DNA of 64,000 nt from Xenorhabdus ishibashii (GTDB lineage: Bacteria; Pseudomonadota; Gammaproteobacteria; Enterobacterales; Enterobacteriaceae): NCBI RefSeq assembly GCF_002632755.1, contig NZ_NJAK01000001.1, forward strand, positions 2,604,001 to 2,668,000, read 5' to 3'. The notes beneath the pieces were generated by a model. It was not told the DNA's origin. It worked only from the letters and a program-made list of their open reading frames with translations, and did no database searches. The translations under genes were made by a program, and so were the position numbers. Of the stretch, positions 1 to 64,000 are shown piece after piece (position 1 is the stretch's first letter; every line of letters starts with the position of its first letter).

Positions 1-192
1 CCGGAAATGTACAATGGCTATCTGGTTGTTGGTGATGCTGAAGGTTACTTGCATTGGTTGAATATGGCTGATGGCAAATTCGTGGCGCAGAATAAGGTTG
101 ATGGTTCCGGCTTGTTGAGTCGTCCGGTTATTGCCAGCGATAAACTGATGCTGCAAGCGAAGGACGGTACTGTTTATCTGTATACCCGCTAA
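1..192 (+). CDS. bamB: BamB C-terminus (outer membrane assembly lipoprotein), partial
   Basis: The reading frame is open from the window's left edge to a TAA at 190-192, so this is the 3' end of a gene that starts outside. The residues show a beta-propeller blade pattern (GYLVVGDAEGYLHWL, then a final DGTVYLYTR strand) that matches the last blades of BamB, the PQQ-like eight-bladed propeller of the BAM complex, which inserts beta-barrel proteins into the outer membrane. BamB lies directly upstream of der in Enterobacterales, and der follows here after a terminator. Only about 63 residues are visible, so the assignment rests on the blade pattern plus synteny. Confidence 0.85.
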   Translation, partial: PEMYNGYLVVGDAEGYLHWLNMADGKFVAQNKVDGSGLLSRPVIASDKLMLQAKDGTVYLYTR

Positions 193-226
193 CTTTCAGA
201 GCGTGTTTTAAATAACACGAAATATA

Positions 227-265
227 CGGCTCCTGGATCATAACAGGGGCCGTTTCGTCTTTTTA
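227..265 (+). terminator. Rho-independent terminator after bamB
   Basis: A 9-bp stem (227-235 CGGCTCCTG paired with 244-252 CAGGGGCCG, one G-T pair) with an 8-nt loop is followed by a T-rich run (TTTCGTCTTTTT). It separates bamB from der. Confidence 0.85.
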
Positions 266-354
266 GTATCTTTGTATCTTGCTGTGATGAACAATATTGA
301 GACGTTACTTTCAGCGGGATATCGATTTAAATCTAGTCATGAGGCATCAAGAAA

Positions 355-1851
355 ATGATACCTGTCGTTGCGCTGGTTGGGCGCCCCAATGTTGGAAAAT
401 CCACCTTATTTAACCGATTAACCCGAACCAGAGATGCGCTGGTAGCGGATTTCCCTGGCTTAACCCGTGATCGTAAGTATGGACGGGCAGAGGTTGAAGG
501 GCAAGAATTCATCATCATTGATACAGGTGGTATCGATGGTACGGAAGACGGCGTAGAAACGCATATGGCTACGCAATCCCTTATGGCCATAGAAGAGGCG
601 GACATTGTTCTATTTATGGTTGACGCCAGATCGGGATTGATGCCTGCTGACCACTCGATTGCCAAGCATCTGCGTAGCCGTGAAAAGGCAACTTTTTTGG
701 TGGCGAATAAAACCGATGGTATCGATATTGATACCTCTATAGCTGAATTTTATTCACTAGGTTTAGGGGATGTTTATTCCATCGCTGCTTCTCACGGCCG
801 TGGTGTAACACAATTGATTGAACGAGTGTTGTTGCCATTTTCTGATAAAAAAGAAACGGAAGAAGAAGTTGAATTAACGGAAGAAGAGGCTAACGCAGCT
901 TATTGGGCAGAAATGGAGCAAGCCGAATTGGATGCTTCTGCTGAACAAGAAAAAGAGGAGGAGGCATTTGATCCGACAACTTTGCCTCTAAAACTTGCGA
1001 TTGTTGGCCGTCCTAATGTGGGGAAATCCACATTGACCAACCGTATTTTGGGCGAAGAGCGTGTTGTCGTTTATGATATGCCTGGTACGACCCGTGACAG
1101 CATTTATATTCCCATGGAGCGTGATGGCCGTGAATATATTTTGATTGATACAGCGGGCGTTCGTAAGCGTGGGAAAGTCACTGAAACGGTTGAAAAATTC
1201 TCTGTGATTAAAACGCTTCAAGCGATTGAAGATGCCAATGTGGTGTTACTGATAGTAGATGCTCGTGAAGGCATTTCTGATCAAGATCTCTCTCTACTTG
1301 GTTTTATTCTTAACAGTGGCCGTTCTCTGGTTATTGCCATCAATAAATGGGATGGCATGAGTCAGGAAGACAGAGATCACGTCAAAGATATGCTTGAGCT
1401 GCGTTTGGGTTTTGTTGATTTTGCCCGCATTCACTTTATTTCTGCACTACATGGTAGTGGTGTTGGGAATTTATTTGAGTCAATTCTGGAAGCCTATGAA
1501 AGTGCAACTCGCCGCGTTAGTACTTCCTTATTGACCCGTATAATGCGCATGGCAGAAGATGATCACCAGCCGCCAATGATCCGTGGTCGCAGGGTGAAAA
1601 TGAAATATGCCCATGCTGGTGGATATAACCCACCTATTGTAGTTATCCACGGTAATCAGGTAACAGATTTACCTGATTCTTATAAACGTTATTTGATGAA
1701 TTACTTCCGCCGTTCTTTGAAAGTGATGGGAACACCTATCCGTATCCAATTTAAAGAAGGCGCTAACCCTTATGCGGACAAGAAAAATACATTAACGGCA
1801 TCTCAGCTCCGTAAACGTAAGCGTTTAATGGAACATCTGAAAAAAAGGTAA
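355..1851 (+). CDS. der: Ribosome-assembly GTPase Der (EngA)
   Basis: Der is an essential GTPase for 50S ribosomal subunit maturation. The 498-residue protein has the diagnostic tandem GTPase layout: a first P-loop GRPNVGKS at residues 8-15 with DFPGLTRD and a NKTD motif, an acidic linker (about 165-205, rich in Glu), a second P-loop GRPNVGKS near 216 with [12 protein letters not shown] and NKWD, and a C-terminal KH-like domain with a basic tail ([14 protein letters not shown]). The length fits the family. The ATG at 355 places the first P-loop at the usual distance. It follows bamB as in E. coli and appears to have its own promoter region, since a terminator precedes it. Confidence 0.98.
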
Positions 1852-1874
1852 TTATTTAAAAAAATGATATAAAT

Positions 1875-1905
1875 AAAGGGCTAAAAACAGCCCTTTATTA
1901 TTTTA
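1875..1905 (+). terminator. Rho-independent terminator after der
   Basis: A perfect 8-bp stem (1875-1882 AAAGGGCT with 1889-1896 AGCCCTTT) and a 6-nt loop, followed by an AT-rich TTATTATTTT run, lies 23 bp after the der stop. The remaining DNA up to 2095 is AT-rich and shows no gene. Confidence 0.85.
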
Positions 1906-2095
1906 TATATAAAGAATAATTTAACAATAGTAGAGGTGGGAATAATTTCAGAAACTAATATAATTAGTTATGGAAATATTTTAAGATTATCAAAAAGTTT
2001 GTTGTAAATTTTCTTTTATTAATTTAGGTATTTTTATTTTTTATATTAAAATATTGTAAATCATAGAGTAACACTACTTTTAGGGTTCAGATTTT

Positions 2096-2287
2096 TTATT
2101 TTTTGCATAGTAAAGGTTCACCTTCAGAGTTTAGAATGTCGTCTTTGGTTGATTGTTTCATGAGTTTATTGACATGATCTAATGTTTTCAAAATATACTT
2201 TTTATCATTATCATCACAGGATTTTGCAATACACTCCAATAAATAAGGGGGGATTATATTTTGTTTTCTTGTTTGATTATTACTCAT
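2096..2287 (-). CDS. Orphan protealysin-type propeptide (truncated M4 paralogue)
   Basis: This 63-residue protein matches only the N-terminal propeptide of the two M4 metalloproteases encoded just downstream on the same strand: MSNNQ start, IIPPYLLE (the PPL-type motif of short protealysin propeptides), then KKYILKTLDHVNKLM. It ends with LLCKK before any catalytic domain. It is either a decayed third protease gene or a free-standing propeptide. In protealysin-like enzymes the short propeptide folds and inhibits the enzyme, so a stand-alone copy could act in trans on its neighbours, but this is only inference. No HExxH motif follows it in any frame. Confidence 0.55.
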   Translation of the reverse strand: MSNNQTRKQNIIPPYLLECIAKSCDDNDKKYILKTLDHVNKLMKQSTKDDILNSEGEPLLCKK

Positions 2288-2476
2288 GGTAATGCCCTAT
2301 TTTGTCTGTATGTTATCGTGTTGGCATATAATTAGCCTAATCCAAATAGTAGCCAAACTACCTATGTTAGTCACTACTAAAGATGTAAATTTTTTATGAT
2401 ATGAGTTTTTATGATATGACATGAATAGATAAGATAATTAGTTTAGTCAAATTGAGGATAAATATATAAATGTAAT

Positions 2477-2496
2477 CAAGACCTTCCTTGGTCTTG
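2477..2496 (-). terminator. Hairpin downstream of the first M4 protease gene
   Basis: A perfect 7-bp inverted repeat, CAAGACC (2477-2483) with GGTCTTG (2490-2496), sits 25 bp past the stop codon of the minus-strand protease at 2522-3580. It has no clear T-run on the minus strand, so it may be a weak terminator or an mRNA 3'-end stabiliser. Confidence 0.4.
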
Positions 2497-2521
2497 GATG
2501 ATTAGAGGAATATTACAACTT

Positions 2522-3580
2522 TTAGAGTAAAATTCCGACTTGTTTCCATGAATGAGTTACAATATCCGAAATTTTCTTACCAAATAATACCTTAGCATTA
2601 TCAACAGTTAGTAGTGCAAAATCATTAAAACTGGCTTTGTGGGATAATTGTTTATCCAATAATGTATTATACCAAATTTTTCCAGCTTGCTCCCATGAAT
2701 ATCCTCCTAATTCTGTTGCCAATAAATAGAACGCCTTATTGGGAATACCAGAATATTTGTGGACACCACCGTTATCGTCTCTGAAGGATAAATCCTGATA
2801 TTGATCCATATGGTCGACTTGATTATCTTTCGGGTTTGCTGTCCCGGGATTTTTGAATGAGCGCAAGGCAACATTAGGATCATTGTCTGGATTAAGTGCT
2901 TGGCCAAATATTCCCTGACCTATCAACCAATCAGATTCGTTGACTTTTTGGTTATTTGCATACTGTTTCACCATAATACCGAATACATCTGAGATGGATT
3001 CATTTAATGCCCCCGATTGATAGGCATAATCAAGATTTGCTTCACTTTCAGTTACTCCGTGGGTGAGTTCATGAGCAGTAATATCAATACAGGAGGTGAA
3101 GCAGTGAAAATAAGGGGAGTAACCATCACCGAAAACCATTTGATTATTATCCCAAAATGCATTCATATAGTTTTTTTGGTAATGAACAGTAGCAACTAAT
3201 TTAAGACCCTTATTATCAATAGAATTACGGTCAAAAATTTCTTTGTAAAACTCATATGTTTTACCAAGATAATTATAAGCCTCAAAGGCTGCAATATCAT
3301 CAACTCCTGCCATTCCTTCGCTTAAAATTAATTTAACTCCTGGATATTGATCCTTATGTTCAGCATCGTAAATAGTTCTATTTAATTTATCATTATAACC
3401 TGGTTGATACTCATTAAATAAAACGTCCATTTCAGCAGAGCTATTCATTAAATTGTAAACATGATTTAATGTTTTTAATATGCACATTTTATCGGTTTGG
3501 CCGCAAATTTTAACAACATGTTCTAATAAATAGGGTGGAATGATACCGGATTTATTTAGTTTTTTTTGATTATTACGCAT
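2522..3580 (-). CDS. Protealysin/PrtS-like M4 zinc metalloprotease
   Basis: A 352-residue thermolysin-family (M4) protease of the short-propeptide protealysin type. Residues 1-50 form the propeptide with GIIPPYLLEHV. The catalytic domain has HELTH (zinc ligands and catalytic Glu), the third zinc ligand in GALNESISD, and the C-terminal catalytic His in GGVHKYSGIPNKAF. No signal peptide is visible, which is usual for protealysins. In Photorhabdus and Xenorhabdus, PrtS-type enzymes are secreted during insect infection and trigger melanisation; that role is family knowledge, not visible here. It is a paralogue of the next gene (3811-4884) in a tandem minus-strand arrangement with about 230-bp gaps, suggesting separate transcripts. 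Confidence 0.9.
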   Translation of the reverse strand: MRNNQKKLNKSGIIPPYLLEHVVKICGQTDKMCILKTLNHVYNLMNSSAEMDVLFNEYQPGYNDKLNRTIYDAEHKDQYPGVKLILSEGMAGVDDIAAFEAYNYLGKTYEFYKEIFDRNSIDNKGLKLVATVHYQKNYMNAFWDNNQMVFGDGYSPYFHCFTSCIDITAHELTHGVTESEANLDYAYQSGALNESISDVFGIMVKQYANNQKVNESDWLIGQGIFGQALNPDNDPNVALRSFKNPGTANPKDNQVDHMDQYQDLSFRDDNGGVHKYSGIPNKAFYLLATELGGYSWEQAGKIWYNTLLDKQLSHKASFNDFALLTVDNAKVLFGKKISDIVTHSWKQVGILL

Positions 3581-3716
3581 AATAATACCCCCGATTTTTA
3601 GATGTTATGTATATTTTATCTCTAGGGACTTTAATTAAGTATTAATCTAAATGATGGTATTTTCTACTAACGGAAGGTGTTTTTTGTTGGGTTATGACAT
3701 ATTAATTTATGAATAT

Positions 3717-3744
3717 AATAAAGGATCGTCCTTAACCCTTTATT
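3717..3744 (-). terminator. Putative terminator of the second M4 protease gene
   Basis: AATAAAGG (3717-3724) pairs with CCTTTATT (3737-3744) around a 12-nt loop that contains a smaller AAGGA/TCCTT hairpin. It lies 67 bp downstream of the minus-strand gene at 3811-4884. The stem is AT-rich, so the call is weak. Confidence 0.4.
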
Positions 3745-3810
3745 ATTTATTTTAGGATTATCTTAATGTTACTGCACCCAATATGAATTAGTATTTTATT
3801 AATATTAATT

Positions 3811-4884
3811 TCATTTTTCTTTGGAAAATAGAACACCAACTTCTTTCCAACCCTGACTAACAATCTCTGATGTTTTCTTGTTGAATAATTTTTCAGCATT
3901 ATCAATCGTCAGTTTGGCAAAATCTTCAAAATCTGTATCTGAAGATAAACGCTTATCCAGTAGCGTTTCATACCAAATTTTTCCTGCTTTTTCCCAGGCA
4001 TAGCCTCCCAACTCCATCGCCACCAAATAAAATGCCTTGTTAGGAATGCCTGAATATATGTGAACGCCGCCATTATCAACGAAAAAGGGAAGATCTTCAT
4101 ATTGATCCATATGACCAACTTGCTTATCTCCTGAGAATGCGCTTCCGGGATTAATAAAGGTGCGTAAGCCAACCTCGGATTTATTTTCTGGATTAAATTT
4201 TGGCCCCAGTAAACCTTGACCTAATAACCAATTGGATTCATCGACTTTTTGGTTATTAACATATTGTTTTACCATAATGCCAAAGATATCTGCGATGGAT
4301 TCATTAAGTGCACCAGACTGGTAGATATAGTCCAGCCCCGCTTCGCTCTCGATGACACCGTGGGTTAACTCATGAGCTATAATATCAATGGCAGAGGTAA
4401 AGCGATTGAAATATTTTCCATCACCATCACCAAATACCATTTGTTTTCTGGTCCAGAATGCATTCAGATAATTTTTTCCATAATGTACTGTAGCAACTAA
4501 CTTGATTCCTTTGTTATCAAGAGAATTGCGACCGAAAACTTTTCTATAGAATTCATGAGTCTTACCAAGATATTCATAAGCTTCATTAACTGAATCATCT
4601 GAACTCTCTGGCATACCTTCGCTGCGAGATAACTCTTCTCCTGGAAAATCATCTTTGTTTTTAGCATTATAAATAGTGCGATGCAGCTTATCGTTAATTT
4701 CTGTTTTAGTTTCCTGCTTATCTTGTTGAGAAATTGTCTCTTCGGCAGGAGCATTCATTAATTGATAAACATGATCTAATGTCTTTAATACATATTGATT
4801 AGTATATGTATCACAATCATCAGAGATATACTCCAGAATAAATGGAGGAATTAAGCTGTATATATTGGTTTGATTATTGCTCAT
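3811..4884 (-). CDS. Protealysin/PrtS-like M4 zinc metalloprotease, second copy
   Basis: A 357-residue paralogue of the 2522-3580 product, with the same plan: short propeptide (SLIPPFILEYI, then VLKTLDHVYQLM), HELTH zinc site, GALNESIAD third ligand and GGVHIYSGIPNKAF. The propeptide-catalytic linker is more charged (QQDKQETKTEIND) and the C-terminus carries an extra FSKEK tail. All catalytic residues are intact, so both enzymes should be active. The two copies have diverged throughout, so the duplication is not recent. Gaps of about 230-250 bp on each side are AT-rich and hold no other gene. Confidence 0.9.
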   Translation of the reverse strand: MSNNQTNIYSLIPPFILEYISDDCDTYTNQYVLKTLDHVYQLMNAPAEETISQQDKQETKTEINDKLHRTIYNAKNKDDFPGEELSRSEGMPESSDDSVNEAYEYLGKTHEFYRKVFGRNSLDNKGIKLVATVHYGKNYLNAFWTRKQMVFGDGDGKYFNRFTSAIDIIAHELTHGVIESEAGLDYIYQSGALNESIADIFGIMVKQYVNNQKVDESNWLLGQGLLGPKFNPENKSEVGLRTFINPGSAFSGDKQVGHMDQYEDLPFFVDNGGVHIYSGIPNKAFYLVAMELGGYAWEKAGKIWYETLLDKRLSSDTDFEDFAKLTIDNAEKLFNKKTSEIVSQGWKEVGVLFSKEK

Positions 4885-5091
4885 AATAATATCCTGTTTT
4901 GTTGTTAGATATTGTGTTCGTTTTTCTGGTCAGGATTGAATACTAGCCGTAATTAATAAGCGAGTCATTAGTATAAGCATTGACTTTTTATATCAGGGTA
5001 TTGCTAATGAGAGATAATAAATATTTTTATCAGTGTTATGATAAATAATCCATTTTTTTCAGGTTGAATTTTTTAAAATAAATAAGTAAAA

Positions 5092-5122
5092 CAGGAATAA
5101 AGAAAATTTCCTTGTATTCCTG
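5092..5122 (-). terminator. Rho-independent terminator after hemF
   Basis: On the minus strand CAGGAATA...TATTCCTG (5122-5115 with 5099-5092) forms a stem that extends inward through an AAG/CTT and AAA/TTT core and is followed by TTTTA. It starts 11 bp after the hemF stop codon. Confidence 0.7.
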
Positions 5123-5132
5123 CTTGTAATTG

Positions 5133-6379
<1,247 letters not shown>

Positions 6380-6392
6380 CTGCAAAAAGAAA

Positions 6393-6419
6393 AAGCCCTG
6401 AGTCAAAAACTCAGGGCTT
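6393..6419 (-). terminator. Rho-independent terminator of the tRNA-Asp transcript
   Basis: A perfect 11-bp stem (6393-6403 AAGCCCTGAGT with 6409-6419) and a 5-nt loop is followed on the minus strand by TTTTTCTTTTTG. It lies 8 bp past the CCA end of the tRNA. Confidence 0.92.
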
Positions 6420-6427
6420 ATAGATTC

Positions 6428-6504
6428 TGGCGGTGCGGACGGGACTCGAACCCGCGACCCCCGGCGTGACAGGCCGGTATTCTAACCAACTGAACTACCG
6501 CACC
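6428..6504 (-). tRNA. tRNA-Asp (anticodon GTC)
   Basis: The reverse complement begins GGTGCGGTAGTTCAG and ends with CCGCACC-G-CCA. The 7-bp acceptor stem pairs, the D-arm is normal, the anticodon loop reads CTGTCAC (anticodon GTC), and the T-loop GGGTTCGAGTC is standard. The 77-nt molecule has an encoded CCA. It sits downstream of dnaQ in the same direction, exactly as aspV follows dnaQ in E. coli. Confidence 0.97.
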
Positions 6505-6642
6505 GCGGGGTGTTCTGGTTGAGAACGGGGCTGATAATACGGGCTACAGTAAAATCCGTCAATCGCTTTTTATAACAAAATGGTTCGCTTGCACAGTTTT
6601 TAATCCAAGCAAAGCATTTATCCCCATTTTACGACTCTTTTA

Positions 6643-7392
6643 TCAATGTAATTGCTCAGGTTTTACCCGCCAAAGACAGCTTCCTCCTTTCTTTTCCACC
6701 AGATCCAAACGAGATTCATGCTGAATTAATTCTTCATCGGAAGCATAAACAATTTTCAGCTCTGTCTGTGGGCGAGTAATTTTCTGGATTTCGGCAACTT
6801 GAGCACTACCTGATGTTTCCCCTTCCATCGAAAAAGCCAATGATGTCTGACCACCTGTCATTGCCAGATAAACATCAGCCAGGATCTCGGCATCGAGCAA
6901 TGCCCCGTGAAGAGTACGTTTGGCATTATCGATATGGTAACGCTCACACAACGCATCGAGGTTATTACGCTTGCCAGGGAAAAGTTTTCTCGCCAACATC
7001 AAGCTATCTGTAATGCTACAAAATTCAGCAGTTGGTGGAATATTTCGATTCAGTTTACTGAATTCATAATCCATAAAGCCGATATCAAACGTTGCGTTAT
7101 GAATAATCAACTCAGCACCACGGATAAACTCAATGAATTCATCAGAAATATCCGCAAATTTCGGTTTATCCTGCAAAAATTCATCACTGATCCCATGAAC
7201 TTCAAATGCTTCGGGATCAACTAACCGTTCCGGTTTGATATAAATATGAAAATGGCGTCCTGTCAAACGACGGTTAATAACCTCTACGGCACCAATTTCA
7301 ATGATATTGTGTCCCTCATAGTGAACACCTAATTTGTTCATACCGGTTGTTTCGGTATCGAGGACGATTTGGCGGGTAATAGCAGTGCTCAT
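6643..7392 (-). CDS. dnaQ: DNA polymerase III epsilon subunit (3'-5' proofreading exonuclease)
   Basis: DnaQ proofreads for the replicative DNA polymerase III core. The sequence is a DEDDh exonuclease: IVLDTETTGMNK (Asp12 and Glu14, Exo I), HNATFDIGFMDYEF (Exo II), and LHGALLDAEILADVY (Exo III, His and Asp). A C-terminal segment of about 60 residues binds the alpha subunit and ends in GGSCLWRVKPEQLH. I chose the start at 7392 (MSTAITRQIVLDTE), which matches the E. coli N-terminus; an upstream in-frame start at 7434 would add 14 residues not seen in homologues. It is divergent from rnhA with a 63-bp shared promoter region, as in E. coli. Confidence 0.96.
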   Translation of the reverse strand: MSTAITRQIVLDTETTGMNKLGVHYEGHNIIEIGAVEVINRRLTGRHFHIYIKPERLVDPEAFEVHGISDEFLQDKPKFADISDEFIEFIRGAELIIHNATFDIGFMDYEFSKLNRNIPPTAEFCSITDSLMLARKLFPGKRNNLDALCERYHIDNAKRTLHGALLDAEILADVYLAMTGGQTSLAFSMEGETSGSAQVAEIQKITRPQTELKIVYASDEELIQHESRLDLVEKKGGSCLWRVKPEQLH

Positions 7393-7455
7393 AATGTTTT
7401 TTTGTGTCAGACTTAGATTTTTGATTAAAGACAATATAGGAATAGTCTACCAAAA

Positions 7456-7926
7456 ATGAACAAACAGGTAGAAATTTTCACCGATGGTTCTTGCCTCGGC
7501 AATCCTGGTCCTGGCGGATATGGCGTTTTACTCCGCTACCAACAGCAAGAAAAAACCTTGAGTGGCGGTTATTTTCGTACAACCAACAACCGAATGGAAT
7601 TAATGGCAGCCATAATAGGCTTGGAAGCACTCAAACGTCCCTGTCCCGTAATCCTGACGACGGACAGCCAGTACGTGCGTCAAGGGATCACTCAATGGAT
7701 CCATAACTGGAAAAAACGTGGCTGGAAAAAAGCCGACAAATCTCCTGTTCTCAATGTCGATCTCTGGCAGCGGCTAGATAAAGCTATCTCGCTGCATGAC
7801 ATTGATTGGCGTTGGGTTAAAGGTCACGCCGGACATCGGGAGAATGAACAGTGTGATGAGCTGGCTCGCACAGCCGCTAATAACCCGACTCAAACAGATG
7901 ATGGCTATATCGAAAGTGAAAATTAG
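7456..7926 (+). CDS. rnhA: Ribonuclease HI
   Basis: RNase HI cleaves the RNA strand of RNA-DNA hybrids. The 156-residue product begins [21 protein letters not shown] (catalytic Asp10), followed by [10 protein letters not shown] (Glu48), [12 protein letters not shown] (Asp70), the basic handle [15 protein letters not shown] that binds the substrate, and [17 protein letters not shown] (His124, Asp134). All catalytic residues are present and the length is standard. It is divergent from dnaQ and convergent with yafS (8-bp gap). Confidence 0.98.
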
Positions 7927-7934
7927 CCCGTCAA

Positions 7935-8651
7935 TTAATAGCGTCGGTGAATATTTTTTGCTGCCCCCAACGCATTATTGAATCTTGGTTTCATCAATGT
8001 TGCCCGCATGGGGTTTAATGTCAACGGTATTGTCCGTTTGCGGGCAATAATCACATTCAAACAACCAAATATTGACATACAGGAGTTATCAAAACGCTTT
8101 CCGCTATGCCACGGTAAAACGTGAAAATTAGCATGATGAATAACTTCATAATTAAGAAGACGTAGCCAATCTAATTGGCGCAACATTGAAAACATTTGGG
8201 TTCTGCAAGATTGCCGATGATATATCGGGGCAATCATTTTCCTGAAACCTAATATGCTTACTGGATTAAAACCACTGATAACCAACCAGCCATCATCTAT
8301 CATGATCCGATCAACTTCTCTCAAAAGCCAGTGTGGATCAATACTATAAGTCAACATATGCGCCAACAAACAGGCATCAACAGATTTAGTTGCAAAAGGG
8401 AGGTGATTGGGATCAGTAATGACATCCATATTTTGCCCTTGTAACCCTATGTTGACTTGATGGCTGACCAAACAGGAACGAGTATCAATTTCAGCGCTTA
8501 AGTTACCGATTTTCACTAAATGAAAACCAAAGATTTTGGACCACCACGGTTCCAATTGACGTTCCAGAGCGATACGGTAATATTCTCCCCACGGTAATTC
8601 AGCCCAAGAAGCAGGGAGTGTTATTTGCTTGATTGAACGCGCTGATTGCAT
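7935..8651 (-). CDS. yafS: YafS family SAM-dependent methyltransferase
   Basis: A 238-residue protein with a class I methyltransferase core. It aligns along its length with E. coli YafS by eye: LPWGEYYRIALERQLEPWW, FGFHLVKIGNLSAEI, LPFATKSVDACLLAHML (motif II/III), LLREVDRIMIDDGWLVISGFNP, and the family-specific end ARKRTIPLTLNP. The SAM-binding glycine loop is degenerate (VKIGNLSAEI), as in the E. coli protein. The substrate is unknown. Its place between rnhA and gloB matches E. coli. It is divergent from gloB with a 52-bp shared promoter region. Confidence 0.93.
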   Translation of the reverse strand: MQSARSIKQITLPASWAELPWGEYYRIALERQLEPWWSKIFGFHLVKIGNLSAEIDTRSCLVSHQVNIGLQGQNMDVITDPNHLPFATKSVDACLLAHMLTYSIDPHWLLREVDRIMIDDGWLVISGFNPVSILGFRKMIAPIYHRQSCRTQMFSMLRQLDWLRLLNYEVIHHANFHVLPWHSGKRFDNSCMSIFGCLNVIIARKRTIPLTLNPMRATLMKPRFNNALGAAKNIHRRY

Positions 8652-8703
8652 GTCGTCTTCCTTTCAACCTACTTATAAACCTACTATGAAAATGAGGCAT
8701 ATA

Positions 8704-9459
8704 ATGGAGCTTATCAGGATACCAGCCCTTTCAGATAACTACATTTGGTTACTTTGTGATGAAAACAAACATTGTGTCATTATCGATCCCGCTGAATCAC
8801 AGACTGTCATTGATAGTCTAGCAACAAATCAACTTATTCCCGCTGCGATTCTGCTGACACACCACCATCATGATCACGTTGGCGGAGTTCCTGGGCTACT
8901 TAAGCACTATCCTGAATTACCCGTATACGGCCCTGAAGAAACACAAGACAAAGGAACAACTCACATTGTCTATGAAAATAATACCGTTGAGATAGGAAGT
9001 TTTTCTTTCCGAGTCATAGAATTGCCAGGGCATACACTTGGTCACATTGCATTCTATCAGGCTCCCTATCTGTTTTGTGGAGATACTCTGTTTTCCGGCG
9101 GTTGTGGCCGTCTATTGGAAGGTACAGCCGAACAAATGTTTTCCTCTCTGGAGAAAATTTCATTATTGCCCGATGATACATTGATCTGCTGTGCTCACGA
9201 ATACACGGCGGCAAATATGAAATTTGCAAAAGCAGTATTACCTGACAATCCAATTATTCACAATTACTATCAAAAAATTCTTAAATTACGTGAAAATAAC
9301 CAGGCAACGATCCCAACAAATTTACAAACAGAGAAAAAAATCAATGTTTTTTTAAATTGTCACGATGTTGATTTACAAAAAAATATCGGTATCAAACCTA
9401 ATTCAATACCACTTTCTGCTATTTTTCAGCAATTAAGGTCTTATAAAGATCGATTTTAA
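8704..9459 (+). CDS. gloB: Hydroxyacylglutathione hydrolase (glyoxalase II)
   Basis: GloB hydrolyses S-D-lactoylglutathione to D-lactate and glutathione in methylglyoxal detoxification. The metallo-beta-lactamase fold is clear from LTHHHHDHVGG (binuclear metal site), PGHTLGHI, FCGDTLFSGGCGR and CCAHEYT. I chose the ATG at 8704 (MELIRIPALSDNYIW), which gives 251 residues like E. coli GloB and has a GAGG ribosome binding site 6 bp upstream. A longer in-frame reading from a TTG at 8629 would overlap the divergent yafS start and adds 25 residues unlike homologues. Confidence 0.96.
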   Translation: MELIRIPALSDNYIWLLCDENKHCVIIDPAESQTVIDSLATNQLIPAAILLTHHHHDHVGGVPGLLKHYPELPVYGPEETQDKGTTHIVYENNTVEIGSFSFRVIELPGHTLGHIAFYQAPYLFCGDTLFSGGCGRLLEGTAEQMFSSLEKISLLPDDTLICCAHEYTAANMKFAKAVLPDNPIIHNYYQKILKLRENNQATIPTNLQTEKKINVFLNCHDVDLQKNIGIKPNSIPLSAIFQQLRSYKDRF

Positions 9460-9531
9460 TTTTATTGGGTTGTCTTCTACGTAATAGGCCAGTATTATTG
9501 CTCACCTTTTAGGCAAGCATCAGAAAAGAAC

Positions 9532-10863
9532 ATGAAGACAAAAGCAATCTTGTTCACCTCTGTTCTTCTTGCTGGGTGTCAATCGAGCCTGCAAACAAAG
9601 GTTCCTTCCCAGCAACAAGCACAGAAGATGTCTTCAACGAATCAGAAAACAAGCGGTATTGCAGAACCAGAAGATACTGCAAACTGGAGGATGAGTCCGA
9701 CAGCCCAGCAAAATTTGTGGGGACATATTCGCGATGAGTTGAAGATGGAAATTCCTGATAATAGCAGGGTGAGCGAACAACAAAATTACTATTTGAAACA
9801 CAAGGGTCATATCCAAAATGTAATATTGCGTGCAGAACCATACATTTACTGGATAGTTGAGCAACTTGATAATCGACATATGCCAATGGAGCTGGTATTG
9901 CTGCCTATAGTGGAGAGTGCCTTTGACCCCCATGCTACTTCCTACGCCAAGGCGGCAGGATTATGGCAGATTATCCCAAGTACTGGCCGTTATTATGGGC
10001 TGAAACAAGATAAATGGTACGATGCCCGTCGTGACATTGCGGCATCAACAACCGTCGCTCTTGATATGCTTGAGTATCTCAACACACGATTCAATGGGGA
10101 TTGGCTTTTGACCATTGCCGCTTACAACAGTGGCGAAGGCCGGGTTATACGTGCAATCAAAGACAATAAAGCACAAGGGAAACCAACCGATTTCTGGTCG
10201 TTGTCACTGCCACGGGAAACAATGCACTATGTTCCCAAGATATTGGCACTGAGTAATATCATTCGCCATAACGAACAGTTTGGTTTCAAACTTCCTAAGC
10301 CTAACAACCAGCATGCACTGGCAAAGGTTGATGTAGGGCAACAAATCATGTTGTCACAAGCGGCTGAATTATCAGGGCTATCATTAACGTCAATCAGGGC
10401 ATATAACCCAGGCTATAAACAAGGTATGACATCTCCTTATGGACCGCATTACATCATGCTACCCATGAAGAATGTTAATCAATTTAAGGCATCCTTGGCA
10501 GATAAAAACGTCTTGAATGACATCCGCCAGACGGTCAAACACAATACACATAAATTACAGCAACAGAGCCACTATACCGTTCGTGCAGGAGATACATTGT
10601 CCGCGATCGCAAAGCGCTTCAATACTACTCACCGAGAGTTGCAAAAACTAAACAGCTTAAAAACGGCTGATCGGCTCCAGATTGGACAAGTACTGAGAAT
10701 AGATAACAGTGGTTCAGTTACCTATCGTGTGCGTAAAGGGGATTCATTTTTCAGTATTGCTAAACGTCATGGTGTGAATCTTAATGATTTAATTAGTTGG
10801 AATAAAAACCTAAAAATCAAAGAGATAAAACCAGGTATAGCTCTGACGCTTTATCTTAATTAA
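9532..10863 (+). CDS. mltD: Membrane-bound lytic murein transglycosylase D
   Basis: MltD is an outer-membrane lipoprotein that cuts peptidoglycan glycan strands to 1,6-anhydro-muropeptides. The 443-residue product has a lipoprotein signal with lipobox LLAGC (Cys16), an SLT (GH23) domain with the catalytic Glu in VESAFDPHATSYAKAAG, LWQIIPSTGRYYGLK and AYNSGEGRV, and two C-terminal LysM domains (about 350-395 YTVRAGDTLSAIA and 400-443 YRVRKGDSFFSIA). E. coli MltD also has tandem LysM repeats. It follows gloB as in E. coli and marks the end of the conserved block before the T6SS genes. Confidence 0.96.
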   Translation: MKTKAILFTSVLLAGCQSSLQTKVPSQQQAQKMSSTNQKTSGIAEPEDTANWRMSPTAQQNLWGHIRDELKMEIPDNSRVSEQQNYYLKHKGHIQNVILRAEPYIYWIVEQLDNRHMPMELVLLPIVESAFDPHATSYAKAAGLWQIIPSTGRYYGLKQDKWYDARRDIAASTTVALDMLEYLNTRFNGDWLLTIAAYNSGEGRVIRAIKDNKAQGKPTDFWSLSLPRETMHYVPKILALSNIIRHNEQFGFKLPKPNNQHALAKVDVGQQIMLSQAAELSGLSLTSIRAYNPGYKQGMTSPYGPHYIMLPMKNVNQFKASLADKNVLNDIRQTVKHNTHKLQQQSHYTVRAGDTLSAIAKRFNTTHRELQKLNSLKTADRLQIGQVLRIDNSGSVTYRVRKGDSFFSIAKRHGVNLNDLISWNKNLKIKEIKPGIALTLYLN

Positions 10864-10888
10864 GGGAGTTTATCTCTCCAATATATCG

Positions 10889-10917
10889 TTCCCTGTCCCA
10901 ACGGATAGGGAATTTAT
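10889..10917 (+). terminator. Probable terminator after mltD
   Basis: TTCCCTGTCC (10889-10898) pairs with GGATAGGGAA (10903-10912), one internal mismatch, and is followed by TTTATT. It starts 26 bp after the mltD stop. Confidence 0.6.
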
Positions 10918-11837
10918 TGCATTGACCAATAAAATGATAATAAGAACCAAGAAAGAGGAAATACAAATTGTCATCATTAAAATAAAATATAAATAATCTG
11001 CCTAATACCTTTATCAAAATAAAAGAGTATCTCCTATTCCCTTCTGTATATCCATTAACGTCCACTCCCTGTCTCGAAACAGCAAGTCGTGATTATAGTG
11101 CCATGCGGTTGATAGTACCAACAGTTGACTTCAATGCATAGATATCATTTTTGGACTGACTTAATTATCACATTGCTAAATATACCAGATATTAATTTGT
11201 CTATTCCCATTTAGGATTTAGTTCATCACAACATTTACTTTCATTTGAATTAATAGATGTCGTTTATATATTCAATGAAAATATATCATTCATTACCGCG
11301 CTCTTTTTTATTAAATAAAAAGACAGAAAATAAAAATCTCACCTCTAAAAAACAGATTTTTTGTGATCTAGCTCATGGAATAGCAATGATCATGATTTTG
11401 TCAAAACCGCTGCCTATTTTTTTATTTTTATTTCATCATGTTATGGAAAAATCATCTTTTGCGGATAAATATTAATCGGTTAGATACACTAATCATATAC
11501 ACTATCTCAAGATATTATTTTTCAACGGCAATCATTTTAACTTTTTACACCGTTATTGTCAGATACCGCTTTTTATTTCATTGGATTTAATTTGGTTTTT
11601 ACTCATTCGTTATTTATTATTTCCCCCATTTTATTCACCACGAATTAGCCGATGTATTCGGTCAACAACGTCCCTTCAAATTATCGCAAGACAGCGTTTC
11701 GCGCCCTTAATTATCAAATTTGTCAGGGACAATGTGAGTGAGATTGAAATCTTGTGCCCGAATGTGATGGTCTGTGTTGCTATCAGGCGGGATAGCCTAT
11801 TCCATCACGCTCCGTCATTATCTCAGGGAGATACACC
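10918..11837. other. 920-bp AT-rich gap before the T6SS effector operon
   Basis: No convincing gene is present. Short open frames (for example 11257-11475 and 11581-11847) have no recognisable domain and composition unlike coding DNA. The stretch marks the junction between core genes (mltD) and the GC-rich T6SS locus and probably contains the vgrG promoter. A purine-rich ribosome binding site CAGGGAG lies 8 bp before the vgrG ATG. Confidence 0.5.
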
Positions 11838-14093
<2,256 letters not shown>

Positions 14094-14107
14094 AAGGACA
14101 GACTGAG

Positions 14108-15325
14108 ATGGAATTTCGTAACCTGACCTCCTTTGCGGTGATGAACTATTCGATGTTGGATGTCGAAGATACCGAGCATCATGTTGCGGTAATGAAAATC
14201 GGCTACCAACTGATGCCTACTGGGCTGGGGGAATATGTCGCTGAATTACTGCCCGCCCCGCCCTTGTGTTTACAGGATGAATACCGTGGGCAGATGAATG
14301 CTTCGCAGGTGTTGCAGGAAAGTGATCTTGCTCCATTTAAGCCGCGCTGTGACGTGATTGTTAACGGCACCGCGTATGCGCCTGATGGCCGTCCCTGTCG
14401 CGAATTTCCCGTACGGTTGGAGGTAAAAAACAAGCAGGGCCAGCCCCTGCTCGACAAAACTTTGACCGTAACCGGCGAACGGGAATTTATTCGTGATGCC
14501 AGCGGCAACTGGCAACTGACTGAACCAAAACCTTTTACCACGTTGCCACTGGATTATCGCTATGCCTATGGGGGCGAGTGCAAAATTCAGGCAGATGATA
14601 AAACGAGCGAACACCTCAAGGAAAGTGATCGGCTGACACCCGAACAGCGCCAACAACATCCAGATGGGGAAAATGCACCGGTTGCTCATGCCGTTTGTGA
14701 AACCAATCCGCTGGGAACGGGGTTTATCACCCCGTGGTATGCCAACGCCAAACGACTCACCCGTTACTCAGCACCGCGCATTATCCGGTCGGATGCACCT
14801 TTCACCGCTCAGCATTTTGCCGCGCAACTGAATGGCACGTTACCGTCCGATACACCGGCCTGTCAGCCCCAGGGCATGGGCTTTATCGGTCGCCCGTGGT
14901 TGCCCCGCCGCCAGTTAGCCGGCACTTACGATGCCGACTGGCTGGCACATCGTCATCCTTATCTGCCGAAAGATTTTGATTTCGGTTACTGGAACGGCGC
15001 GCCGACTGACCAGCAGATTGACTGGCCGGACACTGATATCACCCTCACTCTGAGCGGCCTGACACCTGACGGAAACTTGCATGTCAGACTGCCGGGGCAT
15101 CGTCCTTTTATCCTGCTGCGAATGCACAACGGCATACTGCTGCCTGTGCCAATGCGTATGGATACGTTAATACTCGACAGCGAAGCCAAAACGTTACACA
15201 TGACCTGCCGGCTGAGCTTCAAAGCTGATATACCTGTGAGAGTGGCTGAAGCGCGGTTTGAAATTAACCCTGATGCACCATTGCTCAAATTGGCCCCACT
15301 GGAAGAGGAGAAAATGGATGGCTGA
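14108..15325 (+). CDS. DUF2169 family T6SS adaptor/chaperone
   Basis: A 405-residue protein with the DUF2169 plan: N-terminal LTSFAVMNYSMLDVEDTEHHVAVMKIGY, then DVIVNGTAYAPDGRPCREFPVRLEVK, YRYAYGGE, and a C-terminal domain with GFIGRPWLPRRQLAGTYD and WNGAPTDQQI. DUF2169 proteins are encoded between vgrG and PAAR/effector genes and are thought to help load effectors on the spike. The gene lies 14 bp after vgrG with an AAAGGACAGACTGAG ribosome binding region. Its last 8 bases overlap the next start (ATGGATGGCTGA), indicating translational coupling. Confidence 0.88.
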   Translation: MEFRNLTSFAVMNYSMLDVEDTEHHVAVMKIGYQLMPTGLGEYVAELLPAPPLCLQDEYRGQMNASQVLQESDLAPFKPRCDVIVNGTAYAPDGRPCREFPVRLEVKNKQGQPLLDKTLTVTGEREFIRDASGNWQLTEPKPFTTLPLDYRYAYGGECKIQADDKTSEHLKESDRLTPEQRQQHPDGENAPVAHAVCETNPLGTGFITPWYANAKRLTRYSAPRIIRSDAPFTAQHFAAQLNGTLPSDTPACQPQGMGFIGRPWLPRRQLAGTYDADWLAHRHPYLPKDFDFGYWNGAPTDQQIDWPDTDITLTLSGLTPDGNLHVRLPGHRPFILLRMHNGILLPVPMRMDTLILDSEAKTLHMTCRLSFKADIPVRVAEARFEINPDAPLLKLAPLEEEKMDG

Positions 15326-15674
15326 TAACTACCTCGCCCGCACTGCGGGTAGCTGGATGATTGTCGGCATGCTGCCGGACGTGTGCAAAACCCCGATGGG
15401 ATCCTCTACACCCCCGATCCCCTATCCGGTGGTGGCGAAACTGGCAGACAGCTCAGCCCCGGAGAAAACCGTGCGCGCCAACGGCCAGCCGGTGGTGGTA
15501 TTTGCCCAGAGCTTTGTGCCACAAACCCTTGGCGACCAAGCCGGCGTGGCAAATGGCGTCAAAAGTGGCACTGTGGGCGGCAAATGCCATCCACAGGAGC
15601 ATACCCGCACGGTACGAGCGGGTAATAAGCTGGTGCTGCGTCACGGGGATAAATTTTGGATGAACGGGGCATAA
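15318..15674 (+). CDS. PAAR-like DUF4150 protein (T6SS spike tip)
   Basis: The 118-residue protein carries the DUF4150 (PAAR-like) pattern: SWMIVGMLPDVCKTPMG, PPIPYPVVAKLADS, FVPQTLGDQAG, GVKSGTVGGKCHP and ending in GNKLVLRHGDKFWMNG. Such proteins cap the VgrG spike and carry effectors. I chose the ATG at 15318, which overlaps the DUF2169 stop and is preceded by GAAGAGGAG. An in-frame start at 15258 would run deep inside DUF2169. The rhs gene starts 10 bp downstream with an AAGGAGG ribosome binding site. Confidence 0.9.
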   Translation: MADNYLARTAGSWMIVGMLPDVCKTPMGSSTPPIPYPVVAKLADSSAPEKTVRANGQPVVVFAQSFVPQTLGDQAGVANGVKSGTVGGKCHPQEHTRTVRAGNKLVLRHGDKFWMNGA

Positions 15675-15684
15675 GGAGGGAACC

Positions 15685-18600
15685 ATGTCAGATACGATAC
15701 TCGTCACACCGGATAGCATCGATGTCAGAGCCGAAAAATATTGTAAAGAATTTAACATTCGCACGCAGGCTGAGGCAGAAAAAGCGTTAAGTAATGCGGA
15801 TACGTTATATCGGCAAAGTTCGTTCTTTTACGGTGATTACGGCGACGATCCGGAATTAGACGTTTACTATAATCAGGCAGACGCTGATTTGACCGCTCAG
15901 GATTTTAAGAAAACGGCTCAAGAGACCGTTGAAAAATTCAAACGTGGTGAATTTCCAAAGAAAGAATGGGAAGAAGAAGAAAAGGAAGCAAGCGACTATC
16001 CCGAACCCAACGCCGCCTTACCCCAAAAGCCTCGAGACGATAGTCCGACCGGAGAAGGGAATACGATAGGAACCATTGTAGGGCAAGCACCCCAAGCTGG
16101 CTCTCCCCCGCATGAGGCTAATCCTGCTGTTAAGCCTGAAGCGCAGGCAGAAAAAGGCATGTGGGATAAAACTGTTGACTGGTTTCAGGAAACTGCCGAT
16201 GACGTCAACCAATGGATTGATGAGAGTAAACATAATTTGGAAGAAGCCTGGAATAATCCAGGGGAAGCAGCTATCGGGGCAGGAAAAGCGCTCTGGAATA
16301 CCATCCCTGAAATGGGGGAATTGCTTGGCAAAGGGATGGTGATCGTCGCAACGGCTCCCGCCGTTGCCGCCGAAAAAACCTGGGAATATATGGGCGGCTC
16401 TCCTGTTGGCATTTCTGAAATTCAGCAAAAGGCCGTGGCGGCGGTCAATGCTGATGCAATTAAGATGGAAATGAAAAGCGATGCAGAAAAAGGGGGAGCC
16501 CTCGCTTTTGATATCGGTAGTATCGCTATGGGAGGGGCTGGGATACTTAAAAACGCAGCAAAAGGCGCAGCCAAAGCTGGAACCAAGGGGGTGAGTAAAG
16601 AAACCAAATCCGCCGAAAGTGCAGCCGGTGCCAAAATCAAAGGCCAGTCGTCGGAAACCACCAACTCCACGCCAGCTAACTCCAAAAAAACCGAAAAAGA
16701 CCCCGTTGATAACAAATCCAGCAACAAAGAAGGGAGTTGTAACGGGACGTGTACGAAAGAAGGCGAGCCTGTGGATGTGGCCACCGGTGACTTCCTGCAA
16801 GTCTGGCCGGTGATTGCCATTCCCGGCTTGTTGCCCATCACCCTGACCCGTACTTATCGCTCCACCGCCAAATTCAGCGGCCTGTTTGGGACGAAATGGG
16901 CAGATGACTGGTCGCGCCAGCTAGTGTTGAGCGACGGCAAGGTGAATTTTACCGATGCAGACGGCGTGATCTACGATTTCACCACGCCGGAAGATCAAGT
17001 CCTCGCCCGTAACCAGCATATTCCGCATTACGTGTTAACGGGGGAGCTGACGGGCGAACTGCAACTCACTGATCGTCAGTCCCAGCTTACCTACCATTTC
17101 AATCATGCCGTCGGGAATATCCGCAAACTGTCCGCCATCACTGATCGCCGCCAGAACGCGATCCAGTTTATCTACGATAAACAATCGCAACTGATCGAAA
17201 TCACACGCACGGATGGTTTCCGGCTGGTGCTGGGCTATCAGGGGCAACACATCCAGACGGTGGATTATCTCGAACCGCAGAAACAGCAGCGGCTGGTAAC
17301 CTGTCACTATGATCCGCAAGGTTACCTGCATGAATGTGACGCGTTCCAGCATAACCATCTGTGGCATGAGTATGACGCGCAGGGGCGGATGATCCGTTGG
17401 CACGATACCGACCAGACCGATTTAAGCCTCACTTATGATGAACAAGGGCGAGTACTCAGCACCGCATCCTCCCAAGGTTACTGGTGTGACCATTTCCACT
17501 ATGACGATCAGGCACGTATCACCACCTATCGGGATGCCGAAGGCGGTGAAACCCAATACCACTATGATCACAACGGACTGGTGATCCGTGAGGTTGACCC
17601 GCTGGGGCGTATTACCCGCCGCCAGTGGCGTCACAGCCAAATCATCTGGGAAGCCGATCGGGCTGGCGGGCTGACTACATTCGATTACAACCCTGATGGT
17701 GCGCTGACCGAAGTGAAGCTGCCGACCGGCGATACTTTTGCTTACGGTTATGACGAACACGGGCAGCTCATCGAAAGTGTCCAGCCCACCGGTGAACGCT
17801 GGCAATTTCACTATGATGATCAAGGCAATCTGACGGCACTGACTAATCCGCTGGGGCACAAGGAAGAATACCAATACGGCATCCACGGGGAATTACGTCA
17901 GCGCTTATTGCCGGATGGGCGTCAGTGGCACTACGCCTATGATGAACAACAGCGACTGGCGGCGGTGATGACGCCGGACGGCCAGACCACCGGCCTGCAA
18001 CTGGATGAACTGGGGCGACTGCGTCAGCTTACTGATGCCTTCAAACAGCAGACTCACTACCGTTACAGCGATGACCATGCCAGCCTGAACGGTAGCCTGA
18101 CCGAAATAGAACTGCCGGACGGCACGACTCAGCAACTGGCCTATGACAGCGAGCGGCGCGTGGTGGCGGTCACTGACGGCGAAGGCCGTACCACCCGCTA
18201 CACCTATGGCGCGTTTGACCTGCTGACGCAGGTGACCCGCCCCGATGGCACAGTATTACGCTTTGGTTATGACCGCCTGACCCGGTTGAATTCTGTCACC
18301 GCCTCCACCGGTGAAACCTATCGCTATGAGCGGGATGCCGCAGGGCAAATCATCAGGGAAACCGATTTTACCGGGCGTACCCTTGATTATCAGTACGATA
18401 AACTGGGACGACGCACGCAAGTGCAGTATCCCGATGGTCAACAGCTTCGCTGGCACTATTCTGCGACGGGCTTGCTGGTCAGGCAGGAAAGCTGGCAGCC
18501 GGAAGATGACAAGTTGGTACTTAAAGCTACGACCACTTACGAATACAACATCCGTCACCAGTTGGTGAAAGCGACTAATGACGATGCAGTGGTGGAATAT

Positions 18601-20403
18601 GAGTATGACAAGGCCACGGGGTTGCCTGTCTGCGAACGTATCAATGGACGGGAAATTATCAGGGAATGGGATAGCCTGACAGGGCGCCCAATCAGCGAAA
18701 GTGTTGATGGCAATACCCTGCATTTCGGTTATAACTTGTTGGGTAATCTGGATCACTTTCAGCTCAACCAGCATACGCCGCTTACGTTCCAGTATGATGT
18801 GCTGGGACGGGAAACGGTGCGTGAAAGTGCTGACGGCTTTATCCTCGCCAGCCGCTACACGGCTACCGGCCTGCTGGCGCACCAATCGGCGGGACAGGCC
18901 ACTAAACTGTTTCGCGAAACACTGGCGCAGAATGACCCGTATTTCCCGCCACAGGCCACCGCTGTCAACCGGAGCTGGCAATATGACCGCGCCCATAATG
19001 TGCGGGTGATTGACGACAGTCGCTGGGGACAAACCCGCTATCGTTACAATACTAACGATCAGATACTGCATACCCTGTTCGACGGCGCGCGTCCGCATGA
19101 AGAGCAATTTACCTATGATGCCAACGGCAATCTGAACCAACACCTGCCTGTAGATGCCTACGGCGCGATGGCACAAATTACGCAGCGGCAGAAAGCCGGG
19201 CGCGTGGTGCAGCAAGGGGATATCCGTTATCGCTATGATGACAATGGTCGTCTGGTGGAAAAAACCGAACAGCATGACGGCTTTCGCCCGCAAATCTGGC
19301 GTTACCGCTGGGATACCCAAAACCAGCTCACCCACTGTGAAACCCCGGATGGCTCCCGCTGGCAGTATAAATATGATGCTTTTGGGCGGCGTATCCAGAA
19401 ACTGAAAATTCACGATGGTAAACTGGCTGCGGCGAATTTACAGTTGTGGCTGGCCGGCAAACCGGATTTGGCACCGAGAGCCGATGCCATCATGGGGCAG
19501 GAATACCTGTGGAGCGGCGACCAGCTTATCGAGGAAACGCCTCTGTATGCAGATGGTTCTCCAGCAGAGGGGCAGCGTATCCGCTGGCTCTACGAACCGG
19601 GCGCACTGACACCGTCAGCGCGTTTTGAGCAAGACAAGCTACACTATATTGTCAGTGACCATCAGGGCACCCCGCGCGAGATGCTCAATGAGGAAGGAGT
19701 ACTGGTATGGGCGCAGCGGCTACGAACGTGGGGGCAGTCAGACCGTTTTCAGGCGATTGGCTCCGGTCATGCGGATTATCATGTTAATTGCAACTTCCGG
19801 TTTTTAGGCCAATATTTTGATGAGGAGTCGGGTTTATTCTATAATCGATTCCGCTATTATTCGCCGGAGACTGCGCAGTACATCTCGCCCGACCCCATCG
19901 GGCTGATGGGGGGCGTGAATCCGTATTCGTATGTGCATAATCCGGCAGGATGGGTAGACCCGTTCGGGTTAGCGGGTAAAGACTGCGATAAATTGTTTTC
20001 AAATCAATCTTATAAGGAGATTGAAAAAGCTCCATTAGATCAGTGGATAGTTGATTCTTTTAAAGACGGGAAATATAAAACTGTCGTCACAACTCAAGAT
20101 ACATATGTATATCGCGTTTACGGTGGTAATGCTAAACCGGGTGGCTCATTCGTATCAGATCTTCCAGCTTCTAACCGTATACAAGCTAAAATCGATGCGG
20201 CTCTTTTGCCCGAATGGAAAAATACCCGACAATTTGAAGCCCAAATATTGGTTCCAAAAGGAACAACACTCCATGTGGGCCAAGTTGCACCGCAAACAAT
20301 GAAATCTGGAGCAGTTCTTAAGGGAGAAGCAACACAAATTCTTCTGCCCAGAGATTGGGATCCATCTTGGATAAAAAATACAAGAGGCATTCCATCAAAA
20401 TAG
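15685..20403 (+). CDS. T6SS Rhs effector with toxin tip A (unidentified activity)
   Basis: A 1572-residue Rhs protein. Residues 1-355 form a charged and partly hydrophobic N-terminal region, including a stretch near 210-240 and a Gly/Ala-rich one near 275-300 that may be membrane-translocating. A DUF6531-type domain starts at about 360 (GEPVDVATGDFLQVWP). Residues about 480-1380 are YD-repeat cage (YDxxGxL units). The Rhs core ends with [20 protein letters not shown] at about 1391-1410, a second DPFGL near 1430, and a 140-residue C-terminal tip. The tip (KDCDKLF... IPSK) includes [14 protein letters not shown] and [17 protein letters not shown] do not recognise its activity, though an NAD-using fold is possible. 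The DNA encoding residue 1403 onward belongs to an integrated element (19891-26596), so the tip is element-borne. Confidence 0.92.
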   Translation: MSDTILVTPDSIDVRAEKYCKEFNIRTQAEAEKALSNADTLYRQSSFFYGDYGDDPELDVYYNQADADLTAQDFKKTAQETVEKFKRGEFPKKEWEEEEKEASDYPEPNAALPQKPRDDSPTGEGNTIGTIVGQAPQAGSPPHEANPAVKPEAQAEKGMWDKTVDWFQETADDVNQWIDESKHNLEEAWNNPGEAAIGAGKALWNTIPEMGELLGKGMVIVATAPAVAAEKTWEYMGGSPVGISEIQQKAVAAVNADAIKMEMKSDAEKGGALAFDIGSIAMGGAGILKNAAKGAAKAGTKGVSKETKSAESAAGAKIKGQSSETTNSTPANSKKTEKDPVDNKSSNKEGSCNGTCTKEGEPVDVATGDFLQVWPVIAIPGLLPITLTRTYRSTAKFSGLFGTKWADDWSRQLVLSDGKVNFTDADGVIYDFTTPEDQVLARNQHIPHYVLTGELTGELQLTDRQSQLTYHFNHAVGNIRKLSAITDRRQNAIQFIYDKQSQLIEITRTDGFRLVLGYQGQHIQTVDYLEPQKQQRLVTCHYDPQGYLHECDAFQHNHLWHEYDAQGRMIRWHDTDQTDLSLTYDEQGRVLSTASSQGYWCDHFHYDDQARITTYRDAEGGETQYHYDHNGLVIREVDPLGRITRRQWRHSQIIWEADRAGGLTTFDYNPDGALTEVKLPTGDTFAYGYDEHGQLIESVQPTGERWQFHYDDQGNLTALTNPLGHKEEYQYGIHGELRQRLLPDGRQWHYAYDEQQRLAAVMTPDGQTTGLQLDELGRLRQLTDAFKQQTHYRYSDDHASLNGSLTEIELPDGTTQQLAYDSERRVVAVTDGEGRTTRYTYGAFDLLTQVTRPDGTVLRFGYDRLTRLNSVTASTGETYRYERDAAGQIIRETDFTGRTLDYQYDKLGRRTQVQYPDGQQLRWHYSATGLLVRQESWQPEDDKLVLKATTTYEYNIRHQLVKATNDDAVVEYEYDKATGLPVCERINGREIIREWDSLTGRPISESVDGNTLHFGYNLLGNLDHFQLNQHTPLTFQYDVLGRETVRESADGFILASRYTATGLLAHQSAGQATKLFRETLAQNDPYFPPQATAVNRSWQYDRAHNVRVIDDSRWGQTRYRYNTNDQILHTLFDGARPHEEQFTYDANGNLNQHLPVDAYGAMAQITQRQKAGRVVQQGDIRYRYDDNGRLVEKTEQHDGFRPQIWRYRWDTQNQLTHCETPDGSRWQYKYDAFGRRIQKLKIHDGKLAAANLQLWLAGKPDLAPRADAIMGQEYLWSGDQLIEETPLYADGSPAEGQRIRWLYEPGALTPSARFEQDKLHYIVSDHQGTPREMLNEEGVLVWAQRLRTWGQSDRFQAIGSGHADYHVNCNFRFLGQYFDEESGLFYNRFRYYSPETAQYISPDPIGLMGGVNPYSYVHNPAGWVDPFGLAGKDCDKLFSNQSYKEIEKAPLDQWIVDSFKDGKYKTVVTTQDTYVYRVYGGNAKPGGSFVSDLPASNRIQAKIDAALLPEWKNTRQFEAQILVPKGTTLHVGQVAPQTMKSGAVLKGEATQILLPRDWDPSWIKNTRGIPSK
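19891..19905 (+). other. Attachment core 1 (left junction, inside rhs)
   Basis: GACCCCATCGGGCTG, encoding D-P-I-G-L of the Rhs core. The upstream flank is true rhs coding DNA (CATCTCGCCC); the downstream flank is type A tip (ATGGGGGGC). Confidence 0.8.
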
Positions 20404-20413
20404 AGATAACAAT

Positions 20414-20680
20414 ATGAATAAAAAAGAATTAATAAATTTAATCGAAAATGTAATTTTTGATTTGGAAGAACTAAAAAAATCTAGGCAGGAGAACAATCTG
20501 GACTCAATTATAACTCTTTATAAAAAAACGCTTTTATCTTTAGAGTCAGGAGAGTTAAAAGCCAATATTGTGAAAAATATGACTAGAGGGTATCTAGAAA
20601 TCTATAGTGATTACGACAATCCCGTGCTTAACCTAATGTATGCATGTGAAAAAGAGATAGATAAATATATAAACTCATAG
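20414..20680 (+). CDS. Putative immunity protein for Rhs tip A (copy 1)
   Basis: An 88-residue acidic, probably all-helical protein (KKELINLIENVIFDLEELKKSRQ...) encoded 10 bp after the rhs stop codon. Its position directly after a polymorphic toxin tip, its small size and its AT-rich codon use like the tip are the usual signs of a cognate immunity gene. I recognise no named family. A bidirectional terminator follows. Confidence 0.7.
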   Translation: MNKKELINLIENVIFDLEELKKSRQENNLDSIITLYKKTLLSLESGELKANIVKNMTRGYLEIYSDYDNPVLNLMYACEKEIDKYINS

Positions 20681-20711
20681 CTCATTGTTTAAATTAAAGA
20701 TCTATGATAAA

Positions 20712-20754
20712 AAAGCCGGAAAGATCCCCAAGATCTTCCGGCTTTGTTCTTTTT
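20712..20754 (+). terminator. Bidirectional terminator, element A1
   Basis: AAAGCCGGAAAGATC (20712-20726) pairs with GATCTTCCGGCTTT (20732-20745), followed by GTTCTTTTT on the plus strand and flanked by A-runs on the other side. It separates the convergent immunity and symE genes. Confidence 0.88.
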
Positions 20755-20776
20755 AAGAGCTGCTCATTCCCTGCCC

Positions 20777-21100
20777 TTAGCGGCTTGTGTAGCCGCCAAT
20801 CAGCTCCCGCATTTTGAGCTTAATCTCACTGATTTGCTCTCGCTGGCGCTGGTATTGCTGTTTGAGGCTGTTAGTCTCGTCATTGTCAGGGATCAGCACC
20901 AGACAGCCCTCCATAATCTTGACGGTGAGTGTGCCGCCAATATCAAAGCCTGCTGCCTTAAGCCACTGCCCCTTAAGGTGTATTGCCGGCGGGGCACTGG
21001 CCTTGTCATTTTGCGGCACGTATCCCACGGTGTAATAACGTTCTGTTTTTACGGCTTTATTTACTGCACGGTTTTGCTTAGAATGCGCCTTAGCCATCAT
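20777..21100 (-). CDS. SymE-family toxin, element A1
   Basis: A 107-residue protein with the SymE signature RYYTVGYVPQ, then AIHLKGQWLKAAGFDIGGTLTVKIMEGCLVLIP. E. coli SymE has the matching ITLKGQWLEAAGF and VKVMEGCIVL. SymE is an AbrB-fold-derived, SOS-induced protein classed as a type I toxin controlled by the antisense RNA SymR; it has been described as RNA-cleaving and nucleoid-condensing. The C-terminal tail (LKQQYQRQREQISEIKLKMREL) is probably a coiled helix. It lies 71 bp downstream of the repressor gene on the same strand and is likely co-transcribed with it. Whether an antisense RNA exists cannot be decided here. Confidence 0.82.
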   Translation of the reverse strand: MMAKAHSKQNRAVNKAVKTERYYTVGYVPQNDKASAPPAIHLKGQWLKAAGFDIGGTLTVKIMEGCLVLIPDNDETNSLKQQYQRQREQISEIKLKMRELIGGYTSR

Positions 21101-21171
21101 TAACTACCTCCAATAGTTGGTTATGGTTAGCGTTTTGGTTGTGCTCCAACACAGCCAGAACGCGTTAAATC

Positions 21172-21570
21172 TCAGCGTGTTACATTAATTGCCTGTTTAA
21201 TTTTCTCTTGTGTGATTGCCATGTCCAGAATGCGGCAAATCACATCCTGATCTTCTGCTTTTAACCCGTCAACTTGCTTACACAACTCTTTTAGCCTCTT
21301 GTTTTTAATATCAAAAACGGGAGCGATTGCACCTTCTTCACCCAGCAGTAAATGGTCAATACTGACTTCCAGTAACTGCGCCAGTTTAATGATGTAATCA
21401 AACTGGGGCTTAACCTGTCCCTGCTCCCAGCGTCCGACCATCCGGGGCTGGATATCTAGCAAATTCGCCAGTTCTATCTGTGTAAGCTGTCTGGCCTTGC
21501 GCAGTGTGGCAAGGCGTTTACCAAAATCAGTCATAAATGAACAAAGCCAGTTAATGTGTTTGTTCATCAT
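21172..21570 (-). CDS. Xre-family repressor, type A, element A1
   Basis: A 132-residue protein with an N-terminal Cro/C1-type helix-turn-helix (FGKRLATLRKARQLTQIELANLLDIQPRMVGRWEQG, residues about 16-51) and a C-terminal helical region ending QEKIKQAINVTR. The start at MMNKH has AAGGACAC upstream; an internal Met13 (MTDFGKRL) is a possible alternative. It is divergent from the primase gene, with a palindromic operator at 21610-21636 between them. This layout resembles a phage immunity region, so it probably represses its own gene and the primase/recombinase genes. Confidence 0.85.
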   Translation of the reverse strand: MMNKHINWLCSFMTDFGKRLATLRKARQLTQIELANLLDIQPRMVGRWEQGQVKPQFDYIIKLAQLLEVSIDHLLLGEEGAIAPVFDIKNKRLKELCKQVDGLKAEDQDVICRILDMAITQEKIKQAINVTR

Positions 21571-21609
21571 GATAAGTGTCCTTTTTTAGTGTTGGGCTTG
21601 AAAGTATTA

Positions 21610-21636
21610 TATTGACCTGTATTATATAGGTCAATA
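21610..21636. promoter_or_regulatory. Palindromic operator between repressor and primase, type A (A1)
   Basis: TATTGACCT (21610-21618) and AGGTCAATA (21628-21636) form a perfect 9-bp inverted repeat with a 9-bp spacer, with a further TGACC half site at 21637-21641. It overlaps the likely divergent promoters. The type B elements lack this sequence. Confidence 0.7.
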
Positions 21637-21667
21637 ATGACCTTGACGCATTTTAAAGGATTAAGAC

Positions 21668-24382
21668 ATGGCTCGCATTCCCGAAGCAGAGTTGCAACAC
21701 CTGAAAGCCGCCGTTCCCTTAGTTGCCATCATCGAGCAGCAGGGGCGGCAGTTGTTTAAACGCGGCAAAGACATGACCGTGCTGTGCCCGTTCCATGAGG
21801 AGAAAACGCCGTCGATGGTCATTACCCCAGCGAAAAATCTCTACCACTGTTTTGGCTGTGATGCGGGCGGGTCGGTGCTGGACTGGGTGATGCACACCGA
21901 GGGTCTGAGCCTGCGCCATGCCGTGGAGCGCCTGCGTGCCGTGCTGGGGCACAATCCGGCGGTGGAGCCGCTGGTGCAGCCGGAAGAGCTGGCCGGTGAT
22001 GCCATCGGGCAGCAGGTGTTGCTGTCACGGGTGGTTGCGTTTTATCACCATACGTTGCTGAATGCGCCGGAGGCACAAGCGTACCTGTCCAAACGGCGGC
22101 TCAACCATCCTGAACTGGTCAGCCATTTTAAGCTGGGCTTTGCCAACCGAACGCTCGCTTACCGTCTGCCAGCCAGTAAATACAAGGCCGGGGCAGAGGT
22201 TCGCCGCCGCCTGCAAGCCATCGGCGTGCTGCGGGAGAACGGGCGGGAGCACCTGCGCGGCTCGCTGGTTGTGCCGGTGATGGATGCACAGGGGCAAATC
22301 CACGAACTGTACGGGCGCAAAATCGGCGACGACCTGCGCCAGTCCATCATCCGCCATCTGTACCTGCCGGGGGCACACAACGGGGTCTGGAATGAAGCCG
22401 CGCTGGGTGCCTCCCGAACGCTTATCCTGTGTGAATCGCTGATTGATGCGATGTCGTTCTGGGTGACGGGGCAGCGCAATGTGACGGCGGCCTATGGGGT
22501 GCATGGCGTCACGGCTGATCACTGGCAAGCCTTTGAACAGTACGGCATTAAGCAGGTGCTGATCGCTTTCGATAATGACAGCGCCGGCAATGATGCCGCG
22601 GTCAAACTGGCGGCGGCACTGGCGGCCAAAGGGATCACGCCCCTGCGCGTGGTGTTCCCGTCGGGCAGGGATGCGAACGAATATCTGTGCCAGGTGGCTG
22701 AGCCGGAAACCGCCTTTGCGCTGCTGCTTGACAGCGCCGTGCCGATGCAGGGTGTGGCGGATACGGTGGCACTTGGGCGCCAGACGCCTGAGCCGGACAC
22801 CGCGCCAGCCCCCGCTTCCCCTTTAGCCGCTGACCCTGCGTCCGGTGTGATGCCAAATGTCGTCTGTGAGTCCGGTGAGCATGGCGAACTGCGCGTGTCA
22901 GTCGGCACACTGCAATGGTGCCTGCGCGGGCTGGGTGCGGTCAAAGCGGGCGCGGTTGCCATGAAGCTCAATGCGCAGGTGCTGGACAGGCAAAGCGGCG
23001 TGTTGTTCGCCGACGGGGTTGATCTGATGAGCGGGCGCTCACGCAACAGTTACGCCCGGCTGGCTGCCGCTGAGCTGGGACTGGCCGAAGGCGACCTCCG
23101 GCGGGCACTGGGGCAGGTGTTACTGGCGGTCGAACAATGGCAGCAGCAGCCCGCCAAAGGCACCGAACCCCGCGTACCTGAAATGGGGATCGCAGAGCGG
23201 GAAGCGGCACTGGCCTTGTTGCAAGATCCGTACCTGACGGCCCGTATCACCACTGACTTGGCGGCCTGCGGTGTGGTCGGCGAATCCACTAACTTGCTGG
23301 CCGGTTTTTTGGCGGCGGTGAGCCGAAAGTTACCCAAACCGTTAGCGGTACTTATCCAGAGCAGCAGCGCCGCCGGCAAATCCTCACTGATGGAGGCGGT
23401 GCTGAACCTGATCCCCGAGGAGGAGCGCATCCAGTACAGCGCCATGACCGGGCAAAGCCTGTTCTATCTGGGGGAAACCCATCTCCAGCACAAAATATTG
23501 GCTATCGCCGAAGAAGAGGGGGTGCGGCAGGCGGCCTATGCGTTGAAGTTGTTGCAGTCGGATGGTGAACTGACGATGGCCAGCACCGGCAAGGATGAGG
23601 CGAGCGGCAACCTCGTCACCAAAAGCTATACCGTCAAAGGTCCGGTGATGCTGATGCTGACCACGACCGCCATTGATGTGGATGAAGAGCTGCTCAACCG
23701 CTGTCTGGTGCTGACGGTCAATGAATCCCGTGAACAGACGGAAGCCATCCATGCGTTGCAGCGCCAGAAGCAGACGCTTGAAGGCTTGCTGGCCGGGAAC
23801 GAGCGGGACTATCTGATGCAGCTTCACCAGAACGCCCAGCGGCTGCTTAAGCCGTTGAATGTGGTCAATCCGTATGCGCACCAACTGACCTTTATGTCAG
23901 ACAAAACCCGTACCCGCCGTGACCATATGAAATACCTGACGCTCATTCAGAGCATAGCGTTGCTGCACCAGTACCAGCGGGAAATCAAAACGGCAGAGCA
24001 TCGCGGCAGACGACTTGAATACATCGAAGTGAGCAAAGACGATATCCGGCTCGCCAATCAGTTGGCGCATGAAATCTTAGGCCGGACACTGGACGAAATG
24101 CCGCCGCAGACGCGCAAGCTGTTATTGCTGATCCAGCAGATGGCGAACGAGATGGCGGCAGGGCAGCAGTGCGCCCTGAATGCCGTTCGCTTTACCCGGC
24201 GGGATATCCGCGACTTTACCCAATGGAGCGACAATCAGCTTAAAGTGCATTGCCAGCGGCTGGCTGAGATGGAATACCTGCTGATCCACGGCGGCAGTCG
24301 CGGGCATCTGCTGCAATACGAACTGCTCTGGGACGGTGATGGCAACAGCGCACACTTAAGCGGCCTGATCGTGCCGGTATGA
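21668..24382 (+). CDS. CHC2 zinc-finger/TOPRIM primase with P-loop ATPase domain, element A1
   Basis: A 904-residue replication protein. The N-terminus has a DnaG-type CHC2 zinc finger (Cys40, His43, Cys61, Cys64: CPFHEEKTPS, YHCFGCDAGG). A TOPRIM domain follows, with LILCESLIDAM near 252 and AFDNDSAGNDAA near 298. A Pro/Ala-rich linker lies at 370-390. The C-terminal half has a Walker A motif (SSAAGKSS, about 566-573) followed by helicase-like features (LAIAEEEG, MLTTTAIDVDEELLNRC). A primase joined to an ATPase is typical of satellite phages and autonomously replicating integrative elements, so the unit may replicate after excision. Start: ATG with AAAGGATTAAGAC upstream. It is 218 bp upstream of the recombinase gene. 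Confidence 0.88.
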   Translation: MARIPEAELQHLKAAVPLVAIIEQQGRQLFKRGKDMTVLCPFHEEKTPSMVITPAKNLYHCFGCDAGGSVLDWVMHTEGLSLRHAVERLRAVLGHNPAVEPLVQPEELAGDAIGQQVLLSRVVAFYHHTLLNAPEAQAYLSKRRLNHPELVSHFKLGFANRTLAYRLPASKYKAGAEVRRRLQAIGVLRENGREHLRGSLVVPVMDAQGQIHELYGRKIGDDLRQSIIRHLYLPGAHNGVWNEAALGASRTLILCESLIDAMSFWVTGQRNVTAAYGVHGVTADHWQAFEQYGIKQVLIAFDNDSAGNDAAVKLAAALAAKGITPLRVVFPSGRDANEYLCQVAEPETAFALLLDSAVPMQGVADTVALGRQTPEPDTAPAPASPLAADPASGVMPNVVCESGEHGELRVSVGTLQWCLRGLGAVKAGAVAMKLNAQVLDRQSGVLFADGVDLMSGRSRNSYARLAAAELGLAEGDLRRALGQVLLAVEQWQQQPAKGTEPRVPEMGIAEREAALALLQDPYLTARITTDLAACGVVGESTNLLAGFLAAVSRKLPKPLAVLIQSSSAAGKSSLMEAVLNLIPEEERIQYSAMTGQSLFYLGETHLQHKILAIAEEEGVRQAAYALKLLQSDGELTMASTGKDEASGNLVTKSYTVKGPVMLMLTTTAIDVDEELLNRCLVLTVNESREQTEAIHALQRQKQTLEGLLAGNERDYLMQLHQNAQRLLKPLNVVNPYAHQLTFMSDKTRTRRDHMKYLTLIQSIALLHQYQREIKTAEHRGRRLEYIEVSKDDIRLANQLAHEILGRTLDEMPPQTRKLLLLIQQMANEMAAGQQCALNAVRFTRRDIRDFTQWSDNQLKVHCQRLAEMEYLLIHGGSRGHLLQYELLWDGDGNSAHLSGLIVPV

Positions 24383-24388
24383 TCAGTG

Positions 24389-24508
24389 CAAGTTGGGCTG
24401 AAAACAAGGCAAGTTGCCCCTAAGTTGGGTTCAGGTTGGCCTCAAGTTGGGGGAGATAAAACGGCTATCAGGCCGCAGCCAGACAGGGCTGACAGTCCGC
24501 AAGTTGGA
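24389..24508 (+). repeat. Iterons with helical phasing (CAAGTTGGG), element A1
   Basis: Six direct copies of CAAGTTGGG or a close variant start at 24389, 24410, 24421, 24432, 24443 and 24500. Start-to-start distances are 21, 11, 11, 11 and 57 bp, so the first five lie on one face of the helix. They sit between the primase stop and the recombinase start, and could be a replication origin or recombinase arm-binding sites. Confidence 0.75.
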
Positions 24509-24600
24509 CAATATTAAAAATCACTGTTCCGGCAATATCATAAAACTTCCCCGTCATACCGTACTGCCGGATAGCGGCCACGACAAAAAGGAGGATCCGC

Positions 24601-25674
24601 ATGACAAACCCACACAATCCCCTGCACGCCACCTTACGGGCGCAACTGGACGCGTACCTCGATACGCTGGTCGCACAGGGAAAAAGCCCGCGCACACGGG
24701 AAAGCTACCGGGAACGGCTGTTACCGTTCGTGGACTGGTGCGGACAGCGCAGCGTGCAGTATCCGGCACAGGTGACGCTGGTATTACTGGAAAGCTGGCA
24801 GCGCTATCTGCGGGCTTACCGCAAGGCCGATGGCCAGCCTTACAGCCATAACGGCCAGCGTGAACGGTTAATCGCCCTGCGGCTGTGGTTCCGCTGGCTA
24901 CTGCAACGGCATCACATCCTCTACAACCCGGCCGAACAGATGGTGTTGCCGAAAGAGGAGAAGCGGCTGCCTGCCCAGATACTGAGTGAACGGGAAACCA
25001 CGCAGGTGCTGGACAGCCTTGACGACCAGAGCGTGCTGGGGCTGCGCAACCGGGTGATGCTGGAAGTGCTGTGGAGCAGCGGCCTCCGGCGCATGGAGCT
25101 GCGCCAGCTCCGGCGGGGTGATATCGACGTCGAACGCGGGGTCGTGGTGGTTAATCAGGGCAAAGGCCATAAAGACCGGGTGGTGCCCATCGGCGGTCGG
25201 GCACTGGGCTGGCTGACACGCTATCTGGTGCAGGTTCGGCCACAGTTGGCAGACAGCCATGACAGCGGTTACCTGTTTATCTCGCAAAAGGGCAGGCCGC
25301 TCAGTCTGGGGCACCTGACCCAAATCGCCGGCAAGGCCATCCGCCATCAGGCACAGCTAGACAAGCCGGGCGCCTGTCACCTGTTCCGGCATTCCATGGC
25401 GACGCAGATGCTGGACAATGGCGCGGATATCCGCCATATCCAGGCGATGCTGGGGCATGAGAAACTCAACACCACCCAGGTATATACGCGGGTCGCCATC
25501 AAACAGCTCAGGCAGGTGCACAGCCAGACCCATCCGGCCGAGCGTGCCCCCCAGACCCAACCGGACGCAGACAACCATACCGAACCGCCAGAGTGCAGCT
25601 CAGGCGGTGCCCGCGGAGAATCTGGCACAGACCCGAAACCACAGCGTACCGGACAGCCCGATAATCCCCGTTGA
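24601..25674 (+). CDS. Tyrosine recombinase/integrase, element A1
   Basis: A 357-residue XerC-like site-specific recombinase. Residues about 10-110 form the SAM-like core-binding domain (TRESYRERLLPFVDWC). The catalytic domain has Arg163 (SSGLRRMELRQL), Lys in GKGHKDR (188-191), His260 and Arg263 (CHLFRHSMATQML), His286 (MLGHEKLNTTQ) and the nucleophile Tyr295 (VYTRVA). All catalytic residues are intact. A 50-residue Pro/Gly/charged tail (about 308-357) is unusual and likely disordered. Start: ATG with AAGGAGGATCCGC upstream. It is the obvious candidate to recombine the GACCCCATCGGGCTG cores. Confidence 0.92.
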   Translation: MTNPHNPLHATLRAQLDAYLDTLVAQGKSPRTRESYRERLLPFVDWCGQRSVQYPAQVTLVLLESWQRYLRAYRKADGQPYSHNGQRERLIALRLWFRWLLQRHHILYNPAEQMVLPKEEKRLPAQILSERETTQVLDSLDDQSVLGLRNRVMLEVLWSSGLRRMELRQLRRGDIDVERGVVVVNQGKGHKDRVVPIGGRALGWLTRYLVQVRPQLADSHDSGYLFISQKGRPLSLGHLTQIAGKAIRHQAQLDKPGACHLFRHSMATQMLDNGADIRHIQAMLGHEKLNTTQVYTRVAIKQLRQVHSQTHPAERAPQTQPDADNHTEPPECSSGGARGESGTDPKPQRTGQPDNPR

Positions 25675-26596
25675 GCCTGCGGGGTTCCGTGCAGGGGCAG
25701 ACCGTGGCCGGACTGCCCGGAGGCTGCGGTGCCGGCGGGGGTAAATGGGCAATGGTCAGCGGCGGCCACGGTGTCCCCAACCACTCAGTGCCGGCTGCCC
25801 AAAGCCCATTTAACATAATGCAGGGAGATTAGGCGAAATTCGCCGTGCGGCCACCGTGTTCCGCCAACCGCCGAAGGGCGGCTCACATCGCCTAATCTGC
25901 ATTATGTCTTCGCCCCCGCTTATCGGCATCGCGGGGTGCACCGCACAAGGCTGGCGCCTTCTGCTCTAGACTTCTGAGCCGATCCCTGCCAAAAACCGCG
26001 CCAGACCAAAACACCGTGCCCCCGTCCGGCTAAAACTGCGTCTTCTTTAGCGGCCTTGTGTTGTTCAGGCCAACAGCCCTGTAGGCAGGTCGGCCTGCGG
26101 CCTCCACTGGTTTACCTCCCCCGCCCCGACCCCGCTGCACTGGCTGCGCGCGGCTCGCAGTCGCTGCGCGCCTTGCTCGTTGCCGTGCTCGCCATCTCCG
26201 CCCCGTGCAGCCCCCGGAGGGGGCTTCCCTTGAGTAAAGTGCCCTCAGCAAAACCGAACACAACCTTCGGCTTCCGTGTCTGGGAGCGTCGCAGGGCGCC
26301 GCTTGCGGGTTCTGTGCCACCCGCCCCCGCAGAACGGCCGCCCGCCGCCCAAGCCAGTTGGGCGACGTTCGCCCGTTGCCGTGAAAAACTGCCCAAAAAC
26401 AGGCTGTTCAGCCCATCAATCAGAAAAAGGGGCGCTATACTGCACCGCGGGGCAAACGTAAAAACAGGGCAAAAGTGCACTTCGGCATTTTAGGTTCGCG
26501 GGAATGGGCGGAACGGGTAAAAGGGGTTCTTTAACAAGCTGACAGATAAGGAAAAAATCGCTTAAAACTGTATAACCGCACCGGAACCAGCCCTAA
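25675..26596. other. GC-rich non-coding right end of element A1
   Basis: About 920 bp without a supported gene. Open frames on both strands here are low-complexity Pro/Arg/Ala readings produced by GC-richness. It contains the long inverted repeat at 25813-25907, several smaller hairpins (for example GGGCG-ACGTT-CGCCC near 26356-26370), a promoter-like TATACT near 26434, and the attachment-site flank. It probably holds cis-acting replication or recombination sequences. Confidence 0.6.
25813..25907. repeat. Long inverted repeat in element A1
   Basis: ACATAATGCAG followed by GGAGATTAGGCGA (25813-25836) is the inverse of TCGCCTAATCTGCATTATGT (25888-25907), apart from 4 extra bases in the left arm. 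The arms enclose about 50 bp that include a CCGCC/GGCGG hairpin. It is conserved in all four elements. Confidence 0.75.
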
Positions 26597-26611
26597 GACC
26601 CCATCGGGCTG
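26597..26611 (+). other. Attachment core 2 (A1/A2 junction)
   Basis: Identical 15-bp core. The upstream flank CCAGCCCTAA is the element's non-coding right end. CAGCCC and GGGCTG form a perfect 6-bp inverted repeat around 12 bp here, a layout typical of tyrosine-recombinase core sites. Confidence 0.8.
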
Positions 26612-27109
26612 ATGGGGGGCGTGAATCCGTATTCGTATGTGCATAATCCGGCAGGATGGGTAGACCCGTTCGGGTTAGCGGGTAAAGACTGCGATAAATT
26701 GTTTTCAAATCAATCTTATAAGGAGATTGAAAAAGCTCCATTAGATCAGTGGATAGTTGATTCTTTTAAAGACGGGAAATATAAAACTGTCGTCACAACT
26801 CAAGATACATATGTATATCGCGTTTACGGTGGTAATGCTAAACCGGGTGGCTCATTCGTATCAGATCTTCCAGCTTCTAACCGTATACAAGCTAAAATCG
26901 ATGCGGCTCTTTTGCCCGAATGGAAAAATACCCGACAATTTGAAGCCCAAATATTGGTTCCAAAAGGAACAACACTCCATGTGGGCCAAGTTGCACCGCA
27001 AACAATGAAATCTGGAGCAGTTCTTAAGGGAGAAGCAACACAAATTCTTCTGCCCAGAGATTGGGATCCATCTTGGATAAAAAATACAAGAGGCATTCCA
27101 TCAAAATAG
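26597..27109 (+). pseudogene. Orphan Rhs toxin tip A (no Rhs core), element A2
   Basis: The same tip as the last 170 residues of the intact Rhs protein ([15 protein letters not shown]... to IPSK), but the upstream flank is element DNA, so no Rhs core precedes it. An in-frame ATG at 26612 ([10 protein letters not shown]) exists, without a convincing ribosome binding site. It is best viewed as a silent cassette that can be joined to an Rhs core by recombination at the attachment core, not as a decayed gene. Confidence 0.75.
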
Positions 27110-27119
27110 AGATAACAAT

Positions 27120-27386
27120 ATGAATAAAAAAGAATTAATAAATTTAATCGAAAATGTAATTTTTGATTTGGAAGAACTAAAAAAATCTAGGCAGGAGAAC
27201 AATCTGGACTCAATTATAACTCTTTATAAAAAAACGCTTTTATCTTTAGAGTCAGGAGAGTTAAAAGCCAATATTGTGAAAAATATGACTAGAGGGTATC
27301 TAGAAATCTATAGTGATTACGACAATCCCGTGCTTAACCTAATGTATGCATGTGAAAAAGAGATAGATAAATATATAAACTCATAG
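27120..27386 (+). CDS. Putative immunity protein for Rhs tip A (copy 2)
   Basis: Identical 88-residue product to the gene at 20414-20680. A second copy could add immunity dosage if it is transcribed from within the element; no upstream Rhs promoter serves it. Confidence 0.7.
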   Translation: MNKKELINLIENVIFDLEELKKSRQENNLDSIITLYKKTLLSLESGELKANIVKNMTRGYLEIYSDYDNPVLNLMYACEKEIDKYINS

Positions 27387-27417
27387 CTCATTGTTTAAAT
27401 TAAAGATCTATGATAAA

Positions 27418-27460
27418 AAAGCCGGAAAGATCCCCAAGATCTTCCGGCTTTGTTCTTTTT
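27418..27460 (+). terminator. Bidirectional terminator, element A2
   Basis: Same GCCGGAA...TTCCGGC hairpin as in A1, with flanking A- and T-runs. Confidence 0.85.
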
Positions 27461-27482
27461 AAGAGCTGCTCATTCCCTGCCC

Positions 27483-27806
27483 TTAGCGGCTTGTGTAGCC
27501 GCCAATCAGCTCCCGCATTTTGAGCTTAATCTCACTGATTTGCTCTCGCTGGCGCTGGTATTGCTGTTTGAGGCTGTTAGTCTCGTCATTGTCAGGGATC
27601 AGCACCAGACAGCCCTCCATAATCTTGACGGTGAGTGTGCCGCCAATATCAAAGCCTGCTGCCTTAAGCCACTGCCCCTTAAGGTGTATTGCCGGCGGGG
27701 CACTGGCCTTGTCATTTTGCGGCACGTATCCCACGGTGTAATAACGTTCTGTTTTTACGGCTTTATTTACTGCACGGTTTTGCTTAGAATGCGCCTTAGC
27801 CATCAT
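27483..27806 (-). CDS. SymE-family toxin, element A2
   Basis: Identical in sequence to the A1 copy at 20777-21100, with the GQWLKAAGF and VKIMEGCLVL signatures. Confidence 0.82.
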   Translation of the reverse strand: MMAKAHSKQNRAVNKAVKTERYYTVGYVPQNDKASAPPAIHLKGQWLKAAGFDIGGTLTVKIMEGCLVLIPDNDETNSLKQQYQRQREQISEIKLKMRELIGGYTSR

Positions 27807-27877
27807 TAACTACCTCCAATAGTTGGTTATGGTTAGCGTTTTGGTTGTGCTCCAACACAGCCAGAACGCGTTAAATC

Positions 27878-28276
27878 TCAGCGTGTTACATTAATTGCCT
27901 GTTTAATTTTCTCTTGTGTGATTGCCATGTCCAGAATGCGGCAAATCACATCCTGATCTTCTGCTTTTAACCCGTCAACTTGCTTACACAACTCTTTTAG
28001 CCTCTTGTTTTTAATATCAAAAACGGGAGCGATTGCACCTTCTTCACCCAGCAGTAAATGGTCAATACTGACTTCCAGTAACTGCGCCAGTTTAATGATG
28101 TAATCAAACTGGGGCTTAACCTGTCCCTGCTCCCAGCGTCCGACCATCCGGGGCTGGATATCTAGCAAATTCGCCAGTTCTATCTGTGTAAGCTGTCTGG
28201 CCTTGCGCAGTGTGGCAAGGCGTTTACCAAAATCAGTCATAAATGAACAAAGCCAGTTAATGTGTTTGTTCATCAT
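27878..28276 (-). CDS. Xre-family repressor, type A, element A2
   Basis: Identical to the A1 repressor at 21172-21570. Two copies of the same repressor in one chromosome would reinforce repression of all type A promoters. Confidence 0.85.
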   Translation of the reverse strand: MMNKHINWLCSFMTDFGKRLATLRKARQLTQIELANLLDIQPRMVGRWEQGQVKPQFDYIIKLAQLLEVSIDHLLLGEEGAIAPVFDIKNKRLKELCKQVDGLKAEDQDVICRILDMAITQEKIKQAINVTR

Positions 28277-28315
28277 GATAAGTGTCCTTTTTTAGTGTTG
28301 GGCTTGAAAGTATTA

Positions 28316-28342
28316 TATTGACCTGTATTATATAGGTCAATA
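28316..28342. promoter_or_regulatory. Palindromic operator, type A (A2)
   Basis: Second copy of the TATTGACCT / AGGTCAATA inverted repeat between the divergent repressor and primase genes. Confidence 0.7.
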
Positions 28343-28373
28343 ATGACCTTGACGCATTTTAAAGGATTAAGAC

Positions 28374-31088
28374 ATGGCTCGCATTCCCGAAGCAGAGTTG
28401 CAACACCTGAAAGCCGCCGTTCCCTTAGTTGCCATCATCGAGCAGCAGGGGCGGCAGTTGTTTAAACGCGGCAAAGACATGACCGTGCTGTGCCCGTTCC
28501 ATGAGGAGAAAACGCCGTCGATGGTCATTACCCCAGCGAAAAATCTCTACCACTGTTTTGGCTGTGATGCGGGCGGGTCGGTGCTGGACTGGGTGATGCA
28601 CACCGAGGGTCTGAGCCTGCGCCATGCCGTGGAGCGCCTGCGTGCCGTGCTGGGGCACAATCCGGCGGTGGAGCCGCTGGTGCAGCCGGAAGAGCTGGCC
28701 GGTGATGCCATCGGGCAGCAGGTGTTGCTGTCACGGGTGGTTGCGTTTTATCACCATACGTTGCTGAATGCGCCGGAGGCACAAGCGTACCTGTCCAAAC
28801 GGCGGCTCAACCATCCTGAACTGGTCAGCCATTTTAAGCTGGGCTTTGCCAACCGAACGCTCGCTTACCGTCTGCCAGCCAGTAAATACAAGGCCGGGGC
28901 AGAGGTTCGCCGCCGCCTGCAAGCCATCGGCGTGCTGCGGGAGAACGGGCGGGAGCACCTGCGCGGCTCGCTGGTTGTGCCGGTGATGGATGCACAGGGG
29001 CAAATCCACGAACTGTACGGGCGCAAAATCGGCGACGACCTGCGCCAGTCCATCATCCGCCATCTGTACCTGCCGGGGGCACACAACGGGGTCTGGAATG
29101 AAGCCGCGCTGGGTGCCTCCCGAACGCTTATCCTGTGTGAATCGCTGATTGATGCGATGTCGTTCTGGGTGACGGGGCAGCGCAATGTGACGGCGGCCTA
29201 TGGGGTGCATGGCGTCACGGCTGATCACTGGCAAGCCTTTGAACAGTACGGCATTAAGCAGGTGCTGATCGCTTTCGATAATGACAGCGCCGGCAATGAT
29301 GCCGCGGTCAAACTGGCGGCGGCACTGGCGGCCAAAGGGATCACGCCCCTGCGCGTGGTGTTCCCGTCGGGCAGGGATGCGAACGAATATCTGTGCCAGG
29401 TGGCTGAGCCGGAAACCGCCTTTGCGCTGCTGCTTGACAGCGCCGTGCCGATGCAGGGTGTGGCGGATACGGTGGCACTTGGGCGCCAGACGCCTGAGCC
29501 GGACACCGCGCCAGCCCCCGCTTCCCCTTTAGCCGCTGACCCTGCGTCCGGTGTGATGCCAAATGTCGTCTGTGAGTCCGGTGAGCATGGCGAACTGCGC
29601 GTGTCAGTCGGCACACTGCAATGGTGCCTGCGCGGGCTGGGTGCGGTCAAAGCGGGCGCGGTTGCCATGAAGCTCAATGCGCAGGTGCTGGACAGGCAAA
29701 GCGGCGTGTTGTTCGCCGACGGGGTTGATCTGATGAGCGGGCGCTCACGCAACAGTTACGCCCGGCTGGCTGCCGCTGAGCTGGGACTGGCCGAAGGCGA
29801 CCTCCGGCGGGCACTGGGGCAGGTGTTACTGGCGGTCGAACAATGGCAGCAGCAGCCCGCCAAAGGCACCGAACCCCGCGTACCTGAAATGGGGATCGCA
29901 GAGCGGGAAGCGGCACTGGCCTTGTTGCAAGATCCGTACCTGACGGCCCGTATCACCACTGACTTGGCGGCCTGCGGTGTGGTCGGCGAATCCACTAACT
30001 TGCTGGCCGGTTTTTTGGCGGCGGTGAGCCGAAAGTTACCCAAACCGTTAGCGGTACTTATCCAGAGCAGCAGCGCCGCCGGCAAATCCTCACTGATGGA
30101 GGCGGTGCTGAACCTGATCCCCGAGGAGGAGCGCATCCAGTACAGCGCCATGACCGGGCAAAGCCTGTTCTATCTGGGGGAAACCCATCTCCAGCACAAA
30201 ATATTGGCTATCGCCGAAGAAGAGGGGGTGCGGCAGGCGGCCTATGCGTTGAAGTTGTTGCAGTCGGATGGTGAACTGACGATGGCCAGCACCGGCAAGG
30301 ATGAGGCGAGCGGCAACCTCGTCACCAAAAGCTATACCGTCAAAGGTCCGGTGATGCTGATGCTGACCACGACCGCCATTGATGTGGATGAAGAGCTGCT
30401 CAACCGCTGTCTGGTGCTGACGGTCAATGAATCCCGTGAACAGACGGAAGCCATCCATGCGTTGCAGCGCCAGAAGCAGACGCTTGAAGGCTTGCTGGCC
30501 GGGAACGAGCGGGACTATCTGATGCAGCTTCACCAGAACGCCCAGCGGCTGCTTAAGCCGTTGAATGTGGTCAATCCGTATGCGCACCAACTGACCTTTA
30601 TGTCAGACAAAACCCGTACCCGCCGTGACCATATGAAATACCTGACGCTCATTCAGAGCATAGCGTTGCTGCACCAGTACCAGCGGGAAATCAAAACGGC
30701 AGAGCATCGCGGCAGACGACTTGAATACATCGAAGTGAGCAAAGACGATATCCGGCTCGCCAATCAGTTGGCGCATGAAATCTTAGGCCGGACACTGGAC
30801 GAAATGCCGCCGCAGACGCGCAAGCTGTTATTGCTGATCCAGCAGATGGCGAACGAGATGGCGGCAGGGCAGCAGTGCGCCCTGAATGCCGTTCGCTTTA
30901 CCCGGCGGGATATCCGCGACTTTACCCAATGGAGCGACAATCAGCTTAAAGTGCATTGCCAGCGGCTGGCTGAGATGGAATACCTGCTGATCCACGGCGG
31001 CAGTCGCGGGCATCTGCTGCAATACGAACTGCTCTGGGACGGTGATGGCAACAGCGCACACTTAAGCGGCCTGATCGTGCCGGTATGA
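28374..31088 (+). CDS. CHC2/TOPRIM primase-ATPase, element A2
   Basis: Identical 904-residue product to the A1 copy at 21668-24382; all zinc-finger, TOPRIM and Walker A residues are retained. Confidence 0.88.
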   Translation: MARIPEAELQHLKAAVPLVAIIEQQGRQLFKRGKDMTVLCPFHEEKTPSMVITPAKNLYHCFGCDAGGSVLDWVMHTEGLSLRHAVERLRAVLGHNPAVEPLVQPEELAGDAIGQQVLLSRVVAFYHHTLLNAPEAQAYLSKRRLNHPELVSHFKLGFANRTLAYRLPASKYKAGAEVRRRLQAIGVLRENGREHLRGSLVVPVMDAQGQIHELYGRKIGDDLRQSIIRHLYLPGAHNGVWNEAALGASRTLILCESLIDAMSFWVTGQRNVTAAYGVHGVTADHWQAFEQYGIKQVLIAFDNDSAGNDAAVKLAAALAAKGITPLRVVFPSGRDANEYLCQVAEPETAFALLLDSAVPMQGVADTVALGRQTPEPDTAPAPASPLAADPASGVMPNVVCESGEHGELRVSVGTLQWCLRGLGAVKAGAVAMKLNAQVLDRQSGVLFADGVDLMSGRSRNSYARLAAAELGLAEGDLRRALGQVLLAVEQWQQQPAKGTEPRVPEMGIAEREAALALLQDPYLTARITTDLAACGVVGESTNLLAGFLAAVSRKLPKPLAVLIQSSSAAGKSSLMEAVLNLIPEEERIQYSAMTGQSLFYLGETHLQHKILAIAEEEGVRQAAYALKLLQSDGELTMASTGKDEASGNLVTKSYTVKGPVMLMLTTTAIDVDEELLNRCLVLTVNESREQTEAIHALQRQKQTLEGLLAGNERDYLMQLHQNAQRLLKPLNVVNPYAHQLTFMSDKTRTRRDHMKYLTLIQSIALLHQYQREIKTAEHRGRRLEYIEVSKDDIRLANQLAHEILGRTLDEMPPQTRKLLLLIQQMANEMAAGQQCALNAVRFTRRDIRDFTQWSDNQLKVHCQRLAEMEYLLIHGGSRGHLLQYELLWDGDGNSAHLSGLIVPV

Positions 31089-31094
31089 TCAGTG

Positions 31095-31214
31095 CAAGTT
31101 GGGCTGAAAACAAGGCAAGTTGCCCCTAAGTTGGGTTCAGGTTGGCCTCAAGTTGGGGGAGATAAAACGGCTATCAGGCCGCAGCCAGACAGGGCTGACA
31201 GTCCGCAAGTTGGA
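31095..31214 (+). repeat. Phased iterons, element A2
   Basis: Same six CAAGTTGGG-like repeats with the same 21/11/11/11/57 spacing as in A1. Confidence 0.75.
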
Positions 31215-31306
31215 CAATATTAAAAATCACTGTTCCGGCAATATCATAAAACTTCCCCGTCATACCGTACTGCCGGATAGCGGCCACGACAAAAAGGAGG
31301 ATCCGC

Positions 31307-32380
31307 ATGACAAACCCACACAATCCCCTGCACGCCACCTTACGGGCGCAACTGGACGCGTACCTCGATACGCTGGTCGCACAGGGAAAAAGCCCGCGCA
31401 CACGGGAAAGCTACCGGGAACGGCTGTTACCGTTCGTGGACTGGTGCGGACAGCGCAGCGTGCAGTATCCGGCACAGGTGACGCTGGTATTACTGGAAAG
31501 CTGGCAGCGCTATCTGCGGGCTTACCGCAAGGCCGATGGCCAGCCTTACAGCCATAACGGCCAGCGTGAACGGTTAATCGCCCTGCGGCTGTGGTTCCGC
31601 TGGCTACTGCAACGGCATCACATCCTCTACAACCCGGCCGAACAGATGGTGTTGCCGAAAGAGGAGAAGCGGCTGCCTGCCCAGATACTGAGTGAACGGG
31701 AAACCACGCAGGTGCTGGACAGCCTTGACGACCAGAGCGTGCTGGGGCTGCGCAACCGGGTGATGCTGGAAGTGCTGTGGAGCAGCGGCCTCCGGCGCAT
31801 GGAGCTGCGCCAGCTCCGGCGGGGTGATATCGACGTCGAACGCGGGGTCGTGGTGGTTAATCAGGGCAAAGGCCATAAAGACCGGGTGGTGCCCATCGGC
31901 GGTCGGGCACTGGGCTGGCTGACACGCTATCTGGTGCAGGTTCGGCCACAGTTGGCAGACAGCCATGACAGCGGTTACCTGTTTATCTCGCAAAAGGGCA
32001 GGCCGCTCAGTCTGGGGCACCTGACCCAAATCGCCGGCAAGGCCATCCGCCATCAGGCACAGCTAGACAAGCCGGGCGCCTGTCACCTGTTCCGGCATTC
32101 CATGGCGACGCAGATGCTGGACAATGGCGCGGATATCCGCCATATCCAGGCGATGCTGGGGCATGAGAAACTCAACACCACCCAGGTATATACGCGGGTC
32201 GCCATCAAACAGCTCAGGCAGGTGCACAGCCAGACCCATCCGGCCGAGCGTGCCCCCCAGACCCAACCGGACGCAGACAACCATACCGAACCGCCAGAGT
32301 GCAGCTCAGGCGGTGCCCGCGGAGAATCTGGCACAGACCCGAAACCACAGCGTACCGGACAGCCCGATAATCCCCGTTGA
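31307..32380 (+). CDS. Tyrosine recombinase/integrase, element A2
   Basis: Identical 357-residue product to the A1 copy; the Arg-Lys-His-Arg-His-Tyr catalytic set is complete. Confidence 0.92.
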   Translation: MTNPHNPLHATLRAQLDAYLDTLVAQGKSPRTRESYRERLLPFVDWCGQRSVQYPAQVTLVLLESWQRYLRAYRKADGQPYSHNGQRERLIALRLWFRWLLQRHHILYNPAEQMVLPKEEKRLPAQILSERETTQVLDSLDDQSVLGLRNRVMLEVLWSSGLRRMELRQLRRGDIDVERGVVVVNQGKGHKDRVVPIGGRALGWLTRYLVQVRPQLADSHDSGYLFISQKGRPLSLGHLTQIAGKAIRHQAQLDKPGACHLFRHSMATQMLDNGADIRHIQAMLGHEKLNTTQVYTRVAIKQLRQVHSQTHPAERAPQTQPDADNHTEPPECSSGGARGESGTDPKPQRTGQPDNPR

Positions 32381-33302
32381 GCCTGCGGGGTTCCGTGCAG
32401 GGGCAGACCGTGGCCGGACTGCCCGGAGGCTGCGGTGCCGGCGGGGGTAAATGGGCAATGGTCAGCGGCGGCCACGGTGTCCCCAACCACTCAGTGCCGG
32501 CTGCCCAAAGCCCATTTAACATAATGCAGGGAGATTAGGCGAAATTCGCCGTGCGGCCACCGTGTTCCGCCAACCGCCGAAGGGCGGCTCACATCGCCTA
32601 ATCTGCATTATGTCTTCGCCCCCGCTTATCGGCATCGCGGGGTGCACCGCACAAGGCTGGCGCCTTCTGCTCTAGACTTCTGAGCCGATCCCTGCCAAAA
32701 ACCGCGCCAGACCAAAACACCGTGCCCCCGTCCGGCTAAAACTGCGTCTTCTTTAGCGGCCTTGTGTTGTTCAGGCCAACAGCCCTGTAGGCAGGTCGGC
32801 CTGCGGCCTCCACTGGTTTACCTCCCCCGCCCCGACCCCGCTGCACTGGCTGCGCGCGGCTCGCAGTCGCTGCGCGCCTTGCTCGTTGCCGTGCTCGCCA
32901 TCTCCGCCCCGTGCAGCCCCCGGAGGGGGCTTCCCTTGAGTAAAGTGCCCTCAGCAAAACCGAACACAACCTTCGGCTTCCGTGTCTGGGAGCGTCGCAG
33001 GGCGCCGCTTGCGGGTTCTGTGCCACCCGCCCCCGCAGAACGGCCGCCCGCCGCCCAAGCCAGTTGGGCGACGTTCGCCCGTTGCCGTGAAAAACTGCCC
33101 AAAAACAGGCTGTTCAGCCCATCAATCAGAAAAAGGGGCGCTATACTGCACCGCGGGGCAAACGTAAAAACAGGGCAAAAGTGCACTTCGGCATTTTAGG
33201 TTCGCGGGAATGGGCGGAACGGGTAAAAGGGGTTCTTTAACAAGCTGACAGATAAGGAAAAAATCGCTTAAAACTGTATAACCGCACCGGAACCAGCCCT
33301 AA
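32381..33302. other. GC-rich non-coding right end of element A2
   Basis: Copy of 25675-26596, with the same hairpins and right-end flank CCAGCCCTAA. No supported gene. Confidence 0.6.
32519..32613. repeat. Long inverted repeat in element A2
   Basis: Second copy of the ACATAATGCAG...CTGCATTATGT inverted repeat. Confidence 0.75.
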
Positions 33303-33317
33303 GACCCCATCGGGCTG
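33303..33317 (+). other. Attachment core 3 (A2/B1 junction)
   Basis: Identical 15-bp core. The left flank is the type A right end (CCAGCCCTAA) and the right flank is the type B tip (CTGGGCGGG). The reading frame through the core is the same D-P-I-G-L frame as in rhs. Confidence 0.8.
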
Positions 33318-33803
33318 CTGGGCGGGTTTAACCCGTATTCATATGTGCATAATCCATCGAAGTGGGTAGATCCGTATGGGCTGGCAGGCGGGGTTGGCAA
33401 TAAAGGTGATTACCTTATAACGTATCGCGGAGATACACGAAGCTTCACTGAAATTTTTGATAAAGGATTTGAAACACGAGGTCCAAGCAATGATTTGTAT
33501 CTGCACGCATTAGATAATAAAAATCCTCCAAGCAATTTTATAAGTACCACTATTGATCCGAGTAAAACTATTGGTTTTGCAACAGATTATGGAAGCAAAA
33601 GCGGCTATATGTACACCATGAAAACTAATCATGGTATAGATGTAAACAAGGTGCTAGGTTCAAAATCGCCGTATCCTGGGGAAGTAGAAATTGCAATGCC
33701 TGGTGGGGTTAAATCTGAAAATATATTAGGTGCAAGAGCAGTTAATGCAGATGGTGAGATGTGGGATTATACTATTTTAAATCCAAAGAGGTATGGAAAA
33801 TGA
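33303..33803 (+). pseudogene. Orphan Rhs toxin tip B, ADP-ribosyltransferase-like (B1)
   Basis: In frame with the attachment core ([18 protein letters not shown], then [10 protein letters not shown]), this encodes a tip of about 130 residues. It carries the R-S-E pattern of cholera/pertussis-like ADP-ribosyltransferases: YRGDTR (Arg that binds NAD), then [15 protein letters not shown] (the Ser-Thr-Ser-type strand) and [10 protein letters not shown] (catalytic ExE). Photorhabdus Rhs effectors with ART tips are known, for example the 23S rRNA-modifying Tre23; whether this tip shares that target cannot be told from sequence. There is no Rhs core upstream and the first in-frame ATG is at 33345, so it appears silent unless recombined onto the core. 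Confidence 0.8.
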
Positions 33804-34207
33804 CAGGCGCTGATAAAAGAAAAATCAACATAATAATAAATGGGAAAAAAGAAGAAGCTGAATTACATTTGATTACTTCTCCTGATAGGCATTGTTGTTT
33901 AAGAATATTTCATAATAACAATCAGTTGGCAGAATCAAATGACACTGATTATTTTTCATGCTTTATAGATTTAAGAAACCAATTAAAAGATATAGTTTTT
34001 CTTTGCAAAGGGGCAAAAAAAAATGTGTTTCCTTCTGCAATGCAGAGAGATATGGGTTTAGGTAAAGTGGCTTATGAGACTACGTTGGGTCAACATGGTT
34101 TACCTGAAGATATTGTTCATATATTTGATTTTGATGATAAAGATGTTGGTGTTACCCCAGAAGAGCAAGCAATATTTCATTATCAATGGTTTGAATCACT
34201 ACAATAA
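33800..34207 (+). CDS. Putative immunity protein for ART tip B (B1)
   Basis: A 135-residue protein whose ATG at 33800 overlaps the tip's stop codon in an ATGA arrangement, giving tight translational coupling with the toxin. It has an acidic C-terminus ([29 protein letters not shown] region). I recognise no named family. The in-frame start at 33761 lies inside the toxin gene and is less likely. Position and coupling support an immunity role. Confidence 0.75.
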
Positions 34208-34231
34208 AATAACTGATTTTTTAGCGTAGAT

Positions 34232-34274
34232 TAAGCCGGAAAGATCCCCAAGATCTTCCGGCTTTGTTCTTTTT
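34232..34274 (+). terminator. Bidirectional terminator, element B1
   Basis: AAGCCGGAAAGATC pairs with GATCTTCCGGCTT, followed by TGTTCTTTTT. Sequence homology between A and B elements resumes at this hairpin after the unrelated tip/immunity genes. Confidence 0.85.
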
Positions 34275-34296
34275 AAGAGCTACTCATTCCCTGCCC

Positions 34297-34620
34297 TTAG
34301 CGGCTTGTGTAGTCGCCAAGCAGCTCCCGCATTTTGAGCTTAATCTCACTGATTTGCTCTCGCTGGCGCTGGTATTGCTGTTTGAGGCTGTTAGTCTCGT
34401 CACTGTCGGGGATCAGCACCAGACAGCCCTCCATAATCTTGACGGTGAGTGTGCCACCAATATCAAACCCTGCTGCCTTAAGCCACTGCCCCTTAAGGTG
34501 TATTGCCGGCGGGGCACTGGCCTTGTCATTTTGCGGCACGTATCCCACGGTGTAATAACGTTCTGTTTTTGTGGCTTTATTTACTGCACGGTTTTGCTTA
34601 GAATGCGCCTTAGCCATCAT
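34297..34620 (-). CDS. SymE-family toxin, element B1
   Basis: A 107-residue protein nearly identical to the type A SymE, with a few substitutions (for example KATKTER for KAVKTER, and a C-terminal LLGDYTSR for LIGGYTSR). The core GQWLKAAGFDIGG and MEGCLVLIP motifs are unchanged. Confidence 0.82.
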   Translation of the reverse strand: MMAKAHSKQNRAVNKATKTERYYTVGYVPQNDKASAPPAIHLKGQWLKAAGFDIGGTLTVKIMEGCLVLIPDSDETNSLKQQYQRQREQISEIKLKMRELLGDYTSR

Positions 34621-34693
34621 TCAACTCCTTGTTAGTTGCTTGTGGTTAGCAGCGTGTTCGGGTGCCCGCCCGAATACGTTGCGTTAATCGTTT

Positions 34694-35080
34694 TTACTTC
34701 ATCTTGGAAGACCAGCGTTCAGCTTCATACTTAATGATCATCCCTTCCAGTACTTCTTTTATCACCTGCCGCTGTTCCGGCTGCATATTGTTGATAGCCT
34801 GAAACTGTAGGGCTAAATCGCTATCAGGTTGTAGCTCATCGTCTTCAAATATCAGTGAATCTGTCGTGACTCGCAGTGTCTGCGCTATCTTCTTAACCGC
34901 TTCCAGAGACGGTAACGAAATCCCGCCCTCATAGCGTTTTATCTGTGTTACATGAATGCCGATAGCATCCGCTAATGCCTGTTGTGATAAGCCTTTTTGC
35001 TTACGAAGGGTGATGAGTCTGTTAGCAATACTCATTGAATTAAACCAGTCAGAGAAATTTGCCTTCATTCTATCCCCCAA
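34694..35080 (-). CDS. Xre-family repressor, type B, element B1
   Basis: A 128-residue repressor unrelated in detail to the type A protein. The helix-turn-helix is SIANRLITLRKQKGLSQQALADAIGIHVTQIKRYEGG (residues about 16-52), followed by a C-terminal helical domain (ALQFQAINNMQPEQRQVIKEVLEGM). It occupies the same place and orientation as the type A repressor and faces a different operator, so type A and B elements should have different repression specificities, like heteroimmune phages. Confidence 0.85.
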   Translation of the reverse strand: MGDRMKANFSDWFNSMSIANRLITLRKQKGLSQQALADAIGIHVTQIKRYEGGISLPSLEAVKKIAQTLRVTTDSLIFEDDELQPDSDLALQFQAINNMQPEQRQVIKEVLEGMIIKYEAERWSSKMK

Positions 35081-35097
35081 AAAATGCTTGCTTTATA

Positions 35098-35119
35098 TTG
35101 GTATCTTATCGGATACTAA
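35098..35119. promoter_or_regulatory. Palindromic operator, type B (B1)
   Basis: TTGGTATC (35098-35105) and GATACTAA (35112-35119) form an inverted repeat (7 of 8 positions) with a 6-bp spacer between the divergent repressor and primase genes. It replaces the type A palindrome. Confidence 0.65.
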
Positions 35120-35165
35120 ATAAAAGAGCAATGGAATCTTGACGCAATTTTAGGAAGGTCACTTT

Positions 35166-37880
35166 ATGGCTCGCATCCCCGACGCAGAATTACAGCACCT
35201 GAAAGCCGCCGTTCCCTTAGTTGCCATCATCGAGCAGCAGGGGCGGCAGTTGTTTAAGCGCGGCAAAGACATGACCGTGCTGTGCCCGTTCCATGAGGAG
35301 AAAACGCCCTCGATGGTCATTACTCCAGCGAAAAATCTCTACCACTGTTTTGGCTGTGATGCGGGCGGGTCGGTGCTGGACTGGGTCATGCACACCGAGG
35401 GTCTGAGCCTGCGCCATGCCGTGGAGCGCCTGCGTGCCGTGCTGGGGCACAATCCGGCCGTGGAGCCGCTGGTGCAGCCGGAAGAGCTGGCCGGTGATGC
35501 CATCGGGCAGCAGGTGCTGCTGTCACGGGTGGTTGCGTTTTATCACCATACGTTGCTGAATGCGCCGGAGGCACAAGCGTACCTGTCCAAACGGCGGCTC
35601 AACCATCCTGAACTGGTCAGCCATTTTAAGCTGGGCTTTGCCAACCGAACGCTCGCTTACCGTCTGCCAGCCAGTAAATACAAGGCCGGGGCAGAGGTTC
35701 GCCGCCGCCTGCAAGCCATCGGCGTGCTGCGGGAGAACGGGCGGGAGCACCTGCGCGGCTCGCTGGTTGTGCCGGTGATGGATGCACAGGGGCAAATCCA
35801 CGAACTGTACGGGCGCAAAATCGGCGACGACCTGCGCCAGTCCATCATCCGCCATCTGTACCTGCCGGGGGCACACAACGGCGTCTGGAATGAAGCCGCG
35901 CTGGGTGCCTCCCGAACGCTTATCCTGTGTGAATCGCTGATTGATGCGATGTCGTTCTGGGTGACGGGGCAGCGCAATGTGACGGCGGCCTATGGGGTGC
36001 ATGGCGTCACGGCTGATCACTGGCAAGCCTTTGAACAGTACGGCATTAAGCAGGTGCTGATCGCTTTCGATAATGACAGCGCCGGCAATGATGCCGCGGT
36101 CAAACTGGCGGCGGCACTGGCGGCCAAAGGGATCACGCCCCTGCGCGTGGTGTTCCCGTCGGGCAGGGATGCGAACGAATATCTGTGCCAGGTGGCTGAG
36201 CCGGAAACCGCCTTTGCGCTGCTGCTTGACAGCGCCGTGCCGATGCAGGGTGTGGCGGATACGGTGGCACTTGGGCGCCAGACGCCTGAGCCGGACACCG
36301 CGCCAGCCCCCGCTTCCCCTTTAGCCGCTGACCCTGCGTCCGGTGTGATGCCAAATGTCGTCTGTGAGTCCGGTGAGCATGGCGAGCTGCGCGTGTCAGT
36401 CGGCACACTGCAATGGTGCCTGCGCGGGCTGGGTGCGGTCAAAGCGGGCGCGGTTGCCATGAAGCTCAATGCGCAGGTGCTGGACAGGCAAAGCGGCGTG
36501 CTGTTCGCCGACGGGGTTGATCTGATGAGCGGGCGCTCACGCAACAGTTACGCCCGGCTGGCTGCCGCTGAGCTGGGACTGGCCGAAGGCGACCTCCGGC
36601 GGGCACTGGGGCAGGTGTTACTGGCGGTCGAACAATGGCAGCAGCAGCCCGCCAAAGGCACCGAACCCCGCGTACCTGAAATGGGGATCGCAGAGCGGGA
36701 AGCGGCACTGGCCTTGTTGCAAGATCCGTACCTGACGGCCCGTATCACCACTGACTTGGCGGCCTGCGGTGTGGTCGGCGAATCCACTAACTTGCTGGCC
36801 GGTTTTTTGGCGGCGGTGAGCCGAAAGTTACCCAAACCGTTAGCGGTACTTATCCAGAGCAGCAGCGCCGCCGGCAAATCCTCACTGATGGAGGCGGTGC
36901 TGAACCTGATCCCCGAGGAGGAGCGCATCCAGTACAGCGCCATGACCGGGCAAAGCCTGTTCTATCTGGGGGAAACCCATCTCCAGCACAAAATATTGGC
37001 TATCGCCGAAGAAGAGGGGGTGCGGCAGGCGGCCTATGCGTTGAAGTTGTTGCAGTCGGATGGTGAACTGACGATGGCCAGCACCGGCAAGGATGAGGCG
37101 AGCGGCAACCTCGTCACCAAAAGCTATACCGTCAAAGGTCCGGTGATGCTGATGCTGACCACCACCGCCATTGATGTGGATGAAGAGCTGCTCAACCGCT
37201 GTCTGGTGCTGACGGTCAATGAATCCCGTGAACAGACGGAAGCCATCCATGCGTTGCAGCGCCAGAAGCAGACGCTCGAAGGCTTGCTGGCCGGGAACGA
37301 GCGGGACTATCTGATGCAGCTTCACCAGAACGCCCAGCGGCTGCTTAAGCCGTTGAATGTGGTCAATCCGTATGCGTCGCAACTGACGTTCCTGTCAGAC
37401 AAAACCCGTACCCGCCGTGACCATATGAAATACCTGACGCTCATTCAGAGCATAGCGTTGCTGCACCAGTACCAGCGGGAAATCAAAACGGCAGAACATC
37501 GCGGGAAAACGCTGGAATACATTGAAGTGAGCAAAGACGATATCCGGCTCGCCAATCAGTTGGCGCATGAAATCTTAGGCCGGACACTGGACGAAATGCC
37601 GCCGCAGACGCGCAAGCTGTTATTGCTGATCCGGCAGATGGCGAACGAGATGGCGGCAGGGCAGCAGTGCGCCCTGAATGCCGTTCGCTTTACCCGGCGG
37701 GATATCCGGGCTTACACGAACTGGAGCGACAATCAGCTTAAAGTGCATTGCCAGCGGCTGGCTGAGATGGAATACCTGCTGATCCACGGCGGCAGTCGCG
37801 GGCATCTGCTGCAATACGAACTGCTCTGGGACGGTGATGGCAACAGCGCACACTTAAGCGGCCTGATCGTGCCGGTATGA
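35166..37880 (+). CDS. CHC2/TOPRIM primase-ATPase, element B1
   Basis: A 904-residue product almost identical to type A. Differences are one at residue 6 (Asp for Glu) and a cluster in the C-terminal 170 residues: YASQLTFLS for YAHQLTFMS, RGKTLEY for RGRRLEY, IRQM for IQQM, and IRAYTNWSD for IRDFTQWSD. The clustering suggests gene conversion or selection on the C-terminal region, which may contact DNA. Confidence 0.88.
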   Translation: MARIPDAELQHLKAAVPLVAIIEQQGRQLFKRGKDMTVLCPFHEEKTPSMVITPAKNLYHCFGCDAGGSVLDWVMHTEGLSLRHAVERLRAVLGHNPAVEPLVQPEELAGDAIGQQVLLSRVVAFYHHTLLNAPEAQAYLSKRRLNHPELVSHFKLGFANRTLAYRLPASKYKAGAEVRRRLQAIGVLRENGREHLRGSLVVPVMDAQGQIHELYGRKIGDDLRQSIIRHLYLPGAHNGVWNEAALGASRTLILCESLIDAMSFWVTGQRNVTAAYGVHGVTADHWQAFEQYGIKQVLIAFDNDSAGNDAAVKLAAALAAKGITPLRVVFPSGRDANEYLCQVAEPETAFALLLDSAVPMQGVADTVALGRQTPEPDTAPAPASPLAADPASGVMPNVVCESGEHGELRVSVGTLQWCLRGLGAVKAGAVAMKLNAQVLDRQSGVLFADGVDLMSGRSRNSYARLAAAELGLAEGDLRRALGQVLLAVEQWQQQPAKGTEPRVPEMGIAEREAALALLQDPYLTARITTDLAACGVVGESTNLLAGFLAAVSRKLPKPLAVLIQSSSAAGKSSLMEAVLNLIPEEERIQYSAMTGQSLFYLGETHLQHKILAIAEEEGVRQAAYALKLLQSDGELTMASTGKDEASGNLVTKSYTVKGPVMLMLTTTAIDVDEELLNRCLVLTVNESREQTEAIHALQRQKQTLEGLLAGNERDYLMQLHQNAQRLLKPLNVVNPYASQLTFLSDKTRTRRDHMKYLTLIQSIALLHQYQREIKTAEHRGKTLEYIEVSKDDIRLANQLAHEILGRTLDEMPPQTRKLLLLIRQMANEMAAGQQCALNAVRFTRRDIRAYTNWSDNQLKVHCQRLAEMEYLLIHGGSRGHLLQYELLWDGDGNSAHLSGLIVPV

Positions 37881-37886
37881 TCAGTG

Positions 37887-38006
37887 CAAGTTGGGCTGAA
37901 AACAAGGCAAGTTGCCCCTAAGTTGGGTTCAGGTTGGCCTCAAGTTGGGGGAGATAAAACGGCTATCAGGCCGCAGCCAGACAGGGCTGACAGCCCGCAA
38001 GTTGGA
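37887..38006 (+). repeat. Phased iterons, element B1
   Basis: Same CAAGTTGGG repeat set and spacing as in type A. Confidence 0.75.
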
Positions 38007-38098
38007 CAATATTAAAAATCACTGTTCCGGCAATATCATAAAACTTCCCCGTCATACCGTACTGCCGGACAGCGGCCACGACAAAAAGGAGGATCCGC

Positions 38099-39172
38099 AT
38101 GACAAACCCACCTAATCCCCTGCACGCCACCTTACGGGCGCAACTGGACGCGTACCTCGATACGCTGGTCGCACAGGGAAAAAGCCCGCGCACACGGGAA
38201 AGCTACCGGGAACGGCTGTTACCGTTCGTGGACTGGTGCGGACAGCGCAGCGTGCAGTATCCGGCACAGGTGACGCTGGTATTACTGGAAAGCTGGCAGC
38301 GTTATCTGCGGGCTTACCGCAAGGCCGATGGCCAGCCTTACAGCCATAACGGCCAGCGTGAACGGTTAATCGCCCTGCGGCTGTGGTTCCGCTGGCTACT
38401 GCAACGGCATCACATCCTCTACAACCCGGCCGAACAGATGGTGTTGCCGAAAGAGGAGAAGCGGCTGCCTGCCCAGATACTGAGTGAACGGGAAACCACG
38501 CAGGTGCTGGACAGCCTTGACGACCAGAGCGTGCTGGGGCTGCGCAACCGGGTGATGCTGGAAGTGCTGTGGAGCAGCGGCCTCCGGCGCATGGAGCTGC
38601 GCCAGCTCCGGCGGGGTGATATCGACGTCGAACGCGGGGTCGTGGTGGTTAATCAGGGCAAAGGCCATAAAGACCGGGTGGTGCCCATCGGCGGTCGGGC
38701 ACTGGGCTGGCTGACACGCTATCTGGTGCAGGTTCGGCCACAGTTGGCAGACAGCCATGACAGCGGTTACCTGTTTATCTCGCAAAAGGGCAGGCCGCTC
38801 AGTCTGGGGCACCTGACCCAAATCGCCGGCAAGGCCATCCGCCATCAGGCACAGCTAGACAAGCCGGGCGCCTGTCACCTGTTCCGGCATTCCATGGCGA
38901 CGCAGATGCTGGACAATGGCGCGGATATCCGCCATATCCAGGCGATGCTGGGGCATGAGAAACTCAACACCACCCAGGTGTATACGCGGGTCGCCATCAA
39001 ACAGCTCAGGCAGGTGCACAGCCAGACCCATCCGGCCGAGCGTGCCCCCCAGACCCAACCGGACGCAGACAACCATACCGAACCGCCAGAGTGCAGCTCA
39101 GGCGGTGCCCGCGGAGAATCTGGCACAGACCCGAAACCACAGCGTACCGGACAGCCCGATAATCCCCGTTGA
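38099..39172 (+). CDS. Tyrosine recombinase/integrase, element B1
   Basis: 357 residues, differing from type A at residue 5 (TNPPN for TNPHN); catalytic residues unchanged. Near identity fits the shared attachment core of A and B elements. Confidence 0.92.
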   Translation: MTNPPNPLHATLRAQLDAYLDTLVAQGKSPRTRESYRERLLPFVDWCGQRSVQYPAQVTLVLLESWQRYLRAYRKADGQPYSHNGQRERLIALRLWFRWLLQRHHILYNPAEQMVLPKEEKRLPAQILSERETTQVLDSLDDQSVLGLRNRVMLEVLWSSGLRRMELRQLRRGDIDVERGVVVVNQGKGHKDRVVPIGGRALGWLTRYLVQVRPQLADSHDSGYLFISQKGRPLSLGHLTQIAGKAIRHQAQLDKPGACHLFRHSMATQMLDNGADIRHIQAMLGHEKLNTTQVYTRVAIKQLRQVHSQTHPAERAPQTQPDADNHTEPPECSSGGARGESGTDPKPQRTGQPDNPR

Positions 39173-40094
39173 GCCTGCGGGGTTCCGTGCAGGGGCAGAC
39201 CGTGGCCGGACTGCCCGGAGGCTGCGGTGCCGGCGGGGGTAAATGGGCAATGGTCAGCGGCGGCCACGGTGTCCCCAACCACTCAGTGCCGGCTGCCCAA
39301 AGCCCATTTAACATAATGCAGGGAGATTAGGCGAAATTCGCCGTGCGGCCACCGTGTCCCGCCAACCGCCGAAGGGCGGCTCACATCGCCTAATCTGCAT
39401 TATGTCTTCGCCCCCGCTTATCGGCATCGCGGGGTGCACCGCACAAGGCTGGCGCCTTCTGCTCTAGACTTCTGAGCCGATCCCTGCCAAAAACCGCGCC
39501 AGACCAAAACACCGTGCCCCCGTCCGGCCAAAACAGCGTCTTCTTTAGCGGCCTTGTGTTGTTCAGGCCAACAGCCCTGTAGGCAGGTCGGCCTGCGGCC
39601 TCCGCTGTTTTACCTCCCCCGCCCCGACCCCGCTGCATTGTCTGCGCGCGGCTCGCAGTCGCTGCGCGCCTTGCTCGTTGCCGTGCTCGCCATCTTCGCC
39701 CCGTGCAGCCCCCGGAGGGGGCTTCCCTTGAGTAAAGTGCCCTCAGCAAAACCGAACACAACCTTCGGCTTCCGTGTCTGGGAGCGTCGCAGGGCGCCGC
39801 TTGCGGGTTCTGTGCCACCCGCCCCCGCAGAACGGCCGCCCGCCGCCCAAGCCAGTTGGGCGACGTTCGCCCGTTGCCGTGAAAAACATCACAAAAACAA
39901 GCTGTTCAGCCCATCAATCAGAAAAAGGGGCGCTATACTGCACCGCGGGGCAAACGTAAAAACAGGGCAAAAGTGCACTTCGGCATTTTAGGTTCGCGGG
40001 AATGGGCGGAACGGGTAAAAGGGGTTCTTTAACAAGCTGACAGATAAGGAAAAAATCGCTTAAAACCGTATAACCGCACCGGAACCTGCCCTAA
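39173..40094. other. GC-rich non-coding right end of element B1
   Basis: Homologous to 25675-26596 with scattered substitutions, for example CATCACAAAAACAAGC for CTGCCCAAAAACAGGC near 39887. The right-end flank reads CCTGCCCTAA. No supported gene. Confidence 0.6.
39311..39405. repeat. Long inverted repeat in element B1
   Basis: Both arms identical to type A; the enclosed segment has one visible change (GTCCCGCC for GTTCCGCC). Conservation of arms while nearby bases vary hints at function. Confidence 0.7.
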
Positions 40095-40109
40095 GACCCC
40101 ATCGGGCTG
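40095..40109 (+). other. Attachment core 4 (B1/B2 junction)
   Basis: Identical 15-bp core. The left flank is the type B right end, which reads CCTGCCCTAA (one base different from type A). Confidence 0.8.
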
Positions 40110-40595
40110 CTGGGCGGGTTTAACCCGTATTCATATGTGCATAATCCATCGAAGTGGGTAGATCCGTATGGGCTGGCAGGCGGGGTTGGCAATAAAGGTG
40201 ATTACCTTATAACGTATCGCGGAGATACACGAAGCTTCACTGAAATTTTTGATAAAGGATTTGAAACACGAGGTCCAAGCAATGATTTGTATCTGCACGC
40301 ATTAGATAATAAAAATCCTCCAAGCAATTTTATAAGTACCACTATTGATCCGAGTAAAACTATTGGTTTTGCAACAGATTATGGAAGCAAAAGCGGCTAT
40401 ATGTACACCATGAAAACTAATCATGGTATAGATGTAAACAAGGTGCTAGGTTCAAAATCGCCGTATCCTGGGGAAGTAGAAATTGCAATGCCTGGTGGGG
40501 TTAAATCTGAAAATATATTAGGTGCAAGAGCAGTTAATGCAGATGGTGAGATGTGGGATTATACTATTTTAAATCCAAAGAGGTATGGAAAATGA
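40095..40595 (+). pseudogene. Orphan Rhs toxin tip B, ADP-ribosyltransferase-like (B2)
   Basis: Second copy of the ART-like tip with the same YRGDTR, FISTT and EVEIAMPGG motifs, again without an Rhs core. Confidence 0.8.
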
Positions 40596-40999
40596 CAGGC
40601 GCTGATAAAAGAAAAATCAACATAATAATAAATGGGAAAAAAGAAGAAGCTGAATTACATTTGATTACTTCTCCTGATAGGCATTGTTGTTTAAGAATAT
40701 TTCATAATAACAATCAGTTGGCAGAATCAAATGACACTGATTATTTTTCATGCTTTATAGATTTAAGAAACCAATTAAAAGATATAGTTTTTCTTTGCAA
40801 AGGGGCAAAAAAAAATGTGTTTCCTTCTGCAATGCAGAGAGATATGGGTTTAGGTAAAGTGGCTTATGAGACTACGTTGGGTCAACATGGTTTACCTGAA
40901 GATATTGTTCATATATTTGATTTTGATGATAAAGATGTTGGTGTTACCCCAGAAGAGCAAGCAATATTTCATTATCAATGGTTTGAATCACTACAATAA
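40592..40999 (+). CDS. Putative immunity protein for ART tip B (B2)
   Basis: Second copy of the 135-residue protein, with the same ATGA overlap with the toxin stop. Confidence 0.75.
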
Positions 41000-41023
41000 A
41001 ATAACTGATTTTTTAGCGTAGAT

Positions 41024-41066
41024 TAAGCCGGAAAGATCCCCAAGATCTTCCGGCTTTGTTCTTTTT
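41024..41066 (+). terminator. Bidirectional terminator, element B2
   Basis: Same hairpin as in B1. Confidence 0.85.
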
Positions 41067-41088
41067 AAGAGCTACTCATTCCCTGCCC

Positions 41089-41412
41089 TTAGCGGCTTGT
41101 GTAGTCGCCAAGCAGCTCCCGCATTTTGAGCTTAATCTCACTGATTTGCTCTCGCTGGCGCTGGTATTGCTGTTTGAGGCTGTTAGTCTCGTCACTGTCG
41201 GGGATCAGCACCAGACAGCCCTCCATAATCTTGACGGTGAGTGTGCCACCAATATCAAACCCTGCTGCCTTAAGCCACTGCCCCTTAAGGTGTATTGCCG
41301 GCGGGGCACTGGCCTTGTCATTTTGCGGCACGTATCCCACGGTGTAATAACGTTCTGTTTTTGTGGCTTTATTTACTGCACGGTTTTGCTTAGAATGCGC
41401 CTTAGCCATCAT
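41089..41412 (-). CDS. SymE-family toxin, element B2
   Basis: Identical to the B1 copy. Confidence 0.82.
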   Translation of the reverse strand: MMAKAHSKQNRAVNKATKTERYYTVGYVPQNDKASAPPAIHLKGQWLKAAGFDIGGTLTVKIMEGCLVLIPDSDETNSLKQQYQRQREQISEIKLKMRELLGDYTSR

Positions 41413-41485
41413 TCAACTCCTTGTTAGTTGCTTGTGGTTAGCAGCGTGTTCGGGTGCCCGCCCGAATACGTTGCGTTAATCGTTT

Positions 41486-41872
41486 TTACTTCATCTTGGA
41501 AGACCAGCGTTCAGCTTCATACTTAATGATCATCCCTTCCAGTACTTCTTTTATCACCTGCCGCTGTTCCGGCTGCATATTGTTGATAGCCTGAAACTGT
41601 AGGGCTAAATCGCTATCAGGTTGTAGCTCATCGTCTTCAAATATCAGTGAATCTGTCGTGACTCGCAGTGTCTGCGCTATCTTCTTAACCGCTTCCAGAG
41701 ACGGTAACGAAATCCCGCCCTCATAGCGTTTTATCTGTGTTACATGAATGCCGATAGCATCCGCTAATGCCTGTTGTGATAAGCCTTTTTGCTTACGAAG
41801 GGTGATGAGTCTGTTAGCAATACTCATTGAATTAAACCAGTCAGAGAAATTTGCCTTCATTCTATCCCCCAA
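41486..41872 (-). CDS. Xre-family repressor, type B, element B2
   Basis: Identical to the B1 repressor. Confidence 0.85.
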   Translation of the reverse strand: MGDRMKANFSDWFNSMSIANRLITLRKQKGLSQQALADAIGIHVTQIKRYEGGISLPSLEAVKKIAQTLRVTTDSLIFEDDELQPDSDLALQFQAINNMQPEQRQVIKEVLEGMIIKYEAERWSSKMK

Positions 41873-41889
41873 AAAATGCTTGCTTTATA

Positions 41890-41911
41890 TTGGTATCTTA
41901 TCGGATACTAA
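41890..41911. promoter_or_regulatory. Palindromic operator, type B (B2)
   Basis: Second copy of TTGGTATC / GATACTAA. Confidence 0.65.
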
Positions 41912-41957
41912 ATAAAAGAGCAATGGAATCTTGACGCAATTTTAGGAAGGTCACTTT

Positions 41958-44672
41958 ATGGCTCGCATCCCCGACGCAGAATTACAGCACCTGAAAGCCG
42001 CCGTTCCCTTAGTTGCCATCATCGAGCAGCAGGGGCGGCAGTTGTTTAAGCGCGGCAAAGACATGACCGTGCTGTGCCCGTTCCATGAGGAGAAAACGCC
42101 CTCGATGGTCATTACTCCAGCGAAAAATCTCTACCACTGTTTTGGCTGTGATGCGGGCGGGTCGGTGCTGGACTGGGTCATGCACACCGAGGGTCTGAGC
42201 CTGCGCCATGCCGTGGAGCGCCTGCGTGCCGTGCTGGGGCACAATCCGGCCGTGGAGCCGCTGGTGCAGCCGGAAGAGCTGGCCGGTGATGCCATCGGGC
42301 AGCAGGTGCTGCTGTCACGGGTGGTTGCGTTTTATCACCATACGTTGCTGAATGCGCCGGAGGCACAAGCGTACCTGTCCAAACGGCGGCTCAACCATCC
42401 TGAACTGGTCAGCCATTTTAAGCTGGGCTTTGCCAACCGAACGCTCGCTTACCGTCTGCCAGCCAGTAAATACAAGGCCGGGGCAGAGGTTCGCCGCCGC
42501 CTGCAAGCCATCGGCGTGCTGCGGGAGAACGGGCGGGAGCACCTGCGCGGCTCGCTGGTTGTGCCGGTGATGGATGCACAGGGGCAAATCCACGAACTGT
42601 ACGGGCGCAAAATCGGCGACGACCTGCGCCAGTCCATCATCCGCCATCTGTACCTGCCGGGGGCACACAACGGCGTCTGGAATGAAGCCGCGCTGGGTGC
42701 CTCCCGAACGCTTATCCTGTGTGAATCGCTGATTGATGCGATGTCGTTCTGGGTGACGGGGCAGCGCAATGTGACGGCGGCCTATGGGGTGCATGGCGTC
42801 ACGGCTGATCACTGGCAAGCCTTTGAACAGTACGGCATTAAGCAGGTGCTGATCGCTTTCGATAATGACAGCGCCGGCAATGATGCCGCGGTCAAACTGG
42901 CGGCGGCACTGGCGGCCAAAGGGATCACGCCCCTGCGCGTGGTGTTCCCGTCGGGCAGGGATGCGAACGAATATCTGTGCCAGGTGGCTGAGCCGGAAAC
43001 CGCCTTTGCGCTGCTGCTTGACAGCGCCGTGCCGATGCAGGGTGTGGCGGATACGGTGGCACTTGGGCGCCAGACGCCTGAGCCGGACACCGCGCCAGCC
43101 CCCGCTTCCCCTTTAGCCGCTGACCCTGCGTCCGGTGTGATGCCAAATGTCGTCTGTGAGTCCGGTGAGCATGGCGAGCTGCGCGTGTCAGTCGGCACAC
43201 TGCAATGGTGCCTGCGCGGGCTGGGTGCGGTCAAAGCGGGCGCGGTTGCCATGAAGCTCAATGCGCAGGTGCTGGACAGGCAAAGCGGCGTGCTGTTCGC
43301 CGACGGGGTTGATCTGATGAGCGGGCGCTCACGCAACAGTTACGCCCGGCTGGCTGCCGCTGAGCTGGGACTGGCCGAAGGCGACCTCCGGCGGGCACTG
43401 GGGCAGGTGTTACTGGCGGTCGAACAATGGCAGCAGCAGCCCGCCAAAGGCACCGAACCCCGCGTACCTGAAATGGGGATCGCAGAGCGGGAAGCGGCAC
43501 TGGCCTTGTTGCAAGATCCGTACCTGACGGCCCGTATCACCACTGACTTGGCGGCCTGCGGTGTGGTCGGCGAATCCACTAACTTGCTGGCCGGTTTTTT
43601 GGCGGCGGTGAGCCGAAAGTTACCCAAACCGTTAGCGGTACTTATCCAGAGCAGCAGCGCCGCCGGCAAATCCTCACTGATGGAGGCGGTGCTGAACCTG
43701 ATCCCCGAGGAGGAGCGCATCCAGTACAGCGCCATGACCGGGCAAAGCCTGTTCTATCTGGGGGAAACCCATCTCCAGCACAAAATATTGGCTATCGCCG
43801 AAGAAGAGGGGGTGCGGCAGGCGGCCTATGCGTTGAAGTTGTTGCAGTCGGATGGTGAACTGACGATGGCCAGCACCGGCAAGGATGAGGCGAGCGGCAA
43901 CCTCGTCACCAAAAGCTATACCGTCAAAGGTCCGGTGATGCTGATGCTGACCACCACCGCCATTGATGTGGATGAAGAGCTGCTCAACCGCTGTCTGGTG
44001 CTGACGGTCAATGAATCCCGTGAACAGACGGAAGCCATCCATGCGTTGCAGCGCCAGAAGCAGACGCTCGAAGGCTTGCTGGCCGGGAACGAGCGGGACT
44101 ATCTGATGCAGCTTCACCAGAACGCCCAGCGGCTGCTTAAGCCGTTGAATGTGGTCAATCCGTATGCGTCGCAACTGACGTTCCTGTCAGACAAAACCCG
44201 TACCCGCCGTGACCATATGAAATACCTGACGCTCATTCAGAGCATAGCGTTGCTGCACCAGTACCAGCGGGAAATCAAAACGGCAGAACATCGCGGGAAA
44301 ACGCTGGAATACATTGAAGTGAGCAAAGACGATATCCGGCTCGCCAATCAGTTGGCGCATGAAATCTTAGGCCGGACACTGGACGAAATGCCGCCGCAGA
44401 CGCGCAAGCTGTTATTGCTGATCCGGCAGATGGCGAACGAGATGGCGGCAGGGCAGCAGTGCGCCCTGAATGCCGTTCGCTTTACCCGGCGGGATATCCG
44501 GGCTTACACGAACTGGAGCGACAATCAGCTTAAAGTGCATTGCCAGCGGCTGGCTGAGATGGAATACCTGCTGATCCACGGCGGCAGTCGCGGGCATCTG
44601 CTGCAATACGAACTGCTCTGGGACGGTGATGGCAACAGCGCACACTTAAGCGGCCTGATCGTGCCGGTATGA
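41958..44672 (+). CDS. CHC2/TOPRIM primase-ATPase, element B2
   Basis: Identical to the B1 copy, including the type B C-terminal substitutions. Confidence 0.88.
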   Translation: MARIPDAELQHLKAAVPLVAIIEQQGRQLFKRGKDMTVLCPFHEEKTPSMVITPAKNLYHCFGCDAGGSVLDWVMHTEGLSLRHAVERLRAVLGHNPAVEPLVQPEELAGDAIGQQVLLSRVVAFYHHTLLNAPEAQAYLSKRRLNHPELVSHFKLGFANRTLAYRLPASKYKAGAEVRRRLQAIGVLRENGREHLRGSLVVPVMDAQGQIHELYGRKIGDDLRQSIIRHLYLPGAHNGVWNEAALGASRTLILCESLIDAMSFWVTGQRNVTAAYGVHGVTADHWQAFEQYGIKQVLIAFDNDSAGNDAAVKLAAALAAKGITPLRVVFPSGRDANEYLCQVAEPETAFALLLDSAVPMQGVADTVALGRQTPEPDTAPAPASPLAADPASGVMPNVVCESGEHGELRVSVGTLQWCLRGLGAVKAGAVAMKLNAQVLDRQSGVLFADGVDLMSGRSRNSYARLAAAELGLAEGDLRRALGQVLLAVEQWQQQPAKGTEPRVPEMGIAEREAALALLQDPYLTARITTDLAACGVVGESTNLLAGFLAAVSRKLPKPLAVLIQSSSAAGKSSLMEAVLNLIPEEERIQYSAMTGQSLFYLGETHLQHKILAIAEEEGVRQAAYALKLLQSDGELTMASTGKDEASGNLVTKSYTVKGPVMLMLTTTAIDVDEELLNRCLVLTVNESREQTEAIHALQRQKQTLEGLLAGNERDYLMQLHQNAQRLLKPLNVVNPYASQLTFLSDKTRTRRDHMKYLTLIQSIALLHQYQREIKTAEHRGKTLEYIEVSKDDIRLANQLAHEILGRTLDEMPPQTRKLLLLIRQMANEMAAGQQCALNAVRFTRRDIRAYTNWSDNQLKVHCQRLAEMEYLLIHGGSRGHLLQYELLWDGDGNSAHLSGLIVPV

Positions 44673-44678
44673 TCAGTG

Positions 44679-44798
44679 CAAGTTGGGCTGAAAACAAGGC
44701 AAGTTGCCCCTAAGTTGGGTTCAGGTTGGCCTCAAGTTGGGGGAGATAAAACGGCTATCAGGCCGCAGCCAGACAGGGCTGACAGCCCGCAAGTTGGA
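44679..44798 (+). repeat. Phased iterons, element B2
   Basis: Same repeat set as in the other three units. Confidence 0.75.
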
Positions 44799-44890
44799 CA
44801 ATATTAAAAATCACTGTTCCGGCAATATCATAAAACTTCCCCGTCATACCGTACTGCCGGACAGCGGCCACGACAAAAAGGAGGATCCGC

Positions 44891-45964
44891 ATGACAAACC
44901 CACCTAATCCCCTGCACGCCACCTTACGGGCGCAACTGGACGCGTACCTCGATACGCTGGTCGCACAGGGAAAAAGCCCGCGCACACGGGAAAGCTACCG
45001 GGAACGGCTGTTACCGTTCGTGGACTGGTGCGGACAGCGCAGCGTGCAGTATCCGGCACAGGTGACGCTGGTATTACTGGAAAGCTGGCAGCGTTATCTG
45101 CGGGCTTACCGCAAGGCCGATGGCCAGCCTTACAGCCATAACGGCCAGCGTGAACGGTTAATCGCCCTGCGGCTGTGGTTCCGCTGGCTACTGCAACGGC
45201 ATCACATCCTCTACAACCCGGCCGAACAGATGGTGTTGCCGAAAGAGGAGAAGCGGCTGCCTGCCCAGATACTGAGTGAACGGGAAACCACGCAGGTGCT
45301 GGACAGCCTTGACGACCAGAGCGTGCTGGGGCTGCGCAACCGGGTGATGCTGGAAGTGCTGTGGAGCAGCGGCCTCCGGCGCATGGAGCTGCGCCAGCTC
45401 CGGCGGGGTGATATCGACGTCGAACGCGGGGTCGTGGTGGTTAATCAGGGCAAAGGCCATAAAGACCGGGTGGTGCCCATCGGCGGTCGGGCACTGGGCT
45501 GGCTGACACGCTATCTGGTGCAGGTTCGGCCACAGTTGGCAGACAGCCATGACAGCGGTTACCTGTTTATCTCGCAAAAGGGCAGGCCGCTCAGTCTGGG
45601 GCACCTGACCCAAATCGCCGGCAAGGCCATCCGCCATCAGGCACAGCTAGACAAGCCGGGCGCCTGTCACCTGTTCCGGCATTCCATGGCGACGCAGATG
45701 CTGGACAATGGCGCGGATATCCGCCATATCCAGGCGATGCTGGGGCATGAGAAACTCAACACCACCCAGGTGTATACGCGGGTCGCCATCAAACAGCTCA
45801 GGCAGGTGCACAGCCAGACCCATCCGGCCGAGCGTGCCCCCCAGACCCAACCGGACGCAGACAACCCTACCGAACCGCCAGAGTGCAGCTCAGGCGGTGC
45901 CCGCGGAGAATCTGGCACAGACCCGAAACCACAGCGTACCGGACAGCCCGATAATCCCCGTTGA
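44891..45964 (+). CDS. Tyrosine recombinase/integrase, element B2
   Basis: Identical to B1 except for one residue in the disordered tail (DNPTEPP for DNHTEPP). Confidence 0.92.
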   Translation: MTNPPNPLHATLRAQLDAYLDTLVAQGKSPRTRESYRERLLPFVDWCGQRSVQYPAQVTLVLLESWQRYLRAYRKADGQPYSHNGQRERLIALRLWFRWLLQRHHILYNPAEQMVLPKEEKRLPAQILSERETTQVLDSLDDQSVLGLRNRVMLEVLWSSGLRRMELRQLRRGDIDVERGVVVVNQGKGHKDRVVPIGGRALGWLTRYLVQVRPQLADSHDSGYLFISQKGRPLSLGHLTQIAGKAIRHQAQLDKPGACHLFRHSMATQMLDNGADIRHIQAMLGHEKLNTTQVYTRVAIKQLRQVHSQTHPAERAPQTQPDADNPTEPPECSSGGARGESGTDPKPQRTGQPDNPR

Positions 45965-46886
45965 GCCTGCGGGGTTCCGTGCAGGGGCAGACCGTGGCCG
46001 GACTGCCCGGAGGCTGCGGTGCCGGCGGGGGTAAATGGGCAATGGTCAGCGGCGGCCACGGTGTCCCCAACCACTCAGTGCCGGCTGCCCAAAGCCCATT
46101 TAACATAATGCAGGGAGATTAGGCGAAATTCGCCGTGCGGCCACCGTGTCCCGCCAACCGCCGAAGGGCGGCTCACATCGCCTAATCTGCATTATGTCTT
46201 CGCCCCCGCTTATCGGCATCGCGGGGTGCACCGCACAAGGCTGGCGCCTTCTGCTCTAGACTTCTGAGCCGATCCCTGCCAAAAACCGCGCCAGACCAAA
46301 ACACCGTGCCCCCGTCCGGCCAAAACAGCGTCTTCTTTAGCGGCCTTGTGTTGTTCAGGCCAACAGCCCTGTAGGCAGGTCGGCCTGCGGCCTCCGCTGT
46401 TTTACCTCCCCCGCCCCGACCCCGCTGCATTGTCTGCGCGCGGCTCGCAGTCGCTGCGCGCCTTGCTCGTTGCCGTGCTCGCCATCTTCGCCCCGTGCAG
46501 CCCCCGGAGGGGGCTTCCCTTGAGTAAAGTGCCCTCAGCAAAACCGAACACAACCTTCGGCTTCCGTGTCTGGGAGCGTCGCAGGGCGCCGCTTGCGGGT
46601 TCTGTGCCACCCGCCCCCGCAGAACGGCCGCCCGCCGCCCAAGCCAGTTGGGCGACGTTCGCCCGTTGCCGTGAAAAACATCACAAAAACAAGCTGTTCA
46701 GCCCATCAATCAGAAAAAGGGGCGCTATACTGCACCGCGGGGCAAACGTAAAAACAGGGCAAAAGTGCACTTCGGCATTTTAGGTTCGCGGGAATGGGCG
46801 GAACGGGTAAAAGGGGTTCTTTAACAAGCTGACAGATAAGGAAAAAATCGCTTAAAACCGTATAACCGCACCGGAACCTGCCCTAA
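45965..46886. other. GC-rich non-coding right end of element B2
   Basis: Copy of the B1 right end, ending at attachment core 5. No supported gene. Confidence 0.6.
46103..46197. repeat. Long inverted repeat in element B2
   Basis: Fourth copy of the conserved inverted repeat. Confidence 0.7.
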
Positions 46887-46901
46887 GACCCCATCGGGCT
46901 G
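46887..46901 (+). other. Attachment core 5 (right end of the array)
   Basis: Identical 15-bp core, followed by ATGGGCGGGTTTAACCCG and a third, truncated Rhs tip. This is the right boundary of the four-unit array. Confidence 0.8.
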
Positions 46902-47055
46902 ATGGGCGGGTTTAACCCGTATTCGTATGTGCATAATCCGACAAAGTGGGTAGATCCTTACGGTCTGGCAGGCGGGGTTGGAAATAAAGGGGAGCCTAAA
47001 GATACTGTCACTGTGTTCAGGGTTCAAGGGGGAACAGCGATACCGCCCACCTGAG
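46887..47055 (+). pseudogene. Truncated third Rhs toxin tip (tip C)
   Basis: From attachment core 5 the frame reads [33 protein letters not shown], then a new tip, [20 protein letters not shown], and a stop at 47053-47055. Only about 20 residues of the new domain survive. The VFRVQGG start resembles the opening of other polymorphic toxin tips but is too short to classify. It is either the original tip of this rhs gene or the tip of an older, decayed element. Confidence 0.75.
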
Positions 47056-47286
47056 TGGCCTTATTGTTCCCTGAGCGGGCAGTATAACGTTATCCGGTCG
47101 GGGTTAAAGCCCAGTCGGTCGCCTGTCAGTCGGCTTGTTGTCGGCAGGTAGTCGGGATGGTTAAATCCCGGCAAAGGCAGATAGAGCAAGGCTTCCCCTC
47201 AAAGTGGTCGGCATCAGCCAAAAAACACTGTTCCGTCCGTACAGCTCTCTTCGCTACCCATACAACAAAAAAGAAGGAGGATCCGC
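47056..47286. repeat. Divergent iteron-like region upstream of a recombinase remnant
   Basis: No gene. TCGG-centred repeats occur at 47096 (GGTCGG), 47113 (AGTCGG), 47128 (AGTCGG), 47139 (TGTCGG) and 47150 (AGTCGG), the last three 11 bp apart. They occupy the same place relative to the recombinase start as the CAAGTTGGG iterons of A and B, but differ in sequence. The recombinase ribosome binding site AAGGAGGATCCGC is retained. Confidence 0.5.
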
Positions 47287-48807
47287 ATGACAAACCCACC
47301 TAATCCCCTGCACGCCACCTTACGGGCGCAACTGGACGCGTACCTCGATACGCTGGTCGCACAGGGAAAAAGCCCGCGCACACGGGAAAGCTACCGGGAA
47401 CGGCTGTTACCGTTCGTGGACTGGTGCGGACAGCGCAGCGTGCAGTATCCGGCACAGGTGACGCTGGTATTACTGGAAAGCTGGCAGCGCTACCTGCGGG
47501 CTTACCGCAAGGGCGATGGCCAGCCTTACAGCCATAACGGCCAGCGTGAACGGTTAATCGCCCTGCGGCTGTGGTTCCGCTGGCTACTGCAACGGCATCA
47601 CATCCTCTACAACCCGACCGAACAGATGGTGTTGCCGAAAGAAGAGAAGCGGCTGCCTGCCCAGATACTGAGTGAACGGGAAACCACGCAGGTGCTGGAC
47701 AGCCTTGACGACCAGAGCGTGCTGGGGCTGCGCAACCGGGTGATGCTGGAAGTGCTGTGGAGCAGCGGCCTCCGGCGCATGGAGCTGCGCCAGCTCCGGC
47801 GGGGTGATATCGACGTCGAACGCGGGGTCGTGGTGGTTAATCAGGGCAAAGGCCATAAAGACCGGGTGGTGCCCATCGGCGGTCGGGCACTGGGCTGGCT
47901 GACACGCTATCTGGTGCAGGTTCGGCCACAGTTGGCAGACAGCCATGACAGCGGTTACCTGTTTATCTCGCAAAAGGGCAGGCCGCTCAGTCTGGGGCAG
48001 ACGCCTGAGCCGGACACCGCGCCAGCCCCCGCTTCCCCTTTAGCCGCTGACCCTGCGTCCGGTGTGATGCCAAATGTCGTCTGTGAGTCCGGTGAGCATG
48101 GCGAGCTGCGCGTGTCAGTCGGCACACAGCAATGGTGCCTGCGCGGGCTGGGTGCGGTCAAAGCGGGCGCGGTTGCCATGAAGCTCAATGCGCAGGTGCT
48201 GGACAGGCAAAGCGGCGTGTTGTTCGCCGACGGGGTTGATCTGATGAGCGGGCGTTCACGCAACAGTTATGCCCGGCTGGCTGCCGCTGAGCTGGGACTG
48301 GCCGAAGGCGACCTCCGGCGGGCACTGGGGCAGGTGTTACTGGCGGTCGAACAATGGCAGCAGCAGCCGGCCAAAGGCACCGAACCCCGCGTACCTGAAA
48401 TGGGGATCGCAGAGCGGGAAGCGGCACTGGCCTTGTTGCAAGATCCGTACCTGACGGCCCGTATCACCACTGACTTGGCGGCCTGCGGTGTGGTCGGCGA
48501 ATCCACTAACTTGCTGGCCGGTTTTTTGGCGGCAGTGAGCCGAAAGTTACCCAAACCGTTAGCGGTACTTATCCAGAGCAGCAGCGCCGCCGGCAAATCC
48601 TCACTGATGGAGGCGGTGCTGAACCTGATCCCCGAGGAGGAGCGCATCCAGTACAGCGCCATGACCGGGCAAAGCCTGTTCTATCTGGGGGAAACCCATC
48701 TCCAGCATAAAATCCTCGCTATCGCCGAAGAAGAGGGGGTGCGGCAGGCGGCCTATGCGTTGAAGTTGTTGCAGTCGGATGGTGAACTGACGATGTGCAA
48801 GCACTAA
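47287..48807 (+). pseudogene. Recombinase-primase chimera from a collapsed element
   Basis: This 506-residue open frame joins recombinase residues 1-237 (up to GRPLSLG, losing His260, Arg263, His286 and Tyr295) to primase residues 372-637 (from QTPEPDTAPAPAS to SDGELTM), then ends MCKH. In intact elements the primase precedes the recombinase, so an in-order fusion recombinase-then-primase needs two tandem units and a deletion from one recombinase into the next unit's primase. The fusion stays in frame. Small differences from both A and B (KGDGQ for KADGQ, NPTEQ for NPAEQ, GTQQW for GTLQW) mark a third lineage. It cannot be an active recombinase. The P-loop is present but the rest of the ATPase is missing. 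Confidence 0.85.
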
Positions 48808-49004
48808 ATTGATACGGTTTGCGACCATATATCCGGCGTCATTATGGACTCATTTATCCGCGCCATGATGTCATCCGCACCCTGTTTCCTTATCACTACA
48901 CCGGTATATCACTACCTTGGTATAACTCAGGCTATGACAGGGACGGTAGCCGTTTTCTCATCAGTGTTTGCAAACTCGATAATGCGTCTATTTTTGTTGC
49001 TCAA
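48808..49004. other. Non-coding flank next to IS110-family transposase
   Basis: Sequence homology to the primase breaks at 48795. The following 200 bp contain no supported gene. They lie downstream of the minus-strand transposase and probably include one IS end; IS110-family elements carry a guide (bridge/seeker) RNA in such a non-coding end, but I cannot delimit it. Confidence 0.35.
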
Positions 49005-50039
49005 TTAATTAATAGTAAAAGCTTTTTGCATATTAAAATCCACTTCATCCCGCAGAACACGCCAGATAATCAGGGTCAGTTTGTTGGCTAAAACGATCGT
49101 GGCTTTCATAAACCCGCATCGGGCAATCAGTTTTCTCAACCATTCTCCCAGACAATCATCACGATTTTGGACACAGCGCATCACGGCACGAGCACCGTGG
49201 ATAATTAACGTTCGGAGATGACGGTTTCCATTTTTGCTCAGGGAAGACAGCCGGTTTTTTCCACCTGAACTGTGTTGTCGGGGAACCAGGCCACACCAGG
49301 CAGAAAGTTGCCGGCCATTGGCAAATTGGGGCGCACTGACTTCACTCACGAAGGCGGCTGCAATAAGAGGACCGACGCCGGGGATCGTGAGCCGATGGTG
49401 ATAACCACTTTGCTGACGAGAAAGTGCCGCTATTTCATTATCCATTTCATGAATGCGAATGTTCAGATCCCGTAGGTCTTCCCCCAAAGTCTGAAGCAAA
49501 CGTCGTCGTACAGAGGACAGCTCATGGCTCTCCTCTTCTAGAATCTCAGGCAGGTACTGTTGCAGTTTCTGAATACCAGCAGGAACGATCACCCCCTCCT
49601 CAGCGAGGAAAGCCCGAATCTGGTTGGCGAGTGCGGTACGTTGTTCCACCATGAGTTGTCGGGCACTGCGCAGTGCCTTGATATCTTGCTGTTCCACCGT
49701 CTTGACCGGAACAAAATGGAGACCGGGTCGGCAGGCCGTTTCGCCGATAGCCAGTGCATCATTGGCATCATTTTTTTGATGATGGCTAAAAGCGTTAACA
49801 TGCTGGGTCGGCACAAGCCTGATGATAAATCCCATCGCCTGAAGGGTTCTGCCCCAATAGTGAGAAGTTGCACAGGCCTCCATAGCAATGAGGGTTCCTG
49901 GCGAAAAAGTGCGCACAGTATCAAGCAATTTTTGCCGTGAAATTTTTCGGTTCGAGGCGACAGAACCGTCCGCCATCCAGACACAGACTTGAAAAACGTT
50001 TTTGGCGAGGTCAATGCCAATGACTTTAATCGCATTCAT
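49005..50039 (-). CDS. IS110-family transposase
   Basis: A 344-residue DEDD transposase. The N-terminal RuvC-like domain begins VIGIDLAKNVFQVCVW, followed by MEACATSHYW, QHVNAFSHHQKNDANDALAI (paired Asp) and a coiled middle. The C-terminal Transposase_20 domain has IPGVGPLIAAAFVSEV, FANGRQLSAWCGLVPRQHSSGGKNR (as two adjoining motifs, with the conserved Ser) and SSLSKNGNRHLRTLIIHGA. It appears intact. The element lies in the debris that ends the Rhs array. Confidence 0.93.
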   Translation of the reverse strand: MNAIKVIGIDLAKNVFQVCVWMADGSVASNRKISRQKLLDTVRTFSPGTLIAMEACATSHYWGRTLQAMGFIIRLVPTQHVNAFSHHQKNDANDALAIGETACRPGLHFVPVKTVEQQDIKALRSARQLMVEQRTALANQIRAFLAEEGVIVPAGIQKLQQYLPEILEEESHELSSVRRRLLQTLGEDLRDLNIRIHEMDNEIAALSRQQSGYHHRLTIPGVGPLIAAAFVSEVSAPQFANGRQLSAWCGLVPRQHSSGGKNRLSSLSKNGNRHLRTLIIHGARAVMRCVQNRDDCLGEWLRKLIARCGFMKATIVLANKLTLIIWRVLRDEVDFNMQKAFTIN

Positions 50040-50100
50040 GAGATGTTCTCCCGAAATTCAGTGCATCGGAAAAAAAGATGGCACTATTTGCTGCTGAAAA

Positions 50101-50337
50101 AGGGGGCGTCCATCACATCACTACAATTCGCCGATGGAACGGGTATTCCGGAGTCTGAAAAGCGAATGGGTCCCTCCGGAAGGCTATCTGGATATCCATG
50201 ATGCAATACGGGATATCACGAAATATTTTGGCGGATATTATAATTACATTCGCCCCCATAGTTTTAATGGGGGCATTTCTCCCGTTGAATACGAAAAGCA
50301 ATGGGAGCAGGCTAAAATGGTGTCCGGAAGTTCTTGA
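50101..50337 (+). pseudogene. IS3-family transposase remnant (C-terminal part)
   Basis: The frame reads NSPMERVFRSLKSEWVPPEG, then YNYIRPHSFNGGISPVEYEKQW, matching the C-terminal end of IS3-family OrfB with the last catalytic Glu region. The first two Asp residues of the DDE triad and the N-terminus are missing, so it is a fragment. Confidence 0.8.
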
Positions 50338-50892
50338 CCGCTACAAATTAACCAGGCATTACTTGGGGCATCAAAAGAACATCCCGTGTTTTATGAAGAC
50401 GAAGTGGATATTCATTTCAATCCTAAAATAGGTTCAGACTGGTATCTTAAAGGCCAACAAAAACGGATTATCACACCGGGAAAGAACCAAAAATATTACT
50501 TTGCCGGCTGTTTTGATAGCCAAACGCACGAAATTTTTTACACGGGTTCTGGCAGGAAAAACTCTTATTTATTTATCAATATGTTAGAAGAGTTAAAAAG
50601 ATGTCACCGTCATGCAAAAACGCTGACCCTTATTTTGGATAATTACAGCATTCATAAAAGTCGGCTGGTCAAGGAATGGCTGAAGCAAAACCTGACAGTA
50701 AGATTGTTATTTCTTCCGGTTTATTCTCCTTGGCTGAATAAAATAGAGCGGCTATGGCAATCATTGCATGAAACCGTCACACGGAACCATTGTTGCCAAT
50801 ATATGTGGATGCTGATCAAAAGAGTTAAGTTTTTTTTAAATGCCGCTTCAGCAAATCAATGGAAAGGGATAGGAAATATGAAACTCTCATAA
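50338..50892 (+). pseudogene. IS630-family transposase remnant
   Basis: The open frame (reading QINQALLGASKEHPVFYEDEVDIHFNPKIG just before and through position 50386) has the IS630 DDE core: EDEVDIHFNPK (first acid), TLILDNYSIHKSRLVKEWL (Asp) and PVYSPWLNKIERLWQSLHE (Glu). The N-terminal helix-turn-helix half is absent and the IS3 remnant abuts it, so it is truncated. Confidence 0.85.
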
Positions 50893-50970
50893 TTATGAAA
50901 AGTTATTTAGCCAATATCAGAAATGCCGTTATCATTTATCAATATTTCATATACAAGATAGAACATTTTT

Positions 50971-50998
50971 TTGACAAAAAAACACATTAAATTAACAT
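50971..50998 (+). promoter_or_regulatory. Putative promoter of the RiPP-like operon
   Basis: TTGACA (50971-50976), a 16-bp spacer, then TAACAT (50993-50998), placed about 87 bp before the precursor ATG. A second TTGACA at 51039-51044 lies too close to the ribosome binding site to leave a normal leader. Confidence 0.45.
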
Positions 50999-51084
50999 GG
51001 GTTTTGTTCGCAACATAAAATGTAAAATGGTGCGTATATTGACATTTTTTACACTCTTACAAACATATATAGAAGGAAAATAAA

Positions 51085-51207
51085 ATGGATAAAGCTCAAG
51101 AATTGGAAATTGCTGTAGCCGAACTGAATGCAGAAAATTCCGATGCGGAAAATGAATTGTTGTTAGATATTACAGGTGTAGTTTCCAACAAAGAGTGGCA
51201 AGAATAA
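51085..51207 (+). CDS. RiPP precursor peptide candidate (40 residues)
   Basis: A 40-residue acidic peptide starting MDKAQELEIAVAELNAEN and ending LLLDITGVVSNKEWQE, with an AGAAGGAAAA ribosome binding site 4-13 bp upstream. It is the first gene of an operon with YcaO, TfuA, MNIO and carbamoyltransferase enzymes, and the only small peptide gene there. The N-terminal 25 residues look like an amphipathic, Glu/Ala-rich leader. The C-terminal 13-16 residues (DITGVVSNKEWQE) are a plausible core. It contains no Cys, Met (apart from the start) or His, so any sulfur in the product must be added by the enzymes. A strong hairpin follows at 51212-51234. It is too short for most automatic gene callers. Confidence 0.75.
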   Translation: MDKAQELEIAVAELNAENSDAENELLLDITGVVSNKEWQE

Positions 51208-51211
51208 TACT

Positions 51212-51234
51212 ACATGGCCGCGATGCGGCCATGT
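51212..51234 (+). terminator. Strong intercistronic hairpin after the precursor gene
   Basis: ACATGGCCGC and GCGGCCATGT form a perfect 10-bp stem with a GAT loop, 4 bp after the precursor stop. No T-run follows, so it is more likely an mRNA-stabilising or partial-termination hairpin that raises precursor transcript level above that of the enzymes. Confidence 0.65.
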
Positions 51235-51308
51235 CTAAATCACGACTAAAATTCTTAACCATATAATTTTAATTAAAATTAGTTTTTCATCTAAAAACAG
51301 ACTTTAAT

Positions 51309-52397
51309 ATGAGCAATATTATGGGTGATATTCAAGATGTTGAAACAATAACAATTAATGCATTAAAAGAACTTAATAGCTTTCTATTGGTGGATGTTCG
51401 GGAAAGCCATGAATTTGCTAATGGCACAATTCCCGGAGCATTAACCCTAGGACGAGGTTTTTTGGAAATTGAGCTAAAAAACAGACAAGTTGAACTAGAT
51501 CATCCAATTGTTCTGTTTTGTGCTAGTGGGCTTCGTTCAAAATACGCTGCATTGGGCTTAATTGCACTGAATTTCGTTAATATATATTCTCTTGAGGGTG
51601 GTTTCGAAGCATGGAAAGCAGGAGGTAATTCTGTAGAACAACCCTCCACAATCTTAAGCCAAACCGAGAAAAACCGATATGCGCGTCATATCTCCTTAAA
51701 AGATATTGGACTTCATGGACAATTAAAAATCATGAAGTCTAAAATACTGGTCATTGGAGCAGGGGGACTAGGTTCATCTTGTCTGCTTTATTTGACAGCC
51801 GCTGGGGTAGGTGAAATTGCCATTGTTGATCACGATATCGTCGATTTAGGTAACCTACAACGGCAAGTTATCCATAATGAAACGATGTTACAAAAGAAAA
51901 AAGTTGAATCAGCCCTTCATACGCTAAAAGCATTAAATTCTGGCATCAAAATAAAAATCATAGATGTTGCCATTAATACCAAGAATATTCAGCCTATTCT
52001 GGAGGATTACGATATAATCATCGATTGTACAGATAACTTTAATGCTCGTTATGCGATAAATGATGCTGCAGTAAAGGCAAATAAACCATTAATTTCTGCT
52101 GCCGTACAACGATTTACAGGCCATGTAATGGCACGTACTCAACCTTATTCTCCTTGCTACCGCTGTATCTACCCCGAAGCTCCACCAACAACTTTGTCCC
52201 CCTCATGCTCTGAGAATGGTGTAGTTGGAATTATTCCAGGTATTTTAGGATTACATCAGGCAAATGAAGCATTGAAAGTTATTCTAAATATAGGTGATAC
52301 ATTAGATGGAAAGCTATTGAAACTTGATTTGTTAAATAATAAATATCAATTATTAGTGACCAAGAGACGCACTGACTGTTTGTGTCAAAACCAATAA
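51309..52397 (+). CDS. Rhodanese-E1 (ThiF/MoeB-like) fusion
   Basis: A 362-residue protein with two domains. Residues about 12-108 are a rhodanese domain (LLVDVRESHEFANGTIPGA; active loop CASGLRS with Cys71), which carries a persulfide. Residues about 120-360 are an E1-like adenylyltransferase: the ATP-binding GAGGLG (150-155), DCTDNFNARY with Asp242, zinc-type cysteines Cys283/Cys286 and Cys357/Cys359, and another Cys at 300. MoeB/ThiF proteins adenylate the C-terminal GG of a sulfur carrier so that it can become a thiocarboxylate. The rhodanese is N-terminal, opposite to Uba4/MoeZ. The sulfur carrier gene follows 18 bp downstream, so this is a self-contained sulfur-activating pair. Confidence 0.88.
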   Translation: MSNIMGDIQDVETITINALKELNSFLLVDVRESHEFANGTIPGALTLGRGFLEIELKNRQVELDHPIVLFCASGLRSKYAALGLIALNFVNIYSLEGGFEAWKAGGNSVEQPSTILSQTEKNRYARHISLKDIGLHGQLKIMKSKILVIGAGGLGSSCLLYLTAAGVGEIAIVDHDIVDLGNLQRQVIHNETMLQKKKVESALHTLKALNSGIKIKIIDVAINTKNIQPILEDYDIIIDCTDNFNARYAINDAAVKANKPLISAAVQRFTGHVMARTQPYSPCYRCIYPEAPPTTLSPSCSENGVVGIIPGILGLHQANEALKVILNIGDTLDGKLLKLDLLNNKYQLLVTKRRTDCLCQNQ

Positions 52398-52415
52398 ATA
52401 ATTGAAGGAATTAAT

Positions 52416-52676
52416 ATGATTACTATATCATTTCCTGAATCTGTTAGCGGAAATAGACAGATTATTATCTCAGCAAATAATCTTTATGAAATATTAAAAG
52501 AGATGCAGGAGAAACATATCGATATTTTTTCTTTGATTGCGATATCTAAAGACGATAATCTTAAACTTAAACCTTTCGTTACTCTTTTTATAAATAATGT
52601 CATGTCAGTAGAGAGTAACCCTTCATTAAATGATGGTGACATTTTGTCTTTTGAAATAGCTATTTCAGGAGGATGA
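52416..52676 (+). CDS. ThiS/MoaD-like sulfur carrier protein
   Basis: An 86-residue ubiquitin-fold protein ending in AISGG, the C-terminal di-glycine required for thiocarboxylate formation. Other family features are FVTLFINNVMSVE in the middle strand and LNDGDILSFEIAISGG at the end, as in MoaD. It lies between the rhodanese-E1 gene and the unknown/MNIO genes, and its stop is one base before the next ATG (AGGAGGATGAAATGG). The proposed role is to hand sulfur to the YcaO/TfuA thioamidation step; this is inferred from context, since no molybdopterin or thiamine genes are near. Confidence 0.87.
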   Translation: MITISFPESVSGNRQIIISANNLYEILKEMQEKHIDIFSLIAISKDDNLKLKPFVTLFINNVMSVESNPSLNDGDILSFEIAISGG

Positions 52677-52677
52677 A

Positions 52678-53262
52678 ATGGATGCTAAGTTATTACAAAA
52701 AGCCTACGTATCACTACTATATAGTGATCATTGTTGTATTACAGGCGCGGAAAAAGAGTATCATTATATCCATTCTACAATGGATCACGACAGACTGGTA
52801 GTTGAGCGGGCTGCTCGTCGCAGAAATTTACGTACAGTACTTTATGCAGATATGCATTTTTCTCCACGCTTTTTTAGTAAGGATTTTTTCCTTAAGCTTG
52901 TAAATTTATATTGTGATTCGGATAGTTTCTGGAATTGGAATAGTAGAACATTGATTGAAAGCTTTTGCTACTTTGTTTATACAAATGCAGATTTGATGGA
53001 AGAAGAAAAAATTCCTTTTCTTATTGATGGTATTTATTCTGGCATTTCTACTGGAATGATAAACTCACCATGGAGTTCTACAATTTCCAGAAACAATGAA
53101 AAATCCATAACAGAAGAAATTAACTGTGATCGTTATTTTACTCTATCTAAATTAGATACAATAAATTCTCTCAAGGAAATAATTTTTAAAAATAAATTAG
53201 CTAAGCTTCGCTTTCATAACGAAAGTGGCAAAGTGGCATTATCCTGTCGGGAGGTTGTATGA
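52678..53262 (+). CDS. Unknown protein coupled to the MNIO enzyme
   Basis: A 194-residue protein without a family I recognise. It has a Cys-Cys pair early (SDHCCITG), a positively charged stretch (VVERAARRRNLR), aromatic-rich segments (DSFWNWNSRTL) and a Ser/Asn-rich middle. Its last four bases (ATGA) overlap the start of the MNIO gene, so the two are translated together. MNIO enzymes such as MbnB work with a partner protein (MbnC-like) that binds the precursor; by position this is the best candidate for such a partner or for a precursor-recognition protein. Confidence 0.6.
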   Translation: MDAKLLQKAYVSLLYSDHCCITGAEKEYHYIHSTMDHDRLVVERAARRRNLRTVLYADMHFSPRFFSKDFFLKLVNLYCDSDSFWNWNSRTLIESFCYFVYTNADLMEEEKIPFLIDGIYSGISTGMINSPWSSTISRNNEKSITEEINCDRYFTLSKLDTINSLKEIIFKNKLAKLRFHNESGKVALSCREVV

Positions 53263-54092
53263 ATGCACGAGTAGGGTTAGGAATTGATTATACACATAAT
53301 TATGGTTATGACTTAACTAAATTATTACAATTAGCGCAAAACGGAATTAGTCATTTATCTGTCGTGGCCATACCTAATGAGGATGTTGCACAAGCTTTTC
53401 GTAATAAATATCCTCAATATCCTATCATTCATCATTTTTCTGGAATGGAGCCAGCAGGTATTGATGGATTACGCTCTGATGTGCTTGTAAGGCAAAATGC
53501 CATTAGTGAGACTCTCCAGGCATACTGGTGTCTGGAAGATATCGGTATCTGGAATATTGGCCCTTACAACTTACCTTATTTTGCTGCGCCAGTACTTTGT
53601 GAATCCGTTCTTTCTATGGCAATTGAAGGTGTGAAAACGATTCAGTCTGTTTCCAGTATTCCTTTTTCTGCGGAAATACCTTCTTTCAGCATTGTTGCAG
53701 GAGAAATGGCTTTAGGTGAGTTTTTCCATCGGCTAGTTGATGCGACAGACTGTAATATTGTTTTAGACATCAGCCACGTATTTTCATATGCCATTTATTG
53801 TGATCTACAGCCACCGGATGTATTAGCTAGCCTTCCATTGACCTCAGTGAACGAAATTCATATTGCTGGGGGGAGTGTACACCCAAACCATTCATGGAGA
53901 TACCGTGATACACACTCTGAACCAATTGTTGATAGTGTTTTCCCACTGTTGGAACAGGCACTAGCTCAGTGCCCAAATCTGAAAGCTGTGACATATGAGT
54001 TAGGGGTGGGAATTACTCCAATTGTGATCCGTATAGATTTACAGAATATTGAAGATATTTGTCAACGAATGGCGTTTATCCCTTCATTCTGA
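53259..54092 (+). CDS. MNIO (DUF692) multinuclear non-heme iron oxidase
   Basis: A 277-residue TIM-barrel protein of the DUF692/MNIO family. Likely metal ligands are visible: His58/His59 (IIHHFSG), Glu139 (FSAEIPSF), Asp170 and His173 (IVLDISHVF), Glu199/His201 (VNEIHIAGG), Asp217/His219 with Glu221 (YRDTHSEPI) and Glu247 (VTYELG). MNIO enzymes use two or three iron ions and O2 to modify Cys, Asp or backbone atoms of RiPP precursors (for example MbnB, TglH, ChrH). This precursor has no Cys, so chemistry on Asp, Asn or another residue is more likely. It is slightly shorter than typical members, and divergent. Confidence 0.87.
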   Translation: MNARVGLGIDYTHNYGYDLTKLLQLAQNGISHLSVVAIPNEDVAQAFRNKYPQYPIIHHFSGMEPAGIDGLRSDVLVRQNAISETLQAYWCLEDIGIWNIGPYNLPYFAAPVLCESVLSMAIEGVKTIQSVSSIPFSAEIPSFSIVAGEMALGEFFHRLVDATDCNIVLDISHVFSYAIYCDLQPPDVLASLPLTSVNEIHIAGGSVHPNHSWRYRDTHSEPIVDSVFPLLEQALAQCPNLKAVTYELGVGITPIVIRIDLQNIEDICQRMAFIPSF

Positions 54093-54146
54093 ATAAACAA
54101 ACAGAGCTGATAATCAGGTTGTTGCAAATTTAAAGGTAATGAGTAT

Positions 54147-57100
54147 ATGGAAAATGATAAAACATCTATTCTTCTTATCGATAGTGCTAAAAAAAATCAG
54201 TTATCCAAGCTTAATGACGTTTCTCAACAGAATAATTTACATAATCATACCGCTAAAATCGCTAATATTTTATCACAAATACCTTTTCCATGGACAACAC
54301 AAGTCTCTCTGGATTTAATATCAGCCAGCTACTTGGATGCGTTTGAGCAAGGATATTCAGAGTTGCGCACTCATATATATGAGCGTTTTGGCATCTGCCC
54401 TATAGAAGCACATGCATACTCTCTGCCAGAGAATGAATATATTACAGATATTCATACCTCATTATCTACATTCCATGATAAAGCACTAGCTCCTTATGTT
54501 TTGGCTTCTGTAGGCCATGATTTTGGTCGCCAGCGTTTTCCTGGGTCATGCAGTGAAACTATTGGCGTAGGATTATTATGCCATAATGGCAGTATTCCAG
54601 GTATGACGCCTTTAGGATGGGGTAATATCGAGTTTTTGGTCAAAGAATGTGACTATTCCACCTACGACGAACAAGGGGCACTAACCACAACAAAAGGTAC
54701 CTCTGCGGCAGTAGTCTATCTCGCCAGTCTGGCTGGAAAACTTCATTCGTGGCTAAAAAGAAATCAAATGGTCTATGATCGCCATGCTTTACATGCAGCC
54801 ATGATTTGCATGAGCCAAGCATTTCAAGGTAGATATCTTTTTGATGATGTATCAGAGCAAAAATGTATGCCTCAAACATGGAGTATTCCTTTGAAGCGTT
54901 CGAAGGAAGCAGAAATACTGCTTACGCTTACTCCAAACACATCCGTCAGAAACAATCAAATTGCATTGGTCGTTTCTTATCAAGCGTCCATTGCCAGACA
55001 AACACGCCTGACAACCGTAATCAATGGTCAAGAAATTGTAGGGCAAAGAGGTACATTATTAATACCAGCTCATTTGCTTGAAAAATCCCCCCTTAATATT
55101 ACAGTATGCGTTGTAGGACGTCTCGATCATGTGACAGTAGCATGTCAGAACACACTGGTAATAAAATGTATTAGCTCGCAACTACTTGTCGCGCCTGACG
55201 ATGAAATTATTGTTGGTATCTCTGCAAGTCACGATGCTTCTGCTTGTGTGATGATTAACGGAAAAATTCGTTATGGAATTCAGCTTGAGCGTTTAACCCG
55301 TGTCAAACACGATGGAAGCCAATCCCTCAATACTACTTTAGCTGTAGATTATTGTCTGAATGCCGCTGGTTTAATGCGGGAAGATGTAAGCTGTTTTGCC
55401 TATAATATTCAATCAATGACTCCGGAGTATATCGGGCTAAATCAGCCTGTTTGTAGTACAGATTTTTCGTTGTTTGACCCCTTCTCTCCAGAGGCTGTAG
55501 TTGTTAGCCATCATCTGTGTCACGCATTTGCCGCTTGGTCGGGGTCAAAGTTTTCCAGAGGAAATGTAGTGGTAGCGGATGGTTCCGGAGGTAGTGTCGT
55601 AGGACAAAATGATTTACTCATCTCTGGGCAAGAGTTTTCTGAGTACTTAAATGCTGGACTTAAAGAGTATAAACCGGAATTGCATGTAGTTTCTCATTAT
55701 ACCTTTTGTGAAAATGGATATACGCTGCTAGCCCGTGAATACAGCCCATCATTTAATATTCGAACTGGAAGTCGCTCATTGGGCGAGGCTTATGCCTCTG
55801 TGAGCCAACTTGTTTTTAATTCTTGGCACGCTTCTGGAAAATTAATGGGGCTTGCACCTTATGGTATACCAAAATTTGCTGAGGAGATTGCGATTGAAAG
55901 CCCGCAGGGTATTTCTTTTGGTTATACTTGGAAGCAAAAATTTAGCAAGAAAACACTTAACGTGATGGATTACGCAGATCTGGCCGCTTCGGTACAACTC
56001 GTTCTGGAAAAAGGGATTTTTTCTCGCTTAGAGCATTACCACATAACTAATAATGAACCTCTTGTCATGACAGGAGGTGTTGCTCTAAATTCTGTAGTGA
56101 ACTATAAGGTGCGTCAGAACTTTCAATTACGTGATTTCTATTTATTCCCAGCTCAACATGATGCTGGTATTTCTATCGGTGCCGCTAATGCTGCTTATTA
56201 TAAAAGGCATAACCGAATTCTTAGTGATGCTTTTAATCACGATTATCTGGGAAAAGTTTACAGATATGAAGATATTGCCAGAGCCCTTAACTTATTTGCT
56301 GATAGGGTAATAGTGAAACCTATTGATACTGTTACACTAGCCGAACGGTTACATGCGGGACAGATCATTGGTTACTACTCCTGTACTAAAGGGTCTGAAT
56401 TTGGTCCACGTGCGTTGGGTGCCCGTTCAATACTAGCTAGCCCTTGCTCGATGGATACATGGAAATTCATCAATCGCTGGGTGAAGTTCCGTGAGGATTT
56501 TCGTCCTTTTGCGCCGATGGTTGCTACTGAGCACCTGAGTCGTTATTTCGAAGGTGAAGGTGACTATAAATATATGCTTGAAGTGCTGCCAGTTCGTCCT
56601 GAATACCGGGAGCAACTTGCCGCTATCGCGCATGTAGATGGTTCAGCACGTGTACAAACAGTGTCTGTCAATGATAATGAAGAAATCCATGCTTTGCTCT
56701 CCGCATTTGGCAAACTTTCTGGATTTCCCGTTTTACTGAATACATCGTTTAATGTTCGTGGAAAACCTATCGTAGAACGGGCAGAACAGGCAATCGAAAT
56801 GTTGCTTTCCACCCATATTGATGCGGTGGTATTCGGTGACTATATAGTCGAACTATTCGCTCCATCGTTTACTCCAGAAGTAGTTCCAGGATTGTTATGT
56901 TTGAGCCCTGGTTGTAGCTTAAAAAGCAGTCTAGAGAAAAATCAACTGCGTCATATAATAAGCCACGAATACCAAGGTAATAATCAAATTATTACTGCCT
57001 CGCTATATCAGGCTCTTTTACTATTAGTGAAGCAAATGTCTCTGGCGGATACCCAAGCTGTATATGATGAGTTAAGCCCTGAGCTAAGGAAAGCAGTGAT

Positions 57101-57179
57101 GCACTATGTTCGATTGAAATTTCTTAATATTGCACGTGATTTTACTGAGGAATTTGAGTGTGACGATCTCCATCACTGA
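54147..57179 (+). CDS. Subtilisin-like domain fused to NodU/CmcH carbamoyltransferase
   Basis: At 1010 residues this is far longer than usual NodU/TobZ carbamoyltransferases (about 550-600). Residues about 1-210 resemble a compact S8 subtilase: Asp12 in ILLIDSA, His34 in HTAKIANIL (compare HGTHVAG), VGHDFG with His124 at the usual oxyanion Asn place followed by FPGSCSETIGVG, and Ser186 in GTSAAV. Spacings (22, 90, 62) track those of subtilisin BPN' (32, 91, 66). A beta-rich linker follows. From about 352 the carbamoyltransferase begins (IIVGISASHDASACVM), with SHHLCHAFAA near 452, MTGGVALNSVVNYK, GPRALGARSI near 753 and LNTSFNVRGKPIV. The C-terminal enzyme should transfer carbamoyl from carbamoyl phosphate via an adenylate. 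The protease half may remove the leader or bind the peptide. Confidence 0.85.
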   Translation: MENDKTSILLIDSAKKNQLSKLNDVSQQNNLHNHTAKIANILSQIPFPWTTQVSLDLISASYLDAFEQGYSELRTHIYERFGICPIEAHAYSLPENEYITDIHTSLSTFHDKALAPYVLASVGHDFGRQRFPGSCSETIGVGLLCHNGSIPGMTPLGWGNIEFLVKECDYSTYDEQGALTTTKGTSAAVVYLASLAGKLHSWLKRNQMVYDRHALHAAMICMSQAFQGRYLFDDVSEQKCMPQTWSIPLKRSKEAEILLTLTPNTSVRNNQIALVVSYQASIARQTRLTTVINGQEIVGQRGTLLIPAHLLEKSPLNITVCVVGRLDHVTVACQNTLVIKCISSQLLVAPDDEIIVGISASHDASACVMINGKIRYGIQLERLTRVKHDGSQSLNTTLAVDYCLNAAGLMREDVSCFAYNIQSMTPEYIGLNQPVCSTDFSLFDPFSPEAVVVSHHLCHAFAAWSGSKFSRGNVVVADGSGGSVVGQNDLLISGQEFSEYLNAGLKEYKPELHVVSHYTFCENGYTLLAREYSPSFNIRTGSRSLGEAYASVSQLVFNSWHASGKLMGLAPYGIPKFAEEIAIESPQGISFGYTWKQKFSKKTLNVMDYADLAASVQLVLEKGIFSRLEHYHITNNEPLVMTGGVALNSVVNYKVRQNFQLRDFYLFPAQHDAGISIGAANAAYYKRHNRILSDAFNHDYLGKVYRYEDIARALNLFADRVIVKPIDTVTLAERLHAGQIIGYYSCTKGSEFGPRALGARSILASPCSMDTWKFINRWVKFREDFRPFAPMVATEHLSRYFEGEGDYKYMLEVLPVRPEYREQLAAIAHVDGSARVQTVSVNDNEEIHALLSAFGKLSGFPVLLNTSFNVRGKPIVERAEQAIEMLLSTHIDAVVFGDYIVELFAPSFTPEVVPGLLCLSPGCSLKSSLEKNQLRHIISHEYQGNNQIITASLYQALLLLVKQMSLADTQAVYDELSPELRKAVMHYVRLKFLNIARDFTEEFECDDLHH

Positions 57180-58314
57180 ATTAGGGTTTCGCCGTTACTC
57201 TACCCGAGAGGCACTGAAATTAATTTTACCATTACGTAAGAAACTGGGAATCTCGCGCTTAGCTTCTGTTGGTGAATTTGTGGATATTGCTGGCATAAGT
57301 ATAGTAAATGCAGTTCGTACTACATTGAAAAAAGGACAAATATCAACCACCCAAGGAAAAGGGCGAAATCTATATACAGCCACCTGTAGCGCATTAATGG
57401 AGGCCTATGAACGCCACTGTGCTTGTTGGTGTGATGATCTGATTGTTCACCAAAATACGCATTATTATGACCGTCTCATACAGCGGCAACTGGGATTTGA
57501 TCCAGAGTATGATATCAAAGACTGGATACCAGGATACGAGTTGCAAACTGGAAAAGAAATTTTATTACCTGCTGTAGAAGTACAGTTTCCTTATCATGGT
57601 TCGGATGCTCAACGGGTAAATATACACGCTCACACCTCGGGACTGGCGTGTGGTGGCACCTTAGAAGAAGCGATCTGTTTTGCTATATTAGAATCCTTTG
57701 AACGCAATATTACATCCCGATTTTACCAAAACTGTTTATCGAGTATTTGTGCAGATATTATAGATCCTGAAAGCATCAATTATCCGTCGACAAAAGCTTT
57801 ATGGCAATCGTTATCTGACAAAGGGTATGAAAGTTTCGCCTTACGTATCCACGGTACGATACCGACTTATTATGTAGCTTTATACGATCCAACCAATATG
57901 GGACCAAAATTTATGGTTGCCGGTTCCGCCTCTGGATTTACTGAAACACTAGCTCTGGATGCTGCACTAATGGAAGCAGTTCAGGGGCTAGTAGTCTGTT
58001 TACAGGCTTCACGAGAAGATTTAAGCCGTCAGCAGAAAAAGTATGATGATAAGAACTTCTTTAATCATTCACGTTTCTACGTACTGCGCGAATTATTTCG
58101 CAAGCATTATAAAATGGTGAATATATCGACTGAGCAGAATGTCCCGATAGCACTGGCTTCTGCTACCGAGTTTTTAATCCAAAAGCTAGCGGAGGAAGGA
58201 AAGGAACAGATTTATATCACGGATTTATCTCTGCCCGATGTACCTTTTCATACGGTAAAAGCTATTATTCCAGGGCTATTTGATTGGCATGTTAATCCGG
58301 GAAGGAGGAAATAA
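57160..58314 (+). CDS. YcaO-domain enzyme (peptide thioamidation)
   Basis: YcaO enzymes activate peptide backbone amides with ATP; with TfuA they install thioamides. Visible ATP-site motifs are STTQGKGRNLYTATCSALMEAYER (read as STTQGKG then SALMEAYERH) and SGLACGGTLEEAICFAILESFERN (GLACGGTLEEA, then ESFER). The C-terminus, FDWHVNPGRRK, lacks the PxPxP motif of azoline-forming YcaOs, in line with a non-azoline role. I chose the GTG at 57160, with TGAGG 9 bp upstream; it overlaps the previous gene by 20 bp. A TTG at 57130 would add 10 residues and has no good ribosome binding site. The tfuA gene follows 3 bp downstream. Confidence 0.9.
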   Translation: MTISITELGFRRYSTREALKLILPLRKKLGISRLASVGEFVDIAGISIVNAVRTTLKKGQISTTQGKGRNLYTATCSALMEAYERHCACWCDDLIVHQNTHYYDRLIQRQLGFDPEYDIKDWIPGYELQTGKEILLPAVEVQFPYHGSDAQRVNIHAHTSGLACGGTLEEAICFAILESFERNITSRFYQNCLSSICADIIDPESINYPSTKALWQSLSDKGYESFALRIHGTIPTYYVALYDPTNMGPKFMVAGSASGFTETLALDAALMEAVQGLVVCLQASREDLSRQQKKYDDKNFFNHSRFYVLRELFRKHYKMVNISTEQNVPIALASATEFLIQKLAEEGKEQIYITDLSLPDVPFHTVKAIIPGLFDWHVNPGRRK

Positions 58315-58317
58315 ATC

Positions 58318-58983
58318 GTGCTATTTGCTCGTAAACAAAAACCAGTTGTATTTGGTGGTTCTTCCTTACCCTGTGATCAGCGTTATGACGCAATAATTGA
58401 ATTTCGCCCACCAATCCAGACAGGAGATTTACTGGAGCTGTCAGGAAGTGGTCGGCCGGTTCTGATTACAGATGGCCTTTTTGGTAGCAATATGTCGATT
58501 ACTGTAGTGGAGTGCTTAAATTTTATCAACGCAGGAGGAATACTACTCGGTAGTTCCAGCATGGGAGCATTGCGCGCTGCAGACTGCTACATTCAAGGAA
58601 TGGTAGGAATAGGGCAAATATTTCAGGGATATCTATTCGGGTATTATCACTCAGATGCAGATGTGGCTCTGCGATATCACACGGATAATTATCAGGAAAT
58701 CACGCTCTCTTATGTGCATATAGAATATATTGCTTGCTATCTGATGGCAGAAGGGCAGATAAGTTCACTACAAAAACGTCAGATGATGGCTTTGGTACGA
58801 CAAATCATTTGGTACGAACGCTACATTGATCGGGTGATTGATGCCATGTTTAAGATTGCTCCACATTTAGACATAGCGCAGCTGTATTCTTTATTTAAAG
58901 ACGACACTATGCACCCTAAAAAACAAGATGCCAGATTAGCAATAGATTATTTAGTGAAATTTTATTTGGCCAAATGTGAGTAA
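58318..58983 (+). CDS. TfuA-like protein (YcaO partner)
   Basis: A 221-residue TfuA-family protein: DYDAIIEFRPPIQ-like entry (RYDAIIEFRPPIQTGD), VLITDGLFGS, GGILLGSSSMGALRAADCY, QGMVGIGQIF and SDADVALRYH. TfuA partners with YcaO in thioamide formation (shown for McrA thioglycine and thioviridamide-like peptides), probably helping to deliver sulfur. The start is a GTG with GGAAGGAGG upstream. It is encoded 3 bp after YcaO and 6 bp before the transporter. Confidence 0.9.
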   Translation: MLFARKQKPVVFGGSSLPCDQRYDAIIEFRPPIQTGDLLELSGSGRPVLITDGLFGSNMSITVVECLNFINAGGILLGSSSMGALRAADCYIQGMVGIGQIFQGYLFGYYHSDADVALRYHTDNYQEITLSYVHIEYIACYLMAEGQISSLQKRQMMALVRQIIWYERYIDRVIDAMFKIAPHLDIAQLYSLFKDDTMHPKKQDARLAIDYLVKFYLAKCE

Positions 58984-58989
58984 TAAGAA

Positions 58990-60312
58990 ATGAAAAATCA
59001 AAATTGGTTAAAAAACATAGGTTATCTAGATAGCATATCGCGTGCAATGCAATCAACATCAAATCAAATTAGTCATTTATTAGTAGGAAGCTTAGGTGGT
59101 ATGTTTGGTACAGCGGTTTCATTACGTGTTTCTATTGCATTCTATTCATCTCTCTTCCTTGAAGTCCCTTCTGGATTGCTGGCTGATAGATTAGGTCATT
59201 TTAAAACAGTTGCTTTAGGGAACTGGTTTAATGCTATTGCCCTGCTTGTATTGTACTGGTCACTCGCAACGGCAGATAATATCGATAATCAAATTACATT
59301 ACTTATTATCAGTTCTTTTTTAAGTGCCATCGCGATGTCTTTGATTTCTGGTGCTTATCAAGCAATGTTACAGGATTTGATTGATTATCAAATCATTAAA
59401 CATGGTGAAGAACGCACTCTACGTACAAAAGCACTTCTGCTTTCTCAACGATATGGTAAAGAAATTGTTTCTATCGTTCCTGTTCTTTTTTTATTGCTAT
59501 TATTAGTGCTTTACCGGACTATAGGACATGCTGAAATTATATTATTTATTCCAACTATAATGTTTATTGGTTTAGGAATATGGCTATGGTGTTTTCCTCA
59601 GTTGAACGGTATGCATGAAAATCTCGGAAAGCAGAACGCTCACATCAGGCGTAAAAGTACATTACGTCACTTTATTGTATATATGCGTGAATTATCACAT
59701 ACTCAATGTTTGATTTTTTTGAAACTTTCTATAGTAATAATTCTTCTAAATTTCTCTATGATTCATGTTCACACTTATCTCATGATTTCTGAATTCAGAG
59801 AATACAATATAATGCAGGTTGAAAGAGCTTATCTAATTCCTTTGTTTTTGTTTATTATATCATTTGATGTAGCTCATTATATTAAAGGTGTGATAGTTCC
59901 ACGTGTAGCCGCAAAGTTCTCAGATAATACGATGATTATGATTTCTTTCGTCAGTTTGATGATACTCTCAGGATTTTGTTATCTTCTTTATCTTTATTTC
60001 AATGGCATTTTAGCATTAATTTTGTATGTTTTGTTTTTTAGAACGACCGTGACTATTGGTCAAGACGTGGCGATCAGTAATTTTCTTGCCCGCTTACCTG
60101 AGGAAATCCGAGCTTTTTCTTTGAGTCTCGCAACAGGTACTGTAATTATATTATATGGTGCTTATTCTGTCTATTTAACCTTTGCTGGTATTGGTGCAGA
60201 GCCTGCACCATATATCTTGTTAGAAATAGCAGTGATTGCACTGATAGGAGGACTTTTGACGTTCTATATAAAAATCACCCCACAAATAGATACTGAAAAC
60301 CCTGCTTTGTAA
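58990..60312 (+). CDS. MFS-type membrane transporter (probable product exporter)
   Basis: A 440-residue protein rich in hydrophobic segments (roughly 11-12 likely membrane helices). It has the MFS-type loop motif LFLEVPSGLLADRLGHFKT after the second helix, a typical inner-membrane major facilitator feature. It is the last gene of the tight operon (6 bp after tfuA) and the only transporter there, so export of the modified peptide, or self-protection, is the natural role. Substrate specificity cannot be read from the sequence. Confidence 0.82.
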   Translation: MKNQNWLKNIGYLDSISRAMQSTSNQISHLLVGSLGGMFGTAVSLRVSIAFYSSLFLEVPSGLLADRLGHFKTVALGNWFNAIALLVLYWSLATADNIDNQITLLIISSFLSAIAMSLISGAYQAMLQDLIDYQIIKHGEERTLRTKALLLSQRYGKEIVSIVPVLFLLLLLVLYRTIGHAEIILFIPTIMFIGLGIWLWCFPQLNGMHENLGKQNAHIRRKSTLRHFIVYMRELSHTQCLIFLKLSIVIILLNFSMIHVHTYLMISEFREYNIMQVERAYLIPLFLFIISFDVAHYIKGVIVPRVAAKFSDNTMIMISFVSLMILSGFCYLLYLYFNGILALILYVLFFRTTVTIGQDVAISNFLARLPEEIRAFSLSLATGTVIILYGAYSVYLTFAGIGAEPAPYILLEIAVIALIGGLLTFYIKITPQIDTENPAL

Positions 60313-60509
60313 TCAAGAAATTAGCTATAATTTTTGACTATGTTTCAACTAATTTATAGAGTATGACAATAGCCTGTTCTTTATCGCCTTTAATATTTAA
60401 GTATATATTTTGTCTTGAGGAACTATTTTATTATGACTATTTATTTTACTAATTAATTTTACATAACTCTAGTAACCATCCTTAATTACGCAATTAATAG
60501 GAAAGTATT
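60313..60509. other. AT-rich gap between the transporter and acetyltransferase genes
   Basis: No gene and no strong terminator seen. It may hold a separate promoter for the two accessory genes downstream. Confidence 0.4.
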
Positions 60510-61070
60510 ATGCATAAAAGTAATTATATTACATCATTTAGTACCAAACAAATGGATATTCACTACATCAATGAAGAAATGGCTAATGCCTTTCAGAAAT
60601 ATTTGGTGAATAATAAAGATAGATTAGCACCATTTGAGCCATTAAGGACTTGCGAATATTACGAATTAAATGAAGTGAAAAAGCGTATTCGATCAACTGT
60701 GAATCTGCAAGAGGAAAATAAAGGAGTTTCACTTGTATTTACTCCCAAAAATTCATCAGATATAGTTGGAAATATCAATTTTACTAATTTCGTTTTTGGG
60801 GTTTTTCAAGCATGCCACCTTGGTTTCTCAATTGATACTAGTTTTGAGGGTAAAGGTGTGATGCGTGAAGTTTTAACAGAATCATTAAAACATATCAGAA
60901 ATAAATATCAACTACATCGCGTAATGGCTAATCACCTTCCAACTAATGATAGATGTGCTCATTTATTACAACGAATTGGGTTTATTAAAGAAGGTTATGC
61001 CAAATCATATCTTAAGATAAATGGAGTATGGCAAGATCATGTATTGAATTCTTTTGTATTTGAAGATTAA
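60510..61070 (+). CDS. GNAT acetyltransferase, RimJ/RimL-like
   Basis: A 186-residue N-acetyltransferase. It has the RimJ-type C-terminal signature HRVMANHLPTNDRCAHLLQRIGF, EGYAKSYLKINGVWQDH, with acetyl-CoA loop residues around FSIDTSFEGKGVMREVL. RimJ/RimL enzymes acetylate N-terminal amines; within or next to a RiPP operon such a gene may acetylate the peptide N-terminus exposed by leader removal, or give self-resistance. It has its own 197-bp upstream gap, so its link to the operon is less certain. It starts at an ATG with AGGAAAG upstream. Confidence 0.85.
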   Translation: MHKSNYITSFSTKQMDIHYINEEMANAFQKYLVNNKDRLAPFEPLRTCEYYELNEVKKRIRSTVNLQEENKGVSLVFTPKNSSDIVGNINFTNFVFGVFQACHLGFSIDTSFEGKGVMREVLTESLKHIRNKYQLHRVMANHLPTNDRCAHLLQRIGFIKEGYAKSYLKINGVWQDHVLNSFVFED

Positions 61071-61152
61071 TTATAATTATTTTTTCAATGTAAAAATCAC
61101 ACATGTTAGTTTTCCCAAAGCAATTAGTGTTTCTTAATTTTGGAGTGATAAA

Positions 61153-61779
61153 ATGTTAAAATCACAAAGTATTATTGTAATCGATGATTTTTATCATAAT
61201 CCCATTGAAATCAGAAAGCATGCACTTACACTTGATTATAAACAAAAAAATGGAGCTACGTATCCAGGAATGGAGGCTACATCTGAACGAAATTGGGAAA
61301 TAGTTAGAAATACTCTCATGTCATACATAAATGAAGATGTCAGTGCCCCCTGTCCTAAATCGGATGGATTTGCACAGGGAAAATTTCGCATTGCTGTTGC
61401 AAATGATAATAAAAAACGTCTAGATAATGTCCATGTAGATCAACAGAAATATTCAGGAATTATATATCTAACACCTAACGTTCTTTGCCAAGGAGGGGTT
61501 GCTTTTTATAAACATAAAAAAACAGGAGAGGTTTTTTTTAATAAAACTGTAATTCAAAGTAAAGGATTCCCTACCGTTGGCGATGATTTTCATAAGAGAG
61601 TTCTTTCGTACTTTAAGGATGATAATAATTGGGATAAAATTGGTGAAATTCCAATGCGATTTAATCGTGCTGTAATTATTATGGCCAGAGTGTTTCATGG
61701 ATCCACTGGAATTTTTGGTGACTCTATGGAAACTGGTAGATTAACTCAACATTTCGAATTTTATACCTATGATAAATAA
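61153..61779 (+). CDS. DUF6445-type putative Fe(II)/2-oxoglutarate oxygenase
   Basis: A 208-residue protein with a double-stranded beta-helix oxygenase pattern: HVD (His94, Asp96) followed by SGIIYLTP, GGVAFYKHKKTG, and the distal His182 (ARVFHGSTGIFGD) with Arg196 and His200 (GRLTQHFEFYTY), a candidate 2-oxoglutarate-binding Arg. I assign it to the DUF6445 group by pattern. Such enzymes hydroxylate or otherwise oxidise side chains. It lies 82 bp after the acetyltransferase with a GGAGTGATAAA ribosome binding site and the same AT-rich codon use as the operon. Confidence 0.7.
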   Translation: MLKSQSIIVIDDFYHNPIEIRKHALTLDYKQKNGATYPGMEATSERNWEIVRNTLMSYINEDVSAPCPKSDGFAQGKFRIAVANDNKKRLDNVHVDQQKYSGIIYLTPNVLCQGGVAFYKHKKTGEVFFNKTVIQSKGFPTVGDDFHKRVLSYFKDDNNWDKIGEIPMRFNRAVIIMARVFHGSTGIFGDSMETGRLTQHFEFYTYDK

Positions 61780-62693
61780 ATATTAGTGTGATTGAATTTT
61801 TGCATTATGAAAATATAATCAAATCATCGATGCTAATTTAATAAAAATGGTGTGTAGTGGAATGATAATCTTATAAAGACCAAAAGTATGTTGAGATTAT
61901 TAACAAAGGCTAAGTCATTTCCATCAAAAAATAATGGTGCTTTTTCCACTCCCCATCATTGAAAAAAATTTGACCTCGCTCAATTCAACCGATACAGTAT
62001 AACCTATTTATTAATGATTCATCGTCTGCAAGGATCATCCATTTGGTGGCGAAAAACTCCTGTAGCCTGAAAGGGAGAGCATAATTGCGGTACATCTGCA
62101 CACTTTTGGAAGTAGATATCGCCGGACACCTAACCTATCGTCTAGCGGTGAAAGTTTCCCGGTCTCGTTATGCACCGGCTTTTCATTCATGCAGAGCAAT
62201 AGCTCCTGCCATATTCACAATCTCAATTTATTCTGTACGATTTTTACCTATACGCTGATTAAATGCTCGATAAACGTCCCGCAAAGCGGCCAACGTCCAG
62301 AGCACGTAGAGCCTGACTCTACGGCCGATTTGAACCCCGCATTACTCAGTGAAACCACTCAAAACAGACCATTAACCGCCATTTTGTTTGATTGATAAAC
62401 GATCGTCTAATCGGATTTTCAACCCATTGCCTGATTGCAGGCTGATGCAGTAAAAATTAAGGAGAAATTCATCACGTCAAGATAATGAGGCGTTCATCCT
62501 GAATGAATCAGGCACTGAACGGGGAGTATGCCACCGCCGTGCTGAGCACGTAGCGAACTCCTGCAAAAACTTAACATAACCCTCGCTCTGCTACACATTG
62601 TCTGGCGAACCACGGAACGGTGAACCTGAACCGACATGCAGGGATTTGTTTAAAAATGAATAAAAACACGGCAAGTTAGCAGGAGAGGCGGGA
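61780..62693. other. About 900 bp without a supported gene, before the integrase
   Basis: The first 200 bp are AT-rich like the RiPP operon. From about 61970 the composition rises toward that of the integrase. Short open frames (such as 62189-62395) have no domain match. It probably contains decayed mobile-element sequence and the integrase promoter. Confidence 0.4.
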
Positions 62694-63611
62694 ATGGCGC
62701 AGAAATCAGCACGTTCAAAAATTGAGCGGTTCAGAAAAGAATTTATTACCCACGCCCGGCAAGCGGGTGGGAGTTTTGCCACGGTGGCCGATCGTGAGCG
62801 GATTGCCCGACAGTTTCTTGGCTTTCTGAAAGACAATGGCATCAGGCTCCGGCAGATGGACAGCCTGAAAACCCGACACATTGAGCGCTATATTGCTGAA
62901 CGCAAAGCCAGCCCTATCAGCCACCGAACCCTGCAAAATGAGATGTCGGCACTGCGCATGATTTTGGAGCGGGCCGGAAAACACAAGTTGGCATCCACCG
63001 ACAATGCGCGGCTGAACAACCGGGCGCTGGGAATTGCAAACACCCGCCGTAAGGGAACAAAAGCTGCTCTGACACCAGCCGCATTCAGAGAAATCTTTCA
63101 GCAGGTCGAACAAAAAGATCGGCGCGTGGCGGCAGTGATGCAACTGGCCTGGGTGCTGGGACTGCGTACCAAAGAAGCGGTAGAAGCCTATAAGTCCTTA
63201 GCGACCTGGAAAAAAGCGCTGGAAAACGGGCAGACGTCTGTGCGGGTGGTGTTTGGCACCAAAGGCGGGCATCCGAGGCCAACGGTGATACTGGATCGGG
63301 CAGCGCTGCAATACGCCATTGCCTACGCTGAGCGCGAAATGCATCCACACAGCGGCAAACTGATTGATAAACCGACGATCACGCAGGCCATAGATCGTTA
63401 CCGGTACGTTGTCCGCAGTGCCGGGCTGACGGGCAATAAAGCGCCACACAGTATGCGCTACCATTTTGCCCAGCAATCCGGCGAACATTACAAAGCTCAG
63501 GGATTCAGCACTCGAGAGGTGCTGGCCCTGGTCGCGATGGATTTAGGGCATGGCGATGGGCGCGGGCGCTATATCCGGCAGGTGTATTATCAGAACGACG
63601 AGGTTGAATAA
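62694..63611 (+). CDS. Integrase (Integrase_1-type tyrosine recombinase)
   Basis: A 305-residue recombinase unlike the Rhs-element one. The N-terminal domain (SKIERFRKEFITHARQAGGSFATVADRERIARQFLGFLKDNG as a region, residues 8-50) and RHIERYIAERKA match the phage-integrase N-terminal domain. The catalytic domain has LGLRTKEAVE (Arg), GTKGGHPR (Lys), HSMRYHFAQQ (His-Arg), DLGHGDGRGRYIRQVYY (His and Tyr). It is typical of integrative conjugative or genomic-island elements. Start: ATG with GGAGAGGCGGGA upstream. It may mark one end of the island that carries the RiPP operon. Confidence 0.85.
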   Translation: MAQKSARSKIERFRKEFITHARQAGGSFATVADRERIARQFLGFLKDNGIRLRQMDSLKTRHIERYIAERKASPISHRTLQNEMSALRMILERAGKHKLASTDNARLNNRALGIANTRRKGTKAALTPAAFREIFQQVEQKDRRVAAVMQLAWVLGLRTKEAVEAYKSLATWKKALENGQTSVRVVFGTKGGHPRPTVILDRAALQYAIAYAEREMHPHSGKLIDKPTITQAIDRYRYVVRSAGLTGNKAPHSMRYHFAQQSGEHYKAQGFSTREVLALVAMDLGHGDGRGRYIRQVYYQNDEVE

Positions 63612-63641
63612 TGCGTTTTTTCCTGCCAAAGAAATTATCCG

Positions 63642-63836
63642 TCATTCCGCACTAATTTTATGATTTAAATATAGTGTGACTTTCATCATATTTTTTACAC
63701 TCAGTGATGCTGAATGATTGACGGCAATATTCATTTTTGATCCATTTCTTCTATTTACCGGAAAAATGCGATGTCTACGCCAGAGCCTGTCATTCAGCTC
63801 CTTGAGCATCTTGGAATTATTTTTGCTTTTTGCCAT
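63642..63836 (-). CDS. Small hypothetical protein
   Basis: A 64-residue basic reading frame (MAKSKNNSKMLKELNDRLWRRHRIF...) without a recognised domain. The first 30 residues look coding-like (Lys/Arg-rich helix), the rest less so; it could be a fragment of a mobile-element gene. The remaining DNA to the right edge (63837-64000) shows no gene. Confidence 0.3.
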   Translation of the reverse strand: MAKSKNNSKMLKELNDRLWRRHRIFPVNRRNGSKMNIAVNHSASLSVKNMMKVTLYLNHKISAE

Positions 63837-64000
63837 GAGCTAAGGTTGCCCCGCATGATTGAAACCATCATGCCCAAATACGCTGACCACCACGTTTCTC
63901 ACGGCGATGTATGCGGCGCTGGAGCATATCACAATATCTAATCATTGAGAGCATGACCTTAAATTCAGTGTTAGTTGGTTCGATAGTACTATTGGATTTA

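Follow-up and report, generated by a model that had tools for sequence, protein, structure and literature searches.

Open reading frame (ORF) calling across the window, that is, the whole 64,000-nucleotide stretch of the Xenorhabdus ishibashii genome analyzed here, revealed plus-strand ORFs for every gene that the original prediction had named, each of them open, on a single strand and with the coordinates first assigned to it. These genes run from a short precursor peptide to a DUF6445 protein, and the gene list was thereby borne out in full (Table 1).

Table 1. Features of the cluster, with positions counted from the first nucleotide of the window
Feature	Position	Strand	Evidence
Precursor peptide, StdA homologue, 40 aa	51085..51207	+	ORF, SNKEWQE tail
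Stem-loop, 10-bp stem	51212..51234	+	Fold prediction
Rhodanese-E1 fusion, 362 aa	51309..52397	+	PF00581, PF00899, NF006444
86-aa protein with Gly-Gly end, predicted sulfur carrier	52416..52676	+	Weak profile matches, position
MNIO partner, StdD homologue	52678..53262	+	Homology
MNIO, StdE homologue	53259..54092	+	PF05114 8.2e-23
Subtilase-carbamoyltransferase fusion, StdF homologue, 1010 aa	54147..57179	+	PF02543/PF16861, alignment
YcaO, StdG homologue, TTG start uncertain	57130..58314	+	PF02624 1.2e-43
TfuA, StdH homologue, GTG start	58318..58983	+	PF07812 1.3e-23
MFS transporter, predicted exporter	58990..60312	+	PF07690 1.5e-9
GNAT acetyltransferase, RimJ-like	60510..61070	+	PF13302 1.1e-14
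DUF6445 protein, predicted iron (2-oxoglutarate type) oxygenase	61153..61779	+	PF20043 1.2e-16
Block common to a second genome of the genus, probable mobile cargo	50908..62285	.	blastn, 98.6%

The main reference was the std pathway described for Streptomyces thermodiastaticus JCM 4840 in a bioRxiv preprint of May 2026 (PMC13174530), and its locus (L008) carries the homologues of StdD, E, F, G and H in a gene order identical to that of the window. The window proteins share a modest 29-47% identity with their experimentally tested std counterparts. Ten clusters were compared, with L026 excluded because it nearly duplicates the cluster of the window. Loci L006 and L009, which harbor a related carbamoyltransferase and no match to other window genes in the flank examined, and L012 and L014-L017, which gave carbamoyltransferase matches only, were not counted. 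An MNIO search of plasmids matched 82 records, two of which were examined, H1 (L024) and H4 (L025); the latter, in whose stretch YcaO and MNIO genes are annotated but neither a TfuA nor a carbamoyltransferase gene, was left uncounted.

The most pronounced feature of the precursor is its C-terminal end, in which residues 34-40 read exactly SNKEWQE. This is the std signature, and the L008 precursor ends in it too. Within this segment, Ser34-Asn35-Lys36 (51184-51192) represents the predicted core and EWQE (51193-51204) the predicted follower. A search of ~5.8 billion proteins at E<=10 retrieved seven relatives of the precursor, all seven ending in SNKEWQE, and the gene order from precursor to GNAT was retained in Dickeya; because of these two observations the cluster appears to be more than a chance arrangement. 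The peptide gene is thus conserved beside homologous clusters, and the lack of conservation that the original prediction had named as an argument against itself was not what we found. Across all ten clusters only the core Ser-x-Lys is kept and the leaders differ, the L010 precursor having been chosen by eye among its ORFs, which makes its Ser-x-Lys partly circular. A stem-loop was found directly 3' of the precursor stop codon, and folding revealed strong hairpins at the equivalent site in L003, L004 and L008 and none in L013; this element may possibly stabilise the precursor transcript at its 3' end or terminate it weakly.

The adjacent PF02624- and PF07812-containing genes are homologous to L008 genes and constitute a YcaO-TfuA pair. 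The best NCBIfam match of the YcaO was the YcaO of McrA-glycine thioamidation, below the cut-off of that family, and its TTG start at 57130 is uncertain because homology begins near residue 14. A separate scan for YcaO in viral contigs returned four stretches fitting the pattern, none of which was confirmed. The E1-rhodanese protein matched PF00899 (1.1e-74), PF00581 (1.4e-16) and NF006444 (458.6 bits against a cut-off of 449), and its rhodanese loop CASGLR bears a Cys71 invariant in the four aligned sequences. The 86-aa protein, encoded between the E1 gene and the MNIO partner gene, ends in ISGG, with a Gly-Gly end in three of three homologues, and produced weak matches to sulfur-carrier families (TIGR01687, E=0.057; the ThiS/MoaD protein 4n6e_B in PDB, E=0.11 with a three-sequence profile). 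The E1-rhodanese is predicted from these features to load sulfur and activate the carrier. It occurs in five of the ten clusters, in three of them together with a carrier-like protein. No homologue of either relay protein was detected in the S. thermodiastaticus flank examined, which indicates that not every cluster requires a dedicated relay. A cluster with what looks like its own donor makes the sulfur source of YcaO-TfuA thioamides directly testable.

The fusion protein comprises a subtilase-like part (~1-340) followed by a carbamoyltransferase (~350-1010) identified by Pfam (PF16861, 4.9e-59; PF02543, 5.6e-25), with 29% and 47% identity, respectively, to the S. thermodiastaticus protein. 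Family scans gave no subtilase match for the N-terminal part of the window protein, and the assignment as an S8/S53-NodU-like fusion draws, for the peptidase, on alignment only: PF00082 was detected in 12 of the 120 homologues listed, and the window residues Asp12, His34 and Ser186 (the latter in a GTS motif) align with those of the subtilase-bearing homologues as an Asp-His-Ser triad. This alignment contains 59 rows with some redundancy, in that P0055 and L010, which stem from equally long contigs, are probably one protein, as are P0007 and L003, and the subtilase-like part of L024 forms a separate row; P0050, L009 and L006, whose N-domain piece is too short, and listed homologues shorter than 850 residues or past P0056 were excluded. 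The Asp column is occupied by Ser or Ala in L005, L008, L011 and L013, with an Asp one residue later, and by Gly with no adjacent Asp in L007. A His occupies the column of the fusion that we take to be the oxyanion Asn position of subtilases. Every one of the eight clusters whose precursor fits SNK[ED]W[QS]E retains His34 and Ser186, and both residues have been lost from the two remaining clusters, where the candidate precursor also has no EWQE. This co-loss supports the subtilase domain as the putative follower-cleaving part and amounts to a natural experiment. Fusion to YcaO was rejected as the sole reason why the peptidase residues were lost, since P0037, P0038, P0042 and P0044 carry YcaO and still have the GTS motif.

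The MNIO is 41% identical to that of S. thermodiastaticus, and H58, H59, E93, D94, D170, H173, H201, D217, H219 and E247 are invariant in the ten aligned sequences. Its partner had no Pfam or NCBIfam match; homology to L008 nevertheless identifies the two genes as a partner protein-MNIO pair, and a partner homologue precedes the MNIO in all nine other clusters compared. Partner identity ranges from 38-62% in L003 and L004 to ~26% in L010, L013 and L024, and the matches in the Streptomyces/Streptacidiphilus clusters are short (38-41% over 71-76 residues).

The GNAT protein scored 150.4 bits against the curated RimJ profile NF008072, below its cut-off of 190, and aligned with PDB 3igr at E 9.1e-36; judged by these matches, it is RimJ-like only. 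Such a GNAT lies within or beside nine of the ten clusters, L010 being the one where none was detected. Nine clusters likewise have, inside or alongside them, a predicted iron oxygenase in addition to the MNIO, belonging to DUF6445 in five and to other likely oxygenase families in four more (PF05118 and JmjC_2 being the additional families), and none was found in L005. In DUF6445, His94-x-Asp96, His182 and Arg196 are invariant in 21 of 21 sequences, an H-x-D...H...R arrangement that we take to be a 2-oxoglutarate/Fe(II) oxygenase motif. Profile comparison found no PDB relative of DUF6445 and did not confirm it as an oxygenase: one member of the 21 matched each of two 2OG families at E 0.05-0.1, and hhalign against PF13640 proteins gave a probability of 1.7, no better than noise. 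Its best PHROGs match is annotated as a minor coat protein. In Pseudomonas, the GNAT and DUF6445 genes are flanked by those for the precursor and the carrier, all on one strand, and in Piscinibacter the TfuA, DUF6445 and GNAT genes overlap end to start. The window MFS protein shares 68% identity with that of Dickeya and 37% with that of the Pseudomonas cluster.

A second genome of the genus (L026, G010) carries an 11.4-kb block 98.6% identical to the window by blastn, with different flanks, and the shared block is probably mobile cargo. Each of the 11 proteins matches its window counterpart from end to end at 97-100% identity, the DUF6445 alignment covering 207 of 208 residues. A DNA-level search of known plasmids with the 11-kb region gave no match. 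Among 30 genomes of the genus, a carbamoyltransferase match was present in 11 and was full-length in two (the source genome and G010), while DUF6445 was matched in three, the third weakly (5.7e-5). At E<=1e-100, the fusion protein was found in one of 394 genomes of the order sample and one of 369 of the class sample, the source genome only.

According to the preprint, in vitro steps have been established for the Streptomyces enzymes only: the YcaO-TfuA pair thioamidates the precursor Asn with Na2S as sulfur source, the peptidase-carbamoyltransferase converts Lys to homocitrulline and removes the follower EWQE, with the protease part doing the cutting, and the partner-MNIO pair hydroxylates homocitrulline twice (PMC13174530). 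Since the window has homologues of all these enzymes, the thioamidated, oxidised and carbamoylated peptide originally proposed is well supported; a homologous cluster does this chemistry in vitro on a precursor with the same SNKEWQE tail. The accompanying view of an enzyme set without a described pathway, and hence possibly of a new RiPP class, is not supported, as the std pathway with homologous enzymes is already described (PMC13174530), and the class is no longer new. Gene content, the exact motif, homology, conservation and co-loss form the direct basis on which we regard the window as likely to encode a std-type thioamide/homocitrulline RiPP cluster, to which a predicted sulfur relay of its own and putative acetylation and further oxidation steps would belong.

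From these sequence-based assignments a route can be outlined. The rhodanese domain would accept sulfur in persulfide form. The E1 domain would activate the 86-aa carrier at its Gly-Gly end, and the resulting thiocarboxylate would supply TfuA and YcaO. Thioamidation of Asn35 would come first, after which the fusion would carbamoylate Lys36 to homocitrulline and its subtilase domain would remove EWQE, the homocitrulline being predicted to be hydroxylated twice. A protease may strip the leader before the invariant Ser, which the RimJ-like GNAT may acetylate, the DUF6445 protein may add one further hydroxyl and the MFS protein may export the product. Leader and follower would both be lost in this capped pseudo-tripeptide, and the extra oxygenation would be carried out by one of three unrelated families (DUF6445, Asp/Asn hydroxylase or JmjC), depending on the lineage. 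We tentatively propose, at less than even confidence, that the mature std-type product is N-acetyl-Ser-Asn(thioamide)-dihydroxyhomocitrulline with one additional hydroxyl, that the oxygenases were separately recruited and that the Xenorhabdus-type relay is the natural sulfur donor.

MccE acetylates microcin C inside its producer, and the GNAT of the window could similarly confer self-protection, with DUF6445 as an accessory and the published std end product as the only product. Two observations are consistent with this possible but less likely arrangement: MccE (3r95, E 0.00037) is one of 22 PDB entries matched by the GNAT, and the GNAT lies on the opposite strand in Streptomyces and Sandaracinus, as a resistance gene may; the N-terminal acetyltransferase RimJ is, however, far closer (9.1e-36), and the Pseudomonas cluster places GNAT and DUF6445 among the biosynthetic genes. 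It appears unlikely that the modified C-terminus is a carrier-bound stage from which a dihydroxyhomocitrulline-derived small molecule is released in a pearlin-like manner. Such a release would fit the retention of only the core Ser-x-Lys beneath varying leaders in all ten clusters, and the pearlin MNIO acts at the C-terminal residue of a scaffold peptide (PMC12452194), but family scans of the window genes named no peptide-aminoacyl ligase-like gene, and both the invariance of Ser and the thioamide on Asn favour a peptide product.

Sulfide might instead be the natural donor, with the E1-rhodanese and the 86-aa protein serving another pathway such as cofactor synthesis, given that Na2S serves as donor in the YcaO-TfuA reaction of the preprint (PMC13174530) and that five of the ten clusters have no E1 homologue in the flank examined. 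We consider this doubtful, as the Xenorhabdus-type and Dickeya clusters have the two genes between precursor and partner, and that of Pseudomonas retains them within the block. Finally, the adjoining transposase and integrase genes and the different surroundings in the second genome could mean that a mobile element carries the cluster along in a silent or decaying state, a reading that open frames and the near-identical, full-length proteins of that genome render very unlikely.

Crocagin resembles the window in having a carbamoyltransferase within a RiPP pathway, and its core and enzymes differ from those found here. The preprint cites it as the only other RiPP involving a carbamoyltransferase that is well characterized (PMC13174530). 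The McrA thioglycine system of methanogens shares the YcaO-TfuA pair, and in NCBIfam the window pair scored best against its families, below cut-off; sulfur-metabolism and rhodanese-domain genes lie near the McrA YcaO-TfuA genes in some archaea, but the substrate there is a large enzyme subunit rather than a short peptide (PMC5589413). Thioamitides (thioviridamide-like RiPPs) likewise undergo YcaO-TfuA thioamidation of a RiPP precursor, whereas their core sequence is different and the available text of the sources mentions neither MNIO nor carbamoyltransferase (PMC8120280, PMC6511847). Pearlins and other MNIO RiPPs share an MNIO with a partner protein and a targeted C-terminal residue, yet other residues are modified by these MNIOs, and both carbamoyl and SNKEWQE are absent from the text of the pearlin paper (PMC12452194). 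The std pathway shares with the window the SNKEWQE precursor, the YcaO-TfuA pair, the peptidase-carbamoyltransferase fusion, the partner-MNIO pair and an MFS protein (PMC13174530), and at L008 a GNAT gene also adjoins the cluster, with a JmjC_2 gene beside it in place of DUF6445. The window differs in its 40-aa precursor with an unrelated-looking leader and in its additional E1-rhodanese, carrier-like protein and DUF6445, and together with its relatives it names candidates for the missing std steps, namely the sulfur relay, the GNAT and the extra oxygenase.

The gene families named in the original prediction are present at the locus, where the named families were backed by Pfam and NCBIfam profiles. 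The plus-strand gene order is a 40-aa peptide, a rhodanese–E1 fusion, an 86-aa protein with ISGG at its C-terminus, a 194-aa protein and MNIO, followed by a 1010-aa subtilase–carbamoyltransferase fusion, YcaO, TfuA, an MFS transporter, GNAT and DUF6445. The 86-aa protein, a predicted sulfur carrier, produced a weak match in the NCBIfam scan (TIGR01687, E = 0.057); the 194-aa MNIO partner had no match in Pfam or NCBIfam, and the same scans of the fusion returned no subtilase match. The fusion is 96% identical to a Xenorhabdus griffiniae protein, which makes a Xenorhabdus host probable. The precursor MDKAQELEIAVAELNAENSDAENELLLDITGVVSNKEWQE had seven relatives at E ≤ 10 among ~5.8 billion proteins, all 40 aa long with an SNKEWQE end; this search required shared words and similar length and missed more distant precursors, which were taken from the loci.

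A full-text literature search for SNKEWQE/NKEWQE matched one of the papers covered, Hebron et al. (bioRxiv, May 2026; PMC13174530), on the std RiPP pathway of Streptomyces thermodiastaticus. That paper gives 97 orthologues of the precursor StdA across Pseudomonadota, Actinomycetota and Myxococcota, and the window cluster may therefore already be listed in its Table S2. Its main text mentions no GNAT, acetyltransferase, rhodanese, sulfur carrier, ThiF, JmjC, DUF6445 or Xenorhabdus, and the supplements may differ. The window proteins from the MNIO partner to TfuA all match those of the published strain (L008) in the same gene order, with identities of 39% (partner, 71 residues), 41% (MNIO), 30% (YcaO) and 36% (TfuA), and for the fusion 47% in the carbamoyltransferase and 29% in the peptidase part. 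The anticipated thioamidation, oxidation and carbamoylation are therefore well supported, whereas the suggested new RiPP class is one already described.

Ten clusters were compared: the window and those of Dickeya undicola (L003), Pseudomonas fluorescens (L004), Streptomyces barringtoniae (L005), Streptacidiphilus pinicola (L007), S. thermodiastaticus (L008), S. eurythermus (L011), a Deltaproteobacteria MAG (L010), a Sandaracinus MAG (L013) and a Piscinibacter plasmid (L024), L008 and L011 being closely related and not independent in the counts. The partner, MNIO, carbamoyltransferase, YcaO and TfuA each occur in all ten, GNAT in nine (not found in L010), E1–rhodanese in five (window, L003, L004, L005, L024), the carrier in three (window, L003, L004) and DUF6445 in five (window, L004, L010, L013, L024). 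The Pseudomonas order is precursor, GNAT, E1, DUF6445, carrier, then partner to transporter. Precursors ending in SNKEWQE lie at L003, L004, L005, L008, L011 and L013, and that of L007 ends in SNKDWSE.

Features at the window and compared loci
Locus	Position	Feature	Remark
Window	47287-48807	Phage-integrase-family gene	Upstream of cluster
Window	49005-50039	IS110-type transposase gene	Upstream of cluster
Window	50386-50892	DDE_3 transposase piece	Upstream of cluster
Window	50908-62285	Block common to second genome of genus
Window	51212-51234	Strong stem-loop directly 3' of precursor stop codon	Same position in L003, L004, L008; absent from L013
Window	62694-63611	Integrase gene	Downstream of cluster
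L005	15911-17506	TAP-like alpha/beta hydrolase (PF08386)	Adjoins GNAT; possible leader-removing peptidase
L006 (Nostoc)	9986-11974	Std-like carbamoyltransferase	Different neighbourhood, common with L009
L007	16752-19055	Second carbamoyltransferase gene	~2 kb past GNAT
L009 (Streptomyces chumphonensis)	9635-11995	Std-like carbamoyltransferase	PhyH, acetaldehyde dehydrogenase, BioF-like and MaoC genes nearby; homologues in L006
L010	9905-12610	C39-peptidase ABC transporter	Downstream of cluster; possible leader-cutting exporter
L013	6749-7175	Two tandem precursor genes	Ends SNKEWQE and SAKEWQD
L024	9203-10250	Open frame encoding degenerate subtilase-like part	Upstream of annotated carbamoyltransferase start (10196), which seems too late

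His34, His124 and Ser186 were conserved in 56 of the 59 (redundant) rows of an N-domain alignment that left out P0050, L009 and L006, for lack of a long enough N-domain, and homologues shorter than 850 residues or listed after P0056. His124 occupies the position of the oxyanion Asn in subtilases. The catalytic Asp was less regular: L005, L008, L011 and L013 have it one position further along, and L007 lacks it. The remaining three of the 59 rows belong to L010, to P0055 (probably the same protein as that of L010) and to L024; the candidate precursors of L010 (SGKVDPNG) and L024 (SNKARQKPW) keep Ser-x-Lys and lose the EWQE follower. His and Ser are kept in 8/8 clusters with an SNK[ED]W[QS]E precursor and lost in 2/2 without, a joint loss that is only suggestive because both losers have a YcaO–carbamoyltransferase fusion and could descend from one ancestor.

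In all four aligned sequences, the E1–rhodanese keeps Cys71 of its rhodanese loop (CASGLR), and a GG end was found in 3/3 carrier homologues. PDB matches of the carrier comprised ThiS/MoaD proteins (4n6e_B, E = 0.11; 3dwg_C, E = 0.4) and two unrelated proteins (E 0.30–0.31). Together, E1–rhodanese and carrier likely form a dedicated sulfur relay. In some archaea, sulfur-metabolism and rhodanese-domain genes have been noted close to ycaO-tfuA (PMC5589413), and the std assay drew its sulfur from Na2S (PMC13174530).

The GNAT was nearest to RimJ (PDB 3igr, E 9.1e-36), with an NF008072 score below cut-off and a weak match to MccE (E 0.00037). The core Ser is present in all ten precursors compared (that of L010 picked by eye), and PMC13174530 gives the Ser of SNK as 100% conserved in its set; the std enzymes are not reported there to change it. 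This Ser is therefore a plausible capped N-terminus. In DUF6445, His94-x-Asp96, His182 and Arg196 were invariant in 21/21 sequences, a motif that fits the 2-oxoglutarate oxygenase pattern; profile searches gave no confirmation of an oxygenase, the top PHROGs match carries the name minor coat protein, and the family is mentioned in none of the papers covered by a full-text search. Its relatives P0141 and P0142 lie on contigs equal in size to those with the fusion relatives P0017 and P0027. Another likely oxygenase lies nearby in four of the five clusters without DUF6445: a PF05118 gene behind GNAT in L003, a JmjC_2 gene adjoining GNAT in L008, and relatives of the latter in L011 and, upstream of the precursor, L007; in L005, none was found by tblastn or among six ORFs scanned. 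Acetylation and extra oxidation are plausible finishing steps.

The block shared with the second genome (G010) is 98.6% identical, and all 11 cluster proteins match at 97–100%. The ORFs preceding it there look, on inspection by eye, like those of a P4-type integrase and primase. A full-length fusion occurs in 2 of 30 genomes of the genus, and this patchy distribution fits mobile cargo. The cluster has 37.3% G+C versus 48.7% for the window, in a 3.86-Mb genome.

Homology supports the core std mechanism well here, and the locus is a genuine std-type cluster, expanded relative to the kind described in 2026.
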